Source: Paramacrobiotus metropolitanus (Eukaryota; Tardigrada; Eutardigrada; Parachela; Macrobiotidae). From it: a stretch of DNA of 64,000 nucleotides. The DNA lies in NCBI RefSeq assembly GCF_019649055.1, contig NW_026570448.1:55279-119278 (forward strand), given 5' to 3'. Shown one piece after another: positions 1 to 64,000 of this stretch. Numbering within the stretch: position 1 is the first letter of the stretch; every line of letters begins with the position of its first letter. Position numbers and translations under genes: made by a program. The notes beneath the pieces are model-generated. The model was not told the DNA's origin and searched no databases. It worked only from the letters and a program-made list of their open reading frames with translations.

Positions 1-563
1 ACCTTTTTTTTGCCCAGGTAACATAGAATAATTGCACCAGTTTCTTTAAAAATTTAATTTTTAATTAATGGGATCGGAAAATTACACTCAGAGATACAAT
101 TACAAATTAATCTGCCATAAAATGAATACTCGTAAAAGCGAAGCTTCCAAAAAGCATTTCGCAAACAGGCTTTTCCAGAAAAAAGCAAAGAAAAATCAGT
201 AAAACAAATATAACAAAAATTCTAAATAAAATTCTTATTAAAACGATAAAAAAATATAAAAAAAAATTAACTGTCTTAAATTACTGTATGTAAAACCATT
301 TAAGAAATATCACAAAATGCCGGTTTTCTAATTTGTATCACTAATCGCCATTATGACGTCTTTGTGTTGGCATGATAAAGGTCAAAAATCACGATTTGCG
401 TATTTACCATTTTCCAATTTTCCGCCTCTGTAATTTTTCACGCCATTATATCAGAAACACGCATTATCAGAGAAAATAACCGTTTTTAAATCGCTAATGA
501 ATATTTATCGTAAACACATAGGGCAATACCGATGCGCGTCACGCCATGGTAATTAATATTTAC
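1..563 (-). other. Probable intron of the UBASH3-like gene
   Basis: AT-rich sequence following the exon 3 donor. I see no further exon with a good reading frame. The next exon is probably beyond position 1. Confidence 0.4.
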
Positions 564-3054
564 CGCTGGTGCTCTGTAATTCCTGAATGAGACACTGCGA
601 GTATTCCTTGAGAATCCGCTCCGACTGATTATCCAGGAATAATCCGATGAAGTTCTCCGATGCGTATCGATCCAGAATTAATTTATCCGGTAATCGATCG
701 GCGATGCGCTGGTAGGCGCTGCGCATGTGCTTGAGAATCACGGGGATCTGGCTGTCATCGGCCTGTGTGGAATGTGTAATGTGTAATCAGCAATAACAGC
801 ACAACTGTCAGCAAATCACCACTTATTATGCTCCAACAAATTGGCCCATCCCCCACCAGACAAATACACACGGATTTACGCAACTAATAAAATAAAACAT
901 TATCACTGTTCAATATTATTATGAAAAGATTTCGCCGGAATAAAATTACTGCACAATATTTCCGAATAAACTTTCATTCTCGCCTAACTCACCAGAGAAA
1001 ATAAAAACCTTGAAATTTCCTTAAATAAATTAAAGTGATCGACATAATAAACCCGAAATAAATTTTCCATATTCCATATATTTTAAAACATTCAAAAAGT
1101 TGTGAATTTAAGTAATCGCTGCGAACGAGAAGAATGAAAATTGTCTATTAATTTTAGCCAACTTAAAGAGATTCTCCGAATGCAGTGAAAATGTAGTGCA
1201 GTGACATGTGCTTTCATAGTCTGGACGGAAAATACACGTGTAATACTCGTATCCAACAAAACTAAATGCATCATTTCGCAATATTCGAACTTACTTTTGT
1301 TAATTCTATCAATTTTTGCGTTCCTCTAAACTATTAAATTTGTACTATACTGCATGTACGAGTATCACTTATATTTATCGTTATCAAAACTTATTTTAAA
1401 ACTTAACGCGCACATTTTTTGCTCTACTTCAAGGGAAAATGTGTAACGCCGTATTTTTTAAAGGAATTTGTTTATTTTGCGTATTTGTTGCACATTTGCG
1501 CGTGAAGCACAGCATAAAATGAGCGCGTTACGGTTAATTTTTAAAATGACATCTTTAAATAAAAAAAATAAATTCCTTATTTTTTAAAGGAATTTTTGGT
1601 TTATTTTGCTTATTTATTGTTTCATGCGTTATCCGTGAGATAAGCCAAAAATTAAAATTAAAGAAAAACCAAAGAAAAATATCAGCACATAAATACGGCA
1701 TTCTAACAGTATTTTCGGAAGTTCTTAATTATTTTCAATTTCGCCGCACCTTAAAACCGTGGCACATGGTGATGTGGCTCAAATGCAAATGAGCCCCGTT
1801 GAGTCCGCACTGCTGTGCCGTCCGCTCCAGGAAGGTGTGGATGTGCTCGAGAAGTGGTCCGGATGGGCATAAATACACAAGATACTCGCGCTGCTCTTTC
1901 TTATTCAAATACGGATTGTCTTTATGCGCCAGAATCCAGTTAACCGCCGCCGCCACTCCGATATCACCGGTCCACGCGATGGCTTTCTCCCTGTTTTAAC
2001 ACCACCACGACACTGACGAGCAGGAAAGAGAGATGAGCAAAAAAATGTGTACAATCAGCAACCTCAAATATTCCGCCTATGTCTGTGTCAACAATAAACC
2101 GATACCTGAAACTTCAATGAGGAAAAAAATAAATACTGACACACACCAGAAAATAAAAAAAAAGCCCTGCGGAAAAAATCGCCGAGTTCTCTTGCAGTGC
2201 GATGCAAGTACTCGGAATACCAAATATTTTAAAAACCAAAAAAATAAATATAAATATTTATTATATTATACAGAACAGGGATTTCCGCTTTTCGCCACAG
2301 TGAAGTTCCAAACATATTCCGATTTGCTAATTCAGTTTCTATTTATTAAGGAGAAAATCTGCTTTGCCTCATTTTACATCTATTATGATTCATTTTTTTC
2401 GGTTTCCACAAATTTAGCAAAATTAATTTTATAAATCAATTTCAGTATCACGCACGAAAATTATTATCAGCGAACCTGGCTGCAAGATTTTATTTTAGTT
2501 TTAATTTACTTAAACAATTTAGAATTTAATCTGATTTTAAATAAAATTAACTTTTTTTCCAAACTGCGATTAATCAGAAAGCAGCGCGCTACTTCGGAAT
2601 ACGAAATTAAATTCTGAAAAAAATAAATAAAAATTTCAGGAAATTCTCAAAAACCTGCCACACAGTATCCCGCTCGCAAATTTTGGTGGAAAAAACGTCA
2701 TACAAATTCAGCACAATTTACGCTACAGAAAACAAGCAGAAAAAACGGCACATACGCTCGGTCTTTGGGGAATCCCATGCGGACGAGCGCCTCGAGATCC
2801 CGTGAGGCCTGCGTACTGTGGGAGAAGAGGGAGGTGCTGGTGGAGGATGTGGAGGTGGCGTCGTGCTCATTATTGCTGACATTGGCATTAACCGCGTGAT
2901 TAGCATTGTGCACGGACGACCGCTGCGGATGCGGATGATGCGTCGACGAAGCGGCCGCATAGTGTGCACCGCTCGGCGGATGTTTACCCGATTTTCCCTT
3001 GTTGGCCGAGGCACTCGGGCTGGAGTGGAAGTGGTTGTTCATTGGATCACACAC
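564..3054 (-). CDS. UBASH3: UBASH3/TULA-like protein, 5' part (3 exons; continues past left edge)
   Basis: Three exons on the minus strand join in phase. Exon 1 (3054-2756) starts at a Met, is rich in Ser, His and Asn, and ends in the first half of a UBA domain (LVRMGFPKDRA). Its donor is GTATGT. Exon 2 (1990-1750, acceptor aaaacag) completes the UBA domain (EKAIAWTGDIGVAAAVNWIL) and enters a 2H-phosphoesterase-like domain (YLVYLCPSGPLLEHI, then HITMCHGF). Exon 3 (762-564, acceptor ccacacag, donor GTAAAT) continues it with FIGLFLDNQSERILKEY. Phases are 2, 0 and 1 and all agree. In known TULA proteins (UBASH3A/B) the order is UBA, 2H phosphoesterase, SH3, then a histidine phosphatase that dephosphorylates tyrosine kinases. 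The SH3 and phosphatase parts must lie left of the window. A second in-frame Met lies four codons after the first. The family call rests on domain order and remembered motifs, not on a search. Confidence 0.8.
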
Positions 3055-4007
3055 AGGCAGAAATCACCAGAATAAATCCGCAGATTCAATTACTAATTAG
3101 GGGCATCTTCACGGCTTCAGGTTGATCAGATACGGAGGCATGATTACGTGATGACAAGGCAGGCAGTATGTATATATTCGTGTTGTAACGTGCATGGCAG
3201 CATGCTTGGTGCGTCAACAGTCTTCAATGAAAAGCGGATTATGATCTATCTATCCATTTCGCGGTTACTCGCTCTCTCTCGCTTTGTCTGTCTGCCTGCG
3301 CGGTTTAAAGACGGACTGGCATTAAAAATGCACAATCTGTGAAACGCACACACTTTACGGCGTTTACGCCAACTCGGCATTTGGGCCGGCTTTATCGAAC
3401 GGCAGCGGCACTGAACGGCTTCGCATCGTCGGCAGAGACGCTGGCCAGGCAGACTCGTGCCGGGCCCGGTGGCGATGAATGGGCCGTTGAGAGTGCAGGC
3501 CGGATGTAATCAACTGTGGTGAGCAGGTGGAATCAACTCGGTGGCACAATAAAGCACGACGTAACCCGCGTCTTGGGGGTTGAGCGTAATCCACCGATTT
3601 CATACCGCCACTACCGTCTTGAAGCATTGCGGGAAATACTGTAATAATTGCGTAGCGTCCTACCGCCTATGCGGTCGTCTGCGTTTGCTGGTTTTCGTCA
3701 GTAATTCAACTCAAAATCAGCTGCACAAAAAGCATGTTTGATCCCATGCAAAGTGCAAACTCAAGCAGACAGCGAGAACGTTTTACTGTTAATTACTACT
3801 GTATAGTTCCACTTACAAAAAAAGATACTGCAGTTACATATGTATCTATCTGTACAGTCTGTACCATGTACGCCTTTAGTTCACCGTTTTCTCGTTCAGC
3901 GTTTCGTATGTTTTTTAACAACGAGCAGATCGTGCAGCTATATCATACAAATAATTCTCGGCTGCAGACGAGAGACAGGAGCATGAAAACGTTGGGCGAA
4001 CAGACGG
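3055..4007. other. Spacer between UBASH3-like gene and cysteine-rich cluster
   Basis: About 950 bp without a gene I can support. 3364-3627 is locally GC-rich and open on the minus strand (87 codons), with Arg/Pro/Ser-rich composition and no motif. It may be 5' untranslated or promoter DNA of the UBASH3-like gene, but nothing shows this. Confidence 0.3.
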
Positions 4008-4926
4008 TTATCCGGACCGAGTGCGGCACCAGCGGGTAACGTCCTGTCCGTTAAGATACCACCATCTGCCGCAGTTATCACAGTCGACCACGCACTGTGC
4101 ACCCGGCACGTTCGGACAGCGATCAAAGCGCGGATCACACCACGCTCGTATTGGGAAGCATCCCGGCTCGCTGTTTGGGGGACAAGACGGGGGTGCATCT
4201 ATCAAAAAACCCAAGATACTAATTAACGGGAATCACGAATTAAAAACCACCCATCCAACATGCACCACCCAGGAGTCCAGGACCTACCGGATGTTTGGTT
4301 GCCAAATTGTGTAGTACTAGCAACCGTTGTGGTACTGGTTGACTCGGGAAGTGGATGATGCATTGGCCCATCGTACACCGTATCCCCGTAAAGTGATCCG
4401 TACAGCGGCTGTTGCAGACTGATTCCGCCCGTTGCACGATATCCTAACACTGGTAGGTGTCCTTGCCCAGGACGGCCAGCTCTGTACATGCTTTTACGAG
4501 TGTAATATTCAGGATAACCGACTCCTGGGAATTTCTGGCCAATATTCGCCAGTGGGAAGCGATAGATGGAGGACCGGCTGGGATCTCCTCGCCGCACTGA
4601 CTCGACCTCATAATGCAGTCGCCGATCCGGCCGAACCGCATAGTACGGGCCGTTCTGTCGCATGTAGATGAAAAGGTCATGGTTTTGGCTCTTTTCCATA
4701 CCCGTCGTCGCAACCTGAGAAAAACCACCCTGTAAACTACAAGGCGATTGAAACTTAATAGATTACATTCAGTTTTTAGTCTTACAGCGTAATCACCGGT
4801 AAAAACAACTGCTATTAAAATATTCGATAGTGTTTGAAAATAACCGATTTTTAAAGTGAATCTTCGCGTTACCGGAAGCATAAACCACTGGAAGAGGAAA
4901 TACACGAGAGAGCAGCCAACTTGCAT
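4008..4926 (-). CDS. Secreted cysteine-rich protein, type B, intact (3 exons, 223 aa)
   Basis: Exon 1 (4926-4873) is a signal peptide exon, MQVGCSLVYFLFQWFMLP, ending in phase 0 before donor GTAACG. Exon 2 (4714-4288, acceptor tttttctcag) encodes about 142 residues rich in Tyr, Pro, Arg and Gly, then a short Ser/Thr stretch (PESTSTTTVAST); its donor is GTAGGT in phase 1. Exon 3 (4198-4008, acceptor ttgatag) encodes a cysteine module with CPPNSEPGCFPIRAWCDPRF, AQCVVDCDNCG and WYLNGQD, then stops. The three exons sum to 672 nt with no stop, which supports the model. The exon 3 module is shared with the genes at 14852-15524, 6887-7269 and 5492-5799, but this gene lacks their C-terminal CCNNYCGGC module. 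The family is not one I can name. Secretion is inferred from the N-terminus; function is unknown. Confidence 0.65.
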
Positions 4927-5491
4927 TATGTTAAGGATTTTTAAAGGAGAGCTGTATCCGTCCGAATCAGGCCGATATAAAAAAATGTACTCTAAAGACT
5001 AAAGCATGTGCTTTCGAAAATGTTCAGAAAGTGCATTACAGGCATGTGATATTATTTACGACCACAGACGGCGTTAATTAAATTTATCAAGATATTAAAC
5101 CGAGCTTGGTAAATCAAGATATACCGATCCACTTTTACCGGTATTTGCATAACCAGTACAGCTTTTTGCTGCTACCAGAGGAAAGTGCATTTCGGCGATA
5201 AGAAAACGTATCGCGCACGATCTGATTATTGCATAATATCACGCACCTAGAGAGTTACAAAATTCAGGTGAATTTAATACATGACTGGGTGCGGCACAAT
5301 CCTAAGACGGACAATTCACAGTTAAAGCCAAAAAAATTGCGTTTTTACTGTTGGAAAATTGATTTGCCAAAAGCACCATACAATTTTTAATAAAGTAGTG
5401 TATAGTTACGTGCCATATATAAAATTTTCTCGTTACAAAGGCTGCCGTTACCGTCAGTAGTTATCAAGTTGCAGTAACATTCTTGCCGGTA

Positions 5492-5799
5492 TCATCTTAA
5501 AGAGTTCTTTGCACACGTCTTCCCGCGGCACGGCTCTACAGAGCACTGGAGCGGTACATTTGTGGGACAACTATTATCCGGTGGGCAGATGGTTGGGGTG
5601 CGGACGGTTGTTTTCGACGGATAGCGTAGTGAGGAAAGATCCTGCCCATTCAGGTACCATTTCATACCGCAGAGATCGCAGTTAACGACACACTGCGCCG
5701 TTGGGACACCGGGACAGTGGTCGAAGCTTGGATGACACCAGGCGCGGATGGCAACATAGGCGGGTGTGAATTCCGACGGCGGGCAAGTTGGGATGGAAC
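5492..5799 (-). pseudogene. Truncated cysteine-rich secreted protein exon (type A relative)
   Basis: This exon starts at acceptor aacatag and reads in the same phase-1 frame as the intact paralog: GSIPTCPP, then RAWCHPSFDHCPGVP, AQCVVNCDLCG, WYLNGQD and EPCRGKTCAKNS. There, relative to the gene at 14852-15524, about 47 bp are missing. The loss removes the CCNNYCGGC module and shifts the frame to an early stop (NSLR then stop), although the downstream nucleotides (ccggcaagaatgttactgc) are still recognisable. I find no matching signal peptide exon upstream. Most likely a pseudogene; a shortened but expressed protein cannot be excluded. Confidence 0.6.
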
Positions 5800-5879
5800 C
5801 TATGTTAAGGGAACCAGCTTTACAAACTTTTGCCAAATGACTTCGCAACGCAATACATCCCAGTATTCATAGGGTGCTC

Positions 5880-6420
5880 ATAGTATTCATATTCCTTAAG
5901 CGCGCTTTTTCACAGCATTAAGCCCAATCTTCGTTAAAAAACTGGTAAAGGTAATTACATGGTTGATTCGGTAAACCGTTGTCTGCAAGAAAGAAACTTA
6001 CGAGAAAACAGCAGACCTTATACAGTACTCGTTTGATCATATAGATATGGCGTCGACTGGCACTAATTTTGGAATAAAATACTAGAGTAGTATGTACAGT
6101 GGACTTCATAAATGTGGTTACACTTAGCCACCCGTACACATAGCGCTATCGCCTTTAAGTGTAACCACATTTATTAAGTCCATTGTAGTACGCAAACACA
6201 GAATTAAACCACAATAAATTTCGTTTCAGTACGATTATTCCAAGTACAGTAGTAATAGAATAACTATAGAAGTAACCGTTGTGTAAAAGAAGGAAACCGT
6301 TGTGTTGCTGCGCAGTGTTGTTGTGTACTACTTAGTTATGGAAGTAAACCGGGTATTGTCGACTTGTGGTAGCGTTTGGCGTCGCAGTGTAACAAATCAA
6401 TCAACGTTAACAGTTAAAGC
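5880..6420. repeat. Duplicated upstream block, copy 1
   Basis: The segment resembles 9880-10135 and 15640-15900. All share runs such as an ACATGGTT/TTATTGACAT stretch and a tail around GATACGAG or GATTCGAG. The copies lie 5' of cysteine-rich gene units on the minus strand, so they look like upstream parts of a segmental duplication. This copy carries a small MITE at 6097-6185. Confidence 0.4.
6097..6185. mobile_element. 89 bp Tc1/mariner-type MITE
   Basis: The left end reads CAGTGGACTTCATAAATGTG and the right end is its near-perfect inverse, ending in AAGTCCATTG. Both ends are bordered by TA (6095-6096 and 6186-6187). Arms of about 33 bp enclose a loop of about 25 bp. A TA target and a CAGTG-like start fit Tc1/mariner derivatives. 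There is no coding capacity. Confidence 0.7.
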
Positions 6421-6460
6421 AGTTAAACAAATTACACAGGAATTCATTCATTGCATATAC

Positions 6461-6514
6461 CGGAAGTAAGAACCACTGGAAGACGAGAGACGTAACTGAG
6501 TGACCAAAATCCAT
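6461..6514 (-). pseudogene. Orphan signal-peptide exon of a type B cysteine-rich gene
   Basis: The exon encodes MDFGHSVTSLVFQWFLLP and then donor GTATAT in phase 0. It has the same length (18 codons), same phase and same ending (FQWF-LLP) as exon 1 of the intact gene at 4008-4926. No exon 2 like that of the intact gene follows it. The nearest downstream cysteine-rich exon (5799) needs phase 1, so it would not join. I read it as the remnant of a broken gene. Confidence 0.5.
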
Positions 6515-6886
6515 TAGGCCACGGTTTATAAAGAAGCAAGAAGTGTTCGGCAGCGAGCGGTTTTTTACGTAGCGTACAAAGCGTAAGCCGGCGTTTTTGT
6601 TTATCAAAGTAGATTAAAATGATATGTAGGCATATGGTAAAATTTGAAGTAATATAAATTAGGAATAAAGACGGCGTACACAAAAATAATCGCATTTGAC
6701 GAAACTCGATGCGGCGAGGCATTTTGCACAACTAGCCACCAACGTCGCGTTTTATTACCTGAAAATTAATTTGTCCAAAAAGGACATACAGTTTCAAATC
6801 ATAATGTAAGTCTTTGCCGTTATGAAAGCATCAAATATGCACGAAGGCAACACTTTACACGTAGGCAATGTGAAATGCACCGGTAC

Positions 6887-7269
6887 TTAACATGAAGCAG
6901 TAACATTCCTTCCGGTATTATCATAAAAGTACGCATTACAGCCTCCGCAGTAGTTATTACAGCACGTCGCGTAGGAGTTATTGGCGCACGTCTTCCCACG
7001 GCACGGCTCTTCGAAACACTGGACAACCGGCGTCCCAGCAGGGCAACTATTCCCCGGTGGGCAAACTGTAGTGGGAATCGCGGTACTGGTGACGGTGGCA
7101 TTAACCCAGCACTGCGAGGAGACATCCTGTCCGTGCAGGTAAAATTTAAAACCGCAGCAATCGCAGTCAGCAACACACTCCGCCGTTGGCACACCGGGAC
7201 ACTGGACGTGCGAACCACACAAGGGTCCAAATTGCACGCAGAGGGGTCCGGGATCCGGAGGGCAGTTGC
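6887..7269 (-). CDS. Cysteine-rich secreted protein, type A, main exon (5' exon damaged)
   Basis: From acceptor gtactag this exon reads GNCPPDPGPLCVQFGPLCGS, AECVADCDCCG, FYLHGQDVSS, a Thr-rich linker, CPPGNSCPAGTP, EPCRGKTCANNS, CCNNYCGGCNAYFYDNTG and stops, in the same phase as the intact paralog. The matching signal-peptide exon can be traced at about 7432-7470 (MVQCQA), but sequence upstream of it is replaced by unrelated DNA with an inverted CCCGAACAGGGG/CCCCTGTTCGGG pair. The usual donor has also become GCAGATAG, with another GT 11 bp upstream in the right phase. Without a start and hydrophobic stretch it is probably not secreted as its paralog is. It may be a pseudogene whose main exon is still clean. 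Confidence 0.55.
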
Positions 7270-7479
7270 CTAGTACGTTAAGGGACCGTGGGCTTAATAA
7301 TTAGTTTTAGCGCAACGTGATGCAAGTACAGTATACATAGGGTACACACAAAGGCTCGTCTACTGATCACAAGCTGTATGCTGTATTAATTATTCCGAAA
7401 ACAAGACAACTAAACGCTATCTGCAGAATTACCTAGTTGTACGAGAGCTTGACATTGCACCATTAAGATCACCCAGTGC

Positions 7480-7929
7480 AAATCTGTAACCCGAACAGGG
7501 GTTGTTTGGGCCTGTCAAACTCCCCTGTTCGGGACCAGAAACCAAGTCCGAGGTGCCATTGTGCGGGCCAGAGAGCTCAGGCCTACCGGCAAACGGGCGG
7601 AAGGCCTATTTGTAGACCCACTCTGAGCAAGTTCTGGTTCCGCCTGGGCCTATCCAAACACGATATGTAACAGCATTCAGGCCCAGTCCAGACATTAATT
7701 GACTTTGATTTACAGTAGCTTTTTTATTTTATATTTACTTAAACCAACGCCTTAACACGACTTAGAAGCTTTATTATTAAGTGATATACAATTAGCAGGC
7801 TTTATTAATATTTATATAACATAATGAGCATGTAGCGCATCACATGCAGTGATCACAAAGCTGCTTTAATCACGTCATAAACATGTAAAAACAAGATGCA
7901 CAGCGTATATGTATGTGTACAATCATTTC
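7480..7929. other. Spacer with inverted-repeat fragment
   Basis: 7490-7543 holds the inverted pair CCCGAACAGGGG ... CCCCTGTTCGGG, followed by GC-rich DNA with repeated GGGCC(A/T) words to about 7690. This looks like part of a mobile element whose ends I cannot define. The rest is AT-rich without a supported gene. Confidence 0.3.
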
Positions 7930-8152
7930 TCAGTATTTCGGCTCAATAATTTCGTAATTAGCATTCACATCAGCTCTGTTCGAAGGCGCCTCCGACAGTC
8001 CGACCCGATGGCATACAGCTTCTCTCGCAACTTCTTGTTGGAAATATTCGGCAGCTTCAGTGGGTTCATGCGCGTGCTGGCTGTGGGCAGGCGTTCTTGA
8101 ATAATGTTCATCGGGAAATGGGGAATTTCTGCGAAAAATCCTGCAATTAAAT
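7930..8152 (-). CDS. Possible terminal exon of an unrecognised gene
   Basis: After a good acceptor (tttaattgcag, 8159-8153) the minus strand is open for about 74 codons to a stop at 7930. It is acidic and polar (NSPFPDEHYSRTP, HSQHAHEPTEAAEYFQQEVA, NYEIIEPKY). The composition suits a soluble C-terminus. I do not recognise the protein and could not place upstream exons with confidence; a GTGCGT donor near 8563 on the same strand could belong to a 5' exon. The opposite strand is also open over much of this stretch. Confidence 0.35.
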
Positions 8153-8159
8153 ATTTTAC

Positions 8160-9470
8160 TTGTTAATCCACTCATTAGTCAATAAAAATAATAATTTTAA
8201 CACTTTAAATCAATAATTTATTGCAGTTTGAAAATAACAAAAATGGACTACAAACAATCAGGTTTTTTTCCACAAACTGCAATTCACACACACGCGAAGT
8301 AAATTATCTACAATAAGGTGCGACAATAATAAATTATTTAAAAAATAGAACAACAGTAGTATGTAGTTTAATACGCGTTGTAGTTGCGTGTCCCATCAGA
8401 ATAAATTTAGTGTAAATAGTTCCCATCAGTATTTAGTATAAACAGTTACGTGTCTCATCAGTATAAATAGTTTCCCAGTGCAAATAAACTATACGAGTAT
8501 TTCTGCTTGTTTGCATATACTGATAATATTACTGTATTCAAATTACTTTTAACGCTACGCACGCACCTGCACGGGATCATCCTGTTTTCAAATTTCTATC
8601 AATTTCCACATCTTTCGGAACATTTTTGCTTGATCCTGAGCCGTGGAAGGTTTCGACAAGGCGGTTTCTCAGTGGAAAAAAGGGTTTTGACGATCAGACA
8701 ACTGACGCAAGTCGAGAGCTGGCAAACTCCACGAACCGTTGGAACAGCGAAGGCTGAACTGCACGAAATTACAGCGCAAAAACAGTGCTCTCAACCAAGT
8801 CCCAAAAGCAGTCGTAACAAGTTTAATATGCAGAAAAATGCCTTCGTGATTACAACAGTTAAGTAGAACTTGAACAAAGGATAAGATAAAATCAAAGTAG
8901 AAGGAGAGCAATAATTATTGTTTAAAAGTTTGCAATTGCCAGAAACCAACACTGTCAGCACTTAGACAGTGATGTGCAATAAGTACAGTATGGTGCAGCT
9001 AGAGCAACGATAGTACCGCCTCCAAGCGCGGGAAAAGCGAACTACCCCGGCTGGCAGTTTCCAAATCGTCCAGCAAATTGTTTCAGTAAATTGTATTACA
9101 ATTTACAATAATATTTCTTTAATTGCTTGCATGATTAATTTTGTTGATGCAGTAATAGTTTTTAACTTTGGATTTATGGAACCATGCTCATAAATTCCTT
9201 TTAAATAATATAATATAGATATTATTATATGCAGTGACTGCAGCGCGTTGTGTCAGTTTAAAGCAGTTATGAATTATTAGTATATTTTGTTATAATGTAA
9301 TAATAATTCATAATAGAGCGCCGTAATATTAAGTAATAATATTATTATTTCTTATTATTATTGGGCTCTATTCGGACCGGATATACGACATTATACGTAC
9401 GTAATACAATATGAACATTGCATACATGTGCTTACATACTGCCGGTCAATTATCATGGCTTCTGAATCAA
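8160..9470. other. AT-rich spacer, no supported gene
   Basis: Minus strand 8669-8911 and plus strand 8507-8866 are open, but neither shows a motif or a convincing start, so I treat them as chance or untranslated exon sequence. 9230-9365 is a very AT-rich run of ATAATATTATT type. Confidence 0.3.
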
Positions 9471-9529
9471 TAGGAATTCTGTAGCTGACATCGCTAGATT
9501 TTGTTGGCTACCTGAATTAAAACACCCAG

Positions 9530-9760
9530 ATAAAAAAAACTTTATTTGTGGGCCAGAACTACGATTTTCTGGGCCAGAATATTTCAGCACCACGCTGGGC
9601 AAGTTCTTCCCACGAAACTGAACCAGATCTGGCCCACAATACGTTGGCCCGGAAATGCCATTATCCTGGAACAGAAAATGTTCCGGATAGGCCAGAATGT
9701 TTCGTGCCCCGATCGGGCTTGATTTCGTTTCTAGAAATTGCACTGGGCAGTGATAGCACT
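9530..9760. repeat. Degenerate GGGCCAGAA-rich repeat patch
   Basis: The words TGGGCCAGAA, TGGCCCACAA, GGCCCGGAA and GGCCAGAATG recur in both orientations within about 200 bp of otherwise AT-rich DNA. Part of the 7550-7680 patch has similar words. It looks like a decayed foldback or MITE-like insertion; no clear ends are visible. Confidence 0.3.
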
Positions 9761-9879
9761 ATAGCGGTAATACCCAGGACAATGGATAACGCTTTATTCC
9801 TCCCGGGCATATTATAATAATCTTTATTGTTAGGACTTTTAAAATCTGGCTACGAGGAGCAACAATGGCAAAAATTCTG

Positions 9880-10135
9880 GTTGAACAATTTTATGTTGTA
9901 GCAAAATTGCACTGATATGTTGTACGCAGCTCGCTGGAAAATTGCAGTGGGTTATCAGCCGAACATAGCCACGTTTACTGCATGGATTTTTACGCGTTCT
10001 TTGGCAGCCTTAGGTACATTCTTCAGTAAAAAAACAGTGAAAAAATTGTAAAGGGTTATTGACATCGTTGTTTTGTTAAGCCGTCGTTTACTTGAAAGAT
10101 ACGAGAGTACGGCAAATTTTATGCTAGTACTGTAC
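9880..10135. repeat. Duplicated upstream block, copy 2
   Basis: Homologous by eye to 15640-15900: both hold a GCAGCCTTAGG / CCAGCCTTAGG word, a run of A next to CAGTG/CTGTC, TTATTGACAT, then an AGAAACGG/AGTACGG word. The TRIM element at 10136 is inserted directly at its end. Confidence 0.45.
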
Positions 10136-10676
10136 TCTAAGCAGGGCGCAATCCGAGGGAAACCGAGAAACGGCTGAAAAAGGCGCCGATGGGGGAATCG
10201 AACCCCGGCTACGTCGTTAGATCCGCGTAGGCAGTACCACTGCACCACGGCGCAATAAGTTGAAATCCTTTGAAAGATTTTGTCGCTTTACGTGAGCCGC
10301 TTCTCGCCTCACACCCCCTTTGCAGCTTTCGCTACGTCCTCGTAGCGAGACTAAGCGATCCTTCAAGCGGCGGCTCCGGCTCACCGCATCCTCTATTCAT
10401 TTTATCATTTTATTCGTTTTTGCTCTGTTCCTCCCGTTCGAGGTTAGCACACTGGTCTCATAGGCGAAGTGGACGTACCGAACCTTGATCTGCTACCATC
10501 TAAGCAGGGCGCAATCCGAGGGAAACCGAGAAACGGCTGAAAAAGGCGCCGATGGGGGAATCGAACCCCGGCTACGTCGTTAGATCCGCGTAGGCAGTAC
10601 CACTGCACCACGGCGCAATAAGTTGAAATCCTTTGAAAGATTTTGTCGCTTTACGTGAGCCGCTTCTCGCCTCACA
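10136..10676 (-). mobile_element. TRIM-like LTR element with tRNA-like LTRs, copy 1
   Basis: Read on the minus strand: 5' LTR 10676-10499 (178 bp, TGTGAG...CTTAGA), primer-binding site TGGTAGCAGAT directly after it, about 185 bp internal DNA, purine tract GCAAAGGGGG, then 3' LTR 10313-10136. The LTRs appear identical to each other, so the insertion is recent. Flanks carry a perfect 4 bp target duplication GTAC (10132-10135 and 10677-10680). There is no gag or pol. A 72-codon open frame on the opposite strand (10270-10488) also exists in copy 2 but has no motif and is probably fortuitous. Each LTR holds a tRNA-like segment (10182-10253; 10545-10616). Confidence 0.85.
10545..10616 (-). ncRNA. 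tRNA-like Pol III module inside the TRIM LTR
   Basis: 72 nt. The A box is TGGTGCAGTGG and the B box GGTTCGATTCC, both near consensus for internal Pol III promoters. The ends GCGCCG and CGGCGC pair as an acceptor-like stem, GGGG/CCCC forms a T-stem around TTCGATT, and CTACG/CGTAG forms an anticodon-like stem with an oversized 12 nt loop. A TTTTT run follows at once, as a Pol III terminator would. The D stem and anticodon loop are not canonical, so I do not call a functional tRNA. A second, identical copy lies at 10182-10253 in the other LTR. Confidence 0.6.
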
Positions 10677-10740
10677 GTACATTACTTGTTTAAACACACA
10701 AATAAGGCGCTAACCATCATGTACAAGGTAGTACGGAATA

Positions 10741-10938
10741 GCAAGTTATTGCACTTGTTTGATTGCGAGGTATTGTGCAACAACGTTAAAAGAAGAAAAC
10801 CGGTGTGTAAGTAGCAGCAGTAAGTAGCAGGTGTGTAAGTAGGTGTGTAAGTAGCAGTGTAAGTTATTGCACTTGTTTGATTGCGAGGTATTGTGCAACA
10901 ACGTTAAAAGAAGAAAACCGGTGTGTAAGTAGCAGCAT
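10741..10938. repeat. Tandem duplication, period about 118 bp
   Basis: An approximately 80 bp core beginning AAGTTATTGCACTTGTTTG and ending CCGGTGTGTAAGTAGCAGC occurs at about 10743 and again at about 10861, separated by a GTGTGTAAGTAG-rich stretch. The two cores look almost identical. Confidence 0.75.
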
Positions 10939-11476
10939 ATTGTTGCGTACGCGTACCTGTATGATTGTGTCCTCAATAAGATTTAAAACTTTTCTTGGAC
11001 ACTTATTATTGTTATACGAAATACAAACCGCATCGTTATCGTACTATTTCGCAAATTCAACGTACGCAGACATAAAGATTCTGTAATAGACATAAAGATT
11101 CTAGTACTGTACATGAGCTTATCAGCTAGAAACTCAGCATTAAATACGTATACGGCCAGAAAAGCAGCGTAGAATGGAAGTAATGCTCTGCACAATAGGC
11201 GGATCTAAATTTCATATTGCGCCTGTATATCAGGTACCCGGATATGTTTTATTGGCTCTATATGCATTCCCACTCGAACATTGAGGTAAACATCGAAATA
11301 TTTTACTTGGATCAGCAAATTTTCGGCTCCATACCATTTTTCACCGTTTCTCTTTTTAGCGGTAACAAGACGCTTGGACACCGTATAAGACTGCAGGTTA
11401 TGCAGCTTATTATTAGCCATATTAGGAAAGTAATTCTAGACGGGAGAGAACGCGCTGGCTGTACTAATAGTTACCG

Positions 11477-11860
11477 ATATCCGGACCGAGGGCGACACTA
11501 GCGAGTAACGTCCTGTCCGTTAGTGATCCGCACAGTGGTCGCTGCAGATTGATTCCGCCCGTCGCACCATAACCTAACACGGGCAGGTGTCCTCGTCCCG
11601 GGGGATCTGATCCGTAAAGGCGCTTACTTATGTAGTAATCAGGATCAGCGGATTCTGGGGATTTCTGGCCGGTATGTTGGATTGCCCCGTCGTAACCGCC
11701 CCGTTAATGTAACCGCCGACCCGCGTAGTAATGTCCGGTAGGTCGCATACAAGGGAAAATATCGTGGTTCATCGTCGTATCTATCATACTCGCCGTGGGA
11801 ATCTGTGAAAAGCACCCAGTAAACAAGGAACTGCATCCACCGGACCTTTGTAAGCAATTA
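11477..11860 (-). pseudogene. Decayed type B cysteine-rich gene
   Basis: Nucleotides 11477-11520 match the end of exon 3 of the intact gene (4015-4058; ACGTCCTGTCCGTTA shared), then jump straight to mid exon 2 (GTGATCCG-ACAG, matching about 4394). So a deletion removed the cysteine module and the intron. Exon 2 remnants follow in two frames (HDIFPCMRPTGHYYAG corresponds to HDLFIYMRQNGPYYAV of the intact gene), with frameshifts. An eroded signal exon may be near 12000-12060 (FFFPWSIFPV). Not functional. Confidence 0.6.
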
Positions 11861-12099
11861 AAGTTTATTACACGTTTAACACGGTCCGTGCGCATTTATT
11901 TAGCAAATCAGTGTTAATATTTGAAGAAAAGAGTGGCAGTATGTAGTGAAGCAGTTGAAGAACTAAACAGAAATTCAGCCATAGCATTACGGGGAATATG
12001 GACCATGGGAAAAAGAAAGGCACAAGAAAGTGAACAAAACCCGGTTGAGAAACAAACAAATAACATCTGTCCAAAGCCGAAAAAATGTACTCTGTTCGT

Positions 12100-12505
12100 A
12101 TCTTCAAAACGTGAGCCGGTCGGCGTCTGTGTTTTTCAAAGTTTTATAGAGTGGAATAATATAGGCATGTGATAAAGTGAAAATTATGTCTAAGGACGGC
12201 GTACATAAATTAATCAAGATATTAAACCGCGCCTGATAAATCAAGACACTACCTTTTTTTTGAACCGGTATCTCCATAAGTGATACACTATACGGCTTTT
12301 TTTTAAATTCTAAAATCATTATTACCAAAACCACTGGAAATTCGTGGGCAGGCTGCAAGAAAGATGGTCAGCTTTTTTGGGCGGCTGATAAGTGGAAGGT
12401 CTTGGGAAACAGATGTGCGGCTTTCTTGAAACAGTGTATTAGTCTCACCATAATTAAAGGCAATGCACGCTTGATAATACTAACGATTTTGGTTATTATT
12501 CCACG
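12100..12505. other. Spacer, no supported gene
   Basis: It has traces of the same upstream DNA as the intact type B gene (ATTAATCAAGATATTAAACC at about 12206 matches the region near 5087), so this is the duplicated flank of the decayed gene at 11477-11860. No open frame is convincing. Confidence 0.35.
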
Positions 12506-12506
12506 C

Positions 12507-12752
12507 TTAAGGAAAACGGCCCGGTACATGGTGTCAGAAATGGGATACATACACTAAAACTTTCGCTTTCGCGCACTTCGAATCACTTTTTTTGTGATAC
12601 TTTACGTCATTCTACAGCTAAATGATTTTTATCATTGTTCCGAAAACCATTTGCCCGCGCAACATCCGGTTGTCGAGATATGGCGAATCAAATTGGGCGA
12701 AAAGTTTAATGCATTGTTGTGTACCAAAAGTCTGGTTATTACCCGATCTTCT
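12507..12752 (+). repeat. Dispersed repeat R1, copy a
   Basis: About 250 bp. Landmarks are CGGCCCGGTACATGGTGTCA, CTTTCGCTTTCGCGCACT, CTAAATGATTT, GCGCAACATCCGGTTG and GTGTACCAAAAGTCTGGTTA. Three further copies are in the window (23347-23608 minus, 34383-34559 plus, 40485-40740 plus). I see no coding capacity or clear inverted ends. Confidence 0.7.
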
Positions 12753-13864
12753 TTTTTTTCTTTTACCAGCCAGATCAGTGCATTGCTTATCAGTTGTAAA
12801 AATGATTATTGCGTAACCGACAATAGTCCCGTTTTCGGAGGCATCACCTTCGCTTTGCTTTCGTCAAATATTGACAATAAAAAATGAAATCGTTTTAATC
12901 AATTCCAATACAAAAATAAAAAGAAGAACAAGAAAAGCTAAAACTTCGGCGCTTTGTTGATACCCATTACCGAATCGAAGTCGGTAGCGCCATACGTATG
13001 TGTGGGTATGCTTTAATTTCAAATTGAAGGTTACTGACGCTAGGATAGTAGGAAGTGTCGTACATGCTGACTTTTGTACGAGTTTACGATTACTTCTGTT
13101 GTCGCTAATTGGTGGATAATTCATGACTCACTAGCGCTAGAATGATCCCATGTTAAAAGCGGTTTTATCTCTCGTGAACTTGGGTGTGCAATTAATTAGT
13201 CTTGACTGGAAAATCTTAAAAATTGCAGTTAAATAATAACATCCTGAATCAGAGATACTGTATTTGGTGTCTTCTCGTAGCGGAAGCATTAGCGTGTACC
13301 CACAGGAAGTCACATCCCTTTTAATAACTCTGGATAATTACATCTTCCAGAAATCACTCGTGCACGTAGGAATAGGTAGCAGTTTGGTAAGTAGAACTTT
13401 GACAGAAGAAAACATTTATCTTTCTTATTTTCCCACTTTGTCGATTGAGTAAAGTTTGGTCATCTAGTGCGGTAGTCGTAGTACGACTTCCGCATAGCAT
13501 GTCATTACTGTGCAACGTACGAGTACATGCGCCCACGATGAGTTCTTGTCAGCTGCCAATGCAATTTTGTTACCTATTCCTACGTGCAGGGCCCATCCGA
13601 TGTTTGGAAAACACTTACAGTTTCCAAGCTTCGATTTCTGGAAAACTATTACTTAAGCAAATTCCATGAATGCCTCCAAAAGTCAGCATTATTTTCGCCA
13701 AGGTTTGGAGAGCTCAGATCGGCAGAAAACGCAAGCGTTGTCTCGCAGCCATTCCTATAAAGTCGTTTCTTTGCGTTGGGTAAAATACATCTTCAAAACA
13801 ATCACTTCTTGATCGACATCATTTGATTTTTTTGGAACGTTTTCTCTATTCCACATCTGGCATT
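12753..13864. other. Spacer, no supported gene
   Basis: AT-rich, with short open frames only and none with motif or splice support. Upstream DNA of the small signal-peptide exon at 13865 is included here. Confidence 0.3.
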
Positions 13865-14171
13865 ATGAACAACTTCGTAACATTGCCTCTGCTGGCCGCC
13901 TTCCTGGCGCTTTCGGTAAGTTAATTACGCAAACTGCATGCGGTTTACAGAAAGGTAATTACATCAGAATACGAATACAAGAAGCGCGCGCAGTACATAA
14001 TTAATGGAGGTTTATTTAATCCAGGGAATATAACGAATCGCACCCGGTGATATCCCCATGTTTTGCCAGAACGCACTGGGAAAGGGCTGCATCATGACCT
14101 CCTCAGGCGAATTTGTGGAAGTCCCGGTCGACTATATACTCGTAGAAAAAACTAAAAGCGAAGCAATATAA
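13865..14171 (+). CDS. Possible short secreted peptide gene (2 exons, about 50 aa)
   Basis: 13865-13915 encodes a textbook signal peptide start, MNNFVTLPLLAAFLALS, followed directly by donor GTAAGT. The most plausible acceptor is ttttgccag before 14070, giving NALGKGCIMTSS, EFVEVPVDYILVEK and a stop at 14171 in phase 0. An upstream acceptor (aatccag at about 14024) would run into a stop at once. Exon 1 is good by eye; the joining is a guess. The gene lies on the strand opposite to the cysteine-rich genes. It resembles none of them. Confidence 0.35.
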
Positions 14172-14851
14172 AACCTGACCATCCTAAACGGCATAGACAA
14201 TTAGTACCAGATCCCAAAACGCCTAAACTGCTGACTCAAAACTTTATTCGCCGATAACATGATTTCCAAATTACCAGTACCTGTATTTAAAATGACTTGC
14301 CGATTTAAGAAAATGAAAATCATTTTGTCTTCAGAATTACTGAATTTGTATATCTGAAATGCTACGTTGAATCAATTGGTAAAGTGCCTATGTGACTATG
14401 GTCTGTACATACATTGTACAAATATACCTGTACTTGCGCTTGTAAACAAAAGTTTTTCTTCTGTGCTTGCTTTCGCAGGATGTACAATCAGTATCAAACA
14501 AAAATTATAGCCTGATTTCTTAAGTAGTTTTTGAAGTAATAACAAATTTTATACATAGAATTCCGGTTGCTGAGATTTGGCAAATTAAAAATAACAAAAG
14601 GTGTAAAAAAAGAGATGAGCGTCAACAGGAGAATGTTCGATGTAGTAACATCAAAAGTAAATGCTGATCGGGATGGAAAGTCATAAATACAGCTAACGAA
14701 ATTACGTTTTCTTACTGGAAAACTGATCTGCCAAAAAAGCTGTCGTACAGTTTGAAAATTACAATACTTCTATAGATCTTCACCGCTATAAATGCTTCAG
14801 AGATGCACAAGATAACACGATACACCTAAACCATTTGAAATTCACCGGCCC
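14172..14851. other. Spacer, no supported gene
   Basis: AT-rich, no supported open frame. The right part is the 3' flank of the gene at 14852-15524. Confidence 0.3.
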
Positions 14852-15524
14852 TTAACAAGTTGCAGTAACATTCTTGCCGGTATTATCATAAAAATACGCG
14901 TTACACCCTCCACAGTAGTTATTACAACACGTCGCGTAGGAGTTCTTTGCACACGTCTTCCCGCGGCACGGCTCCACAAAACACTGGACAACCGGTGTCC
15001 CAGCGGGGCAACTGTTCTCCGGTGGACAGACAGTGGTGGGAAGAAGAGTGGTAGTGGTGGGAAGGGCAGTGGTGACGGTAGTATTGGCCTGGCACTGCGC
15101 GGAAACATCCTGTCCGTTCAGGTACCATTTAATACCGCAGTTATCGCAGTTAACGACACACTGGGCGGCTGGCACACCGGGACACTGGTCGAAGCGCGGA
15201 TCACACCAGGCGCGGATGGTCAGGCAGACGGGTTTGGAATCCGGCGGGCACGTCGGGATGTAACCTACGTTTACGGGAACGTGGGTTTAATAAACCTCTG
15301 CCAAATGATTAAGCGTAACCGTATTGCATTTACATATGCATAGGATACACATGGTACTCGTATAGGTTGATAGGAACTGTATTATTTAGAAAAGATAGCA
15401 GCTGAACGCTACCTGCAGAATTCCCCGAGCTGGTGGGAGCTTGACATTGCACCGTAAGGATCAGCGATAATACTGCACTGCTAATAACCGGTACAACGGA
15501 TAACTTCTTACTCCACTCGGCCAT
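14852..15524 (-). CDS. Secreted cysteine-rich protein, type A, intact (2 exons, 174 aa)
   Basis: Exon 1 (15524-15413) encodes a signal peptide, MAEWSKKLSVVPVISSAVLS and LILTVQCQA, then donor GTAGCG in phase 1. Exon 2 (15264-14852, acceptor aaacgtag) encodes an N-terminal cysteine module (CPPDSKPVCLTIRAWCDP, CPGVPAAQCVVNCDNCG, WYLNGQDVSAQC), a Thr-rich linker (about 20 residues, probable O-glycosylation), CPPENSCPAGTPVVQC, then EPCRGKTCAKNS and CCNNYCGGCNAYFYDNTG. The sum is 525 nt without a stop. Ending modules of the C-x-x-x-CGGCNA-F type occur in extracellular proteins of many invertebrates, but I cannot name a family with known function. It is probably secreted; disulfide-rich. Paralogs are at 6887-7269 and 5492-5799, and the N-terminal module is shared with 4008-4926. 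Confidence 0.75.
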
Positions 15525-15539
15525 GATGTATTAATTCTT

Positions 15540-16950
15540 AGGAGGTTTTCCAATCTGGTTACAGGGAGCAGAGGGGGCAAAGTGCTGGTAAGGCAGTTCT
15601 TAGATTGTTGTTCAGTTATATTGATATAGTGTTATGTTGTGCAGTAAATCATTGTACATTGGTTAAGACCGTGTTGTCTTGCTGTTCAGCTTGTTTTCCA
15701 ACGAAAATAGCAACGTGTAACTACATGGTTTCTTTAACGCGCTCTTTCCCAGCCTTAGGCACCATCTTGACCAAAAAAACTGTCAAAGGTTATTGACATG
15801 GTTGTGACTGTTGTGCTAACCCGCTTACTAGAAAGATTCGAGAAACGGCAAAATTAATGACTTTGTTATATTAGTCGTTTAATCACATACAGAGTAGATA
15901 TGGCACTAATGCCATGCGCGCGGAGGCGTACTACGGAATTAGACCGCACTTGTTGTAGTACGCGAGTATTGTGTAGTATTGTCCGGTAACAGCATTGTGC
16001 AGTCATAACAGGATTGAACCGTCGTATAACAGCGTTTTATTAGTCGTCAAAGCGTCATACTGTGTAAGTAAGCATTGTACGTATAATTGTACGTATGTAT
16101 GTAAGCATTGTACGTATGTATGTACGTATAATTTTACCGCATATGTACTTATGATTACGAGTACTAAGTAGCGATTATGATCGTACTACTGTAAATAAAA
16201 TTCAACACCTTTTCTTCGACAATGTCATAGTACACAAGGCACCCTTAAATATTTTATCGGAATATTTCGCGAATTCAACGCATTTCGGATGCAAACATTC
16301 TGTAACACATTTTCTGGACCAGAACATCAGCGCTAGTACGACAGACTGTACTTGCACGGACGTAACGTAGAAGTAAGCAATAGGCGGATTTCCAACTCCA
16401 GAATGTTCCTACGGAATAACTACGCAGATACCTACTGTTGACCCTATTCCCTCCTGAACATTGACGACAGACACTGGAATACCTCCCTTTGATCAGCAGA
16501 TTTATGGCTGCATGGTCAGATCATGTTCCAGATTGTACACAGCTTCGTCATCTGTCACGGTTCAAGGCCGCTGTACCATAGTGGGAGAAACTCACTATTA
16601 ATAGCAGAGACAGCTACAACAATTATATTGTACAGCATCTACTGCACGGTAGTAAATACCAATAACATTGCATTTTATTGCTCCTCTCCGTCCTCTGAGA
16701 TCCCATTATCCGACAAAACACGTCACACAGTTCACTATCAACGCCGATCAGCGCATTAATGCACACTGGAACCAGCTAAACATATAGGAGCAAAAGTCAC
16801 AATCGTGCTTCGTTGTAACGCATACTGCGCAGGCCAGCGTATACCTCTGCAGCTCTGGCTCTGCTCTCAGCTCTGCTGGAACTTTGTACTGTTGGAAATT
16901 TGTGTGCATCGGCTGTGTTGCTGCTATTATTCAGTTTTTGAACCGCAGAT
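15540..16950. repeat. Duplicated upstream block, copy 3, and spacer
   Basis: 15640-15900 matches 9880-10135 and in part 5880-6080. The similarity continues loosely to about 16520 (TTGATCAGCAGATTTATGGCT here versus a TTGGATCAGCAAATTTTCGGCTC run near 11308). 16081-16130 has short GTATGTAC-type tandem runs. No gene is supported before the receptor gene at 16999. Confidence 0.4.
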
Positions 16951-16998
16951 CGGTTGGCCATTTCTACTTTTTCAGTCCTACATCGTGTAGTTGCAGCA

Positions 16999-18372
16999 AT
17001 GTCCAATTCGTCCAACGTGACCGAACTGCAATGGAACGGCACCGCCACCTCCCAAGCCGTCTTCTCCGCCGTGACCTTAATCATCAACGCCTACGTCCTG
17101 TACCTGCTGATCCGCCACGACAACCTGCGGACCCCGTTCAATCTCTACCTCATCAATCTCCTCAGCGCCAACATCTTCCTCACCCTACCCGATCCATTCC
17201 GCGTCATGAACGCCGTGGAACTGCGCTGGTCCTTCACTTCCTTAGCCTGTAACGTGGTCATCTACAGCGATTGGGTGGGCAGCGCCGGGGTCCTGCACGC
17301 GCATCTGCTGATCACGTTAAACAGAGTGTGGGCGTCCACCTTTCCCATCTCCTACCGCAATTATCACACGTTTAAAATGGCGGGATTGTTGTGTATTTTA
17401 ATGTGGGGATACAGCCACTTATTGCCGGGTCCGTTGTTGGTTATTGACTACTTCTATAACCGACCGAATATGGAGAACACTACGGAGTGCTCTGTGGTTA
17501 GTGACCAGCAGCCGGGATATGCGAAATTCTTGGAGATTTGGGTGTACGATGCACCAGTGTTTTTGATCTTTTTGTCATATCCGTTTTTATACTGGAAACG
17601 GCGCCAACGCGCCAAGGTTTGCGTGGGCCAAGGTAGGGTCGAGTTTCAAAATTTTTAAGTCATCTCCAAAGGGCTTGAAATAAAATTTGGTTTAAAAGAA
17701 AGCGAATAAAATAGCATTTTATAGTACTTCCAAAAAATATTTTACAAGAGCAATTTTTTGGCTTGTTAGGTTTAAATGGTTAAACTAAACGATCACGTGT
17801 TTACGAGTAGTTACAAGATTCTGACGAATGTTCTTTTTTTGTTACTCGAACTTATGTGATTTCGCTTGAAGTAACTGTTTCATCAGAATTTCTTATACAT
17901 ATTTACAATTTTTTTTCCATTTCAAATTATTCAAAAACGCGGGAGTCCGTTCCATTTTCGAATGCATTTGGTTTGACCTTTGACGTTTTAAATTTGGCAT
18001 GTTTTAATTTCAACACTAGGGCAGGGATCCACCACCCTCCACGCAGCGTCCAACACTGAAGAGGGCGGAGGGAAGCGAAAGGTCAAGGATGGGCGGCACG
18101 GTTTCTGGGTGCTGACGGCGTTGACCTTGAGTATCTTCCTCTGCTGGACGCCGACGAAAATCAACGGGATTCTCACGGCATTCTTCGATAAGGATCTGCC
18201 AGAACTGAAGGAGATCGGTGACGTGCTGTACTCACTACAGGGAATTCTAGATCCGCTGTTGTTTGCCATTACTATGCGGGACTTGCGCGAAGCGATTCTG
18301 CGAAGCGTGGGGTTAGACAAAGCGCCTTGTTGTGGGAAATCTCTTGCCAGGAAGGGAACGGGAAAGTATTGA
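16999..18372 (+). CDS. Class A-like 7TM receptor A (2 exons, about 321-328 aa)
   Basis: Exon 1 starts at MSNSSNVTELQW, chosen because paralogs begin the same way with N-glycosylation sites; an upstream in-frame Met lies at 16954. Seven hydrophobic segments are present. Class A marks: LPDPF in TM2, the TM3 cysteine (LACNVVIY), NRVWASTFPISYR in place of DRY, an ECL2 cysteine (TECSVV), CWTPTK in TM6, and DPLLF in place of NPxxY in TM7. The gene is split in the third intracellular loop. Either 17616|GTTTGC to 18025 (phase 0) or 17632|GTAGGG to 18020 (phase 1) restores the frame. Ligand unknown. It opens a cluster of five such genes. The family appears divergent and locally expanded. Confidence 0.75.
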
Positions 18373-19334
18373 TTGCGGTGCCGGTTCGATGCTGCCGTTG
18401 TTAGTGTAGACAATTGCCCTGTGTACATGCTTACTTCCTGGTTGTCTCGACAGACATCACAATTATGGTTGCTGTACATAAAAGGCTCTTTATGTTTCCA
18501 AGAATTGGAGCGGTCGGAATAACGTAACGTCACTGCGGCTTGCCTTATACACGATGCTGTACATGCTTTACATGCATTACCAAAAAACATCCTATTTATA
18601 TTGGCCATCCTCGCATGTTGTGGCTTTCTGTGATCTTTGTGAAGGCTTATCGGCTTCAGTAAAAGTTTCTGTATTTCACTTCAACCGTTGCCGTTTTAAA
18701 TCGACGTAGCCGAAAAAGCTACCAAATTGATGAGGTTCTCTGAATTAATCTAATAACACTGACATTTCTAGAGGCTGCATTAGCTAGCGATGAAGTACTG
18801 TAATCATGGTACGTATGTGGTTCACCTCCAATAAAATAATAATTCTACATAGTACTCCGCACGACTCCGCACGACACAGTCTACAGCATATAAAACTAAC
18901 CGGTTTGCAGTATTGCACACTATATGCTGTTTCAGTCAGAACACTTTCTTCTATCGGTGCCCAACAGAATTTTAAAAATTAAAACACGTTTAATGACATT
19001 TGATCAGTACAAGTATATTCTGTATGCACACAGCACATGCACGCAATGATACCGTTAAATCGTCATACGGTAAATTTGCCAGTCATACTGTACTTATCAG
19101 CTGTCGGTATAAAGAACAGGTATTCTGCACAGTCATCTACAATCAATGGTACGACCACCGCAATGCGCACATGAAAAATACCGGCTCGGCAACAACATCT
19201 ACTTGTAGAGTCTAAGAGATAAACCACATCGATTGACTGCATTCCGCACTAACCGTAGCGTCTGTAAAAATTATCGGTATCACGTTACGTTGGTATACCT
19301 GTTCTTATCAGCCTTTAAGTCTAATTCTAAAACC
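18373..19334. other. Spacer between receptor A and PEBP gene
   Basis: AT-rich. The minus-strand open frame at 17988-18608 overlaps receptor A exon 2 and is a shadow. No independent gene is supported. Confidence 0.35.
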
Positions 19335-20291
19335 ATGGCGCACCAAGATGCAGGGAAGAAATTCGAGGAAAGCGGCCTTGTTCCAGATATTTTGGATAGT
19401 CCACCCGGCGAGGCTCTTAAGGTACGGCGTAATCTTTAGCGTCACAAATTAAATAGCGTGTAATATGTGGTTCAAACGACTTGAATTGTACCATTTTTTG
19501 CACGGTTCTCCAGACTTTGTGCCATACGCAGTGTGACGTATTCGCACTGCATTCACCTTCTTTGCTTTAAATAACGAACAATTAGGATTATTATAGCGAT
19601 AAGTAGCTGTACGACAATCGTACGGAGCCCGAAAATTGGATTCTGCAGGTTTCTTATCCGTCTGGCGTGGCACCGGAATTCGGCAACGAACTGACGCCGC
19701 GACAAGTCAAAGACCAGCCGACCGTCACATGGAACGCCAAAGATGGCGAACTGTACACGCTGCACATGTCCGGTACGTCATAAAGAATGTTGAATGTTGT
19801 CTACGAGCAGCACATGCTAAACACGAAGGATTTCCGTTATTTCCTAAACAAAACATGTTTGTACCTGATAAATATTTTACAGATCCGGACGCACCCAATC
19901 GACAGAACCCGGAAGTCGGACCGATTAACCACTGGCTGGTAGTGAACATTCCGGGAGGTAATATTCAGGCCGGCCAAACTATCACGGAATACCGTGGAAG
20001 CCGGCCACGCCAGAATTCAGGTAAATGATTCGTTCATGTTTCTGCCATAGCAAAACTGCACTTTTCTATCAAAAAGTGGTTATAATGGGCTGATTTATTG
20101 TAGGTCTGCATCGCTATGCGTTTATGGTGTTCCGTCAGACCGGCTCCATCACTGTGGACAATCCGGATCTGGCTGAGAATCGCCGCAAATTCCCCATTCG
20201 GGATTTTGCCAAGCAGCATAATTTGGGCCAACCCATCGCGGGCAACTTTTATGTGGCACAGTTTGACGATTATGTCGCCAGCGTTATTTAA
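19335..20291 (+). CDS. PEBP: Phosphatidylethanolamine-binding protein (PEBP), intact (4 exons, 178 aa)
   Basis: Exons 19335-19421, 19649-19772, 19883-20020 and 20104-20291 join in phases 0, 1, 1 with donors GTACGG, GTACGT and GTAAAT and clean acceptors (attctgcag, attttacag, attgtag). Protein marks of the PEBP/RKIP family: a Val-Ser-Tyr-Pro strand start, [15 protein letters not shown], the ligand-pocket signature [39 protein letters not shown], and a C-terminal [10 protein letters not shown]. Length is typical of the family (about 180-190 aa). There is no signal peptide, so it is expected to be cytosolic. Known members bind phospholipid head groups and inhibit kinases or proteases; which applies here is unknown. 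A possible polyadenylation signal AATAAA is at 20514-20519. Confidence 0.92.
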
Positions 20292-20585
20292 AAAGGCCTC
20301 GGAAGAATGTTACGTAATTGGCACTGCCATGCAAAAGCACCATTTTGTTGTATCATGCTACATTAAAAATTTTTATTTCGCATCGTTTGATTATGGAATG
20401 AGCCGAAGAAGTATCGGTATTATATTGGTACTAACCGCTATTTTACCGATCTACGTTGGCAGCTCAACTTTTAAAACAGGGTCGTTTTTCATTAGGTAGC
20501 TGCAATTACATCCAATAAAACACCACGTTAGCAGCTGCTAACTCGCCCACTTTGGCATTCGAAAGCCATACATATGCAAACATTA

Positions 20586-21133
20586 CTGTAGCGGCGGTTT
20601 CAAGTTAGACCACAGAGTTTGTTTACCGGAAAAATGCGCACTGGATATACCCACGCTGCACGGGCAAAATTCACGATATTTTACCAGCAAATCAAAATCA
20701 GAGTTCCTTGAGCTGTTGAGCAACGTTCATGTTTTAATAATTCATTTAATTAATTAATAATATCTTGAAATGAAAAATCAGCTAGAATCTGTATTACAGA
20801 AGGCTGAAAAGTAATGTATACAAAGCAGAGCTCTGATGACCATGTTGGTTTGTTGTGGTTTTTGGGGGGCCCCTGCACGGGGGAGACGGTTTTTGGTCAG
20901 CATTGGTGAATAAGCTTACAGGATGGGCGCAAAAAGGCGATGATTTTCAGAGCTCCGATTTTTAAAAATTTTTGGTGAAAAGTAGTTAAAATTACGTGGA
21001 AATTTGCTATCAGAAATAAGAAAATGTAAAATGGGATTTGTGTCGTGAATTTTTCCCGTGCAGCGTGGGTGTATCCAGTGCGCATTTTTCCGGTAAACAC
21101 ACTCTGTGGTCTAACTTGAAACCGCCGCTACAG
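20586..21133. mobile_element. 548 bp Tc1/mariner-type MITE with 105 bp inverted repeats
   Basis: The left end CTGTAGCGGCGGTTTCAAG and the right end CTTGAAACCGCCGCTACAG are exact inverses. The arms run about 105 bp (20586-20690 against about 21033-21133), including GGTAAACA/TGTTTACC and CACGCTGCACGGG/CCCGTGCAGCGTG. TA borders both ends (20584-20585, 21134-21135). The interior has a G-rich/C-rich palindrome (GGGGGGCCCC) near 20867 and no transposase frame. Confidence 0.85.
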
Positions 21134-22388
21134 TACTTACTGCAAGTACTGCGAATAATGTTAATAATGTGGTCAGTCTCTTTACTTACCCTATGGCCTA
21201 TTCCACAATATCCCTCGCGTTTTCTCCATCTACCGTTAATTATCCCGAGTTCCTGAGATTTTGTATGCTTTCTTATGTTATGTTTTCTTATGGCTCTTAG
21301 GTTTTCCTATGCTTTCTCATGCCTTCTTAGGTTACTTATGTTATTTCATACATAGGTTGTCTTATGTTTACTTGTCTTACAGATAGGTTTCTTGTCGAGA
21401 TACCTACATGTGACATGTGGATACGTAAAACTAAGAGATACTGCCGAGATACGGTGAGATAAATCATACGGCAATGACAAAACAACTTCACAAAATTAGG
21501 AGAATACATGGGGGATACGTACCGAATACCGTGGATTACAGCGGGCACTGTAGATACTAATAAAAAGGTACCCTAAAAAATTTAACGTGTAGGAAGTCCA
21601 AATCGAAAAATGTTGGCCAGTACTCAGTAGTTTGCTAGTAATTCAATTCTGAAAACATTACCTGCCGCCCTTGCCAGAGTGTTTTACGACGTGAGTCAGG
21701 GAAGTAATCGACTATTTGGTTATTCGGATCTAATGGATTATTTGGCGGTTTGCATGACATTGAAAGACTTGCCGGAGATTTGTCGGGTTGATGTACAGGT
21801 ACCGGTGTGCTCTGTGTGGAAGAGGAGCGCGCTGGCAATAGAATTTTTGGATAGACTGTCAAGAGGAGATTGGAGAGGTCAGATATGCGTCAAGGAACTA
21901 AATAGCAGCGATAAACTAACATCAACAAACGCATCTGGAGAGGTCGGCAGGAGAGGACTTACAAATGATTCGAGAATTTGTACCATTAGAGCAGCCCGAC
22001 GTTGCAGAGTGAAAAAGCGCCCGTGTGCCAACGGGCTGAGCGAAAGCACAAGCAGATCTGACAGATGACAGCTCCGTCTGACTCTGGCGTGAGCTGACTC
22101 TGAATTTAACATCAGTTAGCAAGCAAATCGACCTTTTCAATATAGTCGTACAGTGCACTGCGCTGCATGCGTACGGAATGTGGATATGTGAGTGTGCGAC
22201 CATTTTGTCCTACGTTGTAGCAACATCAGTAAACAGAGCATTAGCGTTATCATCGCACTGCCGATTTGCTCCAGACATAATCGCAGATTGCACAGTATGG
22301 ATGTAAAGTATTCAGCGCTGCTGTAGAAATTCCATAACGATTAGAGGATCCTCCAGTCTTACAAAGATATTGGCGTATAACAGATTCA
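21134..22388. other. Spacer with one half-copy of a MITE
   Basis: 21250-21350 has runs of TTTTCTTATG / TTTCCTATG words. 22147-22213 (GTCGTACAGTGCACTGCGCTG through GCGACCATTTTGTCCTA) is a single arm of the inverted-repeat element found complete at 27011-27167. No gene is supported. The 21679-22068 open frame has no motif. Confidence 0.45.
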
Positions 22389-22535
22389 TTATATAAACAC
22401 CAAGTTTCGGCTTGTCATTAAGCGCCATAGCGGTAAAATGTATCCGTTGGACAGCAGCTTTACCGCAGCAGAAACGGCTGCCGGCGCAGCCGAGCCGCTT
22501 AAATCGAGATTGTTGGCTGTGGTATTGGACGGCAT
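22389..22535 (-). pseudogene. 5' fragment of a 7TM receptor gene
   Basis: It opens with MPSNTTANNLDLSGSAAP, like MPSNLSN of the receptor at 30133-31071, and continues through a TM1-like stretch ending KLLSNGYILPLW, equal in place to KLMFNGCLLF of the paralog. Similarity then stops, and a stop codon follows at 22389. Only about 48 codons remain. It is either a partial duplication or what is left after a deletion. Confidence 0.55.
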
Positions 22536-23346
22536 CCTAACCTCCGAGCAGCTGGCGCAAGAAGAACAAAACATACAATTGAATTTCTTGAACTCGATCT
22601 TATAATATGTGACTTTGCAGTTTTGCATTGTAAGGGTGTAACGTTAAACCTGCTGTTATTTTTTGAATGTTGTTACTTTACAGTATGCAAATACGGTTTG
22701 TGTATACGCATTTTCACACACGAATCCAGGGAAACAGCAAAACTACACCTCGTATTTCTGGTGTTGTTATGTTGCAGTCAAAGGGCATCACAAGATACAG
22801 AAGAGCGAAATTAATAAGCGTTCTGTACTTTATCACGAACTCTGTACTTTACCTGCCGTAGGTAAAATTTATTCCATCAATTTCCCGGCAGAATCATTGA
22901 CATTTTTATTATCACTCAGTTTCTATGTAGAAATTAAATCCGCAGATGTAGCTTAGGATTAGATACTTAGATCAGCAAAATTTAAAGACGGATAACAGGT
23001 ACTACAGTAGCCTAAATACTGGTATGAATTACGATTAGGAGCAGAAGTAATTATATTCACCGGTAGGACCGAGTATGGTTTTGAAAGTCAGTATGAGAAT
23101 GGAGTTTTGATTGTGAGTATGAGCATGATAAGTTGAGAAAGGTTATGAGTATGTACTTGTATTAGGTTCATCCCTAGCCTACCTGTCTCATCTTTTTTCA
23201 GAAGCTGGTTGACATATGGCCACTGCGACACGCATGGTGCATGGATATAATTCGTAAATTTTGGAAATTCATTTTAAAATCGGAAAAAAATGCTATGGAT
23301 CTGGGATTGGTTCACTTTCGACTTGATAACCTTGAGTCTTTTACAG
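22536..23346. other. Spacer, no supported gene
   Basis: AT-rich. Open frames of 60-97 codons at 22623-22956 overlap one another in several frames and show no motif. Confidence 0.3.
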
Positions 23347-23608
23347 CAAAGTTAGAAGAAGATCGGGTAATAACCAGACTTTTGGTACACAACAATGCCT
23401 TTAAACTTTTTGCCCATTTTAGTACGCCATATTCCTTTAACCGGATGTTGCGTGCGCAAACGGTTTTCAGAACAATGTTTACAAATCATTTAGCTTTAGA
23501 ATGACATAAAGTATCACAAAAAAGTAATTTGGAGTGCGCGAAAGCGAAAGTTTTAGTGTATGTATCCCAGTTTTGATACCATGTACCGGGCCATTTCCCT
23601 TAAAGCAT
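23347..23608 (-). repeat. Dispersed repeat R1, copy b
   Basis: Inverse of copy a: AGATCGGGTAATAACCAGAC, CAACCGGATGTTGCG-like (here AACCGGATGTTGCGTGCGC), AGTGCGCGAAAGCGAAAG, ACCATGTACCGGGCC. The 87-codon open frame here (23241-23504) is largely this repeat and should not be taken as a gene. Confidence 0.7.
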
Positions 23609-25094
23609 ATCGCACAATAGCAAACTGCATGTGCGGTTTGCGTGCGGTTTGTGCTCATTTACAGAGTACACAATTGACTGGCTGAACGCTTGCGGCTAAT
23701 AGCGCTAATTTTCTTGTGTCTGTATCGTGTGACCAATTTGTGCTTCCGAAAGGAGTAAACACATCAGTTACACATCCATGAGCATAAGACGTGATTTAGC
23801 ATCCGTAGAATCCAGGAAATTTCTATGGAAGTAATTATTACAGCTAACAACAGGATCATAATTACTCGTCAACGTAGAGCCTGCTTTTTTGATGTTTTAA
23901 ACTAGGCACTTTGCGCGAGCGCATTGGCAGTTTTAATCACGTAGATTACCTTGCAAAAACCATAACAGCCAGCTGTACGTGGCGAGTACTGTAATCCCGA
24001 AACCTGTATCCTGTAGAAGACGCACGTTCCGTGATACACTGCAATTCTGACATCCTGTGACAGCCTAATTTACCTTATCTTATTAAATTTTGGTATTTGA
24101 TACTCTTCTATACAGTAATATTGAGTGTTCTCGTTCACAATGCAATTTTAACTTTCTTGTTAATACTTCTATGGGCAAGCTTACAGCGGAACCAGTTCAT
24201 CGGCATTATTATTTTTTTTTAAATTTCGCACAAAGTTTTGCGATTGATGAAATTTCAGAAAACAACAGTCATAATAACACATTATACTTGTTATTATTAT
24301 ACTTGCTCAAAATTAGATTACATAAAGCAAGCTTTTCGAAAAGGTTACACTTTTCACAACAAGAGCAATGCACAAAAACAAATCCGTTTTGGTTAACACT
24401 CGCCCTATTTTCACTGCCTTTCGGCACATAAACTCGTTTGACAAATGCCGATGTATCGAAAAAAAAACGCTCAACCTCAAAATTATAAATGAACAAAATT
24501 TAAGGACTTTCGGTGCTCGAAGCGATCACCACTGCCGGTGGGGCAGCGTATTTCAGTTTTCATCTTGCAAATTTCTGAAAATTCCCATTCTTTTCGTTTT
24601 TGATTTTTCTCACAAAAAGTGTTTTCTTTTATATTACTTTTGTTAAAAAATTGAGAACAAATGGTGAGGAATCATTTTTAGTAAAAATGTGTCGATTGAA
24701 ACTCGGCTGGTGCGAAACCAGTCTTTATGCCTTAACGGCGCATAAAAACTCAAACAGGCATCATAGCTCAAACAGGCATCATCACGAGTGTTAAATAAAC
24801 GAATATATGAATATATGGATATACGAGTATGGATGTACGAGAAAAAAATTATCTGACTGATTTCCCGTTCGCCGCTAACACGTTGTTTCGTCTTCGCTTC
24901 TTTCACGGTACCAAAGCATAGGCAAACTGCGCAGTGCGTACTTATTATATAATAATCCACTTTACAGTAGGTATACAAACTGTTATAAAATATACAACGT
25001 AATACGTGATGAAGTACTTACGCGTTATGTAACTTGCATACGAAAGAGATGCACCTTCTTAGATCTTACCGACTCAATCGATAGCCGTGCCCGT
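23609..25094. other. Spacer, no supported gene
   Basis: About 1.5 kb of AT-rich DNA. Open frames at 24090-24431 and 24643-24978 have no motif or splice support. 24755-24780 is a short direct repeat of ACTCAAACAGGCATCAT type. Confidence 0.3.
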
Positions 25095-25240
25095 GTTCAA
25101 TGTCAAGGCCAGATACTCAAAATCGACAGCAATGTTTAAAAGTAGTGAAATCATACTTACTGATAATTTTTGCAATGTCAGGGCCAGAGACTCAAAGTCG
25201 ACAGCAATGTTTAAAAGTAGTGAAATCATACTTAATGAAG
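25095..25240 (+). repeat. Tandem duplication, period about 75 bp
   Basis: Two near-identical units contain CAATGTCA(A/G)GGCCAGA, GACAGCAATGTTTAAAAGTA and GTGAAATCATACTTA. The period is a multiple of three, so two frames stay open across it, which explains the open frames here; no gene is implied. Confidence 0.75.
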
Positions 25241-26425
25241 TTCAGACTTGTGCATGCGGGCACTGCAGTTCACATGTGCTCAGAATATTTCAGAGTCATT
25301 GATTGCATGGGCATCAATGCCGGAGTTAATTTTGCGTTCGTTATACCGCGTTGCGGAAAGTTTATGACTATCAGACAGAGAGTGGAATGTAGAGAATTAA
25401 TTTCTCTACATTCTGATATGTAATGCATCAAGTCTAACCTTATGGAACGATTTTAAAATGCGTTTGAAGGAAATAGTCCCGTTTTGCTTTGCTGCATCGT
25501 ACTGCCAAACGAGGATGGTGGCAGTATAATAAGAGATTTGGAATTTGGATCGTTTTGGTAAAGTTCTCCTTGAAACGCTTGCCTCAATTTTTCTTGGACA
25601 CTTTGAATAACAGATTGTAGAGAAATTAATTTCCTACATTTTGGTGTGAAGTGAGCAGGTAAAACTGCTCCAGAAAACTCAGTAGGAGCGCAAAAGGCTT
25701 GTACCACTACATACGTGAATGTAAAATCTGACTCTGAAATATCAGCCGCGCAAGTGTGTACAGGGAATTTGCCAGGCCCGTCTGCACAAGACTAAAGCGG
25801 CTGTTAGAGTTAAGAGTCATTTCTGGTCGCAAATGTTAAAAGGACGCTGTTAGAGCATCTCAACGTAAACTCTTAATTTACCGCTTTGAAGGAGTTTCTA
25901 GATGTTTACTTGGGAAACAAGTGGGAGGTTATGCAGCTATGATTTAGGATTATCAGTATCAAGCAACTTTAGGTCACGGTTCAGTATATTAGGCGGTGAG
26001 CTCGTCCTTTATCTTAAGAACGAAAGAGCTAAAACCCACAGCCTCTTCTTGAAGCAGTATTCGACTATCTGTCATTCGGGATCAGGTTATGCGTATCCTG
26101 TTAATCTGGCTGGGACTGAAATTCCAGCCTTTTTGAGCCACCTCCGAAATGATCTGAAATCAGATTCGAATCCTGAACAGAAAATATATTCGTTGCGTTT
26201 ATACTTTACAGATGCGATTGAAAATTTGTAATTTTCTAATTCTTCTGTAGGTATAGTCATAGATACACATATAGATACACATTTTTGCCGCTTGCACGTT
26301 CATAATGAGAAATCCCAACAGAAATTGTCATAACCGAATACCTCATCGTACCTACAACACCGCTGCGAAAACTATGCGTACAAGGAGAACAGAAACATCG
26401 CTACGGAATGCCTGGTTGAGAAATC
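25241..26425. other. Spacer with two unexplained open frames
   Basis: Minus strand 25453-25707 (84 codons; FQGELYQNDPNSKSL, ILPPSSFGSTM) and plus strand 25902-26231 (109 codons; LGGELVLYLKNERAKTHSLF, DLKSDSNPEQKIYSLRLYF) read like protein but have no start context, splice partners or family I recognise. TGTAGAGAATTAATTTCTCTACA at about 25388 is a perfect palindrome, partly repeated near 25615. Possible remnants of a mobile element. Confidence 0.3.
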
Positions 26426-28056
26426 CTATCGTGGGCGGCGCCCGTAACACAGAAGGAACGCTGTTCGCCATTGCGCTATAATCACCACCTTCAGATCCTT
26501 CAGGGCGACGGCAAACAGCAGCGGATCAAGCACCGTCTGCACGGAGTACATCAGATTCGCCGCTTCTTTCAGCACCGTTACATCCACACCCCAGAACGCC
26601 AGCAGCATCCAGTAGATCTTCTCAGGCGCCCAGCAGATGACAATACTACCCGTCAACGCCGTCAACACCCGGAAACCATGACTACTGTCCGCCGTCGCTT
26701 TCCCGTTGGGAACCCCGCCGTTTGTCACCGCCGGACTCTCCGTGACTTTCCCTAACTGTTTGCGTTTCCACAGCAAATACGGATACGACAGCAGCATGAC
26801 GAGCATCGGAACGACGTATACCCACACGTCTACGAACCTAGATATGGCACAACCGGTAAATACATTTCTTTTTGTGTATGAAGCATTTTTAGGGAGAAAC
26901 TACGAAAAAGAATCACCGAAATGACATACCGAACGCTTCATGACTACGGTCTACGGAGACAGCAATACCATCCGAAGTGTTGCTATTTCTGTATTTCTAG
27001 AAGTACAATGTAGGACTAAATGGTCGCATAGCCCCATACCCAGCATTCTGTACGCAAGCGGTGCAGTGCACTTGTACGAAACGGATATTTTGAACTCAGT
27101 CGTACAGTGCACTGCGCTGCATTCGTACTGAATGTGGAGATTTTGGGTATGCGACCATTTTGTCCTAAGCTGTACGATCGATGTTGTCTGTATGACGAAA
27201 AAGTGGAGATTTATCAAGGCAATCGACTACCAGAGTGCATGAGCAACAAAAACTTACCCAATGCGAATAAATCGCCTACACTTAATATAAACAGAAAAAC
27301 GTTTGTTCGCACCGTATATGCGTTCAACCAGGCATTTATTTTGCAGTAAGTAAGTACATGACTGTTCTACAAAATATTGCTGTTTCGACGGTACATGTAG
27401 TTCCAGCTGGTTCTGTCATTCTAGTAGAGGAGAATCTGTCTAGTCGAGCAAAGCGAGCCATAATTTGCACAAGAAACTGTTTTTCTAATACATGAAGAAA
27501 AGCAACGTTGTATATGCTTTGGCACGAACCCGGCATACTGCGGTTGCGCGTCCATGGCAATGGTGCACTCCGTAGCGTTCGCCATCCCGGGGCGGTAGTA
27601 CAGATAGTCTATTAGCAGTAGCGGCCCAGTTAGCAGGTGACAATATCCGAGCATCAGCAGGCAAAACAACACCGCGGTACGAATGGAATGATAGTTGCGG
27701 TAGTGGATGGGGAAGGTCGACGCCCAGATGCGATTGAGCGTGATAGTCAGGTGGCTGTGCAGAACAGCGGCCCCGCCCACCCATTCACTGTAGATGGCCA
27801 CACTGCATAAGAACGAGGTGAAGTACCAGCGCTGTCGGGTGTAGGTTAAAAGATTGAGCAGATCCGCGAACGTCTGAAAGATGTTGGCGCATAACAGACT
27901 GATTAGGTACACTGCGAACGGGGTGTGCAAGGTGCGTTTGATGGCGAATAGAAGGAGAATGTATCCGTTCATGAGCAAGGTCAAGACGGTGAAGATTACT
28001 AGTGATGTTGTGGAACCGTTCCATTCGTACTTAATTTCGCTGGAATTATTGGCCAT
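26426..28056 (-). CDS. Class A-like 7TM receptor B (2 exons, 312 aa)
   Basis: Exon 1 (28056-27530) starts at MANNSSEIKYEW by homology; a Met 16 codons upstream is also in frame. It covers TM1-TM4 with FADLLN in TM2, the TM3 cysteine (FLCSVAIY), NRIWASTFPIHYRNYH and an ECL2 cysteine (ATECTI). Donor GTTCGT follows QYAG in phase 2. Exon 2 (26837-26426, acceptor atatctag) covers TM5-TM7 with CWAPEK in TM6 and DPLLFAVALKDL in TM7. The sum is 939 nt, equal in length to the intronless receptor D, which supports the model. The intron sits before TM5, at a different place from that of receptor A, and contains a MITE. Confidence 0.75.
27011..27167. mobile_element. 157 bp palindromic MITE in receptor B intron
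   Basis: The left arm TAGGACTAAATGGTCGCATA and the right arm TATGCGACCATTTTGTCCTA are inverses. Similarity goes on inward through GTGCAGTGCAC and GTACAGTGCACTGCGCTGCA, so nearly the whole element can fold back on itself. The outermost TA may be a target duplication, as in mariner-type MITEs. A single arm also occurs at 22147-22213. Confidence 0.65.
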
Positions 28057-28623
28057 CACAAAACTCTCCATATTTCTTAACGTGGACTTTCTAGTTTCCC
28101 TCAATAATGGCAGCGTTAAAATATTGCATAGGCTTTGCTGGAAGTGATAGTGAATTGTTAGTGGTCCGGATGCGAGTTTTAATCAGTGAAGTTGCCTTCC
28201 TTGTTTACATTGAATCCCTTAAGGTTTCCGTAACAAGCGTTTGCAGTTTATTCAGCTGTTTCGATGTGTTAACTGGAATGAGTACACCTCCCTGTTTCAA
28301 TTCATACTGCCGTAGTATCACACAGACATTCAGAATTTCGACCCGCAAAGCTCGTTAATACATCGCCTTCCTATAGTACAGTATAATATAACATTGCGTA
28401 CCAGTACAAAACAGTGATGAAATGTTGAAATGATTGTATGCAGTGCACAAGCACATTAACGAAAATAACGGTGCTGAACGTATATCAACAAAGAAAAGCA
28501 ATATGCATATGTACTTCTTCCTTCTAGTGTCTATTTAAAATATAATATGCAATGAAATATGTACATGATTATTACCAGTGTGCACGTTCTGTAGTCAACA
28601 AAACCAGGAAATGTCTGAAATTG
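28057..28623. other. Spacer between receptors B and C
   Basis: AT-rich, no supported gene. Confidence 0.35.
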
Positions 28624-29553
28624 TTATCCACGACGGCATATTAATCCTACTTTGGATTTAAATGCCTTACGAAGGCTTTTAAACGATAACGTAAGCAATA
28701 TGGGATCCAAAACTTGCTGCAAGGAGTATATCACATCACCAAAGACTATCTGTAACACGTCCGGTATCGCAGTATCTCCGAACACCTTAAGAATCCCGAT
28801 AATCTTGGTTGGGGTCCAACATATCAGTGTTATGAATGTAGTCGCCGTAAGGATCAAAAACGCATGCCGGTTTTCTTTCGCCGGTCTCTGTAAACTACTC
28901 TTCCCAATGATGGCAGCTTGACAATGGAATGTTTTCCCAACATCCATGGTTCTGCATAATAAATACGGATATGCCGCTAAAATGATCAGAACCGGAACAT
29001 TATTGATCCAAATCTTTAAGAAGCGGCGCAGAACCGGCTGGGCGCTGCTGACTACCTCGCACTCGGTGGCGGTCTGCATATTGGGCCGATAATACAGAAG
29101 ATCCTGTAATAACAACGGCGATAGTAATACGTGACAGTAGGTCCCCATCGTCAGGCAGATAACCACCGCGATCTGCGTGGAATGGTAGTTGCGGTAGTTC
29201 AGTGGGAAGGTCAACGCCCACATCCGGTTTAACGTGATTAGGAGATGCGCATGAAGGTCCAGGGCGCTTCCAACATGGTCAAAGTATATCTTCATATTGA
29301 ACAGGATCGAGGTGAAGAACCAGCGCACCTGCCAGGATTCCATCATGAAGAACGGGTCCGCCAGGGTTACGAGGATGTTCGACAGGAGCAGGTTGATCAG
29401 ATACACGGTGAAGGGCGTGCGCAGGCTGCGGCTTTTTAGGAAGAAAAATAGCAGGCATCCGTTTAGCGCCAATTTCACGACAGCGAAAACACCCACTGCT
29501 ATAACAGGTCCGTATAATTCCACAGTGCTGGTGTTGGACACATTGGAAGACAT
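28624..29553 (-). CDS. Class A-like 7TM receptor C (single exon, 309 aa)
   Basis: Uninterrupted frame starting MSSNVSNTSTVELYG with two N-glycosylation sequons. TM2 carries LADPFF (residues 64-69). NR of NRMWALTFPLNYR is at 109-110, CWTP of TM6 at 245-248, and DP of TM7 at 283-284. The cysteine that other receptors in the cluster have at the top of TM3 (ILCIIKMY, LLCNIKIY) is Phe85 here (ILFNMKIY), while the ECL2 partner Cys165 (ATECEVV) remains. In class A receptors these two normally form the conserved disulfide, so this copy probably lacks it. It shares with D and E the absence of introns and strong similarity through TM2-TM5. Confidence 0.8.
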   Translation of the reverse strand: MSSNVSNTSTVELYGPVIAVGVFAVVKLALNGCLLFFFLKSRSLRTPFTVYLINLLLSNILVTLADPFFMMESWQVRWFFTSILFNMKIYFDHVGSALDLHAHLLITLNRMWALTFPLNYRNYHSTQIAVVICLTMGTYCHVLLSPLLLQDLLYYRPNMQTATECEVVSSAQPVLRRFLKIWINNVPVLIILAAYPYLLCRTMDVGKTFHCQAAIIGKSSLQRPAKENRHAFLILTATTFITLICWTPTKIIGILKVFGDTAIPDVLQIVFGDVIYSLQQVLDPILLTLSFKSLRKAFKSKVGLICRRG

Positions 29554-30132
29554 GTTTGTGTCACTGAGACGCTTTCGATTTTGTCACTCAGAAACGTAAT
29601 GACAGTGGAAGAGGATTTTTCCTGCATGTACTCTGTAAATACGTAGGTAACGTGGCTATAAATTGTCATCGCGATCCTGAAAACGCTGAAATAGAGGTCG
29701 ATACAAAAAAAATGGGAAGCCGCATGAGCCGAACAACAACTACATTAAATGTTTGCCAAAGGGAATCCCCCAGGATTGCAGTTTTGCTTGGCCGTCGTAG
29801 TATTTCAACAGCCGATGACTTCAAAAATAGTTTTAATAACGATGCGGCCACGATGAAAAGGCTTTTCTCAAGTCGATGCATTTTATTTAATGTGGGAGCT
29901 GTACTGTTATAATTATTAGATTCCCTGGAAAATTAAAGACTTTTTCAAGAAGAGCGATGAGAAGTGTGCAGCTTAATAATTTAAGCACAAGTACATTATC
30001 AAGAAAGACAGTTTTATCAGCGAGTTTTTATTCCCTTCAGTTATACGCCTACGTAAGCATTAAGTTGAAGTTTGTCAAGTTGAGCGCTAAACATGCTAGT
30101 TATCCAAGCAAGCTAACGATTGGAGGGGACAT
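29554..30132. other. Spacer between receptors C and D
   Basis: AT-rich. The plus-strand open frame 29652-29912 has no motif. No supported gene. Confidence 0.35.
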
Positions 30133-31071
30133 CTACTGGCAGCTGCACAATCGGTGTAATGTAAATTTGACCGTTGCACGCAGGCGTTGTAACGATAATG
30201 TAAAGAGTATGGGATCCACTATCAGCTGCAAGGAATATAAGACATCATCCAGCACAATTCGCACCGATTCCGGCACCGTTACATCCCGAAAAATCCTCAA
30301 AATATTAAGAAACTTGGCTGGGCTCCAGCAGATTACTATACTGCCAGTTAAACCGGTAAGGATCCAGAAAGCATGCCGGTTTTCTCCGGATGCAGCCTTC
30401 TCTTTCCAGATTTCCGCGAAGTGTCCTCTGCCGCGGGGCAGTGGTGACGGAACCGTTCTGTCCTTGGTTTTCCATAATAAATACGGATACGCTGACACAT
30501 TTACCAACATCGGGGCTGTATTGATCCAGATTTTCAAGAATCTGCGCAGAATCGGTTGGGCGCTGCTGACCACCTCGCATTCGGTGGCAGTCTGCATATC
30601 GGGTCGGTAGTATAGAAAATCTTGCAATAATAACGGTGATAGTAAAACATGACAGTACGTCCACATCGTGGCGCAGATCAGCACAGCGGTTTTCGTGGAA
30701 TGGTGACTGCGGTAGTGCAGGGGAAAGGTCAAGGCCCACATGCGGTTAAGCGTGATCAGAAGGTGGGCGTGAAGAGTCACTGCACTGCCAATATGGTCCA
30801 GATACATTTTTATAATGCACAGTATCGATGTGAAGTACCAGCGTACTTGCCAGGATTCCAGCATGAAAAAGGGATCCGCCAGGGTAATGAAGATGTTGGA
30901 GAGGAGCAGGTTAATTAAATACACCGTAAAGGGCGTGCGTAGACGGCGGTTGTTTAGGAAGACAAAAAGCAGGCATCCGTTAAACATAAGCTTCAATATC
31001 AGGAAGACTCCCAGAGAGATGGCCGGTCCTGGGAAACCCTCGACAGTGATGTTGGATAAGTTGGAAGGCAT
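30133..31071 (-). CDS. Class A-like 7TM receptor D (single exon, 312 aa)
   Basis: Intact frame starting MPSNLSNITVEGF. TM2 has LADPFF, the TM3 cysteine is present (ILCIIKMY), then NRMWALTFPLHYRSHH. ECL2 has ATECEVV, TM6 CWSPAK, and TM7 DPILFTLSLQRL. The third intracellular loop is Arg/Lys-rich (RTVPSPLPRGRGH). It is closest to receptor C, which lies 0.6 kb downstream in the same orientation, so they are probably a tandem duplicate pair. Expected in the plasma membrane; ligand and G-protein unknown. Confidence 0.82.
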   Translation of the reverse strand: MPSNLSNITVEGFPGPAISLGVFLILKLMFNGCLLFVFLNNRRLRTPFTVYLINLLLSNIFITLADPFFMLESWQVRWYFTSILCIIKMYLDHIGSAVTLHAHLLITLNRMWALTFPLHYRSHHSTKTAVLICATMWTYCHVLLSPLLLQDFLYYRPDMQTATECEVVSSAQPILRRFLKIWINTAPMLVNVSAYPYLLWKTKDRTVPSPLPRGRGHFAEIWKEKAASGENRHAFWILTGLTGSIVICWSPAKFLNILRIFRDVTVPESVRIVLDDVLYSLQLIVDPILFTLSLQRLRATVKFTLHRLCSCQ

Positions 31072-31948
31072 CTTCTTGTACAGATAACTTAGTCGCCGTT
31101 TTCAAAAACGTATTGATAGTGCAGATGTGATACTGGCGCATACTTTGCATATGTCTAACTATTAACTGTTACCGGGATTAAGGTAACCGTGGATAGATAT
31201 TCTTTCCAAAAAAATGTGCAGAGTCATTCCTGCTGAGCTAGAGAACTTTTACCAGAGTAATTCCCTTAGGAACGCCGCCCAAAGATTCGATTAAATATTT
31301 CAGCAGCTTCTGGCTTTAAAATTGACTATAGCATTTTGCATTCACAATATTACAGGATCTTTAAATAACGATGAATTTTGCTAATATTCCAATAATGCAT
31401 GACGTATGCCACATCGTATACATATTGCCAGAAAATTTAGAGTTACTGTAGAAAAATGCGTTGAGAAAATTGATGTTATGATACTGTACAGTTTACAGTT
31501 ACACTGATAAAAAGAGAAACACACGACTTAAAAGCTATAGCTGTATTAGCTATTTTGCTCACCAATAAAGCTTTATAATGGTTATCTTTCAAATTCTTTA
31601 ACTTTGTTAGAATGTTATCCTTGTTTACATGCGTAAGCGTCTAATTTGTCTAAGCACTTTCACACCATAAAGGCTTGGGTTAGTTTCTCTATAATTTCAA
31701 ATTATTTGCCTTGTAATGGTAGCATTGCCGCGCCCTGGACTATGGTTATAACTTGCTGACTCAAGTTTCTTGATGGTTTGCCCAGGGGATTCTTAACAGT
31801 GCTGTCTTAACGAATCCACAACGGAATATTGTTAGGTAATCAAGCAGGAACTCTGTTACCTGTCTTCCGCACGATCAATACCTGCCGATAATCATACAGC
31901 TTTGAAGTAGGTGCCATGCAACACCAACGAACGAAAGAACAAACAAAA
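31072..31948. other. Spacer between receptors D and E
   Basis: AT-rich, about 880 bp, no supported gene. Confidence 0.35.
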
Positions 31949-32914
31949 TTATGACAATGTTTTAATGGTACAAAACCGCTTTAAATGCTTTATCACACGG
32001 GTACGCACACGCGTCAGAGAAACCGTAAAAAGCATCGGATCCAGGATCATCTGGCATGTGAATATAACATCGACAAACGCTATATCAATCCATCTCGGCG
32101 TTTTAACGTCACCAAACACTTTGGCGATACTGATGACTTTGGCCGGGGTCCAGCAAATGAAAATACTGACAGTCAAAACGGTCAGCACCCAGAAAGCATG
32201 CAGGTTTTCTCTCGATTCCGCTTTCTCCTTCCTGATTTGCACGCGTCGCTCTGTTCCACAGTTCATTTGAGATGAAATTGTTTTCCTCTTCGTGTTCTTA
32301 GTTTTCCATAACAAATAGGGATAGGGTAACAGGATAACCAGCGCTGGCATTGTGTTAATCCAGATTTTCAGGAATTTCCGCAGGACTGGTTGGGCGTTGT
32401 TGACCACCTCGCATTCGGTGGCAGTCTGCATATCCGGTCGATAATAAAGCAGATCGATCAACAATAACGGCGCTAACAATAAATGGCAGTACAGTGTCAT
32501 CAAAAGGCAAATGAGGATAGCGATTCTCTTGGAATGGTAGTTGCGGTACGACAGAGGAAAAGTCAGCGCCCAGATGCGGTTCAGGGTGATTAGACAGTGG
32601 GCATGGATACCTAAAGCGCTTCCCATATGGTCTAAATAAATTTTGATGTTACACAGTAGGGATGTGAAAAACCAGCGCAGTTGCAAAGATTCCATAATAA
32701 ACAAGGGATCCATTGAAGTTTTAATGATATTCGAGACCAGTAAATTAATCAGATACACGGCGAACGGTGTTCTTAAGCTTCTGTTGTCCAGGAAAATATA
32801 CAGCAAATATCCGTTCAGCAGGCACTTTACTGCAGCAAAGACGGTTATGGTCACAGCCGACGAATCGAATTGTTTATCCGTTAAATTGGAAATATTCACA
32901 GACCTATTTTTCAT
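31949..32914 (-). CDS. Class A-like 7TM receptor E (single exon, 321 aa)
   Basis: The start is set at MKNRSVNISNLTD (32914) because it gives an N-terminus like the paralogs. The frame is open further upstream to 33025, but those codons fall partly inside the TRIM element at 32982 and would put an unrelated tail on the receptor. Marks: VSNIIKTSMDPLF in TM2, the TM3 cysteine (LLCNIKIY), NRIWALTFPLSYRNYH, ATECEVV in ECL2, CWTPAK in TM6, DPMLFTVSLTRV in TM7. The third loop is basic (KTKNTKRKT). Same orientation as B, C and D. Confidence 0.8.
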   Translation of the reverse strand: MKNRSVNISNLTDKQFDSSAVTITVFAAVKCLLNGYLLYIFLDNRSLRTPFAVYLINLLVSNIIKTSMDPLFIMESLQLRWFFTSLLCNIKIYLDHMGSALGIHAHCLITLNRIWALTFPLSYRNYHSKRIAILICLLMTLYCHLLLAPLLLIDLLYYRPDMQTATECEVVNNAQPVLRKFLKIWINTMPALVILLPYPYLLWKTKNTKRKTISSQMNCGTERRVQIRKEKAESRENLHAFWVLTVLTVSIFICWTPAKVISIAKVFGDVKTPRWIDIAFVDVIFTCQMILDPMLFTVSLTRVRTRVIKHLKRFCTIKTLS

Positions 32915-32981
32915 GAGGATACATTTACAGGCATCTTTTCTTAGCCTAATAATAATAATCATACATTTAATGTTAATTGCC

Positions 32982-33522
32982 TGTGAGCAGAGAAGCGGCT
33001 CACGTAAAGCGACAAAATCTTTCAAAGGATTTCAACGTATTGCGCCGTGGTGCAGTGGTACTGCCTACGCGGATCTAACGACGTAGCCGGGGTTCGATTC
33101 CACCATCGGCGCCTTTTTCAGCCGTTTCTCGGTTTCCCTCGGATTGCGCCCTGCTTAGATGGTAGCAGATCGTGGTTCGGTACGTCCACTTCGCCTATGA
33201 GACCAGTGTGCTAACCTCGAACGGGAGGAACAGAGCAAAAATGAATAAAATGATAAAATGAAAAGAGAATGCGGTGAGCCGGAGCCGCCGCTTAAAGGAT
33301 CGCTTAGTCTCGCTACGAGGACGTAGCGAAAGCTGCAAAGGGGGTGTGAGCAGAGAAGCGGCTCACGTAAAGCGACAAAATCTTTCAAAGGATTTCAACG
33401 TATTGCGCCGTGGTGCAGTGGTACTGCCTACGCGGAACTAACGACGTAGCCGGGGTTCGATTCCCCCATCGGCGCCTTATTCAGCCGTTTCTCGGTTTCC
33501 CTCGGATTGCGCCCTGCTTAGA
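32982..33522 (+). mobile_element. TRIM-like LTR element with tRNA-like LTRs, copy 2
   Basis: 5' LTR 32982-33159 and 3' LTR 33345-33522 (178 bp each, TGTGAG...CTTAGA). They differ at about three positions by eye, so this copy is older than copy 1. The primer-binding site TGGTAGCAGAT begins at 33160, directly after the 5' LTR. The purine tract GCAAAGGGGG directly precedes the 3' LTR. Target duplication TGCC is at 32978-32981 and 33523-33526. Total length 541 bp, the same as copy 1. The internal 185 bp has no coding signature. It sits 68 bp upstream of receptor E's start, in the opposite orientation. Confidence 0.88.
33042..33113 (+). ncRNA. tRNA-like Pol III module, 5' LTR of TRIM copy 2
   Basis: Same 72 nt module as in copy 1, with A box TGGTGCAGTGG, B box GGTTCGATTCC and a following TTTTT. 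The T-stem has one change (CCACC for CCCCC). The 3' LTR copy (33405-33476) has GGAACTAAC for GGATCTAAC, and its T run is broken to TTATT, so termination there may be weaker. Confidence 0.55.
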
Positions 33523-33592
33523 TGCCCATAGCCTAGTGGTAGTACGTCTGGCTTTAAGATTGTATGTCCTGGGTTCGATTCCTAGGTGGGTA
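33523..33592 (+). tRNA. tRNA-like sequence or tRNA pseudogene next to TRIM copy 2
   Basis: TGCCCAT at the 5' end pairs with GTGGGTA at the 3' end (7 bp with two wobbles), and CTGGG/CCTAG closes a T-loop TTCGATT. The A-box-like word is TAGCCTAGTGG and the B box GGTTCGATTCC. The D arm and anticodon arm do not fold canonically, so no anticodon is assigned. It could be a decayed tRNA gene or the head of another tRNA-derived repeat. The TRIM target duplication TGCC is its first four bases. Confidence 0.4.
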
Positions 33593-33595
33593 ACT

Positions 33596-34084
33596 TTTAT
33601 CTCATAAAATCAAACCAAAAAAAGTATAAAATTTTCAAAGTAAACAAAAAATTTTCCAATAGCCTGGTTTGCCCAACGGTTTTCACCTGAGGGTAATAAG
33701 TCTCCGTAATGGAGTTTGGCTACTGTAGTACGATAATAATAATAAAAAATAATAATAATAAATTAGCGGTGCACAGGTTTACGAGACACATCTGCATTCA
33801 GTAGGTTTCCAAACTAGCTCGGCGATGGTAACTGTACTACCCACGCGATTTTAGGCGATGACAAAGTTAAAGTTGTTTTCTCTGTTGATGACCGGAACAA
33901 GTGATTGCGCAGCTGCACTAACGGTACACTGTCATTCGTGGCTTTAAGCAAACATGCCAAACTTTTGCATTCAGCGGAGAAACTAGTTTCCGGTGCCCTC
34001 AGTGGAAACTAAGCACGCTGGTCACTTTACGAACAAAAACAAAGTAAAAAGAATTATCCACCATCCGATTTTTGTTCCGCTTGT
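33596..34084. other. Spacer, no supported gene
   Basis: AT-rich with an ATAATAATAATAA microsatellite near 33730. Confidence 0.35.
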
Positions 34085-34453
34085 TTATTTTGCCTGCTGA
34101 ACCATTTTTATCATATACTTAAGTAAAATAATAAACATAGAAATACGAAGCGGTCTTTGGTTCCGCATGCTGACTTTTGCATGGGTTTTGAAAAAAGGCA
34201 GTTGGTCCAGTGAATGAATGCGACCCTTAGTGGCTGCCCAACAAAATTGTCCAAAGTCAACAAACTGATCGATGTTCCTCTGTATTATGTAGAAAGCACC
34301 TCCGACAGAACGCAGAACCGGCAGATTGACCACGCAAACTAACCCGTATCCAGTACTGGCGGAGTCGCCGATACGGGTTAAAGAAAATGAACCAGTACAC
34401 GGTGTCAAAAATGGTATAGGTACATAATATATTAAACTTTCGCTTTCGCGCAC
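34085..34453 (-). CDS. Unrecognised open frame, possible terminal exon
   Basis: Open to a stop at 34085. The first third is repeat R1 (copy c), so the real part probably starts near 34345. It reads GYGLVCVVNLPVLRSVGG, FYIIQRNIDQFVDFGQFCW, RIHSLDQLPFF, RISMFIILLKYMIK: hydrophobic and aromatic, and plausible as protein. No family recognised. An inverted pair AACCCGTATC/GATACGGGTT at 34339-34378 lies at its upstream end and may mark a breakpoint. Confidence 0.3.
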   Translation of the reverse strand: MRESESLIYYVPIPFLTPCTGSFSLTRIGDSASTGYGLVCVVNLPVLRSVGGAFYIIQRNIDQFVDFGQFCWAATKGRIHSLDQLPFFKTHAKVSMRNQRPLRISMFIILLKYMIKMVQQAK

Positions 34454-34559
34454 TCCGAATCTTTTTTTGTAATATTTTATGTCATTCTAAAGCTAAATGA
34501 TTTGTATACATTGCTCCGAAACAGTTTGCGCGCGCAACATCCGCTTGCGGAGATATGGC
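34383..34559 (+). repeat. Dispersed repeat R1, copy c (cut by the foldback element)
   Basis: Matches copy a from the ACGGTGTCA word through CTTTCGCTTTCGCGCACTC and GCGCAACATCCGCTTG, then ends exactly where the foldback element's terminal repeat starts. Confidence 0.65.
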
Positions 34560-37500
34560 GGCCAGAGTCAAAAAGAGGGAGGAATTGTGAGAGGGAGGAA
34601 TTTCTGCGTGGTCAAAAAGAGGGAGGAATTTTTGAAGCGAGGAAGGGAGGAATTTTGATATGGTCAAAAAGAGGGAGGAATTTTTTCGAAGTTCAAATGA
34701 AGTACTTAGGGACCTCGAACCCAGGTCTCCGAGGTCGCCACCATTATTTTGCTCATTATATACACGCTTACAAGGGATGAGTCGAACTGAAGTACTCGGG
34801 ACCTCGAACTGGGTTCCTGAGGTCGCCACCACGAGATGTATCACATATGCACAGTTTGCTGTGCTGAGTCGATCTGAAGGGCTGGGGGTTCTTAGAACCG
34901 CGTCTCCCAAGTCGCCATCACGAGATATATTTTATATGCAAAGTTTGATGTGCTTTATCAAACACTGCTGGAGGACGTAGAAACCAGGAATATTTCTAAA
35001 TAACCCAAAATTTCTAAAAATTTCTTAATATTTCTAAATATTTTCGCTGATATTTCTTATTATACATCTACATATCCCTAAATATATTTCAAAGTAATCC
35101 AGATATTTTTCGACGTATTCCTAACTATATTTAACATCTATAACTAAGAGCCCAACCTGCAACGCCGATCCTGCAGCTTCAGCGCATACGTGTTACTGCT
35201 TACGTGTTGATGCCTTATAAATTTTAAATTAAACCGCTCTCCGTTTGCCTTAAGGGCGTAGGAGACCATATACTAGGGGATATTACATATTATACGAGAT
35301 TTCAATGAGTTTTACAACAAACCGGCACATCAAAAAGTCTCATTATGAAACATTATGTCATGTGTCGTTGTGTTACAATGCGTCATTCGCAGATAAAGGA
35401 AATGCGCTGTTGATTTGCTTTAAAAAATCAGTGTTTCAAATACTTAATACCGTTTTAGCAATACTTCGTTTTTCCACTGCAGTTTTAGAATCCAAACAGT
35501 GATAAAATAAAGAAACTTTATCAAAATATAGTATGAATTTATGATTCAAAGCTTGCGGTGACCATTAAAAAAATTTGATCTGAAGTGGTGATCGAATTTA
35601 TCTCTACAGTAGCATTACATAAAGTAATTTGATTACAACATATTCAGCAGGGATAAAAACGTAGAGGTTCTAGATAAATAAAGTTCGGCATGCTAAATAT
35701 TTTGATACTTAAATGTTTAGGTATTTTGAAGTGAAATGACAGTTTTAAAAAAGCTTGTTTTATTATCCAGTTTTATATTTGCGGTATTTTACTTTTCCGA
35801 TATACTCAAACACTCTAATCAGAGTTTTAACGTCTACGGTTTACGTAACACAAAATAGCAGAGCTATTAAGGCCTCGTCCAGAATTTGAAGCGAATTTCG
35901 TTGCGATACAGCAACTCCACCTCGCGAGGTGGCTTCGCGTAACGTATCTGTAGGCGTGGCCACTGCCTACAGCCACTTCGTGCGGTTGAGCAACCGTACC
36001 ATAACGAGATTCGCTTTGAATTCGGAACGAGACATAGAAATTATATTCAGCCCTTAACATTGGCAGTAAAGTTCTGTTGCGAATCGCTTTTCATCATTGT
36101 GTAAGTGATCCTGTGCAGATGAATGTATACGAAATATATAGGAAAAAAATTCAATGTAACTGTTATATCGGTGTTTCAGCGCAAAATTTTTGAAAACCAG
36201 ATTATTGCCTCAGATAATATTCGTTTTGAGTTTAGGCTATTGTACCCGACCAGTGCTGAAGTGGATTTCGGGTAGCTACTTAGATTTAACCTAAGATAAT
36301 GAGCCTTCTTATGGTTTTAAAGATGGCAGTATGTATTGGTAAATCGAGATTAGGGCTATTATTTACTTCGAACTTTGGCTTTTCGAGATACTTAAATCTA
36401 CATACACATCTAAGGTATTTTGGCATCTATATTGAACTATTCAGATATCCCTTGTTTTCAGTAATTTTGATATTACTATATTATAGCCACCGGCCTTGAT
36501 ATTCGTGTTCGAAGATTCAAATATCTATGTAACTGTTAAGTTTTTTTGTTGTTTAGGTTTCTTCACGTTTTAAACAATTTTAAAAAAAATAAAAAAAGTG
36601 AAGTTTCCACTCGTATGGTGATTTAAGTGAAACACTATGAAAATGAATGAGCCATGGTCGCTTAAGTGAAACACGCGAAACAATGAATTCCACAAATCGA
36701 TTTTCCTTCGGCGAAGTTTAGGTACTTAGGTGTGAGGCATTTTAAAAATATTTACGAGTGGAAGTTGTGTTTTTAGATCTGTTCAGATACTGTAACCAGA
36801 AATCTGGAGATCCGATAACCGAAAATTTAATAGATTCTTAAAAAATTTAGAAATATTTGAAAATATTTAGAAACAAAAATATTTAGATAGAGATATTTAG
36901 AAATAGAAAGTCTTTAATAGGCAATAGCCACCACGATAACAATGACTGCAAGCGCCGGTACACTACTCAATAGTTAAAATTTAAACATTAAAAAAACAGA
37001 CATTTAAACATCAAAAAAACAAATAGAAATATTTGGAAACACTTAGAAAGATTTAGAAATAATTAGAAATATTTAGAAATATTTAGAAATATCAAGAAAT
37101 ATTTAGAAATATTTGGAATATATGGTACATATCGTGATGGCGATCTCGGTGACCCAATTCGAGAACGCCCAGCACTTCTGTTCGACCCAGCACAGCAAAC
37201 TGCGCATATGTGGTACATATCGTGGTGGCGACCTCACGGACCCAGTTCGAGGTCCCCGAGTGCTTAAGTTCGACTCATCATGTTAAACTATTTAGGATTC
37301 ACCATGTAAATCGGTGGCGACCCAAAGGTCACGAGGAGACCTAAAGGTCACTGGCACTTCCATTTCATCGAACCTCAACATGTCTTGAATTACGACCCGG
37401 GCGAGCGAAGCGAGCCCGCTTGATAAAGTAATTTTGGTGCGACCTCGGGGACCAGAGTTTGAGGTCCCCGAATAATTAAGTTCGAGTCAGCCCTTCAAAC

Positions 37501-37706
37501 TGTGCATATAATGAGAAAATCTTGGTGGCGACCTCGGAGACCTGGGTTCGAGGTCCCTAAGTACTTCATTTGAACTTCGAAAAATTTCCTCCCTCTTTTT
37601 GACCATATCAAAATTCCTCCGTTCCTCGTTTCAAAAATTCCTCCCTCTTTTTGACCACGCAGAAATTCCTCCCTCTCAAAATTCCTCCCTCTTTTTGACC
37701 CTGGCC
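34560..37706. mobile_element. 3.1 kb foldback element with nested inverted repeats
   Basis: The left end GGCCAGAGTCAAAAAGAGGG is mirrored at the right end (CCCTCTTTTTGACCCTGGCC). Arms of about 200 bp are built of repeated GGTCAAAAAGAGGGAGGAAT units. Inside them, both sides carry roughly 80 bp units with GGGACCTCGAAC ... GAGGTCGCCACC (about three on the left, 34700-34930; about four on the right, 37130-37555). Inside these, both sides carry ATTTCTAAATATTTCTAA-type runs (34985-35060; 36840-37125). The centre (about 35.1-36.8 kb) has no convincing gene. The three nested mirror layers are typical of foldback-type elements. The left end abuts repeat R1 and the right end abuts a broken F-box exon. 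Confidence 0.75.
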
Positions 37707-39660
37707 AATGCGACGATGGACGCGGATCACTCGACTGCGCCACACACAAGTCTGTAAACAATAATTATTATCAGCATTTCAGCTAAGTAGTTTCTCGGTC
37801 GTAACCGCGGTGCACGAGTTAGTAAATTATGCACTATACTTCTACCTGACAGATAACTTTCTTTAGTTTGTCCGCTTTCTTGGAATTCCCGCCCACTTTC
37901 AACCGCTGGAGTAGCTTCTGCAGTTTCTGCTCACGCCGCATCGGCAGCGCCGCCTCCAGTGCAACCCACACTGCGCATCCGAAATTAGCAGTTGGCGCCA
38001 GGCGCATGGTAATGTGGATGTCCTGCCGCGGGCGAAATTGTTATGCTTGAACGTCTTCCGTCCCGGTCCGCTAATACGAGAGACGCAGTTCAATCCCACG
38101 ACACATTCGACCATGTGGATGGTCTCACACGGCAGATTGTGTCAATCGGTAATAAGGAAGTCCTCGGGCCAGCAATATTCGACCGCCGGATCTACGTTCA
38201 CATGCTGCTGCCGATGAAAGCTGCATTCGGGAGAGTAGGTAATCTTGAAGTCCAGTTGGACGCGGTGCAGAAGCACGATACGCAATTTAATGGATGGTCG
38301 GTGATCAGCCACTTGCTGTATCATGTCGCACACCATCTTCGTGCTGAAATCACTCGTCCCTCTCCGTTCATCGCGTGCGTAAGGACAACGCGCTGTGTGT
38401 CGGGGCGTAGGCAGTGGTAAACCGTTGCCAGACGAAGGAAATTGGAATGTCCACAAGGGATGACAACGGTGGAGCGCAGCGCTGGCGCATCCATGAGACG
38501 GTTGCACACAGCCCGCAGCTCCGTCTGTTCTAAAGTTCCCAAGTGGGAAACGGCCTCCTGCCACAGTTCCGCCGGGAGTACCATACGGTCATCGGTGGCC
38601 GGAATGTGTTTAGGTGAGTCCTTGAACAGGCTGAGCACCGTTTTGCGGAAGCGGTTAACGATTTCCCGATCTCGGCAATGAACTCTACAATTCTACAACA
38701 CACATGGCGTGGGAACCATTCGCTAAATGTACGAGGAGGGAGCAAGCATCTTCGGTAGCGCGTTCGAATAGTCAAGACTCTTTGAACACTGTGCGTAAAG
38801 TGTGCGACAGCATTATTCACTTAACAGCCACTCGTGGAATGTTGCCCATCTGCGTTCACCTCACCGTCAACCGTGGATGGGTGCCCTGATGGCCTGATCG
38901 ACAGTGGCCAAGTTAAACGTGGATTGCCAGCCTTGCGCGGTTGACTGTTAAGCCAGATTTGCAGCCGACGAGTCTTCAAAGTGTCTTGACTATTCGAACG
39001 CGCTACCGAAGATGCTTGTTCCCTCCTCGTATGGGAACCATTCGCTTACTTACCCACGAATCGCCTTGACAGACGCTACATCCATCTATCTGCACTATCG
39101 AGATGGTAGACGTATTGCGGCTTTCATTCCACAAGACAGGTAATCGCCGTGCAGTCGCTATGAAGGCCTCTGCATCTCCAATGATCAGCGAACGCAGTTC
39201 CTGGCCCAGCACCACACTACACTTGATGAAAGTGTCTGGACCGATGCTATCGTATTATAAGGCACTATTGGTGCCATCACGAACGGAGCGAATGCGTACG
39301 AGCGGGACGAAATCGGTGCAGCACCCTCCGGCGTCCTGCATGCTTTAACGGACAATGAAATGGCCCCATCGTAATACCCGAGTTCGTTCGTGCTCCCTAC
39401 GCTGCTCATGTCACCAAGGACCTCAATCCACGGATCCGACGGCGTCTCCGGCACCAAAATCTGCACCGGTATGGGTGACAGTTGTCCGGTGTAAAAGAGG
39501 CCGCGATTCAATGCGTGTCCCAGAAAGACCTGCCAAATGAGCATATTTCCGGCGCTGATTGGGACAGAGTAGATCGACAAATACACAACCACTAGCAGAC
39601 CCCGCGCAAATTGCGCGGTGTAATACTGCAATGGACAAATCACCACTCAGCGCAAAAATA
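37707..39660 (-). pseudogene. F-box protein pseudogene, copy 1
   Basis: Pieces of one gene in several frames. The N-terminal region (39646-39185; LSPIPVQILVPETPSDPW, GDMSSVGSTNELGYYDGAI) matches copy 2. The F-box exon (about 38590-38480) has MVLPAELWQEAVSHLGTLEQ and TELRAVCNRLMDAPALRST. A middle part has CDMIQQVADHRPSIKL and EYCWPEDFLITD, followed by TGA where copy 2 has TGG. The C-terminal part changes frame (RISGPGRKTFKHNN, then another frame). The last exon is cut after SSDPRPSSH by the foldback element. An intron holds a 300 bp MITE. F-box proteins are substrate adaptors of SCF ubiquitin ligases; this copy cannot make one. Confidence 0.7.
38731..39030. mobile_element. 300 bp MITE in an intron of F-box copy 1
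   Basis: The ends ACGAGGAGGGAGCAAGCATC and GATGCTTGTTCCCTCCTCGT are inverses with one mismatch. Arms of about 60 bp continue through TTCGGTAGCGCGTTCGAATA and GTCAAGACTC. The outside has a near-direct repeat TGGGAACCATTCGCT on both sides (38711-38725 and 39032-39046). If that is a target duplication it is unusually long. No coding capacity. Confidence 0.65.
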
Positions 39661-40484
39661 AAACTCATAACTGCAGGTACTGTGTGTAAATATATATGTA
39701 AAGTGTAAACTCATAACTGCAGGTTTTATGAACGAAGCGCAGAACTCTATAATACATACACAAAATACAGAAAAATGTCCCTGCACATTGCACAGTTGAT
39801 GTCACTTGATAGTATCTACTGGAAAATTTGCCTGACAGTTTAATTGACTGCATAATGGCCTAATACCTGAAATGCGAACTTTTAAAGTTTTTGCTCTCCC
39901 AAAGACGGGTGAACTTTTTGTCTCCGATCTGTTTCTTTATTTCCAGATCAGCCGCCATTAGTTAAATTTCGTGCAGTTGCAACATAGGGACCCTGTACTT
40001 TATTAAAACTTGTTCTCCCCTCTTTTTCTTACCATTCTGAGGTTTTTCAACGAATCCGATAACACTTAACAGTTTACTTTACTTTAAATCCCGGTTTGAA
40101 CACTAATGCACCACTGCTGCTGCCCTTCCACAATCAGTACACTAATAAGTGAAAAATGAAAACAGTACCTAATAGTCACCTTTTTTACTGTTACTAATTT
40201 GTTCACAGAACAAATTACTTTGTTCACAGAACGAAGTTAAACCACTTCAGTTAAATAAGGACATAAGCATTTCGTTTGTATTTCCTTCTGCGCTGTTAGC
40301 TCTTTCTAAAATCGAGGACTTGTACGCGAAATTTCTTGCATGCTTGCTGTCCGCTCGCGCAGCAGCTCGGCATCGCCTGAGGCTCCGCCTTCTATGACAA
40401 ACTAACGGAAGTATTTCAAGTTTCCCGAAAATTCTCTTGTTCTCAGTAGTCGCTGGTCAGTAAGGAAGCATGCATCTACCTTGC
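39661..40484. other. Spacer, no supported gene
   Basis: AT-rich. The direct words AACTCATAACTGCAGGT at 39665 and 39710 form a short 45 bp-spaced repeat. Confidence 0.35.
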
Positions 40485-40740
40485 CCGGTACGTGGTACCA
40501 AATTCGTGTATCTGTGCGAAAACTTCCACTTCCGCGCGCTCCCAAACCCTTTTTTGCTTTGTTTTATGACAAACTGCGGCCAGATGATTTGTATACATTG
40601 GCGTAAAAACTGTTTGAGCGAGCAACATCCGGTTCGCGAGCTATGGGTTTATGAAATTTCCAAAAAGTTTAAACGCGTTCAGGTGTACCAAAAGTCTCGT
40701 TATCAACCGATCTTCTTCAAAGTTTGCAAGTAAACGCAAC
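40485..40740 (+). repeat. Dispersed repeat R1, copy d
   Basis: More diverged copy: CGGTACGTGGTACCAAATTC, CCACTTCCGCGCGCTC, CAGATGATTTGTATACATTG, GAGCAACATCCGGTTCGCGA, GTGTACCAAAAGTCTCGTTA. The 87-codon open frame over it is not a gene. Confidence 0.6.
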
Positions 40741-41637
40741 ATATGCATGAAGATGGTTTTTACACGGAGCCACAGTTCCGACATTTTTTTCACGTTCTCA
40801 AACGGATTTTAAAATTAAAAAAAAAACGGTGTAACAGTGGTTCGGTGTTAAAACGATCTTCATGGTTATGCGCATTTTGCATTTATCTGTAGTATGTACC
40901 GGGCCAAATCGCTTAAATGCAATTTTCGTCTAATGACAGCCAAGCAGTCGCTCAAATGTGCAGCTGCCAGCTTGCTGCCCTTTAAATCAGCCCCAAACAC
41001 GCAATTCCGCCTTTCTCGAACATAATTTTTCCCCGAATAAAAATTAAAAGTACAGTACTCGCAATTCCGTAAATTTTTAACTTCAAAGCAATTCAGTGCA
41101 ATTCAGTTGCAAGTTTTCTTAGGCAACCACCCGTGGAAGCGTGGCAACTTTAAACGGGTCAAACCACTGCGAATGACAGCTCCTTGGGAAATAGTTTTGA
41201 GCAGTTTCCATGCTTGAAAACTTTGTTATGTCTTTTTGCTCAAATCATTTTTCTTGAAGCCAAATACCGTTAAAAAATTTATAAATTCATTCAAGACCAC
41301 GGAATAACACGTAGTCGTGATTCAAGAACAAAAAAGTTTTCCCGAGTCTAACTTGTAGGTTGCTAAATTCGTTTTGGCTGTCGAGACAGTGGTGGGATGG
41401 TCGGTTTGGCAGTGGTGGATTCTTAGCTTTTCCCATAGGCTTGCAATGTTAAAGTTTTTGCAAGTTTTCTTTCAAAAGTTTGTTTTTTTCTCAAATTCGA
41501 CTTTTGCTGGCAAATCTGTACGTTAAGGGCTATCGAACGACTTATAGATATTGGAGTTTGGTTGAGTGCAGCGTTAATGCATCGATGACACACACGGAAT
41601 TTTGTTAAGGCTTATCCTTTTATTTATATAGAAGATT
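40741..41637. other. Spacer, no supported gene
   Basis: AT-rich, no motif-bearing open frame. Confidence 0.35.
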
Positions 41638-41864
41638 GGCAATGTCCACTACGAGACCGTAGCGCATCCGTTGATCGCTGCCTAGAACGTAAACGGCTGT
41701 GTCACAGTGCATTCCTCTCGGCATGGTTTACAATGTTTGGCATGAAATGGGTTCAGGGTACTAGTAATTATGCGATGGAGATTGGCCAAAACTGGATACA
41801 GTGCGCACTGAGCGGTATTCGGCAAAACCTTGTACGAGTACTGAAGTAAGTATTGGATCCGCAA
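41638..41864 (-). pseudogene. Fragment of the F-box gene N-terminal exon, copy 3
   Basis: Nucleotides from GGCAATGTCCACTACGAGAC through TGCGCACTG-type sequence match 46165-46360 of copy 2 with many changes. In one frame it keeps FHAKHCKP, in another YVLGSDQRMRYGLVVDI, so it is frameshifted. Only the 5' coding part remains. Confidence 0.55.
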
Positions 41865-42922
41865 GCCGGAAGCCCAAATGGTTTGCTTGTTTAATCAGCT
41901 TAATATCTACAACAATCAGAACAACCCTGCACGACGTTGTAGAGGTTGCGGGAACGAATGCTATGTAATTTCAGTGTTTATAAAACCTAGCACGCACCAA
42001 GTATGGAGGTTTTTGATCTTTTCTATCCATGCCCCTCCTAAGATCCGTTTAGTGAAAGCCTGTTTGACCATGATGATCATCTTCAAAGTTTAATACAGTT
42101 GCGTTTTTGCGATTTTTAAATAAAACTAATACTGTACTCGTACTGCTTCTCCATTCTCAGTTGGGGTAGATGTACATACGCGAGTATAAATTGTTCCAAT
42201 CTGCGATTACCGTCCAAAAAGTAAGATGAGAGCTGTCCAATCAAAACGCTTGTCGGGCAGTGCCCGCACTCGCAGTGGAATCATCTACTGGCATATTAAA
42301 ATTGATGTCGTAATTGCCAACCCAAGAGCTGGTTCCACTTATTATCAGTCTGTCTGCATCACCAGACACCAGTCCATCATCATTAATTTTTATTGCTGGT
42401 TCAAATGACCAGCTTTAATTAAGCGGCCTGCCAGCGTTTCACAAGAATCTGCTGGTGCCTGTTTCAATTGTTACCGCGTTGTGATCGAACAGGGAACTGC
42501 AGGCAGATCTTTCATCAGAGTGTGAAGGATTTGCCCGGTAAGTTGGGAGCCGTGACCTTTTGAAAGCTGCGATGTAGTTCGAAACTATACTGCGCTCGCT
42601 TCGTACTTTGTGAAAATATTTCAACCTCATTTCTGATTGTGTCGGGTCAGGCGAAAAGCGCTCTAAAATCGACCACACGAAAATGGAGGAGCGATTTGAC
42701 GTTGTCGGGAAGGGGTTCTCGATCTGGCATTCGACGGAACACCACCTGGGCCATGAACTCGAGGGCAGCTGCAGCGTTGCCAAATCCTCCGAATCCGGCA
42801 GCGCCGCTCTGCCCGGCGATCACCTGACCGAACAGCAGCAGATGGAAAAGGGAATTTTGGACTTGCTGACCGATTAACAACTGGATAATATAAACAGGAC
42901 GGATTTCTTGAGTTGCCGTGCA
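41865..42922. other. Spacer with ambiguous open frames
   Basis: 42647-42880 is open on the minus strand (LFHLLLFGQVIAGQSGAAGF, LEFMAQVVFRRMP) and 42683-42877 on the plus strand. Both read plausibly and they cannot both be real. Without a start, splice partner or family I make no gene call. Confidence 0.3.
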
Positions 42923-44171
42923 ATGTACACCTTTACGATGGAATTACAGGACTTGCACACGGCGGCTTGGAATGACTACGGTTGGGGGAAACTGCAGCGC
43001 GTGCGTGTGTCACGGATTGGCTGCGAAATCTCCCCACTGCCAGCGTGGTTGACAAATGGCGTTGGACTACAAGTATTCTGTGAGTGACCACCCTCACCGT
43101 ATGTCGTATTTGAATCTTTGCCTACCGGTGCCACCATCGAACTAATTTACAGTGCCTCGCTAAGGCAATTAACCTTGATGCTTTACGGTGCAGGAGAAAG
43201 TATCGACAAACCAACCGCACTCTTCTGGTGACAATTCTAAGCGTGGAACAATTTCATGGAGAGCCCGAATCCACCTGCAGCGAGTTCCCGATGAGCGCAG
43301 CCTGACGGAAGTACAGCTGGCGTTCATTAATCCGGACAAATGCGCGAGCCCGACTGTCTACATTAACGTGAAGCGAACGCATGCAACCAACATGGGCCGC
43401 ATCAACAACGTCCTGCAGAATGTCTACGGGCAGACCTACTCCGAGTGCCGCCAAGAACTGGGTATTTTCCGTGAAGCCTAATGTTTCATCATCATGGGTG
43501 TCCCACTGCGGCGCTTCCTGGGGCAACTGCTCAGCGAATTCTGGCAGACCATTCCAGACTGTACCGATCAGCTGCACGGGACTGTCGGGAAAGGAGCGGA
43601 TAATGTGGTGCTGAAAACGCATCAGGGAGGTTGGAGAGCGATCGCCAGATCCTGGCTAGTGTGTCCCCACAACGCGGTTTTTTTTTGGCCGGCGGCGACC
43701 AGAGAAAAGTCAGTTTGTAATTTGTATGCCTTGGATTACAGCAAGGTGGCCGTTGCAACCGTGGTGGGCGCGGCAATGCACAAGCACCAGTCTCAGCCCG
43801 TTGATCCAAGTCTAGCGGATCCGTTCTTCCTGTACGAGGTCATGAAGTTGGCGTTAAGCTGGGAGATTCCGCAGCTGAAACTGTGGACGCAGGTGGCGTT
43901 CGTGGAGCGCTTGTGCCACCCGATCGCCAAACTACAGGACGTCCCTCTCCTGGATGATGTGCGTAACATCCGAGGCCATGCCGATCTTCGGACGTTGGGC
44001 AGTCGGATTGTTCTCTGTGGACTGGTCAGTGTTATGCGCATCCTGTATTCGCCGACCCCGTCCTGGACTCTGGATGAGTTGCAGCAGTTAATTGCGCCGA
44101 GGCCGGGAGTGTGTTATCCAGCTGCCGTGTCTGGTACACGTCTGGTACACGTGAGTTTCGCTAAAACTTGA
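42923..44171 (+). pseudogene. Unrecognised gene with one in-frame stop (probably recent pseudogene)
   Basis: Exon 1 (42923-43072) starts MYTFTMELQDLHTAAWND; phase-0 donor GTATTC. Exon 2 starts at 43194 (acceptor cggtgcag), reads RIHLQRVPDERSLTEVQLAF and NPDKCASPTVYINVKRTHAT, then meets a single TAA at 43479. After that the same frame stays open for more than 200 codons (MGVPLRRFLGQLLSEFWQ, ALSWEIPQLKLWTQVAFVER, IAKLQDVPLLDDVRNIRG, LCGLVSVMRILYSPTPSW). A GTGAGT donor at 44151 suggests another exon follows. I do not recognise the family. A long frame interrupted by one stop suggests recent loss, a sequencing error, or a missed small intron at the stop. Confidence 0.45.
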
Positions 44172-44360
44172 TAATGTAATGAGCCAAAAAAAGCGAAGAC
44201 AAGGAAGAAAACGAACTGTAGTGAAACGCCAAACTACATTCATATGATTAAAATTTAAATTACCCGGAAACAGCGCACACCTGAGACTCTGAACCAGAGA
44301 TTTCAACGTTAGCGTCCAATACTGAATGTGCACATAGATGGACTCGATTTGTGCGGTGCC

Positions 44361-46290
44361 TTACAAAGAACACCATCCTTTGCGCGTCGTCCACTTGTGC
44401 AGTTTAACGAGGAAGTACCGGGCAACGTGCGACAACTTCTCGCATTGCAGATCTTCCAGGCCATCCACGCACCACTTCCTCCCACGATAATGCGACGACG
44501 GACGCGGATCACTCGACTGCGCCAAACACAGTGTCTGCAAACAATTATGATTAGTATTTCAGCTCACCGTCAGTATTTCTTAAACCATAGCGTAGCAAAC
44601 CAATGTTACTGCATGTTTACCTGACAGATCACGGCTTTCAGTTTGTCTGCTTCCTTGCAATTCCCGCCCACCTTCAACCGCTGGATTAGCTTTTGCAGTG
44701 TCTGCTCTCTACGCATCGGAAACACCGCTTCCAGTGCATCCCACACTGCGCAGCCGAAATCATCACTCGGCGTCGTTCGCACGGAGGCAATGGCGATGTC
44801 CTTCCACGGTCGAAAATTTTTATGCTTGAACTTTTCCCCCTCCGGTCCGCTAATACGAAAGACGCATTCTAGTCGCACAACACTGTCGACAATGCGGATG
44901 GTCTTACACGGCATGCTGCGCCAATCGGTGTCCGTGAAATCCTTCAGCCAGGAGTAATCGCCCTCTGAAGTGGATGTCCTTGGATGCAGGCCGCATTAGG
45001 GCCTGTAGGTGATCTTAAACTCAAGTCGGACACCGTGCAGCAGCACGGTGCCCAGTTGGATGCCGGGTCGATGAGCAGCCACGTACTGGATCATATCGCA
45101 TATCTTCTTCGCCCTGAAATACTCATCCCTTCCCCAGTCCCCCAGCACGTTAACACAATGCGCAGCGTATCGGGGCGTAGACAGTTGTATGCTGTTGCCA
45201 TTTGTAGGACGCCCTGTAAGGCATAAAGTAAGCCATAAAAGGGCATAAAGGGGATGACCACGGCATACAGGCATCAAGGGGATGACCTCGGTGGAACGCA
45301 GCGCTGGCGCATCCAAGAGGCAGTTCCATGTTACGCAGACAGCCCGCAGCTTCGTCTGCTTCCCAAACAGGAAAGGACTTCCTGCCACAATTCCGCCGGG
45401 AGCGCCATACCGTCATCGGTGGTGGCCGGAGCAGCAGCCGGTGGTGGACGAGTAGGTTCCTTGAGCAGATCGAGCAGCAGATTACGGAAGCGCTTAACGG
45501 TTTTCGGATCTGGGCGACGACAAACGCTGCCATCCTGTAACAAGCACATACAAGCCATTATACAGTACTGCAAGAACAAACAGTTGTCGCCGGAGAACAG
45601 ATTGAATGCTTACCCGCAAATCGCTGTTACAGGCCGTTAAGGTGTCTCTAACGTCGAACTGGTAGAAATATTGCAAGTTTCCCTCCACAAGGCTTATTGC
45701 GGAAATTTCGGTCGTGCCGAGATTCAGGTAGTACTCGCGTTTTAATCGCTGGATAAACGCCTCAGATTCTTCCGTGGACAGGGAGCGGAATTCCTGGCCC
45801 AGCTCCACACTGCTCTTGATGAAAGTTTCTGGACCGATGATAGTCCTCTCACCCTTAGCGGAGCGAATGCGCGTAAACGGGACGAAATCGGTGCAGAAAC
45901 CTTTGGCGTCCTGTCTGCGCCAACGGACAATAGCCCCATCGTAATAGTTCGGGGGGTATGTGTGACCAACGCTGCTCATTTCACCAGGGACGTCCATCCA
46001 CGGACCCGTTGGCGTCTCCGGCACCAAAATCCATACCGGTATGGCTGACAGTTGTCGGGTATCAAAGCGGCCGTAATCCAATGAGTCTATCTGAAAGACC
46101 GTGCCGAATGGTGCAAATTCCCGGCGCCGATTGGCACAGAACAGATCGACGAAGACACCATCATCGGCAATGTCCACTACGAGACCTTTGCGTGCCCGTC
46201 CATCGCTGCCCAGAACGCAAACCCGCTTTCTTAAGGAACTTCCCGCCTGGTTTGGCTCGCAATGCTTGGCACGAAATTAAACTAGTTCTG
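44361..46290 (-). pseudogene. F-box protein gene, copy 2, inactivated
   Basis: Better preserved than copy 1. The N-terminal exon (from about 46290 to 45614) reads GLVVDIADDGVFVDLFCANR, IPVWILVPETPTGPWMDVPG, GQEFRSLSTEESEAF; donor GTAAGC in phase 0. The next exon starts at 45534 (acceptor ttgttacag) and carries an F-box (ALPAELWQEVLSCLG). A net 7 nt loss relative to copy 1 shifts the frame there; the old frame continues as TKLRAVCVTWNCLLDAPALR. Later ITYRP is followed by TAA where copy 1 has GAA. The frame then resumes (DTDWRSMPCKTIRIVDSV, FRISGPEGEKFKHKNF, CAVWDALEAVFPMRREQ) to donor GTAAAC at 44620. The last exon is 44534-44361 (TLCLAQSSDPRPSSHYRG, FLVKLHKWTTRKGWCSL). The start codon is unclear. 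Its lesions are not shared with copy 1. Confidence 0.65.
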
Positions 46291-46735
46291 CTGCTGAGAA
46301 TGGCCTCAAAACTGGGTATTGTGCTTGCTGAACAGTGTCCGAAAAAAACCTTGTTAAATAGGTCCACAAAGTCCGAAACACAAATGGTTGCAGAACGAAT
46401 GCCAATTACAAAATTTAAGAAGTGCTCTTGAATCGAGAGGCACAATATTTAGTGGGCACCAGTAGAAGCATTTGCACGGGCCAGTGTGGTTACTGCGCCG
46501 TGTTTGGATTGGATAACTCATACCTTAACTTACTGAACGCTGATCGTAATTCGTAGTTTATAAACGCGTATGTACGTCCATCTCAACCGAGTCAAAATAC
46601 GCGGTGCGTACTACTTACTTCAAAAAGCGAACAGAGACTACGGTATTAAACAAACTTCGACAATTATTAAGGTCGTGGCTTAAACCTACACTGCTAAACG
46701 GATTTTGGGAGGAGCATGTGCAGTCAGTACAGAAA
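46291..46735. other. Spacer upstream of F-box copy 2
   Basis: No supported gene. The minus-strand frame 46161-46445 overlaps the F-box N-terminus in another frame. Confidence 0.35.
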
Positions 46736-47074
46736 TAGTGTTGGGTCGGCCCGGCTCGAGCTTCGGCACGCCATGTCGTTACCGCGCCGCCATGCAGAGC
46801 ACAGTACGGGTGTCGCTAAGCAGGGGACTACAGTAGTACTGTACCTTAAGTCCTTTACCAAAAACAGGCGGATATTTACCTACAAAGACACAACACTGCG
46901 AAAATTCATAAAAACTCGTCAAAAGGACTGACTTTCGGTAAATTCCGATGAAAGTTTTCATTTTCTTATGTCAGTTTCATATTTGTGCTGGCTTCGACCC
47001 GGGCCGCGGGCCCGCGCGGCCCTCGCCCGCGGATCGAAGGCCGCGGCCCAGGGCCGGGCCGGCCCAACACTATA
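46736..47074. mobile_element. Candidate hAT-like MITE with very GC-rich end
   Basis: The left end TAGTGTTGGGTCGGCCCGGC and the right end GCCGGGCCGGCCCAACACTA are inverses over about 19 bp. The right 80 bp (46995-47074) is almost pure G and C (GGGCCGCGGGCCCGCGCGGC), in sharp contrast to the AT-rich surroundings. TAGTG-type ends with an 8 bp target suit hAT elements, but the flanks agree only partly, so the class is tentative. The 71-codon open frame inside has no motif. Confidence 0.5.
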
Positions 47075-47670
47075 GACAAACCAGAAAAAACTTAAAAAAA
47101 GAGCGGGTGAATAGTTAGCTTCCCTACTTTAACTGCACGCTCTACCACGCTAAGCGTGGTAGTGCGTGCAGTTATTTTCATCATCAAAAGCGCATATCAT
47201 TAATTATTTTCATTGCTGGTTCAGATTATCACTGGTCCGGTCGACATGTATCTCATTAGAATATTGGATGAATCTTTTTCATGTCAGCGCACTGTAAATC
47301 CGTAATTAAACAGCGAACTGTAGGCAGATTATTCGTTGGAGTGTACGGATTCATCGGGCAACCTCACACAAGACCGTTAATACTCTGTATACTCGTAGTT
47401 AAGTTCTAGTCGGAGTTTATAACTTTATGTGATAATGAAATCAATGGGAATGCGGCTCGGCACACTTTTGCAGCGATCACGCGAGGCAAAAAATTATCCA
47501 GTGCAATTAAGTAATTGCATCCTTTGCTTACCACCTACCCGCGGTCACCGTTCAGTGAATTTCCTTTGATAAGTCTGACAGCATGTTTAGCGGGAGGATC
47601 GACCTTCCTCCAGGGGCGTCCATAACTGACTTTTCACTATTTTATGCCCTGACGATCTAAGCACACGGCG
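47075..47670. other. Spacer, no supported gene
   Basis: CTGCACGCTCTACCACGCTAAGCGTGGTAGTGCGTGCAG at 47132-47170 is a strong hairpin (ACCACGCT/AGCGTGGT core). Nothing else is notable. Confidence 0.35.
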
Positions 47671-47671
47671 T

Positions 47672-48162
47672 TTGAAAAAGGCTCTGTTGTTTATTTATAA
47701 ATTGGTGTTTCGAGTAATTCCGATGGGAGCATTATTCGTACCACCGCTCCTATTGACGGCTGCTGTGCTCGAGTCTGTTGCAGGTAACACCCGAGCATCT
47801 GAACGTTTCCTGAAGCATCCATGTCCAATTATGCCGGCTCCAACAATCTTTAATTTTGTGGAAGAGCAGTTTCAGCCACCCATGAATCGTATCTCAACAG
47901 ACTTGTGTCCGTATGGAATGACCTTCCGTTACAACCCATTGCTTATGTGATGCTGAACACGTTTACCGAAGCCCTGAATACCGTGAAACTGAAAGATCTG
48001 CCATCAGTGAAAATCTGGAAAGAAAGTGTTCAATGCGGTTATCTGATGTTTTTATGCTTACTGTTCGTGCAGTTTAGTGTAAACAGCTTTTACTTTCTGT
48101 TCCTATTTTATGGTTGCGATATAGTTTGCACAATACTTACTAAAAGGCGATTACGTGTGTAA
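47672..48162 (+). pseudogene. Possible C-terminal remnant of a non-LTR retroelement or membrane protein
   Basis: Two overlapping frames. In the second, VSVWNDLPLQPIAYVMLNTF followed by TEALNTVKL resembles the WN-LP ... SINSFK tail common at the C-terminus of non-LTR reverse transcriptases. The first frame (MKKALLFIYKLVFRVIPMGA) and the end of the second (LMFLCLLFVQFSVNSFYFLF) are hydrophobic and do not fit that. Resemblance only; weak. Confidence 0.25.
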
Positions 48163-48235
48163 GTGTCGGTGCTTTCCTTTTCCCAACGGTTTTTATTTTT
48201 CGAAAATTATCAGAAATTTGATAACTACACTATAA

Positions 48236-48672
48236 TGTCAGAGGCGTACGACTGCGCCTGGTGCGTACGGTCCACACAGGACGTACTTGCACCATTGCTT
48301 GCCGATACCACCTCTCTCGCTGTACGTACGTGTGCTGCTGCACTGCACTCATCCGCTGAAGCGGATATACGCAGCGCATACACTGAGCCACACTTGCTCT
48401 CTCGTTCCTCTCTCGCAGTATGACTCAGCGTTCATACGCTCGCGTTGGATTGAGTCCAGTCTGCGCATCATCACACAGCTGATGGCACACAGCACGTGCT
48501 TGCCGCCAGTTGCTTCTTTCACGCCTTGACGGACGCTCAAGAGCTTTTCTAGCACACACTTGCTATTAGCCATCACGGCTTTGTTCTTGCTTTCCTGCTA
48601 TCACGCAGTATTGCTCCCCCTTTATTTGTCAATAAAGCATCACTCGTTATCTCCTCGTGCTTGTCTGTTACA
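48236..48672 (+). repeat. Putative 5' LTR of the gypsy element
   Basis: Begins TGTCAGAGGC and ends CTGTTACA. AATAAA lies 36 bp before the end and the primer-binding site TGGTAGCAGATT starts at 48673. The left border is inferred from the TG rule only, because no second LTR is visible for comparison. Confidence 0.55.
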
Positions 48673-49973
48673 TGGTAGCAGATTCATAAGGTTTTCGATC
48701 TTACGGACCCTTTGAGGAGACGGTGAAGGCTTGAATTATGGAGAACTCGTGAGGAACCTGAAAGTCACTGTCAGATTGATTACTGAAGTAATCTCTGCTC
48801 TGACTTCGATCGGACTGATCTTGCCGTCTTACAGCTGAGGAAAACGAGGATCACTGAAGTGATTCTCACCCAGCTGGTGAGCACAGTTTCTTCGTCTCTT
48901 CCACACTGAAGAGCATCCCAACAGCACGGACATTTTCTTCTCCCAACTGACGGATCAGACTCGAACGAGAGTCTGCAGCGCGAACGGATTAATCCAATAA
49001 TACGGGGACCTTCGCTTTGAACAGCGACCCGCAACTTACACGCGGATTTCAGCTCGGAAACGACGGATTTCCGACCTCGGACGGAGGAAATCGACCGGAA
49101 CCGACACCGACACCGACACTGGTAAAGTCACGGTTATAGGTCGATTCTAGCCGCAACTAGGTCGGCATTTCACTTTCTAACGGTAGAAAACTATTTCTAT
49201 CCGTAAAATTTAACTTTTTAACGGTTAAAAAGTAATTTCCGACGGAGAAACCGACTCGGAATTTTGCTTTTGGTCGAGAACCGACCTGCCAGGTCAACGA
49301 ACCTGTCTAGACAGTTAGACAAAGGCTAACCGGCAACAGGTCGGAAATTCTCTTCATTTTAATTTCTAACGGTGTTTCGACCACCAAAAAAATTTTTCTT
49401 AATTAATAAAATTAATTTCTAACCGTTAAAAAACTCGAAAATCCGACTAGATAAACTTTCTAGCCGATCAAAAATAATTTGTTTTTCTCGCGGAAAATAG
49501 CGCGAAAATTCTCGAACTTCCTTGTGACGTCATAACGACCGCTTATCAGTACTTAAGAAGCAGCCAATCAGAGTGCAGGGGAAAGTTCCCATAGCCTAAC
49601 ATAGGCGTGATTCATCGTTTTTTGTAAATTTTGCACGCGGCTCGCATTCTGTGACGTAGGCAGAAGTGCAAGACCACTTAACCTGTTACGTCACACTGGT
49701 CAGCACAGTAGTATAGGACGTACTACACCGTACTACTATAACGTACTGTACTGTACCATAGTACTGTATATTAACCCTGTGTACTGAGTCACCAACAGAC
49801 ACATCAACAACAACAACAACATCTCACCGGACGTTCCCGACACTCGGAAGTTCCTGAACCAAAAGACGTTCCCGATTCCATCGAACATCTTCACACAGAA
49901 GATTGTTCGATTTTCTCTTTCTAATTAATAAAACTTTTTAAGGCTCCACCAGAGCCGACCTGATTCGACAACA
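48673..49973 (+). promoter_or_regulatory. Long leader of the gypsy element with primer-binding site
   Basis: 1.3 kb without an open frame. From about 49050 it is dense in CCGACC, GGTCGG, TCGGA and AACCGAC words, the same words that saturate the coding part. It could hold the packaging signal; that is inference. Confidence 0.45.
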
Positions 49974-51243
49974 ATGTCGAATCCCAGAGAAAACGAATAC
50001 GCGAGAAAGTTCAACACTGACTATTCTCGGCGTGCGAACATGACCGGGAAGTACTCACTCCGGTACGCCGGTCAGGACAAAAGTCAGCCGTCCTCAACCG
50101 ACTCGACTAAGTCAGCCGAAGCGAAGGAGAGACGCAACGAACGGATTCTCCTCGCCGACTCGAATCCAACTGGATGACAGTCTTGAGGACGCCAGGGATA
50201 AAACATTCCTGGAAGCCCCAGCTGACGTAGCAGCCCCGTCCCACCCGACTGTGGGGGATGTGGAACAGCTGCAGGCAGAGACCACGTTGTCTCATGCCGA
50301 CCAACAGTCGAGCTCACACAGAGCTCCAGACTCGGTAACGGTCACAAAGGCCACCGAGCTCGGACGGCAATCACCCAACAGGACGGAAGAAATGCCGAAG
50401 CCGACCTCGTCCAACATGGACATACCGACTAACCAAGTCGGACGGAAATCGCCGACCACACAGGTCGAGCGAAAATCTCCGACCAAAGAAGCCGGTGAAC
50501 CATCACCGACTAGGGAAGTTGACCAACCGAAGGTCGACCTACCACTAACGAACGAGGTCGGACAACCGACCTCGAACGGAACGGAGAAACCGACAACAGA
50601 AGTCGGCACCGTCCAACCGACCACACAGGTCGGAAGGATTTCGCCAAACTCCAAGGTCGGACAACAGACGCCGACCACAGAGGTCGGAGAAAAGGAAGTC
50701 GGCAACAGGCAACCGACCAGCCTGGAACGGCAACCAGCCGACACAAAGTCGGATGCGGCCGTCCAGTCGACCAAACTACCGGCAGGAATGAAAGATTCCG
50801 AGGTACCGCCACGAAGCGGCCCTCACCCAGCTGGATCGCCGACTAGTATACCGGCACCCAATGAACGGGTAATTTCACCGTTGAGCCGACCTTCGCCAAC
50901 CGGACGCGAGTCGACTCGAGCAACCGAAGCTCAACAAACGGTGAAGTCGACTAAGGCGACACAAAGTCGACCTGTCGACCTGAACCAAAGGTTGTCACCA
51001 CCAATGTTCGGAACTGGCGAACTTGGTAGTACTCCGTCACCGACAAACGAAGTCTTTGAGGCAACAAACGCATCAAGACCGAGCAGTGCGGACGGATTTT
51101 TCACGACACCACCCAAGTCCGATAAGGAGAACCTCGGATACCATGCCAGTGCACTCGAATACACGGCTAAGAAGTGGATCGCGGCAACACCGCCCGAAAA
51201 GATCACCGATCTCGACCTACTCGAGCGAGATGCCATAAACTGA
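49974..51243 (+). CDS. gag: gag N-terminal region (two frames)
   Basis: Starts MSNPRENEYARKFNTDYSRR. After about 50 codons the frame must shift to enter the next open stretch (DDSLEDARDKTFLEAPADVA), which continues to a stop at 51243. The middle is a degenerate repeat of about ten residues built on PTTEVG / TTQVGRKSPT, rich in Pro, Thr, Val, Gly and Glu, and probably disordered. No nucleocapsid or capsid motif is in this part. The assignment as gag comes from position between leader and protease. Confidence 0.55.
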
Positions 51244-52622
51244 TCACACAGATCGTTTTGGCGGACAAAATTGTCGACTCGGCAGAAGGATCCCTCCGAA
51301 ACTCGGAGGACACCCATAAACTCGAACGGAGGAAATGGGAACGAGACATGGCCGATGCCAACAAGGGCATCGCCACCCAACAACGGGAGATCGACCGGCT
51401 AAACGCCATACTGAAGCGGGCTGACTTACCGTGTCGATACGAAGACGACCAAGTCGCCATACTAACCGGCATGCTGGAACGGTCAACCGCAGCCGTCTTC
51501 GAAATCAAGAAGGAGCTTGACGAAGCGAACAAAGCGCTCGAAGAAGCACAGAAAGACCTGGCCGATGTTCAGACCGCACTGGTCGAGTCGGAACAGGCGG
51601 CAGGGGCGTTCCATCAGCAACTCAACCAGGCCAACGAAGAGGCCGAAGTCTATCGAAACGAAGTCGACAGATATGTGGTGGAACTTAAGAAGGCCGATAA
51701 CGAGATCGACCGATTAACGCAACGAACCGACGAACTCGAGTCGGAAATGGAACTCCTCTTCGTCAGAATGGGACGTCGATTCATCGATGCAAACGCTCGG
51801 GACATGGGCTTTCCTAACCAAAGGACAGCCGATGTTGACCTGGTGGAAGCAAACGCTCAGCTAGCCGACCAGGTTCATGGACTGAACCAAGTCCTCAAGG
51901 AGGAACAGAAACTCCGAGCTCAACTGGAGTACAACCTGAACGAAGCCGAAAAGGTAAACGAGGCGCAACACAGCCGCATCGTTTACCTGGAAGCTCGTGA
52001 AGTCGAACTATACGACTTCGGCGAACAAGCCGCCCGCAATCTCACAGAGATGATGCGGCAAATGGACGAGATGGACACGGAAACACGGTGTCTGAGGGAA
52101 GAGAAGAAGCACCTGGAACAAAGCCAGGTCGAACTTCCCCCATACCGGGAACGAAGTCGGGTTGAACCTCCTTCATACCGGACGTCCACGGCACAGGATC
52201 AACAGCCGTCACGAACGATCAGTGACATCCTGTGGGGAATCAATCCAACCCAGCAAATGGCGGAGAAGGAGAACAGCACCTCCTACTTCGTCGGAGTCGT
52301 AACGACCGACCCAAGCGTGGGAACAAACCCACAACCACCAACAGTTCCGGCTGCTTCGGAACCGGAACACAATACGTCGACCGCGGTACCGCGTGTGCCA
52401 ACGTCGAACGTGGCGACAACGACGTCTGCCGGTGCATATACCAGCACCTCGTACGCGACGCGGACAACAACGTACGCGCCGGTACCTAATGCGAGAGGAG
52501 GTCGGACAACAGATGCCGAACGTCTCCCAGTCCCGTCACTGAGACCGGGCATACAAGCATATCGCCCACCAAGGACGAACTCCAGCGAACTTCCTCCACC
52601 AGAACCCGCCGTTCGACTTTGA
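51174..52622 (+). CDS. gag: gag coiled-coil region
   Basis: Open for 482 codons; the real entry is probably at about 51240 by frameshift from the preceding frame (ITQIVLADKIVDSAEGSLRN). Residues from about 40 to 330 are heptad-like and rich in Glu, Gln, Asn, Leu and Ala (KELDEANKALEEAQKDLADV, QLEYNLNEAEKVNEAQHS), indicating a long coiled coil. The end is Pro/Thr/Ser-rich (PPTVPAASEPEHNTSTAVPR). A coiled coil of this length in gag suggests a self-assembling structural protein. Confidence 0.6.
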   Translation: MDRGNTARKDHRSRPTRARCHKLITQIVLADKIVDSAEGSLRNSEDTHKLERRKWERDMADANKGIATQQREIDRLNAILKRADLPCRYEDDQVAILTGMLERSTAAVFEIKKELDEANKALEEAQKDLADVQTALVESEQAAGAFHQQLNQANEEAEVYRNEVDRYVVELKKADNEIDRLTQRTDELESEMELLFVRMGRRFIDANARDMGFPNQRTADVDLVEANAQLADQVHGLNQVLKEEQKLRAQLEYNLNEAEKVNEAQHSRIVYLEAREVELYDFGEQAARNLTEMMRQMDEMDTETRCLREEKKHLEQSQVELPPYRERSRVEPPSYRTSTAQDQQPSRTISDILWGINPTQQMAEKENSTSYFVGVVTTDPSVGTNPQPPTVPAASEPEHNTSTAVPRVPTSNVATTTSAGAYTSTSYATRTTTYAPVPNARGGRTTDAERLPVPSLRPGIQAYRPPRTNSSELPPPEPAVRL

Positions 52623-54533
52623 ACGAGCAAGGGCTCGGTCATTCAACACGACTGACCAGCGGCAGGACGGACAGAACGGAGAGGATAGCTCCGACCAACA
52701 AGGTCGGGTGCCCCTACACCGACTAATACAAGGTCGGATACCGGTTCAGGGAACACAGCCCAACCGGTACGGAAGAGTCTACGATCAACCGAGTGGATTC
52801 TACCGCAGGCGCCGAGACAAAATCGAGCGCCCCTCCACAACAGTATGAGGACAGCCGCAACGGCCTCGTCACGAAGACCAGGCCCAGGCTCCGCAACAGG
52901 ACGAATACGACGGCTACGACGAAGAAGCCTATCAACAGGGGCATATGAAGACCAGCAAGGTCACGTACCATATGCCAACCCGCCACCCGCCCCGGCTGCA
53001 CAACAAGCTGCGCCGGTGGCAAACCCGATTCACCCACAGGACCCGGCACATATCGCTTTGGTACGAGCGATATCTCACGGACGTCGGCAACCCTTACCGC
53101 CGTTCGACGGAGACCACACCAAACTTCATGGGTGGCTCAAACAGATCCGAAGCCTGTATCGTCAAGCCCAACAGTGGTACGAGGACGATCAGACTTTCAT
53201 GTCCGACTTGGTAGCCCGACTAGAGGGCCGAAGAATGGCATACTCTCGAAGCCGCCGGAGAACCACTCGGCGGATGGCCAGTCAACGTATGGCTGACCAA
53301 ATTCGAGCAGCGATTTGCGGACAAGAACAAAGAAGTGAACATGATATCCCGAATTAACAAACAAATATTTCGTTTCGGCGAAGAAACGCCGGAACAATAC
53401 TACGACGCAATGATGTTCATGAAGTCCCAAGTCCCCGATTACCGATCAAATAATAATGTACCACCTCAAGGAGAATATCCACGAACCCAAACTACGGGAA
53501 GCCCTGGAAATCAGGATGCCAGCGACACCAAGTTCCGCGACTACTTACGGAGCTTCGTCAATGGCAAAGCAAATGTATGAGGTGCGCAGACAACGCGATG
53601 GCGACTACGCCAGAGTTCGGGCAGCAACACCTGCACCTGTCCTGTCCACATATCCGGCAACAAACCGGATATCAGCCGCACATGATGCCGGGATACCAAA
53701 CTCGACGGCACAGTACGGACAACCGGAGTCCGGCGCCGACGCCACCGGTGCAACAAGCACCAGTCCAGCAGACTTGGGCGAGCGCGGCGGCAGCAAACCT
53801 GAATCCCCGGCACCTGGAATAGGAGCCCCCGTTAACAACTACGGAGGCCCAGGTTATGGCTCGGGCGGTAACCAAAACAACACAGGTTTGGTTACGGACA
53901 GAACCCGAACCAGGGATACTCCGCATACGCCCACCTCCCACACAGGGATACGGCGGCGGAGGTTTTGGTCGCGGAAAAGGACGTGGCGGCGGAAAACGCG
54001 GTCGCGGTAACTTTCCTAACCGCGGCGGAGGCGGCAACCAACAAGGGAACCGACCCCCAGGCACAACAAAGTGCTCGGCAATACACGACCTACGTGGACC
54101 GGATGGAACAACTGTTCCTCCAATGGTCGTTAGCGGACAGCGACACAGCTTCTGCAAGTTCAGCAATCACGACCAAGCACGATGTGCGTTCATCGGCACT
54201 CGGGTACAGGACAACCCGAATCGCCGTTGGTTCGAGGATTGGCATACGCGATACCAGACGGGAGGACCGTTGGGATCGGCCAGCGAACTATATGCACTGG
54301 TCGTGCCGCCCCGCCAACGCCAACAAGGTGGAGGCTCGGGCGGCGCCAGTAACGAAACCGGCAAACCGGCCCAGGAAACGGGTCGGGTAGCAACAGGAGC
54401 GGTGGAGGTCAACAAGGATCTCCGGAACGGCGGCAACAGTTACCGCCACACCAGCATTTCGGCTTGGCGTCTAACAACGGGCCAGCTCGGAGTAACTCCC
54501 CGGGAAACGCCCAAGGTCGATGAGCTCCGGTGA
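52623..54533 (+). CDS. gag: gag capsid/nucleocapsid-like region, fragmented
   Basis: Successive frames carry a capsid-like segment: LPPFDGDHTKLHGWLKQI, QWYEDDQTFMSDLVARLEGR, then in another frame EPLGGWPVNVWLTKFEQRF and QIFRFGEETPEQYYDAMMFM. This fits the retrotransposon gag domain, in which a helical segment ends in a W-x-x-F-x-x-RF-type motif. Further on comes a Gly/Arg-rich RNA-binding stretch (GRGKGRGGGKRGRGNFPN) and Cys/His residues (HSFCKFSNHDQARC) that may form a variant zinc knuckle. At least four frame changes lie within it. Confidence 0.55.
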
Positions 54534-54797
54534 CTCATTCGACCTCCAACATCCGACCGAACCGGACAAGGATAATCCAACTAACCAGCCGCTTACCCTA
54601 CGGAACGAGCCGAACTTTAATCCGTTACAAAAACGGATAGCGACAGTCCTAAACATTAGGACTGGACTGGACCAGTTGCACGGAGGAGGAATTCTCGGCA
54701 CTGTCAGCCCCCACAAAGGCCGCCCGAACTAAAGGCAGCCGAACTCGGAATTTTCATCAACAACGGTGAAATCGAGTTCCGGACCGGAACGCAAGAA

Positions 54798-55733
54798 ATG
54801 CCCGGCCGAACCGACCCAGCGCACCGACATGGCGCTGGAACAACGGCGATATGGAACGAATCGAACTTTCCTACAACGATGCAGGAAAGCCATCAACAAA
54901 TAGCCACCATCCTTCAACTACTCGGACTGAACGAAAACAGTTCCGAGGAGGAATTCGCAAAAGCGATATCGGCCCCCACAAAGGAGGCGGAAACGGCTCG
55001 GAAGTTAGCCGCTCAGCTCGGCGTGTACGCCAACAATGGCACCGTCGAAGCCTGGCCCGGGATGCAACAGGCACTCGAGGCAACCGACCCAGCACCTCGA
55101 CTTGATGCTGGAACGTCGGAGGTCGGAACGCAGGAACTGCCCGACCCAAGCAGCGCAAACAAGGCGACTGCGCCGTCCGTCACACAAAGTGACGTAGTAC
55201 GGCCCGGCCACGGAAGCTGGACCGGATTGCCGGTGAGGACAAACTCAACCGAGCAGCCCAGACGAGGCCCAAGACGTGGAGGACCGGGACGCCGATCCAC
55301 GCACCGGGGCAACAGAAACTTCCCCAATGCATCATCCGGACGCGCAACGGATAGATACGCTGCAACAATGGCAGCAATCGACCTTACCGAAGAACCGGAA
55401 GGATTCGAGCAATGGGAAACAGTCCCACTGGAAGCACAGGTACCCGCCTACTCTCGGCCGGAGGAAGCGGACCTCTCCCAGCCAAAGGAGCAGCCCACTA
55501 GAACGGTAGCTGGCTCTCAATTCCTCAACCTCGACTACATGTGGTCGACATTGAGACCAACGGAGGTCTCGATGGAGGAACGGATACTGGCACATGCACA
55601 ACGGTTCAGAACCGCCGAAATACCGAAGGACGGAGTCATGAACCGACCTGAGGTACAAGAAGTGGCTGAAGTCGAAGTGAGCCTACACAAGGTTCAATTC
55701 AACAGCAAACCGACCACGGACCGGTGTCATTAA
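54798..55733 (+). CDS. Region between gag and protease, unrecognised
   Basis: 311 open codons with helical, polar sequence (HQQIATILQLLGLNENSSEE, KEAETARKLAAQLGVYANNG) and a basic patch (RRGPRRGGPGRRSTHRG). No known retroelement domain recognised. Probably the C-terminal part of the gag polyprotein. Confidence 0.45.
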   Translation: MPGRTDPAHRHGAGTTAIWNESNFPTTMQESHQQIATILQLLGLNENSSEEEFAKAISAPTKEAETARKLAAQLGVYANNGTVEAWPGMQQALEATDPAPRLDAGTSEVGTQELPDPSSANKATAPSVTQSDVVRPGHGSWTGLPVRTNSTEQPRRGPRRGGPGRRSTHRGNRNFPNASSGRATDRYAATMAAIDLTEEPEGFEQWETVPLEAQVPAYSRPEEADLSQPKEQPTRTVAGSQFLNLDYMWSTLRPTEVSMEERILAHAQRFRTAEIPKDGVMNRPEVQEVAEVEVSLHKVQFNSKPTTDRCH

Positions 55734-55848
55734 TTCCCCATCAAACCAACGATACGGGAAGTGACCTTCGAAAAAGACACACAAGAAACCGAAAACAGTT
55801 CGAGCTTGGACACACGAAATCCAAGTCGGATCCACGCCCACACTGGCG

Positions 55849-56418
55849 ATGTTGGATACCGGAGCGGAAACCTCGCTCATCGAACAACGGTTTTGTGAGA
55901 GGAACGGCTTAACGATGCAACCTCTCGGACACTACACCAAAATACTCGGTGTAGGCGGACAAGTCGCCTTCGTAGTGTCTCATTGCTGTACGGCACCTGT
56001 CACAATGCAGGGCTTTACTAGCCATCACACTTTTCACGTCCAGCCGACCGAAGCGGACATCCCAGTGCTACTCGGATGCGACTACCTGCATTCGAAGTTC
56101 ACCTTCATCCTGACACCGATTCCTATTCCGGAACAACCAGAAGGAACGAAGGTAGTGCAGTCTATCCCGATACCAGAGGCATCGGACACGGTAGGAAACG
56201 AAGTTCGGATTAGTCGGCTTGATCACCCGGCGAACTCCACACGTAACATCTGCCGCGATTGCCGGGATACGAACCGCACTCTGCTGGAGGAACTAGCACT
56301 CCATAACGTGATAGAGCACTATCAGAAACGGATACGCGACGGTACACTACGACCGGCTAGGACTGTACTGAAGTCTATCCCGATACCAGAGGCATCCGCT
56401 GACGCGGATGCCATGTAA
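55849..56418 (+). CDS. Retroelement aspartic protease
   Basis: The frame opens on the active-site motif MLDTGAETSLIEQ, has a flap-like GVGGQVAF, and ends the fold with VLLGCDYL (equivalent to ILG-D-L in retropepsins). Coding must continue from upstream in the same or another frame, since the motif is at the very start. IPIPEAS occurs twice, encoded by a perfect 23 nt direct repeat (at about 56159 and 56373). The protease would process the gag-pol polyprotein. Confidence 0.75.
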   Translation: MLDTGAETSLIEQRFCERNGLTMQPLGHYTKILGVGGQVAFVVSHCCTAPVTMQGFTSHHTFHVQPTEADIPVLLGCDYLHSKFTFILTPIPIPEQPEGTKVVQSIPIPEASDTVGNEVRISRLDHPANSTRNICRDCRDTNRTLLEELALHNVIEHYQKRIRDGTLRPARTVLKSIPIPEASADADAM

Positions 56419-59400
56419 AGAAACGACTACGACAAAAGTACCGAACTTGGTTCACGGGAGTTCGACACTTCCTCGACCAACGGACGTCGGAGATAGTGAC
56501 CACTCTGCAACAGAACGGAGCGGTAACCCCGACCAGATACTGGACGCACAACAAACGTGTGAACCGGTAATCGCCCTTACAAACGACATAGAGGACGAAG
56601 CATGGGAATGGGAAGACAAACGAATTCCGATCCATCGACAGTATATGGAATACGGACTCCCTATACCACCCCCCTTGGAAATGCCCTGCCAGGAATTGGG
56701 CTCCCAACTTTTCGCCTACATGCAGCGAGTAAGGTTGCACGGAGAATCGTCAACAACGGCATTCTGGCAACGATACGGCGAGGACACCGCCATAACGCGG
56801 CAAGTTCCTAAACCGCTACCGCCACTTATGGCGCATACTCCAACCGACGTGAAGTTCGCGAGTAGCCTGGCGAAGCCTCAGCGAAACACAGTCCTGGAGG
56901 AAACCGATAAACCCTATCGGTGTGCCATCTGTCAAGACAATATTGACGAGGTAGTACGAGCAATAAAGGCTCACCACGACCTAACTTGGTCGGACGACAG
57001 ACCGTCGTCACCATCGCCTCCGCAACAGGAACGGAAGGTAGATCGCTTTCGGAAGCCCCAACAGACGAGCATCCGATGGCTGAGCAACATAAGCTCCCAG
57101 CCAACCGACCTCGAGAATCAGGACGGAGCGAGTCGACCTACCCAACCGATGGAGCAAGTCGAGCAACCCGAACCGACCACAAAGGTCGGATTCGGCAATA
57201 TGTCAGAAGTCGACCCCGAAAACGGATCGGAAGTCGAATTCGAAGATTATCAGTCGGACGACTCGGACATACAAAGTACGAGCGATTCGGCGGACACGGA
57301 CTCCGATAACCGACCTTCGGAAGAATCCGAGGAAGACGACGACGAAGAATTCGATCCGTCAGTTCGGCACTGTAAGACGGATAAACCGAGCATAAACGAC
57401 TCGGATGACCCGTCATCGGAGGACGAAGAACCGACCTACGATGTCCGGCTAACCACAGCATTGCGATCTACAATTCACACAGAATTCATAGACGAGCAAC
57501 CGGAACAAACCGAGCAAGAAAAACCGGTCGACTCCGAACAACAGGAGGGACTCGACCAACTTAAAATTTTGTGGGAATTCGGAGGAGGTAAACCGGAAGA
57601 AGACGATTTCCGACCTCCAATCATAGTCGTCCAGCCGTTGTCAACGGAACAACCGACCTTGGCTAACTTGACCGACCAACAGAAGTCGGAGCATTTCAAC
57701 ACATGGAAGGCACGAGTCGCCAAAGTCACGACAATCGAAGAGTTGGACCTGGTCAACAAATGCCCAGAAATTCACCACTTAAAGCTGGATCCTTACGTGG
57801 AGACGAAAGCGTTAGACCGACAAGTTATCTTCAACAGCGAACGAGTCTCCCTCCCACCATGGTCAACATGTTCGATCAAGGTACGGACGGCCAAACCAAT
57901 GGATCCGAGAAGACGAATTTACTTCTCTACCCTACAGCGGGTAGCCCGACCTATTCGGCCAATCGGAGCCAAGATCGACATCCGACCTCAAAACGACACG
58001 GCATGGATAAACATCCAGAATACGACTCACCAAACAAAGGTGCTAAAGAAGGGCGTACGACTTGGCCACATGCAATACGCCGACGTCTACGAACCAGAGA
58101 TAAATAACGAATTTGTCGAATGGGAACTCCCACACAAAGTGGCGAAGACATGGCCCCATACTCGGGAAGCAAAGCCAAAACCCCAGTTCGAAGTTTTCGA
58201 GGCAACAGGAGTTCGAGCCCAACGGAAGGTCAAACTCATTCCTCGAGCCGTCACCATGGTAGAAGTCGTCCTGGACGTACCGGTATCCATGGACCAGAAA
58301 CTTATGTACCTAGGTGAATCCGACCCCAAACGAGACGGAGTCGAATTCATGGACGGCGTAACCAAACATGACGGGAAACGATTCACCGTCATGGTGGTAA
58401 ACCACACTCATCGAGAGGTAACCTTACGCAAAGGTGCCCCGATGGGCCGAGCCGAAGCATTCACAATGATGACGGACGACCAGAAGGTCGAAGAAGCACG
58501 AGTCAACACGGCGGAGGTAGAAAAGGAAGACGCCGAATCCCAGGAGGAGCGACGGAGAATCATCGACTCCATGAACTTCGGTAAAAACTTAACCGACGAG
58601 CAACTCGCCAAACTAAAGGCAGTTGCATGGGATTACCGGACCGTATTTCCGACCTCGAAGAAACCCTACGGAGACGTCAAAGGGGTAACACATACCATTG
58701 ATGTCCAGGGCGCACAGCCGATTAAGATGAACCCCACCAGGACAAGCTGGAAGGGACGTGAATTCATCCAAAAACACGTGCAGGAGATGCTCGACCAAGG
58801 AGTCATCGAACCGTCATCGGCTGCATGGAGCTTCCCCGTCGTCTTAGCCGCGAAACGGAACGGAGACGGCACGGTAGGAACACGCTTCTGCATCAACTAT
58901 ATCAAGTTGAATGCCGTCACGAAGAAAAACAACTACCCACTACCGAACCCGGACGAGCTACTGGACCGATGCGCCGGAATGGAGTATTACGGCAAGGTAG
59001 ACTGTCAGTCTGGTTTTTGGCAAATTCCCATGGACGAACAATCCAAAGACTACACGACCTTCGTAACACCCGAAGGCATGTGGCGATTTAACCGTATGCC
59101 ATTTGGAGTCTGCAACGGACCAGCCACCTTCCAGATGCATATGGATAAAATCACAGCATCAGCTCGGAAGAAGGGTGTGTTCGCCTACATCGACGACATC
59201 ATCTTCTTCGGAAAAACGTTCGAAGACTTCCTTGAGGCTTTCCGAGCGACTCTCGAATGCCTCGGCGATGCTGGATTTACGGTCAAACCCTCCAAATGTG
59301 AGATCGGAACGGACAGACTGCTGTTCCTTGGACACGTTCTTAGCAAGGACGGGGTCCAGACCGATGACGAGAAAGTGGCCTGTATAGCAGAACAAAGCTG

Positions 59401-60097
59401 CCCGAGAACCGAACGACAACTCAGGTCGTTCCTCGGATTGGCCAACTATTATCGTAAGTTCATCCGAGGATACGCTCAGAAAACTTCGAAAATGTATGAG
59501 CTCCTCCGGAAGGACAAAAACATCAAGCTCGATTGGACGGAAGCCCACACGGCCGAGTTCAACGACATCAAAAAGGCGCTAACAGAAGCACCTGTACTGG
59601 CGAAGTTCGACCCGACTAAGAAGACCGTCATCGAATGTGACGCAAGCGGAGCCGGACTTGGCGCGGTGATCTCACAAGACGATCATCCAATCGCTTACGC
59701 CAGTCGAGTCCTACGTGGACCGGAACTCAACTATGGAGTTACCGAATGGGAATGCCTGGCTGTGGTATGGGCCGTGCAGAAATTTAAGCACTTCATCGAC
59801 CACGGACCATTCACCGTAAGGACGGATCACCGAGCATTGCAGAATCTGCTCCGATGCGAGTCGAACCGACCTGGCATCAACCCTCGACTAACAAGATGGG
59901 CACTGGCTTTACAAGGACGGGACAAGCCATCGAGTACAAGCCAGGTGTATTCTGCGACAATGCGGACGCCCTGTCGAGATGGCCATTGGAACGCAGTGAA
60001 GACAAAGATCCACACGAAGAGTTGGGCCAAGTCCCCAACTTCGAGGACTTCAAGGACGAAGTTAAGGTCTGTACAATACGGACTCTTAGACGTCTGA
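56408..60097 (+). CDS. pol: Reverse transcriptase and RNase H
   Basis: 1229 codons. The first 700 or so form an acidic linker with a CAICQDNIDEVVRAIKAHH zinc-finger-like piece. RT then begins near PTRTSWKGREFIQKHV, with NYPLPNPDELLD, KVDCQSGFWQIPMDE, FNRMPFGVCNGPATFQ, the catalytic FAYIDDIIFF (YIDD at residues 927-930) and FLGHVLSKDGV. RNase H starts at CDASGAGLGAV (Asp at residue 1078) and includes TDHRAL. The true frame is lost after residue about 1180, where the reading continues in the next frame (59854-60678). Order and motifs are Ty3/gypsy-like. Confidence 0.85.
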   Translation: MPCKETTTTKVPNLVHGSSTLPRPTDVGDSDHSATERSGNPDQILDAQQTCEPVIALTNDIEDEAWEWEDKRIPIHRQYMEYGLPIPPPLEMPCQELGSQLFAYMQRVRLHGESSTTAFWQRYGEDTAITRQVPKPLPPLMAHTPTDVKFASSLAKPQRNTVLEETDKPYRCAICQDNIDEVVRAIKAHHDLTWSDDRPSSPSPPQQERKVDRFRKPQQTSIRWLSNISSQPTDLENQDGASRPTQPMEQVEQPEPTTKVGFGNMSEVDPENGSEVEFEDYQSDDSDIQSTSDSADTDSDNRPSEESEEDDDEEFDPSVRHCKTDKPSINDSDDPSSEDEEPTYDVRLTTALRSTIHTEFIDEQPEQTEQEKPVDSEQQEGLDQLKILWEFGGGKPEEDDFRPPIIVVQPLSTEQPTLANLTDQQKSEHFNTWKARVAKVTTIEELDLVNKCPEIHHLKLDPYVETKALDRQVIFNSERVSLPPWSTCSIKVRTAKPMDPRRRIYFSTLQRVARPIRPIGAKIDIRPQNDTAWINIQNTTHQTKVLKKGVRLGHMQYADVYEPEINNEFVEWELPHKVAKTWPHTREAKPKPQFEVFEATGVRAQRKVKLIPRAVTMVEVVLDVPVSMDQKLMYLGESDPKRDGVEFMDGVTKHDGKRFTVMVVNHTHREVTLRKGAPMGRAEAFTMMTDDQKVEEARVNTAEVEKEDAESQEERRRIIDSMNFGKNLTDEQLAKLKAVAWDYRTVFPTSKKPYGDVKGVTHTIDVQGAQPIKMNPTRTSWKGREFIQKHVQEMLDQGVIEPSSAAWSFPVVLAAKRNGDGTVGTRFCINYIKLNAVTKKNNYPLPNPDELLDRCAGMEYYGKVDCQSGFWQIPMDEQSKDYTTFVTPEGMWRFNRMPFGVCNGPATFQMHMDKITASARKKGVFAYIDDIIFFGKTFEDFLEAFRATLECLGDAGFTVKPSKCEIGTDRLLFLGHVLSKDGVQTDDEKVACIAEQSCPRTERQLRSFLGLANYYRKFIRGYAQKTSKMYELLRKDKNIKLDWTEAHTAEFNDIKKALTEAPVLAKFDPTKKTVIECDASGAGLGAVISQDDHPIAYASRVLRGPELNYGVTEWECLAVVWAVQKFKHFIDHGPFTVRTDHRALQNLLRCESNRPGINPRLTRWALALQGRDKPSSTSQVYSATMRTPCRDGHWNAVKTKIHTKSWAKSPTSRTSRTKLRSVQYGLLDV

Positions 60098-60678
60098 TGG
60101 CGAACGCCTCCAAGAGGAAGAAGAGGGATAAGGAAAACCCACCGAAAATCCCCTTTCCACCGGTTCTCCCTGGATGCAACGTCATAACCGACTGGGATGA
60201 CTTGAGTACCACAGAGGTCCGAGTTATCAACATACCAGCACTGGAGACACCGGAACCGACCATTCGGACCGTCAACACGGCCGAGGATGACGAGTTGGAA
60301 GTCGAAGAGACACTCCCACCTCCACCCGAACCGAACACGGAACTTCGGAAAGCGCAGTTGCGAGACCCACAGCTACGCAAAATCATCGACGAACTGGAGA
60401 ATCCAGAGAAACTCGACCATAAGTCGAAGCATCTGGAACACTACCAGATGGCGCAAGGAGTACTGTACAGACTGAAGACGATCAACACAAAGTTGGAATG
60501 TTGCTTCGTCGTACCACTCTTTATGCGGAATCAAATCATCCGATCGCTCCACGACGGAAAAACCGGAAACCACTTCGGACGGGAGAAAACGATCGAAGCA
60601 CTGAAGTTGCGTTACTTTTGGACTCGCATGAATAGCGACGCCATTGCCTACATCGAGAATGCCGACAGTGCATTATGA
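59854..60678 (+). CDS. pol: End of RNase H and integrase zinc-binding region
   Basis: Picks up after the frameshift with EYKPGVFCDNADALSRWPLE, the usual end of gypsy RNase H. After an acidic linker comes the H-H half of the integrase HHCC finger (SLHDGKTGNHFGREKT, LRYFWTRMNSD). The C-C half (CRQC) is encoded in a different frame at about 60650-60670, so another one-base shift lies inside the finger. Confidence 0.7.
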   Translation: MRVEPTWHQPSTNKMGTGFTRTGQAIEYKPGVFCDNADALSRWPLERSEDKDPHEELGQVPNFEDFKDEVKVCTIRTLRRLMANASKRKKRDKENPPKIPFPPVLPGCNVITDWDDLSTTEVRVINIPALETPEPTIRTVNTAEDDELEVEETLPPPPEPNTELRKAQLRDPQLRKIIDELENPEKLDHKSKHLEHYQMAQGVLYRLKTINTKLECCFVVPLFMRNQIIRSLHDGKTGNHFGREKTIEALKLRYFWTRMNSDAIAYIENADSAL

Positions 60679-62361
60679 CGAACAAGCAACGATGCCCACC
60701 ACCCGGTAAACTCCAAAAGACGGAAGTCGGTGAAGCCTGGTATCGCATCTATGCGGACTTCAAAGGTCCTCTTCTTCGGACGGAGACGAAGGGATACCAG
60801 TACATCGCAGTGGTAACCGATCAGCTGACAAAGTTCACCGTAGCCCGGGCAACAAAGACGAACACCGCGAGAGAATTCGAAAGGTTCTTCGTCAAAGACG
60901 TCCTACTGAAGTACGGAATGCCGACCTTCATCCATTCGGACAGAGGGACTCATTTCACAGCGAAGACGTTCGCTAAGGTCGCACGGATCTTCGGCATCCA
61001 ACATACGTTTGGAACTGCCCATCATCCGGAAGGACAAGGACAAGTCGAACGACAAATGCAAACGATATGGGACGGAATAAGGAAGTTCTGCGATGTAAAA
61101 GACGGACACCGATGGCACAGAGCCTTGGATTACGTCGTCTGCGGAATGAACCGAGCCGTCCATGCCGCGACAAAATTCTCACCGTTCTACATGTTGTATG
61201 GTCGAGAAATGACCATGCCACAGGACGTAGTGGCCGGAACGAATACACCGGAAACCTACACGGATAAGGAACAATATATCCGGCGGATTAAGGAACGACT
61301 TCAACGCTCGCATGAGATTGCCCGCATCAACATTGATGAAGCATTCGAACGAAATGCTGAGCACTATAATAAGAAGAAGTCGACTCCGACCTTCAAACCG
61401 AGGGATAAGGTAACGGTGGAATTCCCGATCAAGGATCCAACTCGGAAAGAACGCTACGACGGAGTTTGGACGGTCATCAACTACGTTGGCCCAAACAATC
61501 TGCTCCTTCGATGCGAGGACGGACGTGAAGACACGGTAGCCGTCGACCGAGTAAAACATTGCCGAGTCGAGACAAGTCGACCAGCAACTCGGTCAACCGG
61601 CCCGGCAGCCGACCCGACAGAAGGGAAAGCTACACGGAAGCCGAACAAGAAACAGGAAGAAACCGTCGACAAACCTTCGGATCCGACCAACGACGCGGAT
61701 AAAACCGAACCGACGGCAAGGAAGAAACGAGGTCGACCTCGGAAGAAACCACCGACCGACTTCGAGACACCTGCACTGAAAGAACTCCAGAAGCAAGATG
61801 TGATAGCTGCTGAACCAGCACCGACCTTAGACGAAGCTGAGAACAAAGCTCAGCCGACCACGGAGAAACCGAACGAGTCGGAAGACAAGTCGGAAACGCC
61901 GGTCCAGCCAGCCAACCAACCTACGGATGAACCGAAGCCGGCGATGAAACCAGCTCGGAAGAAGAGGACGGTTAAGAAAACCGACTCGTCGGCACCGACC
62001 ACAGAGGCCGTTGTAGCCGGCTCGGCAGTCCAACCGACTAAGCCCAAGCGGAAGTATACAAAGCGGAAGGTCGACATACCCAACACATCGGCACCGACCA
62101 CGGAAGTCGTAGTAGCCGAGCAGCAGTCGAACCGACCAAGCCGAAACGGAAGTATGGGACAGCTAGAAACCGAAGCTGACAGCACAACAGATGCTGGAGG
62201 AAACTGAAGTCGCTGAAGATGAAGCCCACAAGGAAATCCTCGAACGAATTTCGAAGGACGGGCGGACTCCGGAGAAACCAGTCAAACAGCAAATCCAAGA
62301 CACCCAAACAGCAGTCACAACCGGAACAGACTCAGTCATAGGGCCATGGAGTAGAACTTAA
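60675..62361 (+). CDS. pol: Integrase core with AT-hook C-terminal tail
   Basis: In the 60675-62207 frame the catalytic triad is Asp28 (IYADFKGPL), Asp89 (HSDRGTHF) and Glu125 (GQVERQ); the D-x35-E spacing is exact. Next is NRAVHAATKFSPFYMLYGRE, typical of gypsy integrases. The C-terminal 200 residues are Lys/Pro/Thr-rich with an AT-hook-like RKKRGRPRKKPP and a second basic patch KPKRKYTKRK, so the tail may bind AT-rich DNA or chromatin. After one more frame change the tail probably ends at 62361 (GTDSVIGPWSRT). Confidence 0.8.
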
Positions 62362-64000
62362 AATAAGTTTTAGGTAGCTTAACAGTAGCTAGCATAGATG
62401 GACCTTTGGTGTCGAAATGGAATCTCTTCAGTTGACCGGAACATCTTCAGTTGAATGTACGGGAGTTAGTAGAATTCTAACGCGCCGTATTTCCTTTCCT
62501 GACAGCAAGCAACAATGTCAGGTCGTCACCGACACGACCCACCTTCTTAGCGGATCTAATAGCGGACGTAGCGGTAGCGGATCGAACCGATCGCAGCCCT
62601 ACCCGACTCATCGCTCGACATCGCGATCGGATAATTCGCGGTCGGCCACAGACGCCTTTACCGCAGGTAGACAATCCTCAAGCTAACGTAACAGCTAATG
62701 TCTTAGCAGGTCTTACGGTCAGGCCCCAACGTGAACGATACCACCGCAGATCCTGCCACCGAACACAGCAGTCGATAACACAGGCTGCTTGTGGAACCTC
62801 GGAACTGGAATGAGTCAGACGAGCTCCGACAACGGCAGCAGGCCCATGGCCAAATGCCACCTATCAGTGGCCGGTACCGACTACAATAGTCGGGCCGACC
62901 AGCTCGGCATCGACAATGATGACCGAGCAGTTTACCCGACACCCACAACGGTGCCAGGGATGGCGAACGCGCTGTCTCATTTTATCCGACACCGACAATG
63001 GTGCCCGGCATGGCCAATACTACAGTTAGTCCGATCTACACGACGCCCACATTGGCGCCGAGTAGTTTCGCATATAGTGGCTCGCCGATGCGATTTGTAT
63101 CGGTCCCGCAGACGCCCGGAATGCCACCCCCAGCCGACGATCGCAACGATGGTATGGTCAGCCGGACGGCACAATCTCGCCACCAAGGCCAGTATTGCTT
63201 ACGCCACCGATCTCGCCGACTCATCTCGGACAGCCCAGACAACAGAACCTCTGGATGGATCCGAACGCGACGACCCACTTAATGAACCGGCTGAACCAGC
63301 ACAGAAGTCAGGTCGGAGGACAGAGCCAACAAGTGCCTGTTTCGACGACGGCCACACAGGTCGTAACGTCGATGCCTCCACCTTTTGCGGTTGTCCAAGA
63401 AATCAACACTAACGGCAGAACCGAAGCAGAGTTGCGTCAACAAGAAAAACTGGCTCGTGCTCACATAGACACGATCAGCCAAGCACTGACGCAGACTTCA
63501 CAGATGGATCTCGAGCCACACTCCGTACAGAACGAGGGTTGTTGGCTGAACTGTCGTATTACGAGAACCGCTTGAACGACGCCAACCTAAAGCTCCATGC
63601 CGAGGAACAGACGTCCCTCCGAATCTGCCAGCAAGCGGTAGCTCGGCATGTTGCCCAGAGACTGGAGATCCTGACCCAGGTCCACCGGCGATAACCACAC
63701 AGGTTGTCACGCCGACCTCCCAGGCAACTCAGCCAACTCCGTCGACTTCGGCAGGCCAACAAACGCCTGGCCGAACACCTTCACTGGAGATCGGAAAACT
63801 CCGTGTTCAAGGAGGAGGCTATGAAGGAGGCAGTGAAACTCAGAATGAGTTACTCCAAGATCCCCCACACGGCGGAGAACTACACCGCTTTGAGATGGGA
63901 AGGACCACACAGGCGGTGATTGACGAAGAAATTCGATTAGCCCGGCTGGACGCTTTGAATGAAAGCGCAACGAATATCTCCACGAGATAAACGAGGTGAA
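62362..64000 (+). CDS. Coding-like region 3' of integrase, coiled coil, many frames
   Basis: An acceptor-like tttcctttcctgacag at 62490-62506 precedes an ATG (62515). Protein-like stretches then change frame: a Pro/Thr/Met-rich part (VPGMANTTVSPIYTTPTLAP, VPQTPGMPPPADD), then LRQQEKLARAHIDTISQALT, then LLAELSYYENRLNDANLKLH and ICQQAVARHVAQRLEIL, a coiled coil. No envelope-type signal peptide or membrane anchor is visible. It may be a third ORF made from spliced RNA, or the gag of a second related element. It runs off the right edge. Confidence 0.4.

Follow-up and report, generated by a model that had tools for sequence, protein, structure and literature searches.

SINEs derived from tRNAs carry an internal promoter of A and B boxes and a T run, and are without long terminal repeats (LTRs), a primer-binding site (PBS), a polypurine tract (PPT), and target-site duplications (TSDs) of a fixed 4 bp. 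Among miniature LTR elements (TRIMs), the plant element Cassandra is described as carrying 5S rRNA in its LTR, that is, a Pol III unit derived from a small-RNA gene, with its terminator, in each LTR, and as forming tandem LTR arrays (PMC7215508). The ant element PbTRIM is an animal TRIM of 480-781 bp with LTRs of 152-184 bp and 4-bp TSDs; its primer is tRNA-Leu, its commonest target is ATAT, and the passages of its description drawn on here mention no tRNA-like module in the LTR (PMC3532108). The closest described elements are those of Helenus (TRIMp3 class), reported from six animal phyla, fungi, and one plant (Kojima 2024, Biology 13:119, PMC10886601). According to the main text of that paper, they are short non-coding LTR elements with tRNA-like A and B boxes in the LTR, a PBS, and a PPT; animal members make 4-bp TSDs, tandem arrays occur (zebrafish LTR-11_DR), and solo LTRs are found in fungal families. 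Their function was argued from the conservation of the boxes, and their dependence on Gypsy elements was inferred from the likeness of primer-binding sites (PMC10886601).

Two copies of an element with the LTRs, tRNA-like LTR module, PBS, PPT, and 4-bp TSDs of Helenus lie in the window (the whole stretch of 64,000 bases analysed) from the tardigrade Paramacrobiotus metropolitanus (Eutardigrada, Macrobiotidae). The sequence-only reading from which this work began was right to recognize a TRIM, each LTR of which holds a tRNA-like unit of the Pol III type, and a logic like that of Cassandra. It was wrong in taking tRNA-like modules to be unknown among animal TRIMs, as the animal Helenus elements have them (PMC10886601). 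The element differs from SINEs in having LTRs, a PBS, a PPT, and fixed 4-bp duplications, and from Cassandra in that its unit is tRNA-like and its host an animal; no 5S rRNA match reached the Rfam cut-off in the window. We consider it likely that the element belongs with the Helenus-type TRIMs, as a non-autonomous LTR retrotransposon with a tRNA-derived promoter in its LTRs, for which a Pol III RNA and enzymes supplied in trans are proposed. It is apparently a member of the Helenus class from a new host phylum: Tardigrada is outside the six animal phyla named, and the string 'tardigrad' is absent from the main text of Kojima 2024 (PMC10886601). No tardigrade Helenus was found among the titles and abstract openings listed in literature searches, and the passages drawn on from a paper on transposable elements in two other tardigrade species mention no such element (PMC11071193).

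Apart from extending Helenus to Tardigrada, the material described below provides an animal member with an initiator-tRNA primer, together with a second Helenus-like family and a comparison of variants that suggests selection for a working module. There is also a practical risk in annotation, as such LTRs may be mistaken for SINEs or tRNA pseudogenes.

Anatomy of the window copies and their primer site

By direct reading, both copies are 541 bp long and consist of a 178-bp LTR, a 185-bp non-coding interior, and a second 178-bp LTR. Copy 1 (32982-33522, plus strand) comprises a 5' LTR at 32982..33159 (TGTGAG...CTTAGA), an interior at 33160..33344, and a 3' LTR at 33345..33522, and copy 2 (10136..10676, minus strand) comprises LTRs at 10499-10676 and 10136-10313 with the interior at 10314-10498. 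Perfect duplications directly abut both: TGCC at 32978..32981 and 33523..33526 for copy 1, and GTAC at 10132..10135 and 10677..10680 for copy 2. The two LTRs differ at 3 of 178 positions in copy 1 and at 0 of 178 in copy 2. The shared architecture that had been claimed for the two copies (LTRs, PBS, interior, purine tract, and 4-bp TSDs) is thus present in the sequence as claimed. No reading frame of at least 130 aa lies wholly inside either copy, the frames at 31949-33031 and 32640-33086 merely entering the 5' end of copy 1; as non-coding elements with two LTRs and a length of less than 1000 bp, the copies agree with the definition used for Helenus. The usual 3' end of an LTR is CA, and the window LTRs end in GA (CTTAGA); across the border table described below, the last two bases of complete LTRs are GA, TT, or TA, with AA in a single row, and they are subfamily-specific.

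The interior of copy 1 starts with TGGTAGCAGATCGTGGTT (33160..33177, plus strand), a stretch in which copy 2 has 2 changes, and the interior of both copies is closed by the polypurine tract AAAGGGGG, at 33337..33344 in copy 1, where it adjoins the 3' LTR. From the 3' end predicted by the primer site we found a host gene ending in ATCGAAACCACGATCTGCTA, which ARAGORN calls tRNA-Met(CAT) and which, from its AGCAGAT... start and ATCGAAA T-loop, we take to be of the initiator type. The primer site of copy 1 is complementary to the 3' end of this tRNA plus CCA at 18 of 18 positions, and the elongator tRNA-Met differs; a general animal initiator core had 0 matches in the genome at up to 2 mismatches and was dropped as a probe. 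In the partial account of Helenus used here, an initiator tRNA-Met primer is given for fungal families, whereas the hymenopteran, vertebrate, and bivalve families are assigned Lys, Leu, Trp, Arg, His, Ile, Pro, Glu, or Ser; for the brachiopod, ctenophore, and nemertean families that account names no primer (PMC10886601).

The primer-site sequence occurs 145 times in the genome at up to one mismatch (100 places listed), and its reversed control 0 times. Twelve of these places were read by eye: L102 belongs to the family of the window copies and L109 to the second family, while L101, L103, L104, and L106 resemble junctions of other LTRs with a primer site, so that the 18-nt site, exact or with one change, appears by eye to be common to other LTR|PBS-like junctions. 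The same 18 nt (at most one change) also recur in a repeat at L099, L105, and L108, with L100, L107, and L110 similar but less clear. This repeat runs antisense to a retropepsin frame in L029, and the presence of the primer-site sequence inside it is either an odd coincidence or the mark of a past capture.

Copies, borders, and target sites in the genome

A genome search with the whole element gave at least 48 full or partial matches (best 40 of 338 candidates scored), and the architecture is therefore not a product of chance; searches with the LTR alone and with the interior gave at least 40 matches each (best 40 of 379 and best 40 of 47 candidates scored, respectively). The sample examined consisted of 45 sources, the window included, with 83 LTR segments, 81 of them near full length, and 38 interior segments (34 near full length). 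A probe made of the PPT and the LTR start had 44 genome hits at up to 2 mismatches, and its reversed control 0. In the subfamilies represented by L093, L094, L095, L096, and L098, the last 80-90 bp of the interior are better kept than its middle part, where divergence is strong or alignment fails; L098 retains the primer site.

The borders were tabulated in 48 rows, made up of 31 multi-LTR or truncated copies and 17 solo LTRs or other ends. In 40 of the 48 the duplication is exact, 4 bp long, and directly adjacent. Two further rows match after adjustment (L086 when shifted by 1 base; L096 when the LTR is extended by 3 bases, with GCTG on both sides), and the remaining six are truncated or chimeric ends (L089, L097, L026, L010, and the C264 rows L029 and L030). 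For the target sites we used 41 rows, leaving out the six truncated or chimeric rows and one L096 row. The TSD is in register at 40 of the 41 sites, whereas each of seven shifted registers gives 0-1 matches. At the 40 in-register sites the third base outside the TSD is A or T in 40/40 on each side, compared with 18-28 of 40 in the 76 background columns, which lie at a distance of over 20 bases, and the second bases outside are also raised in A/T (33/40 and 32/40). The A/T at the third outer base on both sides is a symmetric, integrase-like signature. In Drosophila, LTR elements are reported to have palindromic target motifs that extend as far as 3 bp outside the duplication (PMC3276498).

Copy 1 has a demonstrable empty site. 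It is inserted in a tRNA-headed, SINE-like repeat whose start lies at 33523..33620 (plus strand), and uninterrupted versions of this repeat at L040, L041, and L047 contain TGCC once. The repeat, at 33523-33760, had 116 first-look candidates in the genome, of which the best 40 were scored, and is partly tandem with a period of 223 or 238 bp. The position of copy 1 at the start of this repeat suggested that Pol III genes might be targeted in the manner of Ty1 or Ty3. This was rejected, as B-box-like motifs show no sign of enrichment near insertions: within 500 bp of the 41 sites, in 41,000 bases of flanking sequence, there were 8 hits, of which two are adjacent LTRs belonging to this family, and there were 12 in the 64,000-base window, the family's own LTRs included.

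Tandem arrays are found at C56, with three LTRs, and at C60, with four, each enclosed by one outer pair of TSDs. The first two interiors of C60 are 100% alike over aligned bases and the third is 93% alike, while those of C56 are 94% alike, from which both local duplication and recombination between divergent copies were probably involved. Such arrays, and the SINE-like repeat adjoining copy 1, are what could be expected if tandem or paired tRNA-SINEs were mimicking LTRs; this reading retains hardly any probability against the fixed borders, the single pair of 4-bp TSDs for each full unit or array, the PBS, the PPT, and the symmetric target signature. Ragged ends with inconstant borders had been named beforehand as the observation that would undo the LTR reading; the borders are constant, the TSDs are present, and the ends are not ragged, which refutes tandem SINEs. 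It is the LTR borders, primer site, purine tract, 4-bp TSDs, and symmetric target preference together that make the window copies an LTR element.

A second Helenus-like family was found, with a 228-bp LTR (TGATAGG...CTAAGA), its own tRNA-like module, and a T5 run, in copies at C3 (L109 and L122) and C39 (L119 and L121). Its primer site has one change, its duplications are ATGA and GTAG, and one copy is in a tandem array; the genome search returned at least 41 matches (best 40 of 43 candidates scored). As the upstream signature position is G in both copies read (n=2), it is possible that this family uses a different integrase.

The tRNA-like module and its apparent retention

The module occupies 71 nt in each LTR (LTR positions 61-131). 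In the 5' LTR of copy 1 it is at 33042..33112 (plus strand), with an A-box-like stretch at 33048-33058 and a B box at 33091-33101, followed by a terminator-like T5 run at 33114..33118; in the 3' LTR it is at 33405-33475, followed by TTATT at 33477-33481; and in copy 2 the modules are at 10546-10616 and 10183-10253 (minus strand). The segment with A and B boxes that had been proposed is therefore real, with a length of 71 rather than 72 nt, and three of the four window LTRs do have the T5 run after it, the exception being the LTR at 33345-33522. The term 'complete tRNA-like unit' was generous: the segment is tRNA-like and has the boxes, but ARAGORN finds zero tRNAs and Rfam no family over its cut-off in the window, and the anticodon loop, read by eye, has 12 nt. 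Covariance models score the module weakly; in one LTR tRNA-Sec reaches 21.6 bits, which is less than its cut-off. By alignment, the module in the 3' LTR of copy 1 has a best score of 21.5 against the host tRNAs used, compared with a maximum of 8.5 in 60 shuffles. Over 65 aligned bases the modules of the two families share 83% of positions, and are thereby about as close to each other as to host tRNAs.

The B box, GGTTCGATTCC, contains the GGTTC used to define Helenus, and the A-box-like stretch, TGGTGCAGTGG, has the YGG and is without the TRGCY start, which the main text of Kojima 2024 states for most, not all, families (PMC10886601). Across the genome sample, 80 of 81 LTRs have a run of at least 4 T after the module, and 77 of 81 a run of at least 5; the lone LTR without a run of 4 is the 3' LTR of window copy 1.

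A degenerate module by the standard of covariance models could be a passive passenger, a fragment of a SINE or tRNA captured in the LTR of an ordinary Pol II TRIM. The history of variants bears on this reading. Since the two LTRs of one copy should be identical when inserted, variants common to both predate insertion, and differences between them arose afterwards. Pre-insertion variants number 8 in the module and T run (77 columns) and 115 in the rest of the LTR (101 columns), while post-insertion differences number 52 and 106, respectively, giving a Fisher p of 2.7e-8 over 33 LTR pairs that are not independent of each other, the arrays and the C264 pair included. A count of distinct sites gives p 0.011, and when each site and base is counted once, six choices of filter, which keep or drop the arrays and C264, give odds ratios of 3.25-6.0 and p values of 0.0034-0.019; these last are the fair figures because related copies have a common history. 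Within pairs, too, differences are somewhat less frequent in the module and T run (0.68 per column, compared with 1.17 in U3 and 0.88 in U5), which weakens the selection contrast without removing it, and part of the contrast may have a source other than selection before insertion.

These counts suggest that the module and its T run were selectively retained before insertion, while the elements were mobile. Such a scarcity of pre-insertion variants is unexpected for a passenger, as is the retention of an A-box-like stretch, a B box, and T5 in two host families with different LTRs, and we regard the passenger reading as improbable. The constraint seems to bear on promoter sequence and not on tRNA structure, because covariance scores are lukewarm and stems are no better kept than loops (1.26 and 0.97 changes per column, respectively, in 35 distinct modules). 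Selection for a cloverleaf is likewise unsupported by paired changes, as a two-sided change is seen at one of 19 pairs (14-20), in 2 of the 35 distinct modules. The comparison of pre- and post-insertion changes thus points to constraint on the tRNA-like unit during mobility, where function in Helenus had been argued from the conservation of the boxes.

Proposed transcription, a probable chimera, and neighbouring repeats

For the Helenus-type element preferred here, we propose that Pol III would start in the 5' LTR a short way before the module, read through the first T run part of the time, and stop at the T run of the 3' LTR, giving an RNA of roughly 450 nt whose R ends would be the tRNA-like unit itself. 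First-strand synthesis would be primed by the host initiator tRNA-Met and second-strand synthesis by the purine tract, with reverse transcriptase and integrase supplied in trans by an LTR retrotransposon, probably of the Gypsy type. With a T run in both LTRs, a full-length Pol III RNA needs read-through, and most Pol III transcripts begun in the 5' LTR would be expected to be short. That the genomic RNA is a Pol III transcript with a tRNA-like gene as its R, each LTR being at once a small-RNA gene and a genome end, primed by initiator tRNA and shared by two families, is accordingly put forward as a tentative proposal, with the balance somewhat against it. If this is true, the element depends on read-through of its terminator, and two families of this sort, unlike in their LTRs, are maintained in a single tardigrade.

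An alternative, which we think rather unlikely, is that Pol III uses the module only for a short RNA (~85 nt) or for the recruitment of TFIIIC, the genomic RNA being made in another way. It draws on the same T runs, as a run of at least 4 T after the module in nearly every LTR should end most transcripts in the 5' LTR, and the selection signal is compatible with any use of the module. Against it, none of TATAAA, TATATA, AATAAA, and ATTAAA occurs in the window 5' LTR, the sole LTR checked for these Pol II TATA and poly(A) motifs, though AATAAA does occur in the interior; and the 541-bp length falls in the range of 311-1263 bp given for Helenus in the text of Kojima 2024 (PMC10886601). Some tardigrades can be cultured, and whether the LTRs are true Pol III promoters is therefore open to experiment.

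The copies could also be deletion derivatives of a large autonomous element with the same tRNA-bearing LTR. The candidate for such a parent is C264:16277-24476, which is flanked by these LTRs and by outer GCAT TSDs and has a retropepsin frame in between. This frame is antisense, however, and the join lies at a primer-site-like motif that, with its following bases, is found again in L099, a further copy of the other element, on which grounds C264 was rejected as the autonomous parent; it looks like a chimera, in which the TRIM LTR and primer site are joined to a retroelement with an antisense retropepsin (parts at L029:1501-3173 and L028:700-1680). No other long element with the LTR, interior, or PPT end appears among the matches listed, and we hold derivation by deletion to be very improbable. 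An autonomous relative was seen neither among the best 40 of 47 interior candidates nor among the PPT and LTR hits, 40 of 44 of which were read and lie at known places of the family, and these hits likewise revealed no Gypsy element with the same PPT/LTR end.

Upstream of copy 1, GPCR-like frames are present on the minus strand at 28624-32917; the two that were checked are both 7tm_1, and a possible start codon near 32914 is about 60 bp from the TRIM insertion.

The window also contains a Gypsy-type element (48237-64000, cut by the contig end), assigned to its type by frame order, with an LTR at 48237-48672, a primer site, TGGTAGCAGAT, at 48673, a retropepsin frame at 55765-56418, and an integrase frame at 60636-62207. 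Its primer site has 11 nt in common with that of the TRIM. Five pairs of its LTR with fitting polarity lie 26.9-30.9 kb apart (best 40 of 420 candidates), and for this reason the element may be a giant LTR retrotransposon; among the matches listed there are also a pair at C113, 28 kb apart with unfit polarity, and one at C41, 4.2 kb apart.
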